DNA of 64,000 nt from Loxodes magnus. Its lineage: Eukaryota; Ciliophora; Karyorelictea; Loxodida; Loxodidae. The translations under genes and the position numbers were made by a program. The DNA is taken from the NCBI GenBank assembly GCA_946699065.1, contig CAMPDV010000288.1, positions 248,001 through 312,000 on the forward strand, read 5' to 3'. Positions within the stretch are counted from its first letter, which is position 1; every line of letters begins with the position of its first letter. The notes beneath the pieces were generated by a model. That model saw only the letters and a program-made list of their open reading frames with translations. It had not been told where the DNA came from and made no database searches. Shown here in pieces: positions 1 through 64,000 of the stretch.

Positions 1-295
1 TTTCAAGCAATTTTAAATAAAATAATACAAAAAGAGCTATACACATATCTAGATTAAGAAGGTTCAAGAACATTCAACATAATACGAAGTAATCGAGTAA
101 TTGAATTGAATTGAATTTTAAACTAAATTAAAATTTAAACCAACTTCTATCAGAATATTCGCGAAATAATAAGATAATTTACTTAAAGCTAAAGAGTAAT
201 ATTAGTTGTATTAATGAAAATTTTATTTTTTTAAAGATAAATTTAAATAAATAACCAATTTAGATATAAAAAACATCAGTAATGATGGAATTCGA

Positions 296-500
296 ATGAT
301 CAAGGACCTGGAAAAGCAGAGGAAAGAGCAAGATAAAGAGTCCTAGAAAGAAATGTTGATATTATCAATCTCAGTAGCATTTGATTAGCAATTGCATCAA
401 ATTTATGAAGCCGAAAGAAAATAAGCCAAGGGGACCTGAAAAAATTCACTATAATATGAATTATACCTATGGAATATATAAGAGTAAGATACTGGGTTTA
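296..500 (+). CDS. coding fragment, unknown coiled-coil-like protein
   Basis: Reading TAA/TAG as Gln from the ATG at 296 gives a charged, helix-prone sequence (starts MIKDLEKQRKEQ, later FDQQLHQIYEAERKQ) with one in-frame TGA at 437. The stretch has clearly higher G+C than the flanking AT spacer. No domain is recognised. The 3' end is unclear: the frame runs on into AT-rich sequence with no TGA near by. It could be a terminal exon or a gene fragment. Confidence 0.35.
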
Positions 501-2840
501 TCGTGTTGCTAGCCCTTTAAAAAATTAAAAAAATTAAAACTGAGCCGAGAATAAAATAATTTTCAATGATTAATAATGATAATCTATAAAAAATAATAAT
601 TTATATTTTTAAATTTATTATTTATTTATTTTAAGATTTTTAAATTTTTTAAATTTTTATTATATAATAAAAAGTAAGCTATACCCATATTAAAATGTAT
701 GAATTTCACATTTTTGTATTAAGTATGATAATTTTTAATTGTCTTCTCTTTTTTGCAAAAGAGCTCATTTATAATGTTTATGTAAACTTTTAGTAAACTT
801 AATTTTATAAAATAATTAAATTTTATGATTTCAATTGATACTATTTAGCTAATAATCTTAAATATTTTTAAATTAATTTGTAAAATATTTTAAAAGTAAC
901 AATCTAAGTATTATATAATCAATAGCTTACAAATATAATATGTATAATTTTCATAAAATTCTGAATAATCTGAAATTATGTATATTTATATTTTATTTAA
1001 AAATATTGTAATTCTTTAAGAAAGTATCGCCTGATTTTTCAGTTTAATGAATATAATACTACAAAATATTCTTTTTGCAAATGGTTAGTTAGTTTCTGTG
1101 TATTCATTTTAATTTGTATTATTTTGATAATTATATTTGATTTCATAATTTTCAATTTTTATAAGCTATGGTAAATAATGAATAATAATAGCTTTTCTTA
1201 TGAAAATTAAATCCAAATTCTTATTAAATCATAATTTTAATATTTTGTGAATGTATCGAAAAGACTTACTGTTTTCTTATTGAATTTTTAAATAATAAAA
1301 TCCTAAATTTAAACGTTTTCTTTCTATAAAATAGTTTTAAATATAAAGAAATTGAATATTCCTATGTAACTAAGACTAAGATTTGTATTTTGAATATTTT
1401 TAAGATAATTTTAAAATATTTTTCTCATTTTATCAGATTATTTAAGTTTTATGATATATTTTGAATATTTTTTTACGATCGGATTAATCATAAAATATCA
1501 TTATATTTTTTAATATTTCAAATTTAGTTTTCTACAATCACTGTTATTTCAATTATTAAAGAAACTATTTTTCTAAGCTTTATTAGTGGTATTTTTTTCT
1601 TAATTTATTTTTTTAATTTAACTTTAATATTTTTAACTAAAATTTAAAAAAATTTATTTATATTTAAATTCTGAAAATACTATTTAAATAGTTTTAATCT
1701 AAAAGATATTATTACTAATATTAGAAAACTATTTTTTCATTTTTATCATAATATTATAATATTTTAATATTTTGATATGCTATTTATGCTTACTTCTATA
1801 TCTTATAATCTTTTTTTTAATAATTAACACTCTAAATATTTAAAATAATATTTCTTGCATTCTTATAGTCATTATGAAGATTTAAAATAAAATTATTTTA
1901 TTAATCATATTTTGACCATCTCTAATCTGGTACATTTCTTTCTTTAATAAAAATCTAAAATTTTTCAATATTTAAGGAAATTTGTTCTTATAATTACAAA
2001 ATATTAAGTATTTTAATATTTTAACCTAAAATACTAACAAATTTATAATTTTAATGAATATTAAAGCAAGTTTATTTACTTATTTAAATAGTATATAACT
2101 ATTCTATTTTTTATCTTTAATCTGCATTTCCTATCACAGATTGCATGATTATATATATATATTTATTCTTCTATAACAACTTATTATAGCTAAATAGTTT
2201 TTAGATAGTATACTTCTTTATTCTAAATTTAAATTTAAATTAATTATTATCTTCTCTTAATAAAAAAGTTATAATAATGATTGCGAAAAGGAATTCTCTA
2301 ACTTCAAAAAAATAGAAGCTAAAATTTCTTTAAAAGTCTTAATTTATGTAAAATTAGATCAGGAAAGTCATCCAAGAAATTGAAATTCCTACCTCTGAGT
2401 AAAAATTCTGAAGATAAATTAAGTAAGTTTAAACAAAAAATGTAATAATTTCTTTAAAACTGAACAAATTAGCTTTGAATAAATAATTCTAGCAGTGTTA
2501 AACTTGCAAGAACAGATAAAAGTCTTAAAAAAGAATAAAAAAATTAATTAAATATTTTAATAAGCAAGATGTAAATTATTTAGACTTATGACACTGGAAC
2601 GTGAAAGTAATTCATTTTAGAGCATTTAACAAAGTTAATATAGCTAATCTATTAAAAAAATAGAATAAAGTGAATAAATTGAGATTGTAAGAAATTAATT
2701 AAAAAAATAAATGGTAAGCAATCCATTGGACATAAGATATTAACAAAGTGTAAATAGATCAAGCTCAGACTGAAAAATCTAAAAATTAAATAATAATAGT
2801 AATACTAATTTAAATGTTAAATGTTTAGAGATTTTTAAGG
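501..2840. other. AT-rich spacer, no gene seen
   Basis: Long runs of A/T with short homopolymers. In none of the frames did I see an acidic or motif-bearing protein stretch comparable with the neighbouring genes. Confidence 0.5.
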
Positions 2841-2844
2841 AATT

Positions 2845-3528
2845 TCAACCTCGTGATCTCAGGACCGATTTTTTGAATTGACCGGAACCAATCCCCTCTG
2901 CTACTCTTCTACCATACCCTTGCACGTTATCATTTTGGCTTGTAAATCTATCCTTTGGTCGTTGGATAGAACTAACTGCAAAAATAGTCTCGTTGCTATA
3001 ATTACTATTTGTAAAGTTATTTTTCTTGATTCTATTTTTTCCAATATTATTTTTTAATTTTTTATAGTTTTCAGCATTATCAATATTTGTGATTCCTATT
3101 GAGCGAACAGTTTTTCCTACTGAGCCTATTTCATTGAATACACCATTTTATTCCCGATCGTAGGTCTCTATGAAACTCTCTTTCCATTCTTAGATGTCTG
3201 CAATCTAAGTCCTGAGGCTTCTATTTTCGATCCTGAGTTTCTTGTTTTCCTCTTTGAGCTCTGAAAAAGCTATCAGGATTTATGTCTGTTCCTCTTGATA
3301 CAGCGGCATAGTGAATTTTTTTACAGCAGCTGCTTCTTAAGTCTCCAGCACTTTTCTTGGCTCTTCTTCGTTTGGTGTGACTTAATTTCCTTTTTGCCTT
3401 TTTATGCCCATCTTTTTTGTTATTAGAGGAGTTTCTTAGGTCTATTACAGTTTCAATTGTCAACCCGCTCCTTGTTTCTTAGTCTCTTCAAAAGCAGAAT
3501 AGGAGCTTTTTTGAAATCTTTCTACCAT
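2845..3528 (-). CDS. hypothetical coiled-coil protein, 227 aa
   Basis: A single frame runs from ATG at 3528 to TGA at 2845-2847 (228 codons) when TAA/TAG are read as Gln. The product is hydrophilic. A central heptad-like segment (roughly residues 75-110, including SELKEENKKLRIENRSLR) suggests a short coiled coil. The C-terminus is basic and Asn-rich. One TGA sits inside the frame at codon 23 (3460-3462), followed by about 200 clean codons and a final TGA. The sequence upstream of the ATG becomes pure AT spacer, which supports the chosen start. No family is recognised. In the standard code only an 80-codon shadow would be found here. Confidence 0.7.
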
Positions 3529-3744
3529 ATTTTTTTTCTAAAAATTAAATTAAATTAAATTTTATAATTATTGCAATTTTACCAATTACCTATCTAAAAA
3601 AGGCAATAATTAAATTAATTAAATTAAATTACTGGAAGAAAGTAATAAAAATTAAAAAAGAAATTATTAAAAAATAATAAGAAAGAATCAAGAATAATTA
3701 TAATAATTTTTTAAGGATATATTTATATACTAAAATGATAATTT

Positions 3745-3837
3745 CCTTGAAAAAGAGGAATCAATCGATAAGACACCTTGAAAAAGAGGAATCAATCGAT
3801 AAGACACCTTGAAAAAGAGGAATCAATCGATAAGATA
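3745..3837. repeat. three tandem copies of a 31-bp unit
   Basis: The unit begins ccttgaaaaagaggaatc and repeats exactly at 3745 and 3776. The third copy at 3807 differs only near its end. It lies about 200 bp upstream of the coiled-coil gene's ATG, so it could be a promoter-proximal minisatellite. No function is shown. Confidence 0.85.
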
Positions 3838-3849
3838 ACTTGAAAACAA

Positions 3850-5000
3850 ACAACAGAGACAATCAAATTTTTATAAATGTATATCAGGTAACATTAGAGA
3901 AGGAAGAATAAGGTGTCGAAGCACTCCAAAAATAATAAAGTAAAAACATACATATTATTACTTGAAATATCTTAATTCTTATTGGAAAGATAATTTTATT
4001 TAATTTTAAGAAATATAAATAAATATGCTTATTATTTTCATTAAATGCTATATATAAATTATTTATATACACTAGTATAAAATTTATAAAGACAAGAGTT
4101 AGATGCTAATCTTATTTTCTTATCTTTTGTTTCAAAAATCTTTTTAATATGAAAACTTAATTTTTTCCTTTCATTCAAATAATAATGCATTGCAGACTTT
4201 TTGTTAGAGATTTTCATTTACGAAAAACTAAAATTTAAATATCCCATGGTCCAGATTATTCCGAAAATTTCCGAAGCTAGTTACTAAAGTTATATAAGAT
4301 AAGTTAATAGCGTGATTGATGCTTAAAATTTAAGTTATTCATTTAAATGAATAAAATTTTTATTAATACTTGAATCATACCTTTTTAATTTCAATAATTT
4401 ACTAATTTAATGATAGTAAGCAATTAAAATAAGAACTTTTAAATAAACTATTAATATAAAAAATAGGAAGCATTTTGATAATATACTACTAGCTATTATA
4501 GTGATCAATATTGAATCTAATTATTAAAAGAGAATTTAAGGAAATCTTAATTTAGTAGACCGTATTCTAATTTTAAAGTAATATGTTAATCTTATAATAT
4601 AAAATTAAAAATCTTAAATTTTTAATTTTACCTATTGGAATTTATAATTATTTGTCTTTCTTCCTTAAATTTACACACTACATTTTTTTTCACTTCTAGA
4701 TAAAATTTTATAATTATGCTTTTCATTTTAATCTTCTCAACTTTTTAATAATTTTCAAAAATAATAATTATATTTAAAATTGTAATTCATTTTTAAGTAG
4801 CATTTTTAGCTATTTTTATGTAAATCATCTTGTTTAGTGTAAATTAGAAAATATATAATAAAATACAAAAAATATTTAAGTATAATACACCATTGCTTAC
4901 TTTATGGCACAACTTTTATCTGCTAAATTAGATAAAATTATTGAATATTAATCTTTTTTACTACCTCTTTTTCTGGAATAAATTTCTTATTTTATGGATA
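3850..5000. other. AT-rich spacer
   Basis: No coding-like frame, RNA gene or clear repeat seen between the 31-bp repeat and the next gene. Confidence 0.45.
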
Positions 5001-5001
5001 A

Positions 5002-5758
5002 TCATTGAAATAATATCTTAAAACTTAAAAAAAGCAAGTACATTCGGATTGAGTTAAATAGCTCGATATTTTACCAAAATGGAAAAATAAAATTAAGAAG
5101 TTAAGTTAATTTATAACTTTATTAAAATGAAATGATTTTTGTGAAAATTTAACTTAAAAAGTAGAAGGTATTCATTAAACTCCACCCTCTTCTCTTAATT
5201 ACAAAATAATAGCATAGCATAATTTATTATTGTGGTATCACATTTTTCGATTTACCACGTAATAGTTTATTGTTTAAAAAAGTGTTCGACTCAAATTTGC
5301 GTGGATCTTCATTGTCATAAATCTTTATTATTTTAATATAAATTTTCATTATTTTTTCCTATAGGTAAAATTCCAATCATTTTCTATTTACATTGAGTAA
5401 CTTTTTCGCTTAAAGTAAATATTCTTAAATTTTATAAATTAAAAATATTTCCATTAATTTTCTATTTTTCTATTTTCTTTTTTGTTTAAATTGGTAGTAA
5501 TCTCATACTTTAAGTCCTGACCATTTGCAGTATCAGCATATCGTTACTTTTCGGTAGGAAATATTTTTATTTATAAGTTATTTTTCTATTTCCATTGGTT
5601 CGCTTATTTAGGTCTATTATATTTTACAGCCTTTAGTATTTATAATTTTCCTTATAATTTATTCAGTCTATAAAATTCTCTCTTGAACTGCTATAAAGAC
5701 GGATTTAGCGCTAATTCATTTCGTAAAATTGAATTTTTCAAATTTAAAAAATTTCCAT
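5002..5758 (-). CDS. hypothetical protein with two apparent -1 shifts
   Basis: Coding-like sequence runs from ATG at 5758 to TGA at 5002-5004. The N-terminal part (RENFIDWINYKENYKYQ) is read in one frame. At the A5 run complementary to 5564-5568 the frame must move by -1 to give the acidic stretch TEKQRYADTANGQDLKYE. At the A6 run complementary to 5352-5357 it moves -1 again to give IYDNEDPRKFESNTF. The start-to-stop distance fits exactly two missing bases. In-frame TGA codons occur within the N-terminal part. No domain is recognised. It could be a sequence-error victim, a frameshifted gene, or a young pseudogene. Confidence 0.5.
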
Positions 5759-5759
5759 A

Positions 5760-7390
5760 TAGTTAAGCGAATCTTAAATTCCCTAATTAAGATTATTAGC
5801 AGCCTTTGTTATATATATTCAATTTATACTCGATATTATCATAATAAAAGCTTATAATTATTTTAGCTATATAATTTTAACTATTACGATAACTCAAAAA
5901 GGCCAAATTATTTAAATTGCTCATCTTATCAATTTTTTAAATCTAATTTCATCAATAAAATCAATTTAATTATTCATTTATACTTTAGGAATTAATCTGC
6001 TACTCCATCAATGAAAACTTTGCTAGTGTATTTGAATTTAATTTTTATAATTTAGACTTATTTAATTTAATTTAGATTGCTATAATAAAAATGTTTAATC
6101 GTTTTAATGTATATATTGTTATTAAATATCTCACGCTACACTATTTATTTATTCCTAATTAGTAAAATAAAACTTATCTTTCGAAATTTAGATACTTAAT
6201 TATATTGAAGAACTTAACTCAAAAATTAAAAATCTTGCAACTGAAACTGATCCTATTTAAAATACTAACTAAAATAAGGATTAACTCAATTAAGACATTT
6301 AAATTTCCTAATTTACTTGTAAGACAGATATAGAATGGGAATATACTTATTTTTATAAAACTTATAAAAAAATGAAGAAAGTTTGAAATAATTATCAGAT
6401 TTTAAAGGTAGATTGCTGGAATGATCTAAACAGATAAAATACACGATACAAATAAAGAAAAAACCGTATAAATAAAATATATTAACACTAAAGAAATTAT
6501 TAATTAAATAATCTTTTGGAATAAGTTTATTGACTATGGTATTTAGAAAAACTAAATAGCTTCTTTACATAAAGCAGTTTAATCTTAATAGAAATATATT
6601 GAATATTTTTAAGGCAAACTGACTATTTTTATTTTCAAGTAGAAATTAAAGCTGAGGCACTTTCATTTCAGAATGCTACTTTAAATATCTTTCCTGGTTT
6701 TATGATTTATATCAATCATATTTATTATATATATCTACTAAGACATTTAAAATTGGAAGTAAAAATTATGATAGGAAATGTTTTAATATAAAAAGTAAAT
6801 AAAACTATAACTAAACATTTTTGGCTTTAAAGCAATAACTGAAATCTTAAGATTAATAAATAGCTATTTAATACTAAATTTTATAAAGGTAATTTGAAGT
6901 TTTGAACTCTAAATGAAAGGAAAAATATTCTTATAAATCTGCTCAATTATAATTATTATTTAAGTTTTTAGTAAAAAGTTGTGATTTTTCAAAATTTCAA
7001 AATCCTTAGAAATGGAAAAAAAAGGAATTGGAATATGAAAAGTCAATTAATTTATTATTTAAAATTAAATTAAATTAAAAGAAATGTAATGTATTAATAT
7101 CTTCATGTTTATATAACTAAATAATTAAATTTCATCCAACGTGCGCTTAGAAAAAATTATGAATAAGAAAAGTTAAAAAGATAAATTACTTTATTCCTGT
7201 ATGAACTATAAAAAACATAGAAATAAAAAAGAAATAACTAAAAAATAAATAATTATAAGTTTTTTTTCTAAATGATTTATGGATTTTTTTGATTAATTCA
7301 GTTTGAAATTTTTCCAAATATGCGAACTTTTTTGGAATAAGTATAAACATTTTAAAAATTATATTTTTTATGCATTTTATTCCTTTATAA
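5760..7390. other. AT-rich spacer
   Basis: Mostly A/T with no convincing coding. A hydrophobic frame near 7186-7395 on the minus strand may be the 3' extension of the following coding region, but it is not separable. Confidence 0.35.
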
Positions 7391-7394
7391 TACA

Positions 7395-7690
7395 TTCTTA
7401 ATATTAGTTATTAAGAATAACTTGTACGGAACGAGCAATTACCTCCTACTCGCTCATATGGAAAGTTTGGTTAAAGGTATGCACAAAATGGAATAAGGAC
7501 ATATAGTAGTAATTTTTAAGCAAGGCTCTCTTGAATCAAACTAAATACTACTCGAATAAATTTTGAATGCTTTTCTTATTAAAGTTATCTTCTTTAAACT
7601 CATTTTTCACTTCCAAATTAACACTTTTTCGCAAAATAAAAAACGGATATTTACTCGAGCAAGTGGATGCCTAATTTGGCAAAAATAATT
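7395..7690 (-). CDS. coding-like exon, unknown protein
   Basis: On the minus strand a coherent frame with segments such as VKNEFKEDNFNKKSIQNLF and HMSEQEVIARSVQVILNN is visible. It has one in-frame TGA inside the segment between them. Local composition is richer than its surroundings. Neither start nor stop is clear, so this is best read as an internal exon or fragment. No family is recognised. Confidence 0.4.
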
Positions 7691-7699
7691 TAAGAAGTG

Positions 7700-9060
7700 T
7701 AATAGAAATTTGGAGATACCTTATAGGTAGTTTATATGGAAGAGTGGAAAGTATAAAAAATGATAAATCTTGCCTGATTAGAGACGACTAATATGGAAAA
7801 AATTATGATTAAAAAAGATACAGCTTAAATTTAATAAAAATATTGAAGATAAAAAACTTAGTAATTTACTATCGTAAAGATTTTGATAAAAAGAAAAAAA
7901 ATTAGGATGATTAACAAATAAATTGACATTATAAGATCTTATTAAAGAGGAATTAGAAGAAAATTTATATTTAAAACTCAGAATAATAAGAATATAATCA
8001 GATTTATGTGTTTTTATTAAAATTTTCAAAAAGCTTAAATCGTGATGATCCTATTAAAGGAGGAATAACGTTAATTTATCATTAATAGTATTCAATCTTG
8101 TTAAAATTATGTAAGCTTAACTGATAAGTTCACATATATCTACTATGATAAGAAAATTCTGATCAAATTATCATAAGATTTAAAAAAGATCAATAATTAT
8201 AACAACAAGATAACATAAATCTATCAAAATTAAAAAATAGGATCAATTAATACTTAAACAATAAAATATAGTCAAAATATAAAAATTAATAAAGCTAATA
8301 AAAAGAATATGAAAGAAAGTTACTTAAAAATAGAGAAAATAAAATAACCTTTCACAAAATAAATTTTTAGTTTAAGCCAATCTATAAATAATTTGTCAAA
8401 AATAATATTATCTTTTGTATTAATATTTACTCTTTTTATTTTATAAAAACTAATTTTTCAAGTTAGCACACAATAAAAAAATTGCAAATTGATTTGAATT
8501 TTTATCTATTATAAAATTAGTTAATATATTTTTTATTAACTTTTTATATTAATATAATAAATTAATCCTTATTTTTACATTTTTATTCCTTTTTACTATC
8601 GTCAAACGTTATAGTTATTTAGCATTAGTTAAATTAAAAAAATAAATTTAAAAGCATTTCATTTTTTTTAGTTTTATTCAATTTTATTTTAAGATTATTG
8701 TATACTATTAAATATAAAAAAATATAGAAACTTAGCATGATGTTTAAAATACAATAAAATAAGTAGATTTATAATAATAAATTAGTTTAATACAGATAAA
8801 AAATGGGATTTTTAATTTGGATTGTATAATTATAATTAAATAATTTAAATAGCCAAACAAGAGAAAAATATTAAGTTTAATTAATTTAAAGATTTTCTGA
8901 CTATAAATTGTAAAAGTTTGATATGTAGAAAAATAATAACTTTAAAAATTTAAAACATGTAGAAATATCATAAAAATAGATAATTCACTTTAATAAAAGA
9001 GTTATTGAATAAAACTTCTGATTTATTTCAGATACTTCATTTAAATAAATTTAAGTTTAT
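7700..9060. other. AT-rich spacer
   Basis: I saw no gene, RNA or repeat here beyond simple A/T runs. Confidence 0.45.
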
Positions 9061-9065
9061 TAATG

Positions 9066-9993
9066 TCAAACTTCTCTTACCATTTTTTCTTACATTTTCT
9101 TATCTTTTGTCATCGCTTCTAAAACTTTTTTTTTAATCAACTTAAGGCTCTACTTGATTTTATATGCTTTTTCTAAGAAGTAATTGTCTTTTACTTTACC
9201 AATTCCTGTGCAAAATTTAAATTTGAAGATCTATTTCTGATTATTGATTTGAATAAAATGCAAGTTATGTAGATTTAGTTGTATTTTATTAGTATTTACA
9301 AATTTTTACCAGGGAATGTCTGTGCACTAGGCATATCTCTATATCATAAAGTTGCTTCTTAATAAAAATAGTTTCTTATCCTCTCACCTATATCATTCTC
9401 AATCGAAAATTAGTTGAAAATCATGATTTGGTTGTCGTAATTTATCCATAAATTGTAATTTCTTTTTTACTTACTATAGTATTATAATTATTAATTCCAA
9501 TTCCAATTGAAGAATTTTCAATGTCAGATTCTGGATAATTTGTAGCTTCTTTTCGCATTTTTAAATAAATATGGAAAAATCTTTTCGTCATATTATATTC
9601 AAATGAAGTCAGGCTAAAGTTTATGTATCAAGATTCATTAAAAACAGAGATAGGTGACTGTAAAACCTTTCTTGCCATTATACGCATCCTCTTGTTTATT
9701 TTTCCTTTCATATTCTATGAGCCTCTCATTGCAGTTGAAGGCACTAGCTCACCTCCATAATCATCATAGGCAACATATACATACTACAAAACATTTAAAA
9801 ATCGTAGAGTAACATTCAAATAACAGCTCAGAGCATAAATAAATTTTTCATCACCTCCAAATAGCTTTGAATTCTCTATTTAACAGTGATAAATCAAATT
9901 TCCTTTTTCATGTAAGATTACTCCAAAGTATATCGTTTAATTCATTTACCCACCTTCAATTTTCAGAATAAATTCTAATTTTAAGCTTTTCAT
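9066..9993 (-). CDS. hypothetical protein, about 309 aa, two apparent -1 shifts
   Basis: The frame opens at ATG 9993 and gives a mixed hydrophobic/acidic protein. It includes KIEGGQMNQTIYFGVILHEK, a DDYGGELVPSTAMRG patch near residue 84, and EATNYPESDIENSS. At the T6 run 9463-9468 (A6 on the coding strand) the frame must step back one base to give IENDIGERIRNYFYQEATL and PSAQTFPGK. At the T5 run 9303-9307 it steps back again to give the lysine-rich tail ending EKMVREV and TGA at 9066-9068. Distances fit exactly two missing A residues. In-frame TGAs at 9628-9630 and 9344-9346 are read as Trp. No conserved family is recognised. Confidence 0.55.
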
Positions 9994-9994
9994 T

Positions 9995-10660
9995 TTTTAA
10001 GAAATTGGATAGTTTCACATTTACTAGTAAATATTAAATAATAAATTAAGCTATAAAAAAGTAATTAAAATATGAGTTAACTTATCATATTAAGAAATTT
10101 AAATGATTCGCCTCAAAAAATTTATAATTATATTGCTTAAAAAAATAAAAATTTCTAATAAGTTATAATAATTTTTTATTCAATTTAGTAATTTTATTTT
10201 TCAAAAAGTATGTGTAGTAAAATAGTTTTCCTTTAGATAAAATTTAATAATTATTACTGGTTTATTAAGTCTAAAGATTAGAAACCTTTTTCATAATTAA
10301 TAAAATTTTAAATATTATAATTCTTATATTATATTACAAATTATATCATTTTTATATAAAAGTAATGCAATCACAAAAAGGGGAAATTTGTATTTCTAAT
10401 AAATATTTATCCTATAGTAAATAAGAAAAGAATCACATTTATAACATTTTTTAGTTAATAAGTCTTTTGATAAAGAAAGCATTTTATTCAAAAATAAGCT
10501 ATGGTATATGATAATTAATTATCCACAAAGGGTATTTCCATATTTATCTGTGGTGCTATTTGTTACGAGATAACTCGTAATGCAATCTATAATGCACCAG
10601 ATTACTGAAAAGTTGACTTGAGTATATCATTCTTTTTATATATAATATTATAACAGAAAA
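9995..10660. other. AT-rich intergenic region
   Basis: No gene seen. The sequence is flanked by two genes pointing away from each other, so promoters for both would lie here. No motif is recognisable. Confidence 0.4.
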
Positions 10661-10664
10661 GCCA

Positions 10665-10960
10665 ATGTGCAGCTTTCCAGAAAATTAAGGAGAAATCTTG
10701 GAAGAGACAATCCAACAATCATTATGGAGAAAGAAAAATTAAATCTGTTGTAGAGAAAAAAGGGAAATTTACAGGAAAAAATCGAATCTCGAACCGGAAA
10801 ATTTTGGAGAAGGAACTAGAACCAAATAAGAAGTGGAAGAAAGTCAAGAGGAGCAAGATTCAAGAATATTAAGACTAGATTCAATCAAGAAAATTCAAAC
10901 TTAAAAGCTTCTTTTAAGTGGCGGCCTTGATTGTCACTGCTAAACAATTTAAATTTAAAT
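10665..10960 (+). CDS. hypothetical acidic/basic protein, 3' end uncertain
   Basis: From ATG at 10665 the frame reads MCSFPENQGEILEETIQQ, a Cys/Lys-rich patch, then NFGEGTRTKQEVEESQEEQD and LRLDSIKKIQTQKLLLSGG. The next TGA in frame is at 11097, but coding character fades near 10,950, where a minus-strand gene converges. A second frame over the same bases is basic and Asn-rich and less convincing. No family is recognised. Confidence 0.4.
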
Positions 10961-11296
10961 GAAGGATTTAATAAAGAAACCATATTAAATTAAATTAATT
11001 AAATAGTTAGGAATATTTGTTAAAAAACCTTTATATGACAGTTGTTGCTTTTCGGCGGGTTATCGGTTTTCTTCCGGTAAGTTATAATAGTCAAAGTGAC
11101 TTGGATGTTTTGCGGGAGAAGGAGGGGTAGGTTAGGAATGCTCATTCTCTTCTAGTTCCATCATTTCAGCATCTATTATTTGATGTTATAACTATTTTTT
11201 GGCTTTTTCCGACTTCTCGAGATGCTCCGTTAGCTATTATCTAAGGTCTTTCACTTCATCTCTAACTCCCTGGACTTCCTTCTCAAAGCAGGCCTG
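10934..11296 (-). CDS. 3' exon of a coiled-coil protein
   Basis: A clear minus-strand frame starts after a pyrimidine-rich run ending in CAG (complement around 11,297), which looks like a 3' splice site. It continues with a heptad-rich helix (FEKEVQGVRDEVKDLRQQL, EHLEKSEKAKK), an acidic stretch (AEMMELEENEHSQ), and a Pro/Ser linker (PTPPSPAKHPSHFDYYNLPE). The first in-frame TGA is at 10934-10936. Upstream exons are not identified; the preceding 200 bp is AT-rich. The 3' end overlaps the plus-strand gene's tail, so the two genes converge. Confidence 0.5.
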
Positions 11297-11299
11297 GAG

Positions 11300-13255
11300 A
11301 AAGAAAGCATATAATTTAAAATAGATTGCTTTATGTCGCAAAATGTATAAAATAATATAATTTCTCATTGGAATTATAAATAATGTTGATGGATGAATAT
11401 ATCAACTAGCAAGTAAACAATATTGTTTTGAGACATATTAATAAAGAGTTATGAGCAAGCGGCAGATTAATTACTAAATATTCGAACAGAAAAAAAGAGG
11501 ATGGAGAATAAAAAAAATATACTATTTAATTTGATTTAATATATTATAAAATGCTAGCTAATTATTAAATAATTAGTAGCATAATGTTTGACTCATTAAA
11601 TGAGTCATTATATTTTTTCTGGAAAAGGAATTTCTGTTGATGTGAAGCAAAGATACATTTAAATAGATTTTAGAATGTACTTACAATTTGGATTTACTTA
11701 GAATCTTTTTATCCTTAAGTATTTTATTATTAATATGAACAATATAATTTATTTATCTATTTGCACTTAAAATATTTATCTACTACACTATCATTAAAAA
11801 TTATATTAGTATCTTTATAATTAAATCTTTTGTACTTGATCTTCTTTTTAATTTCAACAAACTATTTTAATAAACAAATCGTAAATTTCTAATTTCTAAA
11901 GTTAAGTAAAGGTTGCTTAAAATATTTTAGTACAAAAATAGAATATTTTCAATAAATCTAAATTTCCTATAGTAAATAAGTTAAATCAATCAGAAAATAT
12001 AATAAACTTTAATTATTTTATCATTATTTAATTTCAAGCTTTACATAGTTTTTATTAGAATTTGAGAAATCATATCTAAGTAAAAAATGTTAATATAAAA
12101 CTTATTTAAAAAATGTTAAGAAGTCATATTAATGGTAACAATAAGAAGAACATTAGAGTTTGATATAGTAAAAAATATAATCTGCTTAGTATGTAGCTAT
12201 ATTATATTCTTTTTATGGATGCTAGTGTAAATTAATATAAAATAAAATAGAATATTTTCTACAAAAGTACCAAAATAATTATTTACATTCAATAGAGCTT
12301 TTAATAGCATTTCTAAACATTTATTTTCTATTATAAATTTTGATTTTGTACTATTAAGTAAAGCAGTAAAATAATAACTTGAAGAAATGCATAATATTAA
12401 AATGAAATAGATATTTAACTAAATTCTAATAATATGAAATGTATTTTTTTATATTTTCTATTAGTGTTGATAATCTATTAATTTTAATTTTTAATTTTGA
12501 AAATTGATAGAAAAATTAAAAAAATAACATAGTATAATAAAATAGAAGTGGAATAGTGTGATCATAAATTAACTAGTATAAATGATAATTTTAAATTATA
12601 TGTATTTCAATATATTTATTTAAATAAATAAAAAAGATCATTTTATATAGCTTACCAAGTTAATAATTAACACTTTTAGTTAACTTTTTTGGAGTCACAT
12701 TTTTTAATAAAAACATGCTTTAAGCTTACTAACACTCAGTTAGCAAAATTTACTAAAATTTACTTTTTTAAAAATATAAATTTGGTTAATTTACAAAAAA
12801 CCATATTATTGCTTTCTTATAATATATAAGAAGAATACTATTAAATATTTTAGCTAGCTAAATTTTCCTATAAGAAATAAGCTAAAAATGATACTGAGAT
12901 TATGTATTAAAAGTATGTAAATTAAAAAAGACCAAAAGATAAATTAATATATAGCTAATAAAAATAAGTATACGACATTATAATATTAATATTAAACATC
13001 AATTTTTAAATACTAATTATCTAAATTTTTAATTAGATTTTTATTATAAAATTATATAAAAATAACACTTAATTGAACATCATAAATTACATTATTATTT
13101 TATAGTATTAGATAAACTAAAAATAGTTTCTTACTGCTAAACATATTCGCTTCTAATTAGGATATAGTATTTTAGACAACAAAATTAAATTAATATTTTG
13201 CTATACAATTTATTCTCTTTTGACATTTTGAAATTTAAAATTTAAATTTATTAAT
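11300..13255. other. AT-rich spacer
   Basis: An isolated palindrome near 11,580-11,610 (actcattaaatgagt) is the only structure noted. No coding or RNA gene recognised. Confidence 0.4.
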
Positions 13256-13260
13256 TTAAT

Positions 13261-13648
13261 ATGCCATTTCAATTACAATCTCCAGTGCTACTCCTTAATT
13301 TTTATGACACTACAACTTTATGGTTTTGTTTTCGGTAAAATAATAAAAAACCTTAATCGAGTTTCAGAGTCAATATGTAGCAATCTCATCTAGTTTATTT
13401 ATTTTCAGCGATAGAATGATTAGCGAATTTCCTTTCTTAGAGTAACTCAAATTGAAATGTTTAAAATTCAGACCAACATATAAAAGTAATTTGTTTAAGA
13501 ACTCAACTTAAGTTTACCTTAAGAAGAAATGAAAGAAGATAAGCTTCAATTACAATTTCGAGAATTTTTGATTCATTTAGATAAAAAAACTAAATATTTA
13601 GGCTGGAGGAAGAAACAATTAATGTTTAAAATAAAAATGGAAAATTGA
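13261..13648 (+). CDS. small hypothetical protein, about 130 aa
   Basis: From ATG 13261 the frame gives MPFQLQSPVLLLNFYDTTT. After the A6 run 13345-13350 a -1 step yields TLIEFQSQYVAISSSLFIFS and SEFPFLEQLKLKCLKFRP. After the A4 run 13482-13485 a second -1 step yields LSLPQEEMKEDKLQLQFREF and a basic tail ending at TGA 13646-13648. The length fits exactly two missing bases. No domain is recognised. The acidic-basic C-terminal helix is the most reliable part. Confidence 0.45.
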
Positions 13649-13649
13649 A

Positions 13650-15275
13650 ATAGATTTTTGTAATTAAAACGATTAAATGAATTTACATTTTTATATATTT
13701 AAAGCTATAAAAATAGAATTTAAATTAGATGATATTTATTTAAAATTAAATAGGAAGTATAAATTTTCTATTTCATAATATATAAATTACTTTAAAATAA
13801 TATCAGTTACTTTTTCTTTAATTTGTCTTTCTTGATATACATTAAGGATTTTAATGAATACATTTTTTAATTTATTACTGTAGAATTAGTTTATATTTTA
13901 TAATATAACTTTAAGTATCTATAACTTTTATAAATTAGATAATAAATTTAAATGGATCTTTTATATAAATCTATTTAACTAGAGATAAATTTAGATTCTT
14001 ACATCTATAGGTTTCTAATACTAATATACTAAGTAAGTTTGGTTTGTTAATAAATTAGATTTTTATATTTGATACAATATAATCTTAAATTACTTTTACT
14101 TATTTAAATTAATTTAAATTAAAAGAGACTATTTATTTACTAAAATATGCTATGTACTTTCTAATCCCAATAACTATAAATTTTAGCTTAATAAGAGCTT
14201 TATCTCTAAATAAAACTGTTCTATTAACTTTATTTTGTAATTAAAGGAATTTAATATGCAAACCTAGTTATAAATAGCTAAAATGATTGTATATAATTTA
14301 CTTAATAAACTTATTTATTAAGTTTTAGTCTAATTTTAATTAGAAAGAAAGGAAATTATAATAAAAGACAACGCTTTTAAAATAAAAATTTATTAATGAT
14401 AGAAAGTATTTACTGCTAAATAAAATTAATAGAGCATAATTAAATAACTATTAGTATACTAAAGATATTTATATAAGTAAAAGTAGTATTTTTATTTTAT
14501 TGTCTTCTGAATAGGTTTATTAAGTCTTAAAAAAAGGGCAAAATAAAAATCAATATAATTATAGTAATGAAAGAGAGACTAGAACGATTAATTTCATTAT
14601 CTAATCTTATTTCATTAATACTCTATTATTGCTGATATTGAAGTATCAAAAGACTGAAGAGATAGTTTCAGACTATAGAGCGAAATAGCTTAATTCTTAT
14701 TAATTTTTTCTTCTATTCTGAAAAATAATCTTATAAAACTAAGTTCTAGCATAAATACTAGAAACTAATAATTATGCTAACTAATGTAAAAGTATTTGCA
14801 TTTTAGAAAACTATAATAATATAATAAAATTAATTAAAATAAAAAAAATAGATAATTAAGAAGAATTAAAGAAAAACTATTTTTAATAATCAAAGATTAT
14901 TAAAAATTATAAAATAAAAGTAAACATATATTGGATTTTGAATGTTTATTCTAATATATATTATATAAAGCATATTAATTTATTTCATTTTTGTTATTAG
15001 AGGAACAAAAAGGAATCATTGGGTTTATTTTTACGTTAATTAAATAATTTATTATTAGATTATTTTATAAAATTTAATTTAATTATCCAAATTATTTTAG
15101 CAAGCATAAATTAAAAAATAAGAGATCGAATTGAAAAATCTAATAATTATACTAATTTTATTAGTAGTTTCTTAGTTCTTATTGGTAAGATTATTATTTA
15201 ATTTAAAGAAGATTAATTTTGTATGCTAGTTAATGATATTAAATGGTTTATGTAATTTTTTATATATTATTATAT
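13650..15275. other. AT-rich spacer
   Basis: No gene or RNA recognised. The interval precedes the Gag-like ORF and would contain any 5' untranslated region or promoter of that element. Confidence 0.4.
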
Positions 15276-15280
15276 ATAAA

Positions 15281-16018
15281 ATGGCTTCTAAGAAATAACA
15301 GAACTTTGAACAAAACATTTAAACAGGAAAATTCTCTAAAAAATAAAAAAGCGAAATAATTACAATGAGTGAAAGTGAGAAATATGATTGATATGACGAA
15401 CATTAACCACTTGGAAATCCAGAACTAAAAAAACTTCCAACACAAACTCAAATAGAAATATTATCTAAGTCATTAAAAGAGTTTATGTTTAAAAATAGAT
15501 ACCTCACTGATAAAGTAGAAAAATTAGAAAAACTAATAACGTCTTTACTTGAGAAACAATATTAATAATCATAAGAAATAGAAAACAAACTGGAACAAAG
15601 AATTCTTTAAATTTAATAATAAATTCAGGTAACGCCATTTTCGATTTAACAGAATTAATCAGAGCCTATGGAAATAGAAAATGAAGCCTCAAATTAAAAT
15701 AAACAGTAAACGTTTATTTAAAATAAGTAGTAAATTTAAATTAAATAAGTGTTACAGGAATAATAGTTTAAAAGAAGAATAAAATGCTACGTGTGCAATA
15801 AATAACACCAATGAAAATACTGCTACTAACTAAGCGAAATTTAAAGAAAGAATAAATAAGATATTTTTAGAAAACTATTTAGGATATATCCAACATAAAG
15901 CGGAAACATTTATAGAAAAAAATTCTTTAATTAAAATCTTAATCCTTGGAGAAATAATTAGGAAAGCTACTTGCAAGATGAAAACTATTCAGAATATTAA
16001 AGGATGATGCGCTAATGA
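15281..16018 (+). CDS. Gag-like zinc-knuckle protein of a retroelement (ORF1)
   Basis: One uninterrupted frame of 245 codons runs from ATG 15281 to TGA 16016-16018. The N-terminus is polar, residues about 60-120 are helical (QTQIEILSKSLKEFMFKNRY, KVEKLEKLITSLLEKQ), and a Gln-rich segment follows. Near the C-terminus is a zinc knuckle of form C-x2-C-x3-H-x4-C at residues 169-181. A TGA codon (residue 178, 15812-15814) sits two after the His, where retroviral-type knuckles commonly carry an aromatic residue. A second in-frame TGA is at residue 37. Known: zinc knuckles plus helical N-termini typify Gag/ORF1 nucleic-acid chaperones of retrotransposons. No reverse transcriptase is found in the following 200 bp, so this is a partial or non-autonomous copy. 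Confidence 0.65.
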
Positions 16019-16120
16019 AGTGTTAAACCGCCTAACTAAGCCTAGTAGAAATTCAAGACAAACTAATGGAGACAAGCTGATAGAATAGGTCAGATGGCTG
16101 ACTACTAAGGCTTTAACAAA

Positions 16121-16146
16121 GCTTTTTAACTTTAACTTTAACTAAG
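16121..16146 (+). repeat. short TTTAAC tandem tail
   Basis: Three to four copies of tttaac lie about 100 bp downstream of the Gag-like stop codon and just before the decayed TRIM-like gene. Short tandem tails are common at LINE 3' ends, so this may mark the element's end. A chance repeat in AT-rich DNA is possible. Confidence 0.3.
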
Positions 16147-16269
16147 ATAGTTATTAAAAGGCTAAGACTTATTTTAATCTCTTCTATGCTATAATTTCGC
16201 AAAATTAATCCATTTTTCAGTTCTTCATTCCAAAAATTCGTATATATATAAGTTTTCAGATACTAAAAT

Positions 16270-17522
16270 TACTATTATGCTTAGCCTCTTTCTTCCTTGA
16301 TTTAATCAATTAGATTCACTTTTTCTGCTAAGTTCTAATTATTCTATTACAACTAAGCTATTTCTTATACCTTCTCTTATAATACCTTCTCTAATGTGTC
16401 TTTCTGGCTCTAAATGATTTAAATTTAATTATTTAGATCTTAAGAGACTTGTTCGTATTCTAAAGTTCTTAAGTTCACTCTTATATTCTCTTAATTAAGC
16501 TCTATTTCTCATTCTCCTTTTAAACTATTTCCTTCTAACTTTCTTCTACCTACTTTTATAGTTTGCGATTCTCGGAAATTTGCTCTTCAATCGTCTCTTT
16601 TAATTACTAATTTTACGTTTCTAGTTCTTTTTATTATCTTACTAGACTCTCATTCTATTTCTCGAAAATTTCGCTTTCATATAGTTGTTAAAGTAGAAAT
16701 TCTAACAGGTTCTTATTAAAGTCTTTATTCTTCCTTTCTTAGGATGTATGCTTAAAATCTTTGAACTATCCCCTATAATCTTTATATTTTAGCCTCACAT
16801 TTTTCTATAGTCTCCACTTCCAATTTACTGATTTTATTGTATTAATCTTGAAGATCTATAACTTATACCATATGTGAAGTAGCTGCCTGCTTTAAGCTAA
16901 TATATTGTAACAAGTTTTTATTAAAATTGCTTTAGATAACCTGAAAAAGGTTTTCAATGATAGTACCTTATGACTGTATTACTATATTTCTCAAATTAAT
17001 CATTTCATCATTCAATTACTTTTAGGTTTAGGTGCATTAATATCTTTTTAGATGCAGTTACATTGATTACTATAACGATACTAACTTAAATTGTATTTCA
17101 GTCTACATAGATAGTATTTAATCTTCTATCAGAACCTTTTAATGAAAATTATGTGTAGTTTATCCACATAAAACACAAATATAGTCCTTTCCCTCTAAGC
17201 AAATGAATGTTCAAGGTTAGTTATGGATTAAGCATTATTTTAGAAGATGGGACTAAGATTCATCCTGTTGCTAATCCTTTTCAATCTCTTCAGCTACTTG
17301 TATTTCTCTTTATGGTATCTATTTGTTTAAATCTACTATTTCAAGGCCTTTAATTGTTTTCTTAGTCATTTTGTTGTGATCACTACAGAAAAGAAACTTT
17401 GATAAGTTTAGCATAGACTGCAGACACTCTTAACATATAACACACTCGCAATCTAGCCTTCTTGATTTCTTTTCATTATCATTAAAGTTTCTATTGCACC
17501 CTTTACATATAAAAGCTTATAT
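16270..17522 (-). pseudogene. TRIM-like (RING-B-box-coiled-coil) gene, start lost and 3' truncated
   Basis: The minus strand encodes a RING-type cluster (CKGCNRNFND, DCECVICQECL, FCSDHNK) followed by a B-box (CLIHNQP, a TGA, TFIC, CVLCGQTTHNFH). A long coiled coil follows, including LYESEIFEKQNESL, which aligns with LYESELFEKQREK in the intact paralogue at 33163-35424. The paralogue's initiator ATG is ATA here (17520-17522). The frame changes around 16,710-16,790, and the kelch half is absent: coding fades near 16.3 kb, close to the Gag-like element. Known role of the family: E3 ubiquitin ligases. This copy looks inactive. Confidence 0.6.
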
Positions 17523-17590
17523 TTTGATAATAAAAAGCTTTCTAGATGTTTAACTAAGTTTTATCTGACGATAAAGTAGTAAAGATTCAA

Positions 17591-18106
17591 TCACTAATAA
17601 CTTACTTAATCTTACTCTTCACATATTTTTGTAACTCTAAATTATAAATTTTTTTCATATCATCTGACAATATGCTCGCTTAAAATGATCGAAGATATAT
17701 TAGCAGTGCCACTCAATTAACTCTTCAACTATTCTTCATTAAGCATGATTCGATTAACTTCTGTTTGAAGCATACTTGTATAAACCCTCGTCTCTCTTCT
17801 CTCTTCCGGTATCTTTTTTCTGCTTCTCTAACTATCAATCTTATAATCCCATTCGTACCACTTTCCATCTCCTTCAACTCTTCATTTATCTATCAACCTT
17901 CTCTTAATCAAACTACCTTCATTTTGCTTCTAGCTTTTTCACAAATAGAATGCTACCCTAAGCATCCTTTCATTTTCCTTTCTCTCAATCTGTTCTTCTA
18001 GATCCTGTATCTTAAAAGGTAACTATACTAACTGATCTCAAGAATAATCATCTGATACCTGTTTAAGGCAAATGTTGCTATATTTTCTCTTATGGCTCTT
18101 CTTCAT
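17591..18106 (-). CDS. hypothetical 171-aa coiled-coil protein
   Basis: ATG 18106 to TGA 17591-17593 is a single frame of 172 codons. The product begins MKKSHKRKYSNICLKQ, has an acidic-basic helix (QDLEEQIERKENERMLRV), a Trp-rich centre (VEGDGKWYEWDYKIDSQ), and a C-terminal helix (EVNRIMLNEEQLKSQL). Four internal TGA codons are read as Trp. It ends about 70 bp upstream of the TRIM-like pseudogene in the same orientation. No family is recognised. Another frame could be right for part of it. Confidence 0.5.
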
Positions 18107-18189
18107 TAATCATAATACTTCACTAAGAACTGAGTGAGTTTAATTTAGATTAACTGAGTAATAGAAAGAGCCTCATAAGGTAGAGATAT

Positions 18190-19355
18190 GGAGAGAAACT
18201 AAAAGGACTAAGATTAACTAAAAGGCTTTTGTTTTACTTTGAGAGTCAAGTGTTTGTTAATACTTCTGTAAGACATGGAATGAAAATCTAAGAGAATGGT
18301 ATTAGATTATCATAATCCTTTAGTATCAAAGAGCATATCAACTAATATATAGAGATAGCTTGTCAACTTTGAAAAGGAAGTTAGAAAGTAGAGTTAGATG
18401 TAAGTTTTCGGATGAGATTTAAGAGCTAAAGTCAAGAAATGAAAAGTAAAACATCTGGCTGCTTACTCTTAGATCGTAAAATCTAGTAACTGAAGATCTT
18501 TAGAAGGTAGCTTTTTGTTTATTCACTATTGAAGCCTTTTTAAGATACTAAAGATATTTCTTAGCAGATAAGTTCACTGTAAAACGGTGACAGTAAACTT
18601 TTTACCTAAAAAGAAGAGAAGATACTTTTAAGGAAGGTTAGGCTGATAATATCCTAATTAGTGACTAAATAGCTTTATACTGTTTACAGTTAACTGACTA
18701 GGATATGAAATAATAATAAGCATTATCTTGTAGATATGTAAACAGTATTATTTAAGGTAAGAATAACACATTAGCATTAATAATTTCTGTGTAATTAATT
18801 GATAAGTAAATGAGGTAATTAAAGAAAGGATTAGAAAGAAGGATTAGGATATTTATATATGATATATAAGTCATCCAGTTATAAATAGAGGTAGGAGGAC
18901 AAAATAGTCAGCGTAACGAAAGGAAAGCATTATAAGTTACTAGAGTTACTAGATAGCTCTAGTTAATTACTTTTGAATCTGAAGGTAATTTAAAACCTTA
19001 ATAGTTAAAAGGAAATTTAGACAGCAGATTAGAGATTTAAGCTTATGCTTTGAAGAAATCAATATTGAAGGCTGCAAACAGTAATCCTTATAGTACAATG
19101 AAGGAAAGAAGAAAAGAGAAAGTGAGACTAAGGGGATTAAAAGCTCAAAGGTAGAAAATAGCATAAAGATCTAGTAATTCAGATATGGATTGAAACATCG
19201 TTAAATCAAAGCTATTATTTAAAGATATTGAAAAAGAAGGGATTACAGAGAGTCAATTTATCAATATAGTTAAAGAGAATGAATAGAATAAAACTGAAAG
19301 CTATCTTTTTGCTATATTTGGGAGTTAAGTGAACTCAAGTCATATATTATGCATT
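18190..19355 (+). CDS. coding-like region, unknown protein (fragmented)
   Basis: Two plus-strand stretches have coherent protein character. 18.25-18.6 kb includes VLDYHNPLVSKSISTNIQRQ and several TGA-as-Trp positions. 18.96-19.35 kb includes LLFKDIEKEGITESQFINIV and SYLFAIFGSQV. The ~350 bp between them is AT-rich, so they may be two exons or pieces of a decaying gene. No family is recognised. Confidence 0.3.
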
Positions 19356-19369
19356 CAGCTATATTAGCA

Positions 19370-20265
19370 AATTATCTTGATAAGTTCAGCAAGAAAATTG
19401 ATTAATCTAGAAGAAAATGAGATATCTCTATCTATTATTTTTCTACCATTACCCTTATTATAGAAGAGAGCATAAACGGCAGTTTTAAGAGACTTTTTGA
19501 TAACTTTACTACATATTTGGACCTGCTTTTCGAATAGCTTTATCTTTCTTCTATAGCTCAAAATCAGTTAGCCGGTTTCAAAAATATCCAGCTTGTCAGT
19601 TAATCTCTGAAAACCACTGGGTATAAATTTTTACAGCTAAATAAAGAATCTGAACTGTTTAGTATGTAGACTACATCATAGTTAGATAGCCATAAGAAAT
19701 ATCAGAAAAGTTGACAAAATACTTCTTTACTTATCAACTTCAAATCCTTATGAGTTCAGCAATAAAACAGAAAAAGTTAGGGAGGACTTCATATCCACAG
19801 CGCATTAACCAATATGATTGTCATACTATCTCATCCAAGTCTATTTATTCACCTACCATATTAATTGGACATACTATATAAAGGCTCTATTTGGTATATT
19901 ACCTAAAGCTACTATGATTAGCAATTAATTTCTTTAAGTTAAAGCTATAACTGGTTGGACGGCTAATTGCTTGAAATCTAATTTACCATTCAATAAAATT
20001 AGTCGAACTACACTTAAAATACCCTATTTCCCATCCTCATTCTTATCTAGCCAAAACTAAGTCAAGGCTAGAAACTCAGATTCATTCTTCCTTCTCTTCC
20101 ATACTATATTTACCATCTCTTCTATTGCTTATACCATACGAGTATTAGCCTCTTATAAAACTGCCTTTATTTCAGTCCAGTAAGTTAACCAAGCATTAAA
20201 ATAGCGATTAGTATGAACCGTTTTTAGATCTTACTAACACTGTTTGACTGCTAATGTAGACAACA
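19370..20265 (-). CDS. unknown protein, weak EF-hand-like loop
   Basis: A minus-strand frame from about 20,265 to 19,370 reads coherently for nearly 300 codons, with segments NRYFNAWLTYWTEIKAVLQE, EMVNIVWKRRKNESEF, FWLDKNEDGKQGIL and SYRRKIKLFEKQVQICSKV. The DKNEDGKQG loop resembles an EF-hand but lacks the canonical position-12 acid. The plus strand over 19.4-19.7 kb is also protein-like, so the strand is not certain. No start codon is convincing, and the region may be an internal exon. Confidence 0.4.
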
Positions 20266-20821
20266 AGATATGCTAGGAGGTGATACGTTTGGAATGGACA
20301 GAGAAATAAAACTGTCGATACTTCAGTGGCAGATAGTAGATTAAGCTATTTACAGTGTTTAAGGAGCTTGAGAGTGTCAAGAGGTTTGTATACAAATGAA
20401 GCTTCAAAATACAGTTGATGGATAAGAATTTGCTAAGGGATGTAAACAAAAATCGAATAGCAAAGCACTAGAGTAAAACTGTCTTAAGAGCTAGGCGTAT
20501 AACTAGTATAAGCTAAACTTGTTCTTACATAGAAGTAAGATTACAGATATGATTCATACTTCAATGGTTCTGGACATAACCTAGCAACTAAAATTCTCAG
20601 ATTATGCTAAAGAAGATCATAGTAAGAACTAACTAGTCAGCATCTCAGAAAGCCAATGATACTGTAGTCTAGCAACATCACTAAGATGAAGCAATCTCTA
20701 ATCTTTCTTACATACTATAATAGAATCTAATAAACTCATATTGTTTAAACCAGATAATCTAATAAGGTATGAAAAATAAGTACTAAAGCCTTAAAAATTA
20801 TTTGACTTTTAATTGAATTAA

Positions 20822-22330
20822 ATGGGTTGCATGGTAGCGAAACACAAACCACAAATGAAGAAAGCAATATGGGTCACTCCAGAGACTAATCTACTGCCAG
20901 ACAGGTAAAAGAACACTCATGTCTAGATACTACTCAAGAAATTCAAAAAGTACTCAAATAAGAGTCAGAAGCTAGATTTTAAAGCTTTTTTATAGATTCT
21001 CACTGATCTTAATGAAAGACATAGGAATATGGCAGAGTCTACGTTCAAACTTTTTGATTTAAGAAGGATGGGAAAAATAATTTTTAGGGATTTTTGCGTA
21101 GCTCTATATGTTGTATGCCATTGAAAGAAAAAAAGATTCGCTTTGTGTTTGATGCTGATGAAAACTCATTTTTGACATAAAATGAGTTTTAATAAATGCT
21201 TAAGACGACGATAGGCTTCGCGAAGAAATTCAACAAAGCACCGTAAAATGAGCAGGATGATGTTTGAATAAACAGCGCAACCAAAAAAATCCTGAATCCG
21301 AAGTAAAAATAATCCTATGAATTGTTCTACGAATGAGCGGCTAAGAATTTGGACACCTCGTCTCTGCTTAATATTTTTGAGATTGTTCCTTCACCAGAAA
21401 AAGAGAAAACGATAATCAAGCAAATAATGACTGACGTGTAAAATAAGCCACTCTAACCAGGAGAAGACTGCATGAACTAAGTTATAGTTGGTGAGAGTCT
21501 TGGAAGCTTTATATTGATTATGACAGCGAAATTTTAATTAAGAAGAGTAATCGAGTCAGCTAGCGCTCTAGCGAATGAACATGAAGAAAAGAAAGCGGAA
21601 TCATATGAATAGTTCAAAACTATCAAAACTAGTAGATTGGCTTTAAGATCCTTAGAATTTGATAATTCTGTTATAGATGGAGAGATTAAAGGAACTTTGA
21701 AGAATAGCCTGATGCAAGACTATGTTTATATTCTAGTTCCTTAAATAGTCTGGAAGAACTTATTCAGCTGATATGAAGGAGGCCCAATATTTCTGAGGAA
21801 AGTGATTGTAACTAGAAATGAAAATTCCGTATCGTTTGTCGAACTCTATCCTAAGATCGTAAAACTTCATCCCTGCTCCCAGAGTGGAAACTTTGATAAA
21901 GAGATGAAAAATGGGTATTTTTAAGCTCGGTTATGACGATGGGATAGGTTAAATCTAATAAGGTCGAAAAGAACAAATCATCATAAGAAATCAGACTCTG
22001 GACAAAAACTCCAGGAGCAGAGTGAAATTTAGTGACTAACTTAGATGAAACTGTTTAAGATGTAGGAGTAGAAACTGGCTAGTTCTTTATGATTGAATAG
22101 AAATGTACAGAGTATACAAAAACAAGGACAAAGTATAATTGGCCTAGAGATAGAATTTCTAAGAAAATGGAGTAAAAAGATTGAAGGGAAAACTTTGAGG
22201 TAGGAGATAGACAGGATGTTTGGAATCCTTTAGCAGAAGATTCATTACAATTTAATAGCTCAACACAAAATACATTATAGTCCATTTCATAAACGAAAAG
22301 AACAAGCAAGATAGACAGCTACCAATCGAA
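20822..22330 (+). pseudogene. USP32-type deubiquitinase, N-terminal half (EF-hand, DUSP and UBL-like), catalytic core missing
   Basis: ATG 20822 starts MGCMVAKHK, a possible N-myristoylation signal. An EF-hand pair follows; one loop reads DADENSFLTQNEF. Then comes FEIVPSPEKEKTII, and a DUSP-like domain with VPQIVWKNLFS, an in-frame TGA where DUSP domains have Trp, then YEGGPIFLRKVI. Next is a ubiquitin-like stretch with EIRLWTKTPGAE, GVETGQFFMIEQK and NWPRD. This order matches USP32-family deubiquitinases. Two -1 steps are needed, at the A7 run 21128-21134 and the A5 run 21907-21911. No Cys-box or His-box of the USP catalytic domain follows; the sequence grades into repeat-like DNA after 22.3 kb. 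It is truncated, or the rest was lost or displaced. Confidence 0.6.
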
Positions 22331-22549
22331 AGGAAAACAATAAGGTTACTAGAGTTACAATAAGATAATAGTTAATTATTCTAGACCAAAGGAAGTAATA
22401 CCAGTAGTTAAAAGACTAAAGAAAAATCTTTGAGAAAAGAATATTGATTATTATAAGCATTAAGTTGTTTATTGTTAGAGGCGATAAAAAAAGGAAAAAA
22501 GAGAGCAATATTATTTTAAAGTTTACGGTTAAGATTGTAGTGTGTACTA

Positions 22550-25200
22550 TATCATTTGTCTTTGCTTAAGTATCAAAATATGATTTAATAGCTATGCTCA
22601 ATTTTAAATATCTTGCTTTCCCTACTTATGACTACTTTGACGCCTATTGAATGGTCTGAAGAAGTATCTCAATCTATTATCTATTGCTCTTACATAACTA
22701 TAGTTATTTTTTATTCTTCTTAGAAAAGTCTTACAAGTTTCGGATATTCTCCTTTGAATTTTTAAAAGACATCGTAAAAAGATAGAACATGCAGGATATA
22801 ATTGATCCCAATAAATTTGCTTTGCATAAACGAAAGCAAAATTTGAGTTCTTAAGATTGTTGTTTACTAGACCTTATATCTAAAAGGCTCCAAATCAATT
22901 GAAAGAGAAGATATTTGACAAAACATCCTGAAACAAATATTCTAACAGCTCGTTCTAAGCACTTTCTCAACTTCTTCTCTCCATATCATTTCTACCTCTT
23001 AAATTAGGTCTTTTAACAATGCAATCATTTACATCAGCAACTGATTACATTTCACATTCAAACTAACGGTTCATTTCAAAGTCTAAATTTACTTATGCTT
23101 TTCTCCTTAGTCTCTATGTGGACTATTTTTGATGTCTCTGATAAATTTCATAAGCTACCTTTATTATTCCCATCTTGCTAACTATACCTTTAAAAACCTC
23201 ATTTACAAAGCGACATAATGGAGTAGAGAGTTGATAGACAAGAGGTAGTTTTGCAAAGAAAAGAAACTTAGCGAGTTCTTATACGGAATAATATGGCTAC
23301 CAATGAAGGAGCCATTATTAGATTCTAGCTTCATACATCGAATGATTAATCCCATATACGATAATCTAGTTAGTTATCTGTAGTCAATTAGCTTAAAAAT
23401 GTTCAAATAATTTCAAAATTCTTTAATTGAAAATACTTACGAAGATCAAGTAGATCAACTGATTTTCGCTTGAATGAAGTTATCAATAGAGTAACTTAAC
23501 CAAGTTAAAAATCTAAAGATCTTCCCTTTAAACTCAGCTCTTTATTTACTTTTCTTGCATCGAGATTGTCTTAGGAGTTATTGCAACCTTAGATATAGTG
23601 ATCCAATTTTCTGCAATAATTATATAAATGATCTTAATGTTAACCTTGTGCTAATGATACTAATTCAGATATTATACTGAGACAAATTAAACTTAGTCTT
23701 AGGTATCAAATTTTTTCATCTAATTTGACTTTTTCTTTGACTTTTAATTTTTTTCCTTTAAGCTAAGTTTTGAATTCTTTTATCCCTTCAAAATCTTAAT
23801 TATTTAAACTTAACTACTAAGCTTTGCGTAAAATAAGCTTAGTATCTATTTTTTACTACTATTAACTACTGTAGATCACCAAGTTACTCACTAGCCAATG
23901 TGAGTAATAGTTAATTAGCAATACTAGCTAAACACAATATTTAGTAAGCATCTTTCAATTCTTATTCTTTCATTAAGCTCTTTCCCAGCTTTATTTTCTT
24001 TCTGTTGTATTATGAACTTTATCATACTAATATTACTAACTTAAAAGATCTAAAGCATTACCATTCAACTTTCAAAATTATTCATTCTCTTCTAGCTTTA
24101 ATGTCTCTAACTTTTATCTCTATGAACTGATTTAATTTTTAGACTTTTCATTGAGAATGTCTTCTTTAACTGATTTGATCCAGAGTTCAATATTTTTAGC
24201 TTCTCTTTGCTTCTTGAATTAACATACTTAAGCAAATCCGCTTTCTTCTGCACATCCAGTTTTATTCTTCTCTCTATCTTTATAGATTGGCTAGTTGTAG
24301 CATCGATCTTATCCCCATAGAAGTTTACATTAACTGATGAAATCTTAAGAGCTGTATTCTTACAAGCTCTGGAATTCTTTCTTAGTTTATACTCCATTTG
24401 GTCTATCATCTACATTTTCTCTGCTTCTGTAATTAAAAACCTACTGCTATCTTTAGACTAATTTGATCTATCTATTCCTTCTTACTACTAAACCTCTTAG
24501 TAAAGCTTATTTTAATAAATATCTTTAAATTCCTTTCTAAACCTTACCGTTATACTAAGATAAAATTAGTATCTTTTTATGTGTTAGATACAACCTTACT
24601 CACTTATAGTCTTTATTAATACTAAGAGTTACAGTATCTTTTATATGGGAGATTTAGTTATTTTAAAGCCCTTTATTACTAAATTAAATGAAAAACTTAT
24701 ATTTTTGATTACTTTAATACCACCTAGGTTAACTAATCTCTGCCTTAAAATCTAAAATCCTTGATCATCTAACTTCTCCAGGTTTGTGCTGCAGAATTAC
24801 GTTTATCCTTTCTTAGTCCAAAGAAATTCTAGTTATACAGTCTACTCATAATTTCTGTTCATTCTACTGATGAAATTAGAACGCTGAAAGATCTCAATTT
24901 TTATCTCTTTCTTCTCAATAATTTAGTTACCAGAACTTTCAGCTTTATATGCCATCCTTTCTCTTTCTCTTCTAATGATAGATTTGTAAGTAGTATCTGA
25001 GTAGTAGAGTCACTCACATTCTTATCATATCTAATTGTAATAACTCTAACTGAAGAGTATATCAGAATCATTCTCCTGTTATAAACTATTTTAACACTAA
25101 GCTAACTTTTCTTTTAAGTACTCCTTTTTTAGGATTGAAGGGCAAATATTACTGAAGGTTGTTTTCTATAGTTAGATGTTTGATTATTTTTAAGCTAAAA
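22550..25200 (-). CDS. TRIM-kelch family relative, long coding-like region (copy 1)
   Basis: Minus-strand coding character is nearly continuous. At 25.1-24.1 kb are helical segments and the family motif IQHIKRYQ / QEVQQQEGIDRSN, aligned with the copies near 28, 30 and 38 kb. At 24.1-23.4 kb it continues with LSLKEKKLKVKEKVKLDEK and DDL/KYFQLKN-like helices. At 23.2-22.6 kb it reads KVAYEIYQRHQKQ, NLDFEMNRQFECEMQSVADV and QNELLEYLFQDVL. Several in-frame TGAs occur. Frames change at least twice, so ends and exon structure are uncertain. No intact RING is seen upstream. It may be a gene or an advanced pseudogene of the local TRIM-kelch family. Confidence 0.4.
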
Positions 25201-25779
25201 GTTACTTTGATACTCAACGCTTTTTATGTTTCTTAGAATTAAATAAAAATAAATTTAAAGCTAGTTCCTATAAGCTACTATTTCCTTTGAGTACCTACTT
25301 CTTAATGTATCATATCTTTATATAAGCATCTTTAGCTATTCAGTCTTACTATTTATCCAATCTTTAGATTTAGTTTTCCTATAGTTAATCATATGATATG
25401 ACTATCTATTTTCAATCAACTATAAACTATCTTTGTATACTGATCTCTTATATCTTCATCTCTTAATTAATCTTGACACTATATTTTGTTTTTGTCTCTA
25501 TCTTTCATTCTGACTCTTACCTATTGAGCATCTTTATAAGTTTCTTTCTTGCAGCTAATTAATAAACTTATATTTACCTTTTACCTTCTTACAGAACCTC
25601 TAAACTAACTTACTCTTACTCTATATTCCTCTATTTTACTTACCATATCGACTTATATCTTCAATGCTTAGGTTTACTTATAGGGTTTTATTTATTTACT
25701 TCTCCAGTTAAGTACTTAGAGGATGATAATTAGCAAGTATGACTCCCAATCAAGATACCAGATTCATATTCTATTCCTA

Positions 25780-26060
25780 CTGACTTAGTAAATTCGCTTT
25801 CTATCTCCTATATATTAATAGCTTTCTGTCCTTTATTTTCGGTTGATTATGTAAATAGAGTAAGAAGACTTTCAATGCGATCTTCTGCAAAAGATGGAAG
25901 CTTAGATATATTTGATAAGTTCTAGGGTATTAACACCCTTAGCTGTGTTTATCTCTAGTGATGATGAAACAAACAGAGAATCTCCTGGCACTGAGCTCTA
26001 AAATTTGATCCTCAGATGAAAAAATTCTAGCTTAAGATTGACAAACAACTTGACTTACGA
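25780..26060. repeat. dispersed segment, related to 31.6-31.9 kb
   Basis: The stretch around tgtttatctctagtgatga matches ttgtatttatctctagtgaa near 31,750, with similar flanks of about 250 bp. It lies upstream of the 24-25 kb TRIM-family copy, as the other lies upstream of the 30 kb copy. Both are probably parts of a duplicated gene or its leader. Confidence 0.5.
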
Positions 26061-26989
26061 AATCAAAGCATGACTCTATTTCATAAACCATTCTCATAAC
26101 TTAGGAGACCAATTAATACCCTTGATCATCAGAATTAGAACCCTTTTCATAAAAGCTAAGTCTTAATACTCAGTTACATAAATAAAAGGATTGGCAACAA
26201 AGTACTCAAAAAAGCCAGGAAAAGAAAAGTTCTACTAACTGTATATTTAAAAAGCTTCAGTTCAGTTGAGCGTTTCTATAAGCTAACACACACTCTGCTA
26301 TAAAAGCTTCTCGTTCTAACATTTTGTAGACAGATTTGAAGAGAAGTATCTCTTATTGGTATTGGGTTAAATAGGAGTGTGATATAAGATGTTAATAGTT
26401 TGTTAGTTGTAAACTTAGAAGCAATATTACGCTTTAAGAGATTATATTTCTTATCCTTTACTAATCATACTAAATGGTAGGCTTATTTTACTAGTTACAT
26501 TTCAATGATGAAGCTTCTTAAGATGGTTATTTTTGAGATCGAAAGCAATTGATAGAGTTACATGGTAATGAAATATGTTAATGAGTAAGTTGTAAAATAG
26601 CTGTTAATCTATAGCATCTGATTGAAAATACTAAATTTCTGACTACTAAAATAAGCCGTTGTAGCAGTATTTGCTTAATAGAAATGAAATCTATTATGTT
26701 ACCTCAGTTCCTCATTTTCTGATGCATTAACTTTCTCCAGCTTGGTGCATTAATTTGGATTTCTTATTAACTTTTTATAATTTCCTGCATATAAAATTTG
26801 AAGCTTCTATGTTATAAGTGGATAGATCTTCCTACTCTTTACTTAGTATTAACTAAGCTGACTCTTTTCTTATTACAGCATAGATTAAATGTCATTTTAT
26901 CATTTTAGCCTTTATTTTAACCTTTAAAGCTATAATTCTTTATTTACTTAGGAAATATCAAATGCTAGTAAGATTAATAGAGAAACAAA

Positions 26990-28760
26990 TTAGTCTTATG
27001 ATAGTTCCTTAGCTAACACTTTTCCCACTTCCTATTGTTTTAGGCTGTCATAGCACATCTTATTAGTTTTAACTATTATTTCCATCCTTCAGCTTTATTT
27101 CCATTATATCTAGATAATCCATCCTGGAAATGCTTTTTCTTTATTTGCAGTCCTATGCTTCTTCAATCATTAGAGCTATATAAATACTTATTCCCCTTCA
27201 TGCTTCTTTTGCCAGTGTTAAAGTTGCTGACTATTACTAATATTATATAATTAAAACATATGTACTCTTTCCTTATTTATAATGTCCTACGAATGTAAAT
27301 ATCATTCTATGTAATTACCCTTTGAAGCAAATTAATATCATATATCTCACAAAGTACCTTTAGAATCTTATCTTCCGATAACTGAAATTTTAATATACTA
27401 TAAGTTCATCCACACTCTCTTTATTCTCAAGGCTTCACTCATATTTCTACTGATCAAACTACTTTTTATTCCTCTTTCCTTTTTAAATACAACTCCATTA
27501 TATAGTAGACTTATTATTACTTCTATAGTTTCTTTTTATTAAAATACTAAAGATCCTTTAATAACTACATTTCAAGCTATTCATACTTAGCTTAGTAATC
27601 CTACTTTAGATTCTAATTTTACTACTTTATTCTAGCTACTCTTATAGTTATTAAGTTGCTTAATTCTACTAGTTCCATGCTCTTTTAGCTTACCTCTTAT
27701 TAGTCTATTCTAGTTCTGCTTTTTTATATAAATTGCTCTATATAGCTTAGTTAAATACTCTATTACTTCAGTTCCTCATCTTATCTCTTTAATCTTTATT
27801 CTGTATGTTTTAATCTAGTCATTCTGCTCTTTATGGCTATTATTCTTACCTAGTTAAACTAATTTTCCTCTATTTACTTTAATAGCTTCTATGTATAATC
27901 TGCTATTGTTAGCTTTTCTCCTTTATAGCTCTTAATTTAAGTTACTAGACTTCGCTTTAGTCTTTAAGATAGGTTTACTTCTTACAAATCCAAGTCATCA
28001 AACTTAATTAATCCTCTGATTAATCCTATCTCAATCTTAGTCAAATAAGTAATTCCTTTTATCTTAAGGAATAATAATTCTTATTATATCTATTTACTAC
28101 TAAACATCTTACACTTAATAGATAAATTAATAAATATCTTAAACTTACTTTTTAAGCTTTACTATACTTAGATAATATTAATATCTTTTGGAATGCTTGA
28201 TACTTTCTTACTATTTTAGTCTTTTAGAAACTAAGAGTTTTAGTAATTTAGTATAAGATATTTATTTATGTTCTTTTAATGAATAAAGAACTTACAAATT
28301 TACAGTTTAAGTTTGTAGTTCCGTTTATATTAATACCACCTAATTCTTTTAACTTTAGTTGCTTCTAAAATCCTTATTTATATACTGTTCTCTATATTTA
28401 TGTGTGAGTTAATTCTTTAGTCATTTCTTAATCCATTAGAATCCTCATTTATTCTACAGTCTACTTAGCTTCTTAGATTAGCTTCTGTTTCTTCTACTAA
28501 TAATTTTAAAATACCAAGATATTTTAAGCTTTTATCTCAATTTTCTAAGTAGCTCATTACTTGCAACACAACAATCTTACAACTTTATTCTTCTTCTAAA
28601 GATAGATTAATGAATCTATCTTTAGTAGTTGATTTAATCAAATAATAATTATATCACATCTAGTAGCAAGTGCTTTTATTTTCCTTTCTACAGTGTAACT
28701 CTTATAAACTTCTCATAACATAATATTTATTCAAACAAAGCTCTGTATTATACATAACTT
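26990..28760 (-). pseudogene. TRIM-kelch family paralogue (copy 2), decayed
   Basis: From about 28.7 to 27.3 kb the minus strand encodes the family's upstream block (RKIKALATRCDIII), then a long coiled coil including TQKLLKQIEENQFNQVRII, LKHTEQRLKRQDEELKQQS and QDYQAKYEQLEMQLLKDLQ. The last 300 bp match the 3' end of the intact gene at the nucleotide level (ataatggaa ... aataggaagtgggaaaa), but the kelch frame is broken there. Family role (E3 ligase with kelch substrate-binding domain) is inferred only from the intact paralogue. Confidence 0.5.
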
Positions 28761-29369
28761 CAATATAGCAAACTTTAGAACTATACAATCATTATATAGA
28801 AAAAGGAATGAGAAAGAAGTTTAATAGATGCTACTTGCTGATGTATATAGAGGATATTAGTTTATAATTAGAAGTTAATAATCTCAATTCGTTTGTTGCT
28901 TAATATGCCAATTTTATAGTAATGAAGCTTATTATACTTACTTATAATCTGATATTCTTTAAACAATGAATGAAGGACTATTGTTCTCTACTGCTAGTAA
29001 TCATTTATTACTTATTTATATGAATGACTATCTTTATGTCTTTATATCTTACTTATTTTCTATCTTTCATATCTTGTAAATAAAAGTTTTAATATCACTT
29101 TCTTATAATAAGCATGTAAGATACTAATTCATCAAATTTAAAACTGAATACTAAAACTAATTTAGACTACTATTATTAACTAATTTATTACTTAGTCTTG
29201 TATCTTTAAAAGTGTAAATATCATGAAATAACATTCTTATTATTATTTTGTTATTTGTAAATCTAACTGTGGGCTTATATAACTTCATTATACCTATCTA
29301 TTTATTATTTTTAACTTCAAATTTTACTTATAACTGACTAAGCTTATTGTTTAGTAACTAAAATAGAGT

Positions 29370-30650
29370 TTATAAATAGCATAGAAATCCTCTTTCTAAA
29401 GATATAAGTTTATTTTAGTTAAATAAAGGTGACTAATACTCTATTTATATAATTAAATAAAACTATTTTTTACTTAAAATTCATAAAATCTATCTCTTCT
29501 TTTTCCCTTTTAGTCCTCATTGCTTCTTTCTTAGGATTACGAGTTCTATCTTATTACCTTATTAGTGAAGTAAAATCGAACAATCTTCAATGAATGTTCA
29601 TAAATACTTAGATTTCTCTATTGTTAGCTTTATTATCTTATAGCTTTATTAGCTCTTTTTATCATCTCTAAATTATCTTCAGTTAACTAAGTTTATCTAA
29701 GAAGTTTAAATCTTTAGATTCCTCATTTCTACTTTTATTCTACTACCTTAATCAAAAATTTGTCTTTCATTCATCCAGTTTTTTACAGAGCTTGCTTACC
29801 TACAAATTATCTAGCTACATTATCAATTTTATTACATTGTAGAGTCTATGTTTGACTGTAGAAGCTTTAAGAGTTGTAATCTTACAAAACTAAGATAGCA
29901 GACTTAATTTGTTCTCCAAGTAGTTTAATCTTAAATTTTATTCTAAATCTGTTTTTCTCTAGATTAATAATTTTATAGTACCTTCTTACTACTAAATACC
30001 TTACACTTAATACTTAAATTAATAAATATCTTATAAGATCTTTTTAAGCTTTACTATTATACTAAATTATTGGTAGTATCTTTTGAAGTGTTAGATACTT
30101 TCTTTATAGTCTTTATTAGTAATAAGTTTTAGATTTAGTATCTTTTCATTTAAGGATTTAATTAACTTAATCATTTAAGTTTAAATTACTTTGTGATTAC
30201 ATTAATACCGCCTAAATTTGCTTAAATCTAGTTATAAGTATCAAATCCTTAATTATATGCTTGCCTCTATATTTGTATGTGATGTAAGGCGTTTAGTTCT
30301 TTTTTAATCCATTAGAATCTTTATTAATCTACAGTCTATTTAGCCTTCTAGATTTGCTTCTGTTTCTCCTAGTGATAAATTTAAAATATCGAATGATTTT
30401 AAGTTTTATGATTCAATTTTCTTATTAGTCTATCACTTGAAATGCAACAAAACTTACAACTTTATTCTTCATTCATCCTCTTCTAAAGATAGATTTGTGA
30501 GTCTTTCTTAAGTAATTGATTTAGTAAAATTATAATCATATCACATCTAGTAGCAAGTGCCTTTATTTCCCTTTCTAATCCATTTTTTCAAAACGATAGT
30601 GAAACTCTTACAAGCTTCTCATATAATAATTATAAGAGTCATGCTATTAG
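29370..30650 (-). pseudogene. TRIM-kelch family paralogue (copy 3), partial
   Basis: This copy aligns with copy 2 over the block LEREIKALATRCDMIII and over the motif IQHFKRYYQQFSIIVKLKK plus QGIQQQEG. A helical tail follows with several TGA-as-Trp codons (KSRNEESKDLNFLDKLSQL, KEAMRTKREKEEIDFMNF). No RING and no recognisable kelch repeats remain. It sits about 2.0 kb from copy 2 in the same orientation, so the two form a tandem duplication. Confidence 0.45.
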
Positions 30651-31539
30651 CATTTTTAACACTAATCTTATTTTTATTTCTATTACTCTTTTATAAGATT
30701 AAACTAGCAAATATTGCTTCATTATTGTAGAGTAACTAGTAGATTAATACTCTCATATAAATATGCTTTCTCTAAAAATACTGAGTCTTATTATATTCAT
30801 CTTAAGTTTATTTCCGAAACTTAATTATAAGAAAATTATGCTAATTATCGTTTTTTAACAAGACTCTGATTATTACATCATACTTCAACATAGCAAACAC
30901 TACAATCATTAGAAAGGAAGGAGAAGGAAGATTAATATTAATTACTTGTTGGAGATAAAGGAACATAAACTTCTTACTAGAAACTTAATAATCTTATTTT
31001 GTTTGTTGTTTAAATTACTAGCTTTATATTAATGAATTTGATCAAACTTGTTTATAAAGTGATAGAAAGATAGAACTTGAGTGACTATTGTTCTCTTATA
31101 CTTCTAATAGAATATTTATTACCTGTTCATGTTTTAATTTCTTTATATATCTTTATTAAGATTTATCTTTCATATCTTTAAATAAGAGTTTAAATAACTT
31201 TCTTATATCATATCTTAACCATATAAGATACTCAGTCATCAAATATTAAAACTAATTTCTAGTTCTATTTTCTACTAAATAATCATTTATTTGTATGTGA
31301 AAATATCCTAAAAGTAAAATAATTACTTTCTTTATGTTTATTTTTTTATCTATAAATCTAGCTGTGACTATATCACTCTATTCTGCGTATTGATTTATTA
31401 TTTTAACTCCAAACTTTTATTTGCTGGGTCTAGATTTACTATGTTTTAGTAACTAGATGTAGGAAGATAATTTAGTAAGTTAGATTCTTGTAACTGATCC
31501 TTTTTATATTCAATTTCTATAGGTTAATTATAATCTCTT

Positions 31540-31950
31540 TTCGAGCTCTTTATGATTCTTAATACTTCTTTAACTTTTACACTTTATTATTTATTTATTT
31601 AGTTTGGTAAGTAAATAATACTTTCAATGTGATTTAATATAAAATAAGCCCTGATTAAGCTTTAAGTTTGAAGGTTTTAGACTAAGATACTTAAAATAGT
31701 TATTTTCATGATAATAGATAAAATCAAGAGTATATGTACCTACAGTTGTATTTATCTCTAGTGAAGAAAAGAAAGATTGTTAAGGAATAATTGAGAGTTA
31801 GAACAAAAGATTCAGATCTTAAAGTCTTCCTGTTTTCTCAGTTTATTGTTATAATATTTAAAGATCAGATAAAATAGTTCTAACTTAAGCTTGATAAACA
31901 GCTTGATTAGCCAAGATACTTTAAATTTAAATTCAAATATAAAAAATAAA
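31540..31950. repeat. partner of the 25.8 kb dispersed segment
   Basis: Similar to 25,780-26,060, including the ctctagtgaagaaaagaaag block and the following cagcttgatta/caacttgactta stretch. It lies directly upstream of copy 3, consistent with duplication of a whole gene unit. Confidence 0.45.
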
Positions 31951-31999
31951 ATATTAAAATGAAAATAACTTCCAATTAATATTTATTATTTTAGGTTTA

Positions 32000-33160
32000 T
32001 AATCTTTAGATTTAGAAATTTACTATTTTATTTCTAAGTAGTTTAGATATCACACTCAATAAGGTCTTAATTTAAAATAGTTTTGCTCTATTACTAAATG
32101 AAAACTCATAAAAGAGTACCAATTAATTTAAGAGAGTCAATATATTTTTAATTATTTTCATTTTATTCAATAAACTAATTGGAATTAAGAATCATATGTC
32201 TAGATTTGATTTCTGGCTCCTTTTCTATATTGTTTAAGTGAATCTTCTTCATTTTTTCGACTTCTAATTCATTTTACTTAACTTATACTTGTTAGCTATT
32301 ATAGCTCTTAATATCATGCATATCTTAGATTCATAATTATTTTGAATGAAAAGAAGACTTAATTGAAGTTCTTTGTATTTTTAATATGTCTTAAAATATT
32401 GAAAAGATTAGAGTTTTAAGTTATGTATTAAAAGTTATATTTCTTGATGATACTGTTGCTCATTGAAAGATCATTAAAGAAAAATGATTAAATGTGATGT
32501 TAGTAACAGATATGATAATTTATATAGTTTTGATTATTTAAGTTTTTTATTGTTCAGAACTAAAGTATAATATATGGTGTTTTGGTTAATAAAATGATAT
32601 ATTAGATATGTTTCAGATAATTACTTTGGGAAAGTTTAAAACGATTAAATCTTTTATAAAGCCCATTTGATTATAAAGTCCATTTTAGATTATTAAAATT
32701 AACTGTTCTTAAATATACTCATTTATTGGTAACTTGGGCTACGTTTAAATGATAAAAAAATTTAATAACTCAGTTCCAATTAATTTGATCTATGAACTGT
32801 TCAAACTTATAAAAGCTAGTTTTTTTTTCTTCTTATGCTATAATTAAAAGATATTTATCTTATTTCTATTTATAAAACTTTAAATTCTACTTATCCTAAT
32901 AAAAGTAGATTAATTTTCCTACTCTTTAACATCTATAGAGGTATTAATTTAAAAAAATGGTTACTTTTACTTTATTTATAATTGTAGAAATCTGATTATA
33001 TATCTATTTATTGTTCTATCCTTTATAATAAAATTTTAAGGATTCATATTTTATTTTTTATTGTGTATAATATTTATAACTGAAAAAAAAGTAAAATATA
33101 AATAAATTATTAATTAGTATTTAGATTAATTTAAAATATGTTATTATTATGTTATGATTG
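32000..33160. other. AT-rich spacer downstream of the intact TRIM-kelch gene
   Basis: No coding-like frame. It would hold the 3' untranslated region of the gene ending at 33163. Confidence 0.4.
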
Positions 33161-33162
33161 TT

Positions 33163-35424
33163 TCAAAGCTAACATTTTTCCCACTTCCTATTGCTTGTTG
33201 CATTTATATCATAATAATATATTATATCTTGCTATTCTGATGAATACATCCATATTTTATTTTTATCATAAATTCCATTATATCAGAAATATTTATTAAA
33301 ATTTGGAAATTTTTATCCATTATCTGCTATATTTTTTCAATCAAATGATAATGTTTACTTCAGATCATTATTATTATCAAATATAAATATTTATTCTTTT
33401 TCTTATACATAAACTGCTTATACAGATTATGCTTCTTTAGGCAATTTTAACGAACCTGATTATTATCATTTATTAATTATTATATCATAAAAGCATATGA
33501 AATCTTTTCTTTGTTTAGAGTTATTTATATCAAATCTTCCTCCAAATGTGAATATCATGTCATATGCATAACAAGTTCCATGTTTAATTCCTTTATACAA
33601 ATGTTGAGCTATCTAGCTGCATTAATTTTCTTTTATATTATATATTTCACATTCAGAAATGTAATCGGATTTAGCATCTTATCCTCCAATAATATAAATG
33701 ATATTTAAATTATCGAAAGATAATGAAGTATATTTTCTGGGAAATATTAGATTAGATTGATTAACAATTTAATTATTTTCTATTTTTAAAGCATTCTACA
33801 GATATGTATTTTAATCATTTCCTCCTACTAAAATTATCTAGGTATTACTAGTCTAATAACAGGAAGTATAACCTTCGCTTATAGATTAAAAATTAGATAT
33901 TGTTGATAAAATCTATGTTTAAGGCATAACTGATATATTTACTGATTAAAGATTATTTGATCCACGTGGTATTCTTAAATAATTAGTTCATGAAATGGTA
34001 GATTTATTATTGTTTCTTATTTTTATTATTTCAAAGTTTTTTAATTCATAATTAAAAATACTTCATCTTATTAATTCTTTTTATTATGACATTTATAAAT
34101 TAAAATTTTCTCTATCTTCATTAAGTTAACTAAGTAACTGTACTTTTTCAGTTAGGTTTTAAATAATCTACTACTTTTATTTTATATCTTACTCTAAATC
34201 TTATTTCTATTAATTCAGTTATTATATTTATTTATTAAGAGTTTAATTATTAACCATTAAAATGCTCGTTTATTCTTCTAGTTACTTGTTCTTTTCTCTA
34301 TAGTCCTTATTTACTTATTTTAGTCCTTCTATTTATTATATAAGCTACTAAGATGTTTTATTTAGCTAAAAATTCTTTTATTTCAATTCTTCTACTTACT
34401 TACTCATGTTTTCATTCGCTTTCTATAAGTTTATTATCTACTCTTTCTATTCTTCAATCTTTATGTCTTATTATTTCTTGTCTTGTTCTATTTTATCTAT
34501 TATATTTCTATTTTCTCTTTACTCTTTCTACAGTTTTTATAGTTATTAATCATAATTAGTTAATGTAATACTAAGATTTGATATTTTATCTTCATAATTT
34601 TTTCTTTGGTTATCTATTTTTTCTCTTTACTTTTCGAATAACTCACTTTCGTAAAGATCTTATAGAACAATGTTGTAAATATATTTGCTTTCTTAGTTTA
34701 AAGCTTTTCAATACATTTAATTTCACTCCTAGTTATGTAACTACTCTTATAAACTATTTATCTTCTATTTCTTTAGCTCGACTTGATCTATAGTTATCTC
34801 TTCAAGTTAGTTTATATCATTTATTTGTTTTTACAAGTTATTAATTTTAGACAAGTTAGAAGATAACTCTTTTTTTGATCTATCGAATTAACTATTAATT
34901 TTATTAAATTGCTACTAGCAAATATGAATAACTTAGGAAATTATTTATTTATTAGTTTCTAAAATAATATTTCTAGTATCTAGCTTAGCTTTATTTACCT
35001 ATCATTGATTTTAATTAAAAATTACTCTTTTATCTTATAAGGAAATAGTTTCTTTTAACTGTTTAAGTTTTATCTTAATTTCCTCTTATAAAGTCTTTAT
35101 TTTTTCCTATACTAACATAAATTCATGATTATGAGTTGACATTAAACAAGTACTACATATAAGTTAATTATCTCTTACACATATTATAGATAACTCCAGC
35201 TGATGTTCTTTACATAGATTCTAAGCTTTAGTTTCTATTGTTTTAAGCTAGTCTACAGATATTGTTGATTTAAAGTTATGAACAGTACAGATTATCATAT
35301 TGTTCCGTTTTATCATTGCGTTGAGACATTTTTCGCAAGCTATACACTTACACTCCATTTCTTTAGGCTTCTTGTTAGTCTCGTTAAACTCATCATCACA
35401 TATCGAACATAGAGTTGCTTACAT
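33163..35424 (-). CDS. TRIM-kelch protein (RING, B-box, coiled coil, kelch repeats), 753 aa
   Basis: A single frame of 754 codons runs from ATG 35424 to TGA 33163-33165 with no indel, TAA/TAG read as Gln. Residues 6-49 are a RING-type cluster (C6, C9, C25, C27, C30, C33, C46, H49). Residues 71-100 are a B-box (C71, H74, C82, C90, C93, H98/H100). Residues about 105-450 are coiled coil. Residues about 500-753 carry kelch-like repeats (ILVGGNDQNTYLQN, IIYIIGGQDAKSDYISECE, IFTFGGRFDINN) and end NRKWEKCQL. Eight internal TGA codons (residues 141, 234, 239, 454, 479, 653, 696, 714) are read as Trp; residue 653 follows YDIIINK, the kelch Trp site. Family role: E3 ubiquitin ligase whose kelch domain binds substrate. 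It is the best-preserved member of the local family. Confidence 0.8.
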
Positions 35425-36189
35425 TTATTATTTGATTTCAACTAAAACTTATTTATTTTAATAGTTCTCTAATTATAAATAAAACTATAACGTATACACA
35501 AATAAGATGCTAATACAACTATTCCTTTCATTTTAATGTGTATACTTAATACCAAAAGGACTGTAGATTTTTATTATTATATTCAAAAATATGATTTATA
35601 ACTTTAGTTATTATCTATGCTATGGCTACTTTAGAAAAAATTAGTCAGTTAAAGTGGAATCAATATAGCAGATGATAGAAGAAGAAAATTTTGGATACTA
35701 AAGGGAGTTAAGTGAAGAGAGATTTTACAGTCTTTATATTGAATAATATTTAAAGATTTTTTCCTTACTTTAAGCAATGTTTTTGAGCATCTTAAAGGAG
35801 AGAGCTTTTGTTGAGATAATAAGTAAGAAAACTTATATTTGAAGAATATTAATACTAAGCCAAGAGTACAGAGTATTATAAGATTTTTAAATAAGGGAAT
35901 TATGCAATCGTTAATAATGCTAAATACTTAAATTAAAGGTGAATTTTCTATATAATTTAAAGATAAAAGTGATAAAAATAAGAAACTTGAAGGCCGGCTT
36001 TTGAATATAATTGGTCTATAGATAAATATTTAGTTATAAGAGTTTGGCGATTTTACAAGGATAGATATTTTAATTTTAAACAACACTATTTTTTTGATAA
36101 CTTTATTTAGATAACTTTGAAGTCTATTTTAGTAATTAAAAATTCAATATCATACAGAGAAAGCTACTATTTTTGCCTAATCTAAAACA

Positions 36190-38930
36190 AACTTTTAGAT
36201 TTTTTAGGTAATTTTCTAAATTAAAGTTCCAAGTCGAGACATTTTTTATCCCTCTCCCTATTTCTTTCTTCAGTTTCTATTTTTGTTACTCTTTTTTCTT
36301 AAATAAATCTTGATTCTAACTTATGCTTTAGCTCATTACAAATGAAGCATTGGCTTTTTTTAGAATTTTTTCGGATATTAATAGTTAAGCAATTCCCTTT
36401 GAAGCAAATTAATTTTATAAGAAAAAACATTTTGGTAATTTAGATAAGCTAAATCGTGAATTCTTATGTATTTCTATACCTTCATCGTTTTTTTATACTT
36501 GCTCAAAGATGATTCTAGTTCTGACCTAGACGGAATTAAATAATTCATAAGGCAACAAATAATCTTAAGGTTAACGATTTTGAGGCTTTTATAAGCCAAA
36601 TTGTTATAAAGAGTTGGTGAGTTCCATTTAGATATTTTATTTATATTTTACTGACCTGGTTTGAAGGCTTTTCTATAGAAATTTCTTAGTTTTGCTTATC
36701 TTTACTTTATCATTTTGTTTTATAATAGAATAAGCTATCTTTCATTGTTCCCTTGCGGTTAATTCCTTCTAAAATATGTTTTATAATATCTTTTCTCTTT
36801 AATTATCTCCATTAGGCTTTTAAAAATCCATCTAGCGGTCTTCTTAAAATTTTTGTAGCAGTTTTCTTATATCAAATTTTATTTGAGTATTCTTCTTAAA
36901 GTACTATTAAATGCAACTGATATTTAATTATGGGTGATGGCTACAAATAATATTAAACTCATAATTAAAATTTTCTTTATCTTAATCTTTCACTTTCCTT
37001 CACCAATTATTGAATCCTTACGTTTCTTTCTTTTTTTATTAATCTTACCATACACCTTACTTGTGTTGCGAAACCACATACATCTTCAGGCAACTTTAAG
37101 TATTATTTTTATTCCTAAATTGTTAGTTTCAATAATTTATCCCTCTATTAGCTATACCATTTTCTTAGATTCTTTCCAAGGTAGACTTCGACTAACTAGA
37201 TTTTTTCTATAGCTTAAAATTTCCTTATCTTGTTTCCTACTAAGATAATTCTTTCTATCCAAATATTGCTATCTACCGTACCCAGCTTATAACCATCTCT
37301 TTTATCCCCATAATTTTGCTGGTTACAATTTATCCTTTTATATCGTAGATATTTTACGTTTGATTAAAAGAATTTAAGCGTTGCATTTTAACATAATTAA
37401 AAGGGAAATTAATTAGTTCAGTTGCTATGTTTTCTTTCTATTATTCTACATTGAGTCCAAATTTTAGCTTTTACTATTAAACTAAATGTTCATGTCACAA
37501 CTTCTTATTCTTAGTCCTCCTAAAACTTAACTAATAATAGCAAATCTAGCCAAACTAATATCTAATAAATCATTCTTTCAAACTCTATTTTTACTAAAAT
37601 AAGAAGGTATCTTTTGATATCTAAAATACCCTCTTACTATTTTTAACTTTGCTTGCAATCTTCTAAATCTATCATTTCTATCTATAAGTTCAAAGTTTTA
37701 TTTATTTGACTTTTATATACTCCTATAGTTATGCTTTTGTATTATATTTGTATCCTTTCCATTCACATGAAGATCTTAGATATTCTTCAGTCTAATTAGT
37801 CTTTTTTCATATTTTCTATAAGTCAATTATTAGTTCTTAAATATCTGAATTATCCAAGTTTTAGCTTCAATTTTCTCAGTTAGTTTTTAATCTTGAGTAG
37901 TTGGAACTTATAGTTCTATTTTATTTTTTATCTCCCTTCTAAATAAAAATCAGTTAACTTCGTCTTATCATTTAGATTTACTCATATGTTTATCATATCT
38001 AATTAGAACAATCAAACTTGGATTTCCTTTATAAATCCTAATTTTCTAATCAACACTATGACTTTCGCAGGTTTCTCTTAAGATTAGAATCGGAATTATT
38101 CTTCTATACTTAACTATTTTCATCAATAAGTTTATAGTTTTAAAAGTGAGTTTATCTTATGATTATTTAGCTTAATTAGATTGAAAATTCTACTAATAAA
38201 AAGTAATTTTCTATAGTTATTTGATTTAATAATTTTAAGCTAATAATTAATTAGATACTTTAAGCCTTTTTTAAGTTACTTAATATTTATTAAAATATAA
38301 ACCTAAAAGTAAAGAACTAATTCAAAAATTTCCTTTTATAAACTACTTCTTAATGGATTGATATTTGCATCAAGTTATTTTTAGCTATCTATTTTCTATC
38401 CAAATTTGGCTTTTTTTCTTAAAATTATTTATAAATTATGGCCCCAAGATTTAGTAACTCAAGTCTCACCATTTCATTTTTGCTTCACTTTTTCCTTTTC
38501 AGCCATAACTTGCAAATCTTTCATAGCTTCATCTTTTAACTAATCATAATCTTCTTTTTTATTTAACTCCTACTTTCATATTTCCTGTTCTGATTCTTTC
38601 GTTTTTGCATCTTCATAAGCTTCTATTTTTATACCTTAAAAATAATTCTTTAAACCTGTATGCTATTAATGCTAAATCTTCTAGCAGGTCTTTATGGACG
38701 CTTAGCGAGCTTCAACTTATTTTACTTTCTTCTAATATAATTACTCTATTTAAACTACCAAATTATAGTACGAAACAATCTCAAGAGATTTTTAATACTA
38801 ATTTAGGCTTAAAATTCTTAGGGCTTTTAGGAAGTGCTGATCACTCTAATCTAATCCAATATTTGCCAATTATCAGTCTTTTACTTTTACTAGTATTAAA
38901 CATTCTTTATTATCTACGTTTAAGATGAAA
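36190..38930 (-). pseudogene. TRIM-kelch family paralogue (copy 4), partial
   Basis: At 38.9-38.4 kb the minus strand reads as a charged helix (EAYEDAKTKESEQEI, a TGA, KQELNKKEDYDQLKDEAMKD). 38.1-37.5 kb resembles the block shared by the 24, 28 and 30 kb copies (IRYDKHMSK). Near 36.4-36.2 kb there is a Cys-rich cluster (ICFKGNCL, QCFICNELKH) followed by a helix (ETEERNRERDKK). Frames change repeatedly. It may comprise two neighbouring fragments rather than one gene. Confidence 0.35.
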
Positions 38931-38949
38931 ATTGTCAACCCTTTAAAAT

Positions 38950-40980
38950 AATTGGTTCCATTAACCTTTTTCTTAACTAAAGCAGCTTTTTGAACTAAGT
39001 TAATCATATACTTTATGTAAACTCTATCTAACTACAGCCTCTTATATGATCTGACAATTTGGCTAATTTTCCTAATCTTCTACATTATTATTCTTTGTAT
39101 ATAAAGCATTTTATCTAGACTGTTGCTTGAATTATATCTGACTCCTTCTGTTCTGAAAACTTAAATTTAAATATTTGGTTATTTAATTTCTTCTTCTTAG
39201 TATCTTTTATTTACCTATCTTCTCTAATTTCTACTTAATCTTCAAATGGATAAATAGCACTCAGCTTATACTTTATCCCTTTTCTGTTTTTAAATGCTTA
39301 GTAAAGCAAATTTCAATTATAACTAACTAGAAGCCAAACTTCCTTTACTTCCCAGACTCTCATTACAATCCCTTTGCTTTTAAAGTTCTATTTGATTTTA
39401 TAAGATAAAGTATAAAATTTTAGCTTTAATAAGTAGCAAATTAGAGCAAATGATAGAACCCCTTGAATCATAAAGTTACCATAGAAGGAAACAAATATAA
39501 ACTAGACATAAGATTAGTAATTAAGAGATTAGCTCTTTCGTTTTCATCATCAATATACTAAAATTAGACAGAAAAGAGCACCATTAGTGTAATATCCAAA
39601 GGTGGACGATAATATGCAGAATTAGTTATCCCTGAAACTATTTTTGTATAATATCAAGCGCTAAAACTAACAATGCTTGATAAGATAAATATTATAGATT
39701 TTAAGTACCAAAAGAAATAAAAGATAGCTGATTAAGAGAGTTATATTCAATAAGATTATAACGATAAATCAATAGAAGTACCAAAAGAAATAGGTTTAAG
39801 TATATTGTTATTTCAATGTATATCATATTATTTAAGACTTCTAGTTTACTAGGAAGAGCTATAATTTATATATAATGATATCCTTTAATCTTTAAGAGTA
39901 AAATAAACACCAAACTAAGATTCTATATTAGATCTATTTATTTACTTTATATAAAATTATAACTATTACTACTGCTTATCTAAGGAAGGGATATTACAAG
40001 AAGAAGATTAAGAAGCTAATATGATATATAAAGGATTATTTTTCAAAAGCAAATCTCAAAAGATATCTTTATTAAAAAACTTACATTCTCTAAATTATCT
40101 GGATCTTTAAAGTATAGTGCTAAAAGCCTTAACTTTGTATTTAGTCCCTATATACTAATAATTAGATATTACTAAAGAGATAATTATTTACTATGGATGC
40201 TTTAAGACAGCTAAGCTCTCATCTAGCTGCTTACTCTAATCTGCCTTTAATATACAGTTTCATACTAATTAAATAAATTCCTATTTTATTCATTTTTAAT
40301 AAAATCTATCTATCTTAGTAAAATTATAGGAAAGAAATATCTCAGAATCATAAAGTAAGACTTTATCTTCTTAGCAACAAAGTAAATCATACTTAATACT
40401 GTTAGTTTTTGTTTCTTGACATAAGGATTTAAGTGCGAATTTCTTTCTTTCTTATTAAGCTGATAATATTATTTCTTATTTTACCTTTTTATATCGAATA
40501 ATCGAATAGTTATAAAAAGTCTTGCTGAAAGTTGAAATGAATAGATAGAACTTTTTATGAGTTAGACTTGCAGTGTATTTTGTACTTCCTTTTATTTAAG
40601 CTTTGGATAAAATAACTTTGAAGGCTAGTATAATCAACCCTATACAGAATCTTTAAAAAATGTTTAAGTAAGAGTACTTTGCTATTTGTTCTCTTTAACT
40701 TAAACACAATACACATTGCTAAAAAATAAAAAAGAATGATAAACAAGTAAAATTAGTCGAGTACTACTAACATTTCACGAAATTGAGTGTCTATGCCATT
40801 AATCGTACATGCAAGAATTAGTATCATACTAAAAAATAAAGATAGGATAAAAACTAATCACTTATAAAAAAAGTAGATTGCTTATAACTTTTAGTGATAT
40901 ACATCCATGTTCTTGCTAATAAATGCTATTATATCGTACCATGAAAAAATGATTACTTTATAAAGTTCTATCAAGAAGAA
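38950..40980. other. low-coding region upstream of tRNA-Cys
   Basis: Scattered weak protein-like frames only. A YIDD-like tetrapeptide on the minus strand near 39.55 kb has no surrounding reverse-transcriptase motifs. No gene claimed. Confidence 0.35.
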
Positions 40981-40988
40981 TATTAAAG

Positions 40989-41060
40989 GGACAAGTAGCT
41001 CAGTAGTAGAGCATTGGACTGCAGATCCAGAGGTCGAGGGTTCGACTCCCTCCTTGTCCT
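40989..41060 (+). tRNA. tRNA-Cys(GCA)
   Basis: A full cloverleaf is present. The acceptor stem ggacaag/cttgtcc pairs perfectly, with discriminator T as usual for tRNA-Cys. The D-arm is gctcagtagtagagc, the anticodon stem ttgga/tccag with loop ctGCAga, and the T-arm gagggttcgactccctc. A TTTT run follows directly as a Pol III terminator. No intron. Anticodon GCA reads TGT/TGC. Confidence 0.93.
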
Positions 41061-41067
41061 TTTATAT
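41061..41067 (+). terminator. Pol III T-run after tRNA-Cys
   Basis: The discriminator base is followed immediately by tttt, the usual RNA polymerase III termination signal. Confidence 0.6.
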
Positions 41068-41118
41068 TGAATAAATGTTGTTCTATATTCAGATATTTTA
41101 CCTTTTTTAATATAAAAA

Positions 41119-41191
41119 AGCTTCCACGTGGGTTTGAGCCACGGATCTTTCGCTTACTAAACGAATACTCTGACAACTGAGCCATAATTTT
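41119..41191 (-). pseudogene. tRNA-Thr(AGT)-like, 5' acceptor strand lost
   Basis: On the minus strand the D-arm (ggctcagttgtcagagt), the anticodon arm ttcgt-ttAGTaa-gcgaa, the T-arm (gtggctcaaacccac) and the 3' acceptor half ggaagct are intact. The 5' half that should read agcttcc is replaced by AT-rich sequence (aaaatta), leaving at most two or three pairs. It faces the tRNA-Cys gene, 58 bp apart. It is probably a decayed tRNA-Thr; an edited or unusual tRNA is less likely. Confidence 0.6.
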
Positions 41192-41199
41192 TTTTAATT

Positions 41200-43550
41200 A
41201 AATAATTTTTTTAAACGAACTAACTAGTAATTTTTAATATTTTTGTATTGTAGAATATTTTTATAGCTTTATGCTTAAGAGAGGCTTTTTACTTTCTTAG
41301 AATTCTAATATCAACAATTGATTCATTAATTTATTCTCTCTAATTATTTATTTAAAAAGGTTTTTTTGAAATTTCACTCTACTGGCATATATTTTGATCT
41401 TATAGTTCTAATTAAGACTTTCCAATCCATCTCTAGTAACTCTTTTTCTCTTTCTCTTTCATTAAAATACTTATTTATTTTTAAGCATATCTCTCTCTTA
41501 TATTGTCTTTTGCAAATAATCTTTAAGGGAGGTAATAGTGATTTGACTTAAATTAAGTTCTTTATAATTTGTAACTTATGATTAAAGCTTTTATTTTATT
41601 ACTTATTAAATAGATTTATTTCTTAATTAGACTTGCTTTGCCAATAGGTTAAATCAATTTTTTTCTTCCCTTTAATTTTCTCTTATTTAATGTTATCTTA
41701 ATCTATTATCTACGATGCAAATTTTCTTATTGTTTTTAGTTATATCTGAATATAACTTGGATATCTAATCATAATTAGCTTATTTTTTCTACTTAAACTC
41801 TCGTATCCACATTTGATATAATGATAGATATTGATTCTTATTGTTTAACTGTAATTATTAGAATTAATTTTCTAAAATAATAGTTAATTTTTAATCTCCC
41901 AATTCCTTTATTATTTTATCTAAAGTGTTGGTTTATTTAATTTAAATATTTAGCTGACTCTCATATTATGATATTTTTGATCTTAATTATTATACCTACT
42001 AGAGTAAATCTTATTGGTTTATATCTTTGTTATGTATTTAATTTAGATAATCTTTATGCAAAGCTTTTATTGCTAACTGTAGTATCTATATTCTATTTGG
42101 CGATTTACCATTATCTCATTGAACCTAGTTATGTTAAAACTATTTCATTAGATGAGTTTCAATTTTGATTTAGATATTTTAGATAGGTAAATTATCTTTA
42201 CACATTATCTGATTATGATGTACTTTAGAACTCTTGCTTAGCTATATTAAAATAAGTTAAGTTAATTAATTTTATCTTAATACTGATATTATTCTACTAC
42301 CTTGGTGATGAAGGAAATTAGAAGTATTTTAATATTCTATATAAACTATTTTATTTAGTACTATTGAGATTTAACTACTTCCTTACTAGCTTATTAAGTT
42401 TTTACTTAATTTATAATTGAATCTATACCAACCTTTCTATCCTTGATATCTGATTTAACTGCCTTTATCATTGATTCAATATAGATATATAATAGTCTAA
42501 TCTTTATTTAATAGCTTTTATACTTGAATCTATGTAGCTCTTTGTTTGCTAGACTGCTTCTTAGGAATTGATACATCTATGTCCTTAATGTTATGTTTGT
42601 TCAAATTAAACGCAGATTCTTTTACTATCTAATAAGCAATAAAGAGTTAGTTACTATTATTTGAGTATCTAGCAGATGTCCTAAAGGTGAAATCTCTTTT
42701 CTTATTAGATAGCTAAATTAATACTCTATAGTGTCTCCATTGGTCTTTAGAAACCTATTTTGTGCTTGTTGCATACAAAATTCTTTTTTATGCTATAAAT
42801 GGATTCCAAGCATCTTCCACAGATTATACTTATTTTAGACTGCTTTAGTACTGCCTAGAGATTAAGTATACAGTGAGAAATAAAAAAGGTTTGAGTAACT
42901 TAATGAGGAAGTATGATTGAAATATAGGGAGTTGACATATTGTTTAAGATATGCTAGCAGTTAAGAAAAAAGGAGTAAGAATGAAGGAATTGGTGACTTA
43001 TAAGATTGGATATACTTTCTTAATTGAAATAAACTGAACAGATTATTTCAATTATAGGTAATCATTTAATTAAGAAACTAAATACAGGAAGTAATATATA
43101 GAATTTAGATACCAAGTATAATAGACAAAAGTAACCTTAGAGATTATAATTGGAATTCGATAGTCATAGTTCTAGGTAGTCTAACTCTTTAGATATATGC
43201 ATCAAAAGCTAATATAAGAAACTTCAATTTTACCATTTATTCTTCCTAGCAAAAAGCTACCATAGAAATTATCAATTTTACTCCTTAAACATATTTCAAT
43301 TATAAGCACAAAGATTCTATGTACCCATTATCACCTTTATTTCATACCATTTAGGTATGAAATAAGATCTTCATATTAGATAGTTTTGGATAATATTCTT
43401 TTACTTTTAATAGAAAAGCAGCTTATTGAGAATTAGTAAAAGGTAGCTTAGAAAATAAAACGTTGAGGTAAAAACTTATTTAGATTAGTAGGTAGTAATT
43501 AGACTTAAAGACAATATGGACTAAATACTTAAGTCTAACCAGTAAGAAAA
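41200..43550. other. AT-rich region, no clear gene
   Basis: Mostly pyrimidine- or purine-biased A/T-rich sequence. Short protein-like patches are present on the plus strand after 42.9 kb, but no frame could be followed. Confidence 0.3.
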
Positions 43551-43559
43551 AGAAGATAA

Positions 43560-44190
43560 ACCTGTTTTTACTGAAAGCAACTCAAGCTAAAAGAATTAAA
43601 CAACTTAAAAGGAATATTTTTGTTAGCTTAAAAGCTAAAAATGTTCCTAGTTTCTTTCTTAAAAACTAAATTCTGACGATCTTAGCAAGCAAATACATTA
43701 GCTTCCTTTAAGAATCTTTTTCGAGTATCCTCTAAATTATAAATTTGATAAGAGTAAAGTACGAAAAAAAATACTGCTGAGAGTCTTAAAGGACTTTCTG
43801 ATCTAAAGATGGAACTATCTATCTTACTACAACTCTAAAAACAAAAAATCCGACTTAAGAAGTCTTTATTCAGTAAATATAAAGATCAATATAAGCTTTT
43901 AAGTAGAATAGAAGAAACTGGGTTTAAACTCTATAGATAGTTTAAATAGCTATACGATATTTCAAGAGGACATCACATAATAAGCAAAAATTTCAAAGCA
44001 AGTATCTTAGGAATATCAATCTTAATTAATCAGAAAATCCAGATAAAATTCTTGCAAGCTAAGAAACTTTTTAATCATCATAATCCAGCTGAAGTTAATT
44101 CATAAAGAATTAAATAACATAAATCACTTCTTGAAACCCCTATAACCTTATAGAGGTTCTTTTAAAAGAGATGAAGCAAAAATTAATTGT
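43560..44190 (+). CDS. coding-like K/Q-rich region
   Basis: Plus-strand frames give KATQAKRIKQLKRNIFVSLK, then after a frame change LSDLKMELSILLQLQKQKIR, YKLLSRIEETGFKLYRQFK and AKKLFNHHNPAEVNSQRIK, ending near a TGA at about 44.17 kb. Lysine-rich and helical. No family is recognised. Confidence 0.3.
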
Positions 44191-44199
44191 TGATGACTT

Positions 44200-47100
44200 T
44201 AAAATTTAAGAGAACTTATCAAAAATAATTTTACGGTTGAATATACAAAAACCCTAACCAAATACTTCAAGATACGTACAATATGGTCTAAACAAAAGTA
44301 AACTTTAAATTTAAAGATTTGGTATGAATATAATGACAGAGTTCATCTAGCTATTAGCTGGGATAAATACAAAGGTAAAACTGGCTTGTTGAGGAGGTTA
44401 TAGATCTAGTTTAAGCTATTTTAAATATGTTATATCTTCAGATATTAAAAGGATAAAAAATATTATTAATTGAACATGCTAAAATACCATATTATTAGAC
44501 TAAGCAAAATGATAATAAATCATAAGATTATTTTTATATGACTTTGGAATAATTAAAGCTTGTATTAAGTAATGTCTAGATTATCAAACTATCAGAATAA
44601 AGCTAATTATTGGTAATGAGTACTTTTAGACATTAATTACTATGTTTTGCCTTCACTAATTTATGGTAAGAATTTTCTTATCTTTAAGATATATTTTCTG
44701 ACTGCTCTTTAGTATGCTATCTTCATAACTAGTTATAAAAGCTTAATTATAAACTTCTTTTTCTTTTCTACTTAATCTGCTTCTTAATTTTAGGCTTCTT
44801 TTTTAGCTATCTTTTTAATATAATTACACTTTGCTATTACACTTGCTTAGTATGAAACTTATAAGACACTTTTAAATAATAAAACTTAAAATTAAACTAA
44901 AAAGTAGCATAATAAAGATAAGCTAACTATTTATTAATTAAGATGATATAGTAGGTTATTGCTAAGCAGAAAGGTAAGAGATATTAATAGATTAGTTAAA
45001 GACATTGTAGAGAAAGAATCTGCTTAATAAATAAAGATACTTAGAGATTAATTTATTGCCTAAGCTTTATTTTAGCATCTATGAAATAAATAAATCAATT
45101 AAGAACAAAAATTTATATTTAAAGCCTAGAAAGCATATATGTGAATATATCAAAAACCATCTTTATAAAAATTCAGTCTATAAGTAATTATTTTACTTTA
45201 GGAGGAAAAATTTAGACGATTAAAAGGTGCTAGTAGAGATATAGTAACTATAATCCAAAAATGAAAAGAACAAATTAAATATTAGGTTTAAAAAATGCGT
45301 AGGCTAAGTCTTGAAATGCAGCTACTAGAAAGAATTACTTTAACTATGTTCTATATTCTTTATACATATCAGAGTGTAACATAATAAATCTCAGTATATA
45401 GTACTTTGTGTTGTACATCTGAGGTATGTATCTTTAATTCAGTTGACGTATCTTACTGAAGTAAATTTTGAAATGCAATTAAAATTGAAAGACATTTGAG
45501 TATTTGTAAAAATCCTACTAGCATCTATTAGTCTTGTTACATAAAGCAAACAAAATGAATTAAGCAGGAAACTTTTATCAAGAAAGCTTAGAATAATGAT
45601 CAATAATTCAGTTCAAGAATGGCTTGATAGGTTAAAGCATAATAAATAACAAAATGAGCAAAATAAATGGTTAGAATTAATACTTACTTATTGAATTTTA
45701 AATAGCTAAGCTACTTCTAGCTAACTAATAGATCATATTAAAATCTTAATAATACTATTTTATATATTATAGATATTATTATATTAATAACTATAACTAT
45801 AATAACTTCACTATACTTATTAAAAATCACTTAATAGAATTAAACTCTACATTTTAGATTCCTTTATTAGTTTTAAATTTGATCTTAAATTATTAAAATT
45901 AAATTTCCCGTTCTTTTTACTAGCCTATAAATATAGAAATAGAATCAATAAAATACTAATTTCAAATTAAATATTAGGTATTATAAATCTAGTTGCTTTA
46001 GTGAAATTCCAAATTAGATTATAACTATCAAGCATTCGTAATTTTATTGATAATTACATAGCTAGAAAATGCTTACTAATACTATGCCCTTTGTTAATAA
46101 CCATTAACTTACCTATTTCCTTTATTGCCTTTTCTTTAAGCTAATATTAGACTTTTAATCTCTTAGCTCTAAAGCAACTCTGGAATTGAATGGAATTATC
46201 TGTAAGTATCAAGCATTAACTCTTAAATAGCTATTATATATTAAGGTATTGATGAAAGTATTATTAGTAACCCTTAATTAAAGAGCATTCTAATAATTTA
46301 GCTTTTAATTAACTAATACTTATTCAATTGTCTTCTAGCTTAGTTACTAGCTCCTTCTTTATGGCTATGCTTTATTAAAGTCAGTTAGCCTTATTTTAGT
46401 GATTAGCATTACTTAGCACTGTCTGTATCTTAATCTTTATTAATATCTTAACTTATAATTTCCTTGATTGCTATTTGTAAATTGTAGGAAACTAAGCTTA
46501 AGTCTAAGCTTTCCATTTTAAAAGAAGCGGCTAATTGTATTTATGATCTGTTGGTTATAAATAAAGTGTACTTTAATGGAAGATTAGCTTATAGAATTGA
46601 AAGCTACTATTTAATAAGTACATACAGGTTGCTTTACTAGCTATATTTAATAGACAGCAATAGACTATAGAATTATATATAGAAGCTTAGCTCTTGAAAA
46701 TAGTGACAGTGAAGTAGAGTATAGATAGTTATAGATAGAGGATATTAAAGATAGAAGATAAGGAGAAGGATAATAGATATAGATATTTAAAAGATAAATA
46801 ACTATAATAGCCTAGTTTAAATAAGAGTCTACTAGAAATACTCTTAATCATCTACTATTTTACCTTATTAGGATACTCTTAATTCATATTTAAAGGAGTA
46901 TTATTGCTACAATACAGCTTTAGTTCATTACTAAGATATCCAGGCTTCTTCTAGAAACACACTTCTGCGATATATTAATAAGAAAGAAACGAAATAGAGT
47001 CTTGTAATGAACCTTTAAATAACTAAAATAGCCAAACTATAAGTCTAAGCTAATCAATACAGCTATTATCTTAGACTTGCAATTCAACTAAATACTCAAG

Positions 47101-47300
47101 AGTAAATATTTACTCTAGTAAAGCTATTAGAGAATATTAGAAATAAATAAGGGTGTGAGGCTTTATAACTAAGAAAAGCTTTCTTAATTCTAAGTGAATG
47201 CAGCTAATACTTTGAATAGCATCAAGTTATAAGCAAAAATAATAATTAGCTAATACATATAATAACAAAGACAAAATTATACTAAGTTAAGTTTAGCAAT
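44200..47300. other. low-coding region
   Basis: A/T-rich with scattered short protein-like patches; no feature could be supported. Confidence 0.3.
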
Positions 47301-47314
47301 AATAGAAGGAATAT

Positions 47315-47680
47315 CGGAATACTTTGTGTTTCTGTGGAATAGCTGGAGATTATACCTCGTGTAGAAAATATAAAATGCAGAAATAAAAGATTCAAATACT
47401 ATTCCTGAACTAAGTTAGAACTCTCTAAGATTGGTATCTCTTAAATAAAATAAACATAACATATAAGCTAAATTAAAGACTAAGAAATATCTAACCTAGT
47501 CTGAAAGATCTTAAGAGATAATTTACTAAAGATATTAAACTAAAGATTATTAAATCTCTTTATTAAAACTATAAGCAGAATTATTATCAATCCTAAAACT
47601 AATAGCAGGGATTCAAAATTAGAAAAACCTACTAGATAAAGGTTACTATCCTTAGTGCTTCTTTAAAATAAAGAAGTTTA
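47315..47680 (+). CDS. coding-like fragment with a Cys cluster
   Basis: One plus-strand frame reads TLCFCGIAGDYTSCRKYK and then a Lys/Gln-rich helix (KLNQRLRNIQPSLKDLKRQF). The CxC...C arrangement might be a metal-binding remnant, but no family fits. Boundaries are uncertain. Confidence 0.25.
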
Positions 47681-49469
47681 ATTTTAAAAGTTAAATAGAA
47701 TGACTGAAATAATAGTTTAATTAGCTTAATTCCATCAATAGAGTTTAAATAAGAGTGGTTAATGCTTGGCTATAATAAAAATAATTAAATATAAAGATTA
47801 TTTAGGATTCTTTGCTAAATAAGCTATAAATTACTACTTAAGAGCAAAATTTCTATCTACGAAATTAAATAAACTTTTTAACGCTAAGGTTATAACAGAT
47901 AAGCTAAAACTGGTTTTAAGATATTAAGTTAACTAAGATCTTTAAATATTGTTGGGTAATAATCTCTCGAAGAAAAATATATAAAAGAGAAGCTTCAAAA
48001 ACTAATTATGGTATATTTGAGGCTATTTAAAAGATTATTACTTATAAAGCAGATGAAAGTGAAGCTTATTTAATTAAATAAAAAGGAAACTATATACAAA
48101 ATTAGACACAGAAAGGCTAAAATGTAATAAAGGGAGTATCAAAAGAATGAAAGTTATTGTATTAAGAAGATCTGATGAGGTAAGAAAAGATAAATAAGCT
48201 ATAGTATGAATCAGCATGCTTAAAACAATTTCGCAATATTTAAAGATATTTATGAATTTAGGAACTTATAAAAAGATATCTTAATTTTATAATTTAATTA
48301 TATATCTTTTTACTTAAACCAAATCTAAAATTAAAGTACTTGTATGTGTTCTTGGCACTATTTAACTAGACATCTATTGAATGCTAAAATTAAAATTCCT
48401 ATTTATTGATTCCTTTTCTTGCTCCTATATCTGTCAATCTATCTTCTCAATATATAAGATTTTCTTTTTCTTAATCTGCTTGCTACTCTAGCTTGTATTC
48501 CTTCCTCTTTTTTGTATTTTAATTGGTATGTTCAAATTATTTAAGCTTATTATTAAAGATTTGCTTCTTTATTAATTTATCTTGGTAATTATCAGCTGCT
48601 TTGTTTCTAATATAATAGCTTAAGCTGAGCCTTCAATTTAATTAGTCTAACTTTAATTACTCTAGCATAAACAACCCGAATAGAGTATGCAACCTTAATG
48701 CTTATTTATATTGATGAAAACGTTATATCATGCTGTTGCTAGTCTCTTTTTAAATGCTTTGACCAACATATTAATCTAACCATTAATAAACAACCTTGCT
48801 TAACCTTTCAAATCTCTATCTATTAATCTTTATGTTTTTATTATGTTGCCCAAGCTTTTTCTTCTTAAACGAATATAAGTATTTACCATCAATCTAGTCT
48901 TTTAGGCTATAAAAATAAACTTTTGTAAAGAAAACTAACTTTATAGGAAAGCGATCTAAGTGATGCAAAATGTCTTTTACTTACAGAATGTAGAATAAAC
49001 CTGTTTTACTAAAATGAAGCCTTTGAAGTATGCTAGGTAAAGTAAAATGATTAAAGATAATGTTGTATAATATGGAATGCAGGGTACTGAGGTAATAGTA
49101 GAGCATGGTTAATAAAAGATGCTAGTTGAGTTCTTAGTTTGAGTGTTAAGTTTGGCTTGTTATGCAATTTATTGAATCAACTGGTTTTTCATTTATTTTT
49201 ATATTAGGCATTTCTTGAAGCTTAAACTTAAATTTCAAAGCTAAAATTAGTATAAAATAAATAATAGAAAGCATTTATTTATAGACAGAGCTTATTAAAT
49301 CAGAGTGACAAAGAAGTAAATCTTGAGAAATAAGAAAAGGAAATATTATTAGAGGAGCTAGTAGCTTTTTAGAGAAAATGGCTTAGAATATAAAAGACTC
49401 AGTAGAAAAATAAATGGCTATTGCTAAACCTAATAATCTTAAAGAATAAAAAGCATAAATAAGATAAAA

Positions 49470-51430
49470 ATGATTTTACTTAAGATTAAGAAAGGAAATA
49501 TGTAAACTGATGAAGAAGTAACTTATAACAGAAGACTTCATAAGTTATTTTAATAAAGAGAGGACAATTAATAAGTTAAAAGCCATTTAGAAGAAAACAG
49601 ATTTAAAGGAATAAAAGATATTTAAATAGAGAGAACCCTTAAGAACAAGATACAATCGGAGCTAGTTTTGATATTTTTATTAAAGCTTGCTAAAATGTAT
49701 AGAATATGGAAAATAGAAAATAGTTTAATTAACCTGCTCTCTTTAGACACTAAGAGGAAAAGAATCTAAAAGAATAGTTAACAGAATTTTAAATATTGCT
49801 TGAAGCTAAAAGATTAAGCTATCAAGTTTTTAGATTTTTATTTATAAAGAACAAACTTAAGAGGGATCTGTAACACCTTAGTAACTACTGGCTAGTTAGG
49901 TTTAAGGTAGATTTATCTAATAATTTGACTAAATTAAAGATGTTATAACTACATTCAAGATAAAAGCTCAAAAGCTAATTAAAGACCTGAAGGTTAAGCA
50001 TAAAGAGTAATATTAGCTTAATTTCTTATTTACTTTTGATCCAAATGAGGTAAAAATTATAAAATGAGACACATAAATTTGTAGAATTTTTGTTAGTTTA
50101 AAAATAGTATTTCTAGCTTTCATTCTAATAGAAGACTAAAAATTCTAAGTTTAAATAATCAACTAAGAGGACTCTTAAAATACATAAAAGAGAATTAACC
50201 GAATAAATGTTCTATTATGTTCACCTAAAGAATAACTAAGACAGCAAATTTTTTAAAAGAAGTTCTGCTTGATACTAATAAGAAACTTAATCTACTCTTT
50301 TTTAGAACATTTTAGAACGAAAAATTACAACTCATAGAGTTCAAGTAGGAAAGGTTTGACAAATAGGTGATTTTCTTATAGACAATTTATAAAAAATCAG
50401 TCTTTCAGTAATTATTAAAGTAAATCAGGGTAAAATCAAGCTTTTGAAAAAAGAAGCATCTTAAAAGTTACCTTAAGAAATTAGTAAGAGATTAAAATAT
50501 ATAAAAAATAATTGCTAAAAGTACTCTGTTAAGACATTATACTAGAAAATTAAGACGGCTAGTTAAAAATATTTTTAGGATGCTAAACAATTAAAAATAT
50601 AGTTTAGAAAAAAAAGTTGTTATTGGTGCGATTTCGGGCTCAGGTGATCGCAGAAGAAAGAAAAATTGCAGCTTCAAAATCTCATTAAGATAAGATAACT
50701 TAGTTGTTAAAAAAGAAAATATTTAAACCTTAAACATAAGCAAACAATAAAAGTAAAGTCCCCAATAGAACAGCTTTAGTATGAATCGGTTCAAAAGATA
50801 AACTCATTAATTAAAAAGAGAATTGCTTTGTAATAAACTTAAGAAAATCATGCTAGTATATTAAATTTTATATCAATAAACTTTAGGTATACCAGGAATA
50901 CTTTAAAGTAGCTAAGAATCAATTATTAAGTTTAGCTTGTTGCTTGAGACACACAAAGAAAATACTAGTATTTATAAAAGAAAAATATTAGCGAGCTATA
51001 TAAGTGAAGAGTAGAATAGATTCAAAAAATAATAAATCGTAATAGGCGAAAAGGAATGCTAAAACTGAATAGAAAAAGAAAGAGCCAAGAGAAAAAATAA
51101 ATTCCTTAAAGAAGAAAATTTAAAATGATAAGAAAAAACTGGAAACTTTTCTTTGCATATCTAAAAAGGCAAGCCAATCTAAAGTTACTTTGCAGATTTT
51201 TTTTATCTTAAGTTATTATATAAGAATTTCTGTGAATATAAATAGCCATCATAAAGAATAAACAGCAAACACAAAATGAATCTCATAGAAAAGACTTGGT
51301 GGGCTGAAATTACGAGTAAAAACCTACTGTATGCAAAAAGATTTTTATAATTATACAAAAAATAAAGAATATGAAAGATTTAATCATTGAACAAAACTAA
51401 AAATAACTGAATAAGAGCTAGTTATTGAGA
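49470..51430 (+). CDS. long K/R-rich coding-like region, frame ambiguous
   Basis: A plus-strand frame (phase of the ATG at 49500) stays coherent for roughly 640 codons, with segments TDEEVTYNRRLHKLFQQRED, LKNKIQSELVLIFLLKLAK, RFKGIKDIQIERTLKNK and KMNLIEKTWWAEITSKNL. After 50.6 kb a second frame (IEQLQYESVQKINSLIKKR) is equally plausible, so at least one frame change is likely. Strongly basic and helical, with IQ-like spacing in places. No family is recognised. Confidence 0.3.
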
Positions 51431-52234
51431 TGGATTAAGAAAATAATGATATAATATGTTAGCATGCTTTAACAATTTAAAATAAACTTAATAAGAATCA
51501 AGATACAGAATAAAAATAACATTTTTGGAAGTCTTATGTGTATTCATTTTAATATTATATAAATATATAAATAGTATAAAAAACTAGCAATTTATTTATA
51601 TATATTAATTAGCATTAAAGATATAAACTTAGTGTTTTAGAATTTATTTTAAATGATAAGTTTAAAAATAAATTTAAAATTTGGCGCTCTTTATTGCATA
51701 TAAAATAAGTATAAAGGGGGATAATAAGAAGTGAATTATTATAATAGTTTGCATATAAAAAGAATTAGATACATATAATGAAATTACAAATAAGATAATA
51801 AATGAAGAAATTATTATGATTCTTAGTATATTATATATATCTGACAAGTTATACTTCTATGCCTTTTATTTGTTATTATGCTTTTACTCTATTTGCATCT
51901 TATTCAATAAACCTTTAACTTCCTATTCCTTTACTCACAAATGCCTTATTTTATCCATTTACTAACTTTACTCAGACGAAAGTTCTAAACCTTCAGCTTA
52001 AAGTAGCCTTGATCTTGTATGCTTTTTCTAAAAATTCTGAATAAATAGCTAAAGGGTATTATAAATGATTAAATTCAGCTTTTTGTAAAGTTAATGTACA
52101 TATTAAAGCCCTTGCTAAATCTGCAAGATTGATAATTATAAATTTAATTCCAAAGACAGGAAATTTGAATAGCCATTACTTAGGAAACAGTATAAAATAG
52201 TACAAAGTAGAAAAATAAAAGTCAGAGAAGGAAA

Positions 52235-52635
52235 CATAACAAATATTCTAGAATAAAACCCTTAAGAAAGCGAAAGAATTGTAAATAAAAGCAAAGCAAG
52301 GAGCCTTTACCAACAAACTTTAAGTAAGAATAAATAATTTAATGCTGAAGAGATTTTTAAAGAAGCTTAGAAAAAGTAAAGAAAACTAAAGATATTAAAG
52401 AAAGAAAGACTCTAAAAGATCATAGGATTTATTTGGAGATATAGTTTGTTCCTGGTTAAATCCTTAAATAAAGCTTTAACTTCGAGAAAATATAATCTAT
52501 ACTGACCTATTTAAGACACTTTATAAAAGTGTAATAAGAAGTCATTAGATAGAATGAATACTAACCCACTCATTTTAAATGATAATAAAAGAATACTAGA
52601 TAGTCCATAAAGAACTAACTTCATAATGATAATTA
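52235..52635 (+). CDS. coding-like fragment, unknown protein
   Basis: A plus-strand frame reads NPQESERIVNKSKARSLYQQ, FNAEEIFKEAQKKQRKLKI and NKKSLDRMNTNPLILNDNKR, with one in-frame TGA. It is separated from the next coding piece by about 500 bp of AT-rich DNA, so the two might be exons of one gene. Confidence 0.3.
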
Positions 52636-53174
52636 TTTAATAAATCTCTCTCTTATTCTTAAGATCTAGCTTAACTTTAATAACTTAGTATCTAAAGATT
52701 TTATTTTTGTTTTTATAGAAAATTAATAATTATAATAATAATTACTTGATCCTCACCATATCTAATTACAATCTTGCTCATAACTTAATTCATAATATTT
52801 AAGTTTTCCTTTACATATTAAACTTTAACATATCTTAAGTTAATGAGAAGACTGACAAGATATAATATAAATATTAGATTAGTTTTCTTTAATTTTAATA
52901 AATATAACTAAGTTCCTTTATTTAGATTTAAAATATTAACTTTATCCAATTTAGATTTTAATCATGCATCATTTAGTATTTAATTAATAGCTAGAGATTG
53001 AAAAGGTTCCTTTATCCTAGCGAATTAACTATTATTTAAATAATACTTTTGCTTCTATTTATTTATTTTACTTATAAAGAGTTTATTTAAACCAATATCT
53101 TCAATTTTACTTATTTTCTTTAATAATATTTCTTAGTACTAGGACACTTTCATTTTATATTCAATTAAAAAATC

Positions 53175-53597
53175 CATGTCGGCCATGGTCAGGAAAAATA
53201 GTAGGCAATCAGTCAGGTTATATTATATTGCGAGTAATCTCGCACAGATACCACAGCGGGAAGGATGGACTAGCTCAGAAGAGACAAATCTAACTTGCTC
53301 GAGGGTTCTCGCTAGCAGTATGAAAGTTTGATTGACGGGCATGCTAATGACAAATTACTAATTCTTATTTGGACTTTATTCAAAAAGACTGGAGCAATTG
53401 ATTCAGGGTTTAAGAATAATTTTTAATAAGAAGATTCCCCATTTGAGAAGCTGAAGTGAATTATTGAACAAATAGAATGAAAACAAGAAGCATGAGAACT
53501 ATTTTTTTAATATTTAATATTAATACTGAAAGAGCTATGCCCTAATGAGGTGCTACATGTTCAATAATCATATTAATTTATTTTATTTATATCATGA
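53175..53597 (+). CDS. 3' part of an unknown protein abutting the kinase duplication
   Basis: This G+C-richer stretch reads coherently in one frame: AISQVILYCEQSRTDTTAGR, LRRDKSNLLEGSRQQYESLI, WTLFKKTGAIDSGFKNNF and KELCPNEVLHVQ. Three internal TGAs are read as Trp. The in-frame terminal TGA at 53595-53597 lies exactly where homology to the inverted kinase copy begins (53596). The stop may therefore have been created by the duplication junction, truncating a once longer protein. The 5' end is not defined; an upstream 3' splice site is possible. Confidence 0.45.
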
Positions 53598-54943
53598 AAT
53601 CCTTAAGTACTAAAAAATAGGTTGGAACAATAAGATGGATGGCGCCCGAGTTATTTGGAATGAGGCCGAGGTATAGTATCTATTCTGATATATATGCTTA
53701 TGGAGTTGTTTTATGGGAGATAATGTCTAGAAAAATACCTTTTGAGGAAGTAGAGGAAGGAGAGTTGCGAGAAGGGATAAAGAAAGGTGAAAGAGAGGAA
53801 TTACCTGAGAATTGTGTGATAGAGGAGATAATAAGGGAGAGTTGAAAATAAGAGGCTGACCAAAGAATGAGTTTAGAAACGTCATTGTAGAAGTTAGAGA
53901 AGATCAAGCAAGAAATGAGAGAGTAGGAGATAATATAACAAGAAATGAGAGAGTTCGAAATAATAAAGAGTAATGTGGAGAAATTTGAAGGAGAAGAGTA
54001 AAAGGAAGTTGGAACAAATAAGAAAGCGAAAGTACAAGAAAATGAGGTAGGATATGTTGGAGAGAAGAGAAATGGAAAGATGCATGGTTATGGGGTTTAT
54101 AAGTATAACGATGGATCTCGATATGAAGGTTAATTTGTAGAAGATCTTAAGTAAGGAAAAGGAACTGCTTATTTTGCAGATGGAGAAATATATGAGGGTG
54201 AGTTTTTCAAAGACAAGAGACATGGTTATGGGGTTTATAAGTATAACGATGGAGATCGATATGAAGGTCAATATGTAGAAGATCTTAAGTAAGGAAAAGG
54301 AACTGCTTATTTTGCAAATGGAGAAATATATGAGGGTGAGTACTTCAAAGACAAGAGACATGGTTATGGGGTTTATAAGTATAAGAGTGGAGATCGATAC
54401 GAAGGTTAATTTGTAGAAGGTCTTTATTAAGGAAAAGGAACTTACTACTATGCAAGTGGAGAAATATATGAGGGTGAGTACTTCAAAGACAAGATGCATG
54501 GCTATGGGGTTTATAAGTATAAGGATGGATCTCGATATGAAGGTCAATGAGTAGAAGATCTTAAGTAAGGAAAAGGAACTTACTACTATGCAAATGGAGA
54601 AATATATGAGGGTGAGTTTTTCAAAGGAAAGAGTCATGGTTATGGAGTTGAAAAGTATAACGATGGATCTCGATATGAAGGTTAATTTGTAGAAGATCTT
54701 AAGTAAGGAAAAGGAACTGCTTATTTTGCAAGTGGAGCAATATATGAGGGTGAGTTTTTCAAAGACAATATACATGGTTATGGGGTTTATTAGTATAACG
54801 ATGGAGATCGATATGAAGGTCAATGAGTAGAAGGTCTTTAGCAATGAAAAGTAACTTACTACTATGTTGATGGAAGAAAAGAAGTGCAAAATTGGAATAA
54901 TGGGAAAAAAATATAATAACTTAATATTTTAATTTAATTTTGA
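53594..54943 (+). CDS. truncated kinase-MORN protein (C-lobe + MORN repeats), inverted copy
   Basis: The frame from ATG 53594 (made at the duplication junction, overlapping the neighbour's TGA as ATGA) to TGA 54941 gives 449 codons. It starts just before the activation segment ([12 protein letters not shown]), so the glycine loop, VAIK lysine, HRD and DFG of the parent are missing and it cannot be an active kinase. The MORN array (units like [16 protein letters not shown]) is intact. In-frame TGAs: 53843 (kinase Trp site), 54548 and 54824 (MORN Trp sites), and 54845 (a Gly site in the paralogue). The last suggests relaxed constraint. It may be a pseudogene or a dominant MORN-only product. Confidence 0.65.
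53596..54940 (+). repeat. inverted duplication, proximal arm
   Basis: About 1,345 bp nearly identical, in opposite orientation, to 59447-60790. The arms have the same length with no net indel. Homology stops abruptly at both ends, inside the kinase domain on one side and a few bases after the MORN array on the other. Confidence 0.9.
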
Positions 54944-54944
54944 T

Positions 54945-56230
54945 TTATTACATTACTAAATGCTTTATATATATAAATTATCACCTTAGAAATAGTTCAC
55001 TTAAAATTATTTTTCTAAATTTCAATATATTAGATTGATTGAGATTTACTTGTTACATACTAAGATTGAACTAGCTAATTTAAATTTTAATCAAATAAAA
55101 AGAAAGTTAGATATTTATCAAATAATCAAAAGAGAATCAATTATGTGATGATTCCATAGAGGATAGGGTACACAGAAAAGAATTTTTTGTTAACCAAAAA
55201 TTAAAAATAAATTTTAATTTTAATGTTTTGATAAAACCTAACCAAATTTTTAATATATAATTGAGGGTGACTTCTACGGAAAAAATAATTAGGGGAAATT
55301 AATTAATGTAATATAATTAATTTGCTTCAAAAAGAATCAAATAAAGATTTGGAAGGGGCTTATATAAAAAGCAATATCAAAGGTAAAAATAGAATAAGCA
55401 AGCATCGATGTTTATTCCAAAATCTGTACCAAAAGAAAGAATTGAGCGATTTCAATGATTTTTACGATACTTCAAGAGACTTTGTATAAACTAACACGCG
55501 ACATGACAAGTAATTAAAATAAAGGAGATTTCATATTAATAAAAAAGTTATAAATTAATTATATTTAAAGATGTTATGCTTATGAATTAATTATTAAATA
55601 AATTTTAAGTTTAAGAAGCTACTTATAAATATTGATATAAACTAATTAAAATTAAAATCTATTTTTCTTATATATTTTTATTTAATTTTATTTATAAGAT
55701 TTTATACTTTAAAAGTTACTAAAAGTATTTATCTCTATTATTTAAAATATGTCTAATAGAGTTATTTTATATATAGTAATTTAAAATAATTTGTAGAAAT
55801 TAAACTTTATTACTAGCAATTAATTGAATTTGCTTATACTTTGCTAATAGAAAATATATATTAATGCCAATGCTAATTTTTCTATATTAAAGATAGGTAA
55901 AACATTGAATTAAAAAATTATTGTTTGATATTAAATAACTTATAAAATAGTTTAGTTTAAAAACGCTAAAAAATAAAATTGCTAAAATACAAAAATTTAA
56001 AGCTAGAAATTATTTAGAAAAATAAAAAATTAAATATCTTGAAAAAAGTAAATTTGAACACTCTGTTAAGACATAATATGCATGTAGTTATATAATTATA
56101 TATTTTTATTTTATAACTTACTGATTAGCTAATGTATATGCTTTTTTATCAGTAGCAAGAAATTTTGGTTTCATACAAAAAAGGATATTTTGTATATTTT
56201 ATTTTATATCTTTTTTTAAGAATTAAATAT
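54945..56230. other. AT-rich spacer inside the inverted repeat loop
   Basis: No gene or RNA recognised; short purine-rich patches only. Confidence 0.4.
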
Positions 56231-56233
56231 TAA

Positions 56234-56973
56234 ATGATACATAGGAAATAAAAGTCATTTCTAATAAAGTCTAATAAGTCTTAGAAGGATGTAGCCAACG
56301 ATTTTCATCGTATATTGATGGAAAAAAATGCTAATAAGACAATTAGTGAGCTTTATTAAAGAACTTATGATTTTAATAACACTATGGAATTTTAATATCT
56401 GATCATATAATTTTAAGATAGGAGTTATACTAAACCTGTTGTTATAGCAAATTTAAGGAAAAATTTCATAAAATGACTAAAAATTAAGGTAAATTTAAAA
56501 TTTTAGAAACCTTAAGCCAGAACAATCCTATGAAAAAGTAATTTAAATAGAAAATAAATCTCCAACATAAGAGATTAAAATATGTTGCGATATAATATTA
56601 AGAAAAGTGGTCAATTTTTAGTATTATTCTATTGATACTGGCAGATAAAAAAAGGCATTCATTTAGCAATCATATTTGTATATTCGAAAATAGACTTCCT
56701 AATTTTTTTTCTTCAATATTTAGCATTAAATTGTCTGTCAAACACTTCAAATTAAATTTTTTTTCTTCTAAAGGTTCCCTTCCATTATGTAAGTTATTTA
56801 CATTAAATTGATACGAGTTAAAGTAAAGAATCATTCCTAATAATGTAATATGATCTCTTACTGCTTATGAGAACTATCTACCGTGTTTGTGGCTTAATGA
56901 GTTTGTTTCAGCTGTTTTCTCGGGATTGAAAGTTGCTAAGTCTAAGATTTTAAGATAAAGTTCAGAAGTTTGA
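56234..56973 (+). CDS. hypothetical protein, about 246 aa, one apparent -1 shift
   Basis: It starts at ATG 56234 (MIHRKQKSFLIKSNKSQKDV, MEKNANKTISELYQRTYDFN). At the A5 run 56459-56463 the frame must step -1. It then reads KMTKNQGKFKILETLSQNN, SFSNHICIFENRLPNFFSS, TAYENYLPCLWLNEFVSAVF and ends KILRQSSEV at TGA 56971-56973. In-frame TGAs at 56809 and 56851 are read as Trp. The distance fits exactly one missing base. It lies in the spacer between the inverted kinase copies. No family is recognised. Confidence 0.5.
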
Positions 56974-57195
56974 ACTTTTTTAACTTTTTTAACAAAAATA
57001 AGTTTTTTGGAAAAATAGAAACTCAAATAATAGCTTATTTTTTGAAAAAAATTCTATAAAAGAAGCCATTTAAAATAGGCTACATTTTTTTGGTTAATGC
57101 GCAATTTAAATTAAAAGTGAAAAAGCAGGTTTATTTGAGAAGAAAAATTATAAAAAAAACTCATTATTTTAAAGCATAAATGTTTTTAATAAAAA

Positions 57196-57307
57196 AATAC
57201 GGCTTGAAAATACAGCTTGAAAATACAGCTTGAAAATACAGCTTGAAAATACGGCTTGAAAATACGGCTTGAAAATACGGCTTGAAAATACGGCTTGAAA
57301 ATACAGC
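57196..57307. repeat. 13-bp minisatellite, eight copies plus a partial
   Basis: Units of aaatacggcttga / aaatacagcttga follow each other without gaps. g/a variants are clustered, suggesting recent unequal exchange. Confidence 0.9.
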
Positions 57308-57310
57308 GTG

Positions 57311-57353
57311 GGATTATACCCGCCGGATTATACCTGCCGGATTATACCCGCCG
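57311..57353. repeat. 14-bp minisatellite, three copies
   Basis: Three copies of ggattatacccgcc (one with t for c) directly follow the 13-bp array and are followed by a C9 homopolymer at 57375-57383. This G+C island is unusual in such AT-rich DNA. Confidence 0.85.
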
Positions 57354-57399
57354 GTTTTAAATAATAGCTCTCCACCCCCCCCCGCTCGCAAGTTAAAAA

Positions 57400-59400
57400 A
57401 AATTCTAAAACAATACTATTGCCAAAAAAAATCAAAAGTTAGTTTTGTATATGCTTTAATGTTAAAATCTTATTTTGCTTTTTTCTCAAATATACATTTT
57501 TTTTTTTTAAGCTTCTATTTAAGTTGAAGATATTTTTAATATGATATCTCAGATAAGTGAATTACATAATAGGATTTTCTTTTTTTTTTAATATTTAAAT
57601 TCAAAATAGAAACATGCTTAGAACTTACTGCTTATATTTAAAATTATATAATTATGAATTATACTTCTGAAATGTTGTTTTTACGCTGTCAAGATATACT
57701 TTTTTTTTAAAATACCTTTAAACATTAAAAATTAAATATTAAATAATAAAACATATATTTAAATCAACGAAAAAAATATTATTTTCCCCGAATAAAGTAT
57801 AAAAGTTTAACATTATATTTAAATTACTAAATTCATTACACTTTATACTTTTATGAAAATTATATTAAAAAAACAATTTTTTTTAATAACATTATTTATT
57901 GATTTGTAATTGCAATTTTGTTCATTAATATAGATTTCTTAAATTAACATTAGTTTTTAATAATTTATGCCTATGATTAAACTTAAAATATATATTATTT
58001 CGCAGTGCTAAGCTTTTCAAGCTTTAATTTTATCACAATAAGAATATTTTTTTATAATTTTACCAACTTTAAAATTAATTTAAATATTAAATTTAAATAT
58101 TAAAATTAAGTTAAGTTAAAAAAATTATAAGTAAATACATTGGATTGTATAATGCCTAACACTTTAGTTGATGTGCAAAACTTTAAATTAATTTTATTTA
58201 AATTCAAAAAAATTAAACGTTTCTATCTTTTTTTTTTCTGTAATATGCCCCTGTAAGTTTTTCTTCATAATCAGATGCTGTAATATGAAAATACTGGTAC
58301 ATTTCCCAGACTTATGATGTATACAGTTTCCTCCTGTCAATTATAACTCTCAAGTTTGTCGCATCTTTTTCTTTATCTCCGATTTATCCTCAGTCTGTTC
58401 GCTTTTAATAATCGTCTTGTGGCCTCCAAGTAACATATACTGTAACTGTTTCTCTTTTATTTAAAAATAATTTTTATAATAATTTAAAATTAAAATAAAT
58501 TATTTTAAAAAAAAATAATTTTAGTAAAAATAAAAAGTAATTTAAGTAATCTTTAACGTTTACAATTAATAACTTTGAAATAAATTGCATAATTAATTAT
58601 TTAAATAATTATAACTTATTTTAAACTTATAATAGATTGTGATTTAGATATTTATTTACTTTTGTAAATGTATATAAAATACATTAAACTATTTTTGATA
58701 TTTTTTTAACTATAAAATATTATATATTGCTAAAATTTTACCAAATAATATTAAAAATAAAATATTTTTATTTCCATTAAAATATTTTAAATATTTTAAA
58801 TTAGTTATATAGTTAATATAATTTAATTATATTTTAGTTTTTTTATAATTCATTAAATTTTTAAAGTAAACTAATTTTTTAATAAACTAAATTTTTCTTT
58901 ATCGTATTTAACTTAACAAACTAAAATACTGATTTTACTAATAAATATTTAAAAAAATTATAAAGTATAATATTATTTTTAAAAATCTATATACTTAAAT
59001 AGTTATAATGCTACATGAAAATTTTATATATTTTTGTATATATAAATTTATTTAGCTACTTTTAATAAATACTAATATTTGAAACTATAACATTCACTTC
59101 AATTATATATTTAAAATATATTTTAATATTTTGATATTTTAATCTGCCTTAAGTAACTAATTTAAAATATTTTTTTAATTACAATACAAAATTTTTTAGT
59201 TGAGTAAATATAAATTAAAATTATTAAATATATAAAATCTATGAAAACTACTATAATGATAAAATTAATAAATTTACTATCTATTTGACTAAACTAAAAT
59301 CAATTAAATTCTTAATTGATATAACTTTTAGAATTTACTTTAATATATATAATTAAAAACTAGTAATAAATATTTATATTATTTGCTTTATAAATATTTT
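57400..59400. other. AT-rich spacer
   Basis: No gene seen apart from a short G+C-richer patch at about 58,240-58,450 that I could not assign. Confidence 0.4.
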
Positions 59401-59406
59401 TTTAAA

Positions 59407-61275
<1,869 letters not shown>

Positions 61276-61299
61276 TCTAGTTATAATTAAAAATTTTAT

Positions 61300-63050
61300 T
61301 TAATCTACATAAAAATAAATTATATTAAAAATAAAATTGACAAATAAAGTTTAAAATTGTAAAATAAAATAACCATTAAATTAAAAAAGCAATATTCTAT
61401 ATAAATAATAATAAATTATAAACTAATTTTATATTTTTAAATATATTCAAAATTACCTTTAGAATATTTTTTTAACTACTTTCATATTTAAAATATAAAG
61501 ATATTTATTTTTTTATTAATAATTATTTTTTAAAAGTTCAATTCTAATTATATTAAAATTTAGAAAAAAGTTTATAAATAAAAGTATATATGCTAAGTTT
61601 AAAACAATAAATAAAAACATATGTAAAATAGTTAAATTATTAAAATAAACAAAATATATATATATCAAATTAACTTTTAAATTAGTATTTTAAAAAATTA
61701 AAACAATTATTTGCAAAAAAAAATTAAAAATTCTAGTTATAAGCATTCGATAACAAATATAATAATATTATATTGAAATAACACTAATTTTACTTGATTA
61801 ATCATTTATGTGGGCTTGTAAACGATTTGATCTTAAAATGTATCATATTCAAATCATCTTCTTTCTCAATAACTAAAATTCTTTTAAGATTTTTATTTTT
61901 CCTCTTGTTAATGGATAAAACTCAAATAAATATTATTATTTCTCAAATAATTTTTCCTTTTATAATTAATTATCTTCTAAATGCATTTTAAATCTTTTTT
62001 ATAACGAAATCTTCAGTTTTGCCTTCAATAAATCTTTAATATGATGAATATTCTTTTCTGTTGCTAATCTAATTTTAATTAAAGTTTGTAGCAATTTATT
62101 ATCTTAAGATCATATTTTGTGCAATATTAGCTTTTAATTTTCATTTTAATAAGCGAAGCCTGGGGATGAAATATTTCCTCTTTTGATTCTGTATCGAATC
62201 GTTATTTGATATAGATATAATCCAACTTATTAATTTTTATGATCCTATATTGTTTAAAAATCACTTCTATTGTGTTAAATTACATTTCCAACCATAAGGA
62301 GAGAGGCTATAAGCTATTTTATTTTTTAAAGTTCTATTAATCGATCGATTTGTTGAAAATAATAAAAGAGATAAAGATATTTATTTTGTTTTTTAATTGT
62401 CAATGAATATCATGCAATGATTATTTCTTAGGTCTGGATAATTATTTTATTTTTTGTATATGTCTATTATTTCTAAGGATTTATTTTATTATATATAATA
62501 TTAATAAATGAAATCTATTGATGATATATAGTGAGCAAATGTAACTATATTTAATAAAATTAATAAAAAGTTAAGTGAGCAAGAGATATATATTTAAATA
62601 ACCTTTTTATACAGTAAACAATCTAATAAATTAGATTATTTTTATTTTGGATATATTTGGCATTTAAAGATGGATTCCAATAAAACAACCGAATACTATC
62701 AATTTTATTTCCAGATTTTATTGTCAAATTTGTTCGAAATTCCAATTAAGCATTTTTTATACGAAAATAGAATCCAAAATGTAAGTGCAGGTCTTTCCGC
62801 TATTTAATTAATTTTACCTTTTAAGCAGAAATCTTCAATTAAGATTTGTTCTAAGTAGATATCATTTGCTATTTAAGTATATTACTTTATCTTCTCTAAG
62901 TTTTTAAATATCTCAACAATCTTTGCTTAGTTAAATAGAAAAATATATAAAAGTCTATTTTTTTTAAATTTCCTTAATATAATTTTAAATAAAACTTCAA
63001 GCACTTCATAGTTATTTATTACTTAAAAGGTATTCATTTCAAGTCATAAA
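61300..63050. other. AT-rich region upstream of the kinase gene
   Basis: No gene recognised. It contains the divergent upstream regions of the kinase gene and of the 63 kb gene. Confidence 0.4.
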
Positions 63051-63189
63051 ATTAATTAAAGGAGCAAAAGTAACTAATCAGCAAAATAAAGGACATAATA
63101 GAAAATTAATGTAAAATACAACATTAAAAAGATCATAAAGAACAACCATATGATGATATAAAAGGAAAATAAGATCCAAAAAGAATAAA

Positions 63190-63845
63190 TAAGAAAAACT
63201 ATTATTTTAAAATTATGAAGAAGATGTAAGTAATTTGATAACTTTAAATATGAATGCTGGAAATTACAAAGATAGAAACAAGAAAAAAAAAGACATAGTA
63301 GATAATTAAATTAAGAAGATAGAAAAATAATTATGTGCTGTTCTAAATAAATTTACAAGAAAAATAAGTACAGATAGAAAAACGGGAGATTAAAAGATTT
63401 ATATGCAAGGAGTGAAAGCATAGAAACATTTAAGTTTATTTTTTATATCAAAAGCAACACGGGAGATATCAGAAAAGAAAATTCTCCAAGAGCACCAAAC
63501 GTTTAAATATCAATTTAGATTAAATTAACTTAATATGTTTCTAGTGACTGGAAACTTCTTTCCAGATCAACAATACATAGAACTCTCTTTAAGCACATGA
63601 TATGGATATCCTTTTGCTTAATTCAATAAACTTTGGTAGGGAGTTCCCTAACTATGAGCCAACAGATTTCAAGTCTTCGCAAGAATGGATAGCCAAAAAT
63701 ATTTTATTCGTTTGTAGGAATCGATTCTAACCAAAGACCTTCTCATTGGCTGGATCGGTGCTTGACCTTATTCAAAAAGCTAAAAAGTTTGATCAGACGA
63801 TCAGCCTAAACCATTTTTTAATAATTAATTCTATTTTCAATTTAT
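63190..63845 (+). CDS. hypothetical protein, two apparent -1 shifts, start unclear
   Basis: The plus strand reads NYEEDVSNLITLNMNAGNYK and KQLCAVLNKFTRKISTDRK. After the A4 run near 63,395 a -1 step gives LYARSESIETFKFIFYIKS and DIRKENSPRAPNVQISI. After a second -1 step near 63,555 it gives HDMDILLLNSINFGREFPNY and FKSSQEWIAKNILFVCRNRF, then SLAGSVLDLIQKAKKFD. The 3' end fades into AT-rich sequence near 63.85 kb without a clear TGA. No family is recognised. Confidence 0.4.
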
Positions 63846-64000
63846 TTATTTTCTAAATAAAATTTGTCAAGTCTTTCTTTTTCCTCATTTTTATTTATTG
63901 TATATAATTTAATTTGGAAGTTATACTAAATTTGAGGGTGAAGAGGAAAGGGACATCTTCATCGGAAAATGGATAAAGGTAGTATACATAATCTACTGTT

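What the first reader, a model, noticed from the sequence alone, without database searches (positions are those of the whole stretch)
33163..35424. UGA used as a sense codon (Trp) and as stop in the same genes, with UAA/UAG = Gln
Seen: the 753-aa TRIM-kelch frame has eight internal TGAs, no indel, and ends at TGA. The full-length kinase has TGA at the near-invariant C-lobe Trp and at a MORN Trp. The USP32-like sequence has TGA at the DUSP Trp before YEGGP. The Gag knuckle has TGA at its aromatic site. The 227-aa gene at 2845-3528 has one early TGA followed by 200 clean codons. TAA and TAG occur throughout at Gln-like sites. Known: karyorelictid ciliates use UAR=Gln with UGA as Trp or stop depending on context. 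Inference: the host is a karyorelictid (Loxodes-like) or a lineage with the same code.
Basis: partly seen in the sequence, partly recalled or inferred. Interest (0 to 1): 0.9.

Follow-up and report, generated by a model that had tools for sequence, protein, structure and literature searches.

The report
Ciliate UGA means tryptophan and stop

Summary
The headline observation holds. On the MINUS strand, 35424-33163 encodes a 753-aa B-box/coiled-coil/kelch protein with eight internal TGAs and a terminal TGA. The window lies in a 705.7-Mb assembly; the published Loxodes magnus macronuclear assembly is 706 Mbp, and its eRF1 is 95% identical to the L. striatus record. Thirty intact paralogues test the code internally: normalised TGA-TGG, TAA-CAA and TAG-CAG exchange is like that of known synonymous pairs; selection continues past the internal TGAs; all 30 end in TGA; none has a sense TGA in the last 28 codons. 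The eRF1 GGQ glutamine is TAA. Conserved Trp sites in a kinase, a DUSP domain, a kynurenine transaminase and the kelch repeat are TGA. A tRNA-Trp(CCA) arm core occurs 75 times, 72 on one contig; the 34 genes read there have a 4-bp anticodon stem. The same core with UCA occurs 0 times. Some support fails: two of the eight kelch TGA sites never show TGG, the early TGA of the '227-aa gene' is CGA in 11 of 11 other copies read, and no intact knuckle is in the window. The code (NCBI table 27) is known for Loxodes; the size of the tRNA array may be new.

The parts
33163..35424 (-). B-box / coiled-coil / kelch protein gene, 753 codons + TGA stop, read with table 27
   Evidence: 30 intact paralogues of 37 fetched in the same genome
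35002..35004 (-). internal TGA, aa 141
   Evidence: TGA 8, TAA 18, TGG 0 of 30 copies: no Trp support at this site
34723..34725 (-). internal TGA, aa 234
   Evidence: TGA 10, TAA 18, CAA 2, TGG 0 of 30: no Trp support at this site
34708..34710 (-). internal TGA, aa 239
   Evidence: TGG 18, TGA 8 of 30
34063..34065 (-). internal TGA, aa 454
   Evidence: TGA 16, TAA 8, TGG 3, CGA 3 of 30
33988..33990 (-). internal TGA, aa 479
   Evidence: TTA 21, TGA 8, TGG 1 of 30
33466..33468 (-). internal TGA, aa 653, kelch Trp
   Evidence: TGA 29, TGG 1 of 30; Trp in 12 of 12 printed PDB domain alignments that reach it
33337..33339 (-). internal TGA, aa 696
   Evidence: TGA in 30 of 30
33283..33285 (-). internal TGA, aa 714
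   Evidence: TGA in 30 of 30
33163..33165 (-). terminal TGA (stop)
   Evidence: TGA in 30 of 30; indels that are not multiples of three follow it in the printed flanks; no sense TGA in the 28 codons before it
60493..61230 (-). full protein kinase domain; MORN repeats follow at about 59500-60320
   Evidence: PF07714 1.5e-61, MORN 9.5e-70
60541..60543 (-). TGA at the kinase C-lobe Trp
   Evidence: aligned to Trp in EGFR, the SRC-ABL ancestor and CTR1, and to Leu in two B-Raf chains, among the 5 PDB sequences printed
53618..54904 (+). second kinase/MORN copy without the kinase N-lobe; TGA at 53843-53845 is the same site
21655..21807 (+). DUSP domain exon
   Evidence: PF06337 1.5e-7
21769..21771 (+). 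TGA at the DUSP Trp before YEGGP
   Evidence: Trp in 5 of 5 PDB chains printed (USP11, USP4, 3jyu named only as a ubiquitin hydrolase, USP15 twice; E 0.0015 to 0.022)

Best explanation
The window is macronuclear DNA of Loxodes magnus (or a very close Loxodes), read with the karyorelict nuclear code, NCBI table 27. UAA and UAG are glutamine. UGA is tryptophan inside genes and the stop at their ends. Shown here by sequence: the sense meanings, by paralogue evolution and homology; a terminal TGA; a TGA-free zone before it; eRF1 motifs of the published UGA-only Loxodes type; and an amplified tRNA-Trp(CCA) with a broken top pair in its anticodon stem. Inferred: that this 4-bp-stem tRNA reads internal UGA by near-cognate pairing, and that eRF1 wins at the terminal UGA because the mRNA end is close (the published model).
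For: 30 intact copies, normalised exchange: TGA-TGG 70.9, TAA-CAA 80.2, TAG-CAG 68.4, TAA-TAG 62.7, against synonymous CAA-CAG 80.9, GAA-GAG 79.5, AAA-AAG 103.7, GAT-GAC 61.8 and non-synonymous TGA-AGA 13.6, TGA-TTA 6.0, TGA-GGA 0. Third-position excess continues after the internal TGAs (ratio 1.67 before the first, 1.35 to 1.56 in four later segments) and dN/dS after the first TGA is 0.37 to 0.58 in 8 of 8 pairs computed. Terminal TGA 30 of 30; sense TGA 0 of 840 codons in the last 28 against 212 of 21850 elsewhere, with 30 TGG in that zone. eRF1: 6 of its 20 TAR codons fall on columns that are Gln in 108 to 119 of 119 homologues, GGQ among them. Trp columns: kinase (45), DUSP (48), kynurenine transaminase (54), kelch (107). 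Host. tRNA.
Against: In raw events TGA changes most often to or from TAA (14.1 of 56.1; TGG 8.0); only after correction for codon frequency is TGG the first partner, and the TGG figure rests on 8 events. Of 27 internal columns with TGA in any copy, TGG also occurs in 6 and TGA alone in 3 (one an insertion in 2 copies); in the other 18 TGA stands beside other codons. dN/dS is higher after the first TGA than before it (0.37-0.58 against 0.14-0.46). The copies are related, some near-identical. The 28-codon zone was chosen after seeing the nearest sense TGA at 29. The other 14 TAR codons of eRF1 do not fall on conserved Gln columns. No transcript, ribosome-profiling or protein data. 5-bp-stem tRNA-Trp genes also exist.
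Confidence: 0.95

Rival explanations
1. UGA is always a stop; the long frame is a decayed gene, or several short genes, and the TGAs are disabling mutations.
For: 7 of 37 fetched copies are frame-broken or partial, so broken copies exist in the family; constraint is weaker after the first TGA; the dispersed repeat at 2845-3528 does carry a TGA where 11 of 11 other copies have CGA.
Against: Three TGA sites are TGA/TGG in 30 of 30 intact copies; codon periodicity and dN/dS below 0.6 continue downstream of all of them; conserved Trp sites in unrelated proteins are TGA.
Confidence: 0.02
2. The code is the Condylostoma type (table 28), with UAA and UAG also used as stops.
For: Same sense meanings. 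Recalled, not seen in a call: a small minority of karyorelict transcripts may stop at UAA.
Against: All 30 intact copies end in TGA; both eRF1 genes have TGA where the L. striatus protein ends; eRF1 motifs equal the published L. striatus ones, described as UGA-only. Only two gene families were tested.
Confidence: 0.04
3. Internal UGAs are programmed readthrough or selenocysteine sites of particular genes rather than a general code.
For: None specific.
Against: TGA is the commoner Trp-type codon outside the last 28 codons of this family (212 TGA against 30 TGG) and stands at Trp sites of unrelated genes; normalised exchange with Cys codons is 1.5 (TGT) and 0 (TGC).
Confidence: 0.01
4. UGA is read by a cognate tRNA-Trp(UCA) encoded elsewhere or imported from mitochondria.
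For: [quoted passage not shown] My search would miss a UCA tRNA with a different anticodon arm, and covers only this assembly.
Against: One 16-base arm core occurs 75 times with CCA and 0 times with UCA; the 4-bp-stem form matches the published UGA-reading type.
Confidence: 0.1

Closest known systems
Karyorelict nuclear code (NCBI table 27), Loxodes and Parduczia
   Same: UAR = Gln; UGA = Trp or stop; coding UGA and UAA depleted for about 20 codons before the stop, UAG not (PMC11441545, passages); the kelch family shows the same for all three codons
   Different: Nothing found in the code. The assembly size matches the published L. magnus macronuclear assembly, so it is probably the same genome.
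Condylostoma magnum code (table 28)
   Same: UAR = Gln, UGA = Trp, context-dependent stop; short-stem tRNA-Trp(CCA); no tRNA-Trp(UCA) found (PMC4967479, PMC13092985)
   Different: There UAA and UAG also end genes; not seen in the two gene families tested here
Blastocrithidia code
   Same: [quoted passage not shown] changed eRF1 residue 70 (PMC12153298, passages)
   Different: UAR = Glu with UAA as the stop there; UAR = Gln with UGA as the stop here; residue 70 is Gly there, Ala here

Membership tests
Karyorelict nuclear code (table 27) | UAA and UAG encode Gln | tested here: met
   TAA-CAA and TAG-CAG exchange like synonyms; three eRF1 columns that are Gln in 119 of 119 homologues, GGQ among them, are TAA, TAA and TAG
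Karyorelict nuclear code (table 27) | UGA encodes Trp inside genes | tested here: met
   TGA-TGG exchange; Trp columns in kinase, DUSP, kynurenine transaminase and kelch
Karyorelict nuclear code (table 27) | UGA is the stop | tested here: met
   Terminal TGA 30 of 30; eRF1 TGA where L. striatus eRF1 ends. By sequence only, two gene families
Karyorelict nuclear code (table 27) | Coding UGA depleted just before the stop | tested here: met
   0 of 840 against 212 of 21850 codons in one gene family, zone chosen afterwards
Karyorelict nuclear code (table 27) | Host is a karyorelict | tested here: met
   705,730,643-base assembly against the published 706 Mbp; eRF1 95% identical to the record named L. 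striatus
Karyorelict nuclear code (table 27) | Termination depends on nearness to the poly(A) tail | not testable with these tools
   Needs transcripts and ribosome profiling
[quoted passage not shown]
   U.C top pair in 34 of 34 genes read in C148:155300-165299
[quoted passage not shown]
   0 UCA against 75 CCA for one exact 16-base arm core; other arms not excluded
[quoted passage not shown]
   Needs a readthrough reporter or tRNA biochemistry
Condylostoma code (table 28) | UAA and UAG also terminate | tested here: not met
   0 of 30 intact copies end at TAA or TAG; one gene family plus eRF1 only
Blastocrithidia code | UAR encodes Glu | tested here: not met
   TAA-GAA exchange 19.9 against TAA-CAA 80.2; Gln columns of eRF1

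The most novel reading that the evidence does not exclude
Loxodes keeps an ambiguous UGA workable by gene dosage: a tandem array of about 66 tRNA-Trp(CCA) genes (72 arm cores on that contig; 34 read, all identical and short-stemmed), against three 5-bp-stem genes read and no UCA copy of the arm, makes enough UGA-reading tRNA to outcompete a UGA-only eRF1 everywhere except beside the mRNA end.
Probability: 0.3. Interest if true: 0.5.

Novelty: already known. Interest (0 to 1): 0.25.

Why it matters
It confirms, from one raw window and then by an internal evolutionary test, that a genome can run with no codon reserved for stopping. The published code is reproduced with evidence that does not need transcripts: codon exchange among paralogues. 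The tRNA-Trp array gives a concrete, countable decoder to test.

Tried and rejected
Codon-usage gene finding trained on one gene found one segment and, with a lower threshold, 20; used only to locate genes. Pfam scans: 16000-31000 in six frames gave DUSP, a weak Ubiquitin_3 and a weak B-box; part of the frames of 1-12001 and 34000-51000 gave a weak FUBP_C and the kelch gene's own B-box. About half of the six-frame space of the window was not scanned. The RF00005 genome search scored 63 of 42786 candidates; the 30 loci cut out hold Lys (32) and Ala (14) tRNAs by ARAGORN, so it could not answer the Trp question. A yeast tRNA-Trp query found nothing. RNA model R1 was built but could not be used. 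I considered the 227-aa gene as evidence for the code and rejected it. I considered the window's second tRNA match as a decoder and rejected it: the middle of its anticodon loop reads AGU. A tRNA-Gln(UUA/CUA) was not searched for.

Dropped before counts: 7 of 37 fetched kelch copies (L024, L026, L040-L042, L044, L045), frame-broken or partial; 6 of the 43 matches were partial and not fetched.

Full report
WHAT WAS CHECKED. The finding's interval holds a gene on the minus strand, 35424 to 33163. Read with UAR = Gln and UGA = Trp it gives 753 residues with a B-box (Pfam 6.6e-6), a long coiled-coil-like middle (my reading) and kelch repeats (Kelch_4 2.5e-11). Eight TGAs are internal and the ninth ends the frame. 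With no codon forced to be a stop, an open frame proves nothing, so homology and evolution had to decide.

WHERE IT COMES FROM. The window is bases 248001-312000 of contig 288 of a 705,730,643-base, 7843-contig assembly. The published Loxodes magnus macronuclear assembly is 706 Mbp (PMC11441545, passages). The eRF1 of the assembly (L047) is 95% identical over its length to the record named Loxodes striatus; the other 119 of the 120 listed hits (7977 in all) are 44-59% identical. That this is L. magnus itself is an inference from size.

INTERNAL TEST OF THE CODE. The kelch gene has 43 matches in the genome, with 40 of 324 candidates scored. I fetched 37; 30 keep one frame to the end and 7 were dropped as broken or partial. 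Normalised exchange on their tree: TGA-TGG 70.9, TAA-CAA 80.2, TAG-CAG 68.4, TAA-TAG 62.7. Known synonymous pairs: CAA-CAG 80.9, GAA-GAG 79.5, AAA-AAG 103.7, TTA-TTG 86.1, GAT-GAC 61.8. Changes to other residues: TGA-CGA 21.7, TGA-TAA 21.7, TGA-AGA 13.6, TGA-TTA 6.0, TGA-TCA 3.3, TGA-TGT 1.5, TGA-GGA 0; TAA-TCA 32.9, TAA-AAA 30.2, TAA-GAA 19.9. Against this: in raw events the first partner of TGA is TAA (14.1 of 56.1), TGG having 8.0; the ranking depends on the correction for codon frequency. Third codon positions change most in each of five segments, before the first TGA (ratio 1.67) and after it (1.35 to 1.56). dN/dS after the first TGA is 0.37-0.58 in the 8 pairs computed, higher than the 0.14-0.46 of the first 140 codons but well below 1. 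The copies are related and a few nearly identical, so these are descriptive figures.

PER-SITE RESULT. In the 30 copies, aa 653, 696 and 714 are TGA or TGG in all 30; aa 239 in 26; aa 454 in 19; aa 479 in 9; aa 141 and 234 are TGA in 8 and 10, otherwise mostly TAA, and never TGG. Over the whole family 27 internal columns have TGA in some copy: TGG also occurs in 6, TGA is the only codon in 3 (one an insertion in 2 copies), and in 18 it stands beside other codons. aa 653 falls on Trp in 12 of 12 printed PDB kelch domain alignments that reach it, each weak on its own.

THE STOP. The last codon is TGA in 30 of 30, and the printed flanks show indels that are not multiples of three directly after it. 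No sense TGA lies in the last 28 codons (0 of 840; elsewhere 212 of 21850), although the zone holds 30 TGG, one per copy at RKWEK/RKWEQ. I chose 28 after seeing that the nearest sense TGA is at 29; the published depletion is about 20 codons (PMC11441545, passages). TAA is also lower there (32 of 840 against 1965 of 21850) and TAG is not (40 of 840 against 646 of 21850), again as published.

OTHER GENES. Kinase C-lobe: TGA in both window copies; of five PDB sequences printed, Trp in EGFR, the SRC-ABL ancestor and CTR1, Leu in two B-Raf chains. DUSP: TGA at the Trp of 5 of 5 printed chains, weak matches. MORN: TGA at a column that is Phe or Tyr in the sister repeats, so aromatic but not shown to be Trp. 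A kynurenine transaminase on contig 2 has TGA at a Trp kept in 4 of 4 printed chains; a second TGA in it is not Trp in any of the 4. eRF1: of 20 TAR codons in L047, six fall on columns that are Gln in 119, 119, 119, 116, 114 and 108 of 119 homologues; the first is the GGQ motif. The other 14 fall where most homologues have Lys, Ser, Glu or mixed residues.

DECODING MACHINERY. eRF1 occurs as two genes about 35 kb apart on contig 196 (L047, L048), both with TGA where the L. striatus protein ends and no TGA before it; the third match (L046) I read as Pelota (recalled identity). Against 119 homologues the eRF1s carry Ala at Glu55 (Glu in 119 of 119), RAQNIKS for TASNIKS, Ala for Ser70 and FLCENTF for YLCDNKF (human numbering recalled). 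PMC4695839 tabulates the same RAQNIKS, FLCENTF and Ala70 for L. striatus and says that in Loxodes the changed YCF and TASNIKS motifs together ensure UGA-only specificity (passages). A plant tRNA-Trp query found a tRNA-Trp(CCA) on contig 110 with a full 5-bp anticodon stem; two more of that kind were read there (L092, L094). A search with it scored 40 of 131 candidates. On contig 148 its relatives form a 241-base tandem array: 34 of 34 genes in the 10 kb read are identical, with T.C at the top of the anticodon stem, leaving 4 bp. The 16-base arm core occurs 75 times in the genome, 3 on contig 110 and 72 on contig 148, of which 66 lie in the array at 157314-173042. The same core with TCA has 0 matches. 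A 4-bp-stem tRNA-Trp(CCA) is reported for Loxodes, Blepharisma, Condylostoma, Blastocrithidia and Amoebophrya, and the same U.C pair for Amoebophrya and Condylostoma (PMC13092985 and PMC12005148, passages). The array was not mentioned in the passages I read; library searches were made, and the cited source for the Loxodes tRNA was not held. Tandem tRNA arrays are not special to Trp here: regular spacing is also seen for other tRNAs, Lys among them.

WHAT FAILED. The '227-aa gene' is one of at least 40 copies of a dispersed repeat (40 of 172 candidates scored). In 11 of 11 other copies read its early TGA is CGA. Those copies continue into a knuckle, complete (CX2CX4HX4C) in 8 of 11, with TGA at the same place in 11 of 11 and TGG in none; the window copy lost part of it by an internal deletion. 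'Gag-like' is a name from the motif, recalled; Pfam gave only a sub-threshold LMP match. One TGA of the truncated plus-strand kinase copy faces Gly in its sister.

MECHANISM. Most likely: default reading of UGA by the short-stem tRNA-Trp(CCA), and termination by a UGA-only eRF1 where the mRNA end is close, as proposed for Parduczia and Condylostoma (PMC4967479, passages and section 10). Competition and the role of the mRNA end are inference here.

VERDICT. The main claim and the interpretation are right. The code is known for Loxodes (PMC11441545), so novelty is low. The paralogue test and the tRNA array are the additions.

Noticed in passing
G000 contig 148:155459-209565 (L099 holds 155300-165299): 72 tRNA-Trp(CCA) arm cores on one contig, 66 of them in a 241-base tandem array; the 34 genes read are identical and have a 4-bp anticodon stem.
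   Followed up: partly
G000 contigs 221, 509, 288, 428, 1150, 703, 2791: The B-box/kelch gene is a large family, mostly clustered on contigs 221 and 509, often 13-16 kb apart and on both strands, with some broken copies; contig 288 holds a second copy that is 100% identical by BLAST rounding.
   Followed up: partly
window 41125-41186 (-): tRNA-like sequence (Rfam 36 bits, loop AGU) matching only model positions 6-65; the 5' acceptor half seems missing. A complete tRNA-Cys(GCA) lies next to it at 40988-41061.
   Followed up: no
window 53618-54904 (+) and 59482-60768 (-): Two closely similar kinase/MORN copies in opposite orientation about 4.6 kb apart; the plus copy lacks the kinase N-lobe.
   Followed up: partly
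window 2845-3528 (-): Internally deleted copy of a dispersed repeat; other copies carry a CCHC-type knuckle with a TGA at the same place in 11 of 11 copies read.
   Followed up: partly
L047 and L048 (contig 196): Two eRF1 genes about 35 kb apart, both with the UGA-only-type motifs and Ala at Glu55, which is Glu in 119 of 119 other homologues compared.
   Followed up: yes
L096 and L095 (contig 110): tRNAs called Met(CAT) and Arg(CCT) that share most of the body of the neighbouring tRNA-Trp, which suggests anticodon-arm turnover within one cluster.
   Followed up: no
window 17133-17240 (-): A second B-box match (Pfam 0.0046, below cut-off), perhaps a relative of the kelch gene.
   Followed up: no
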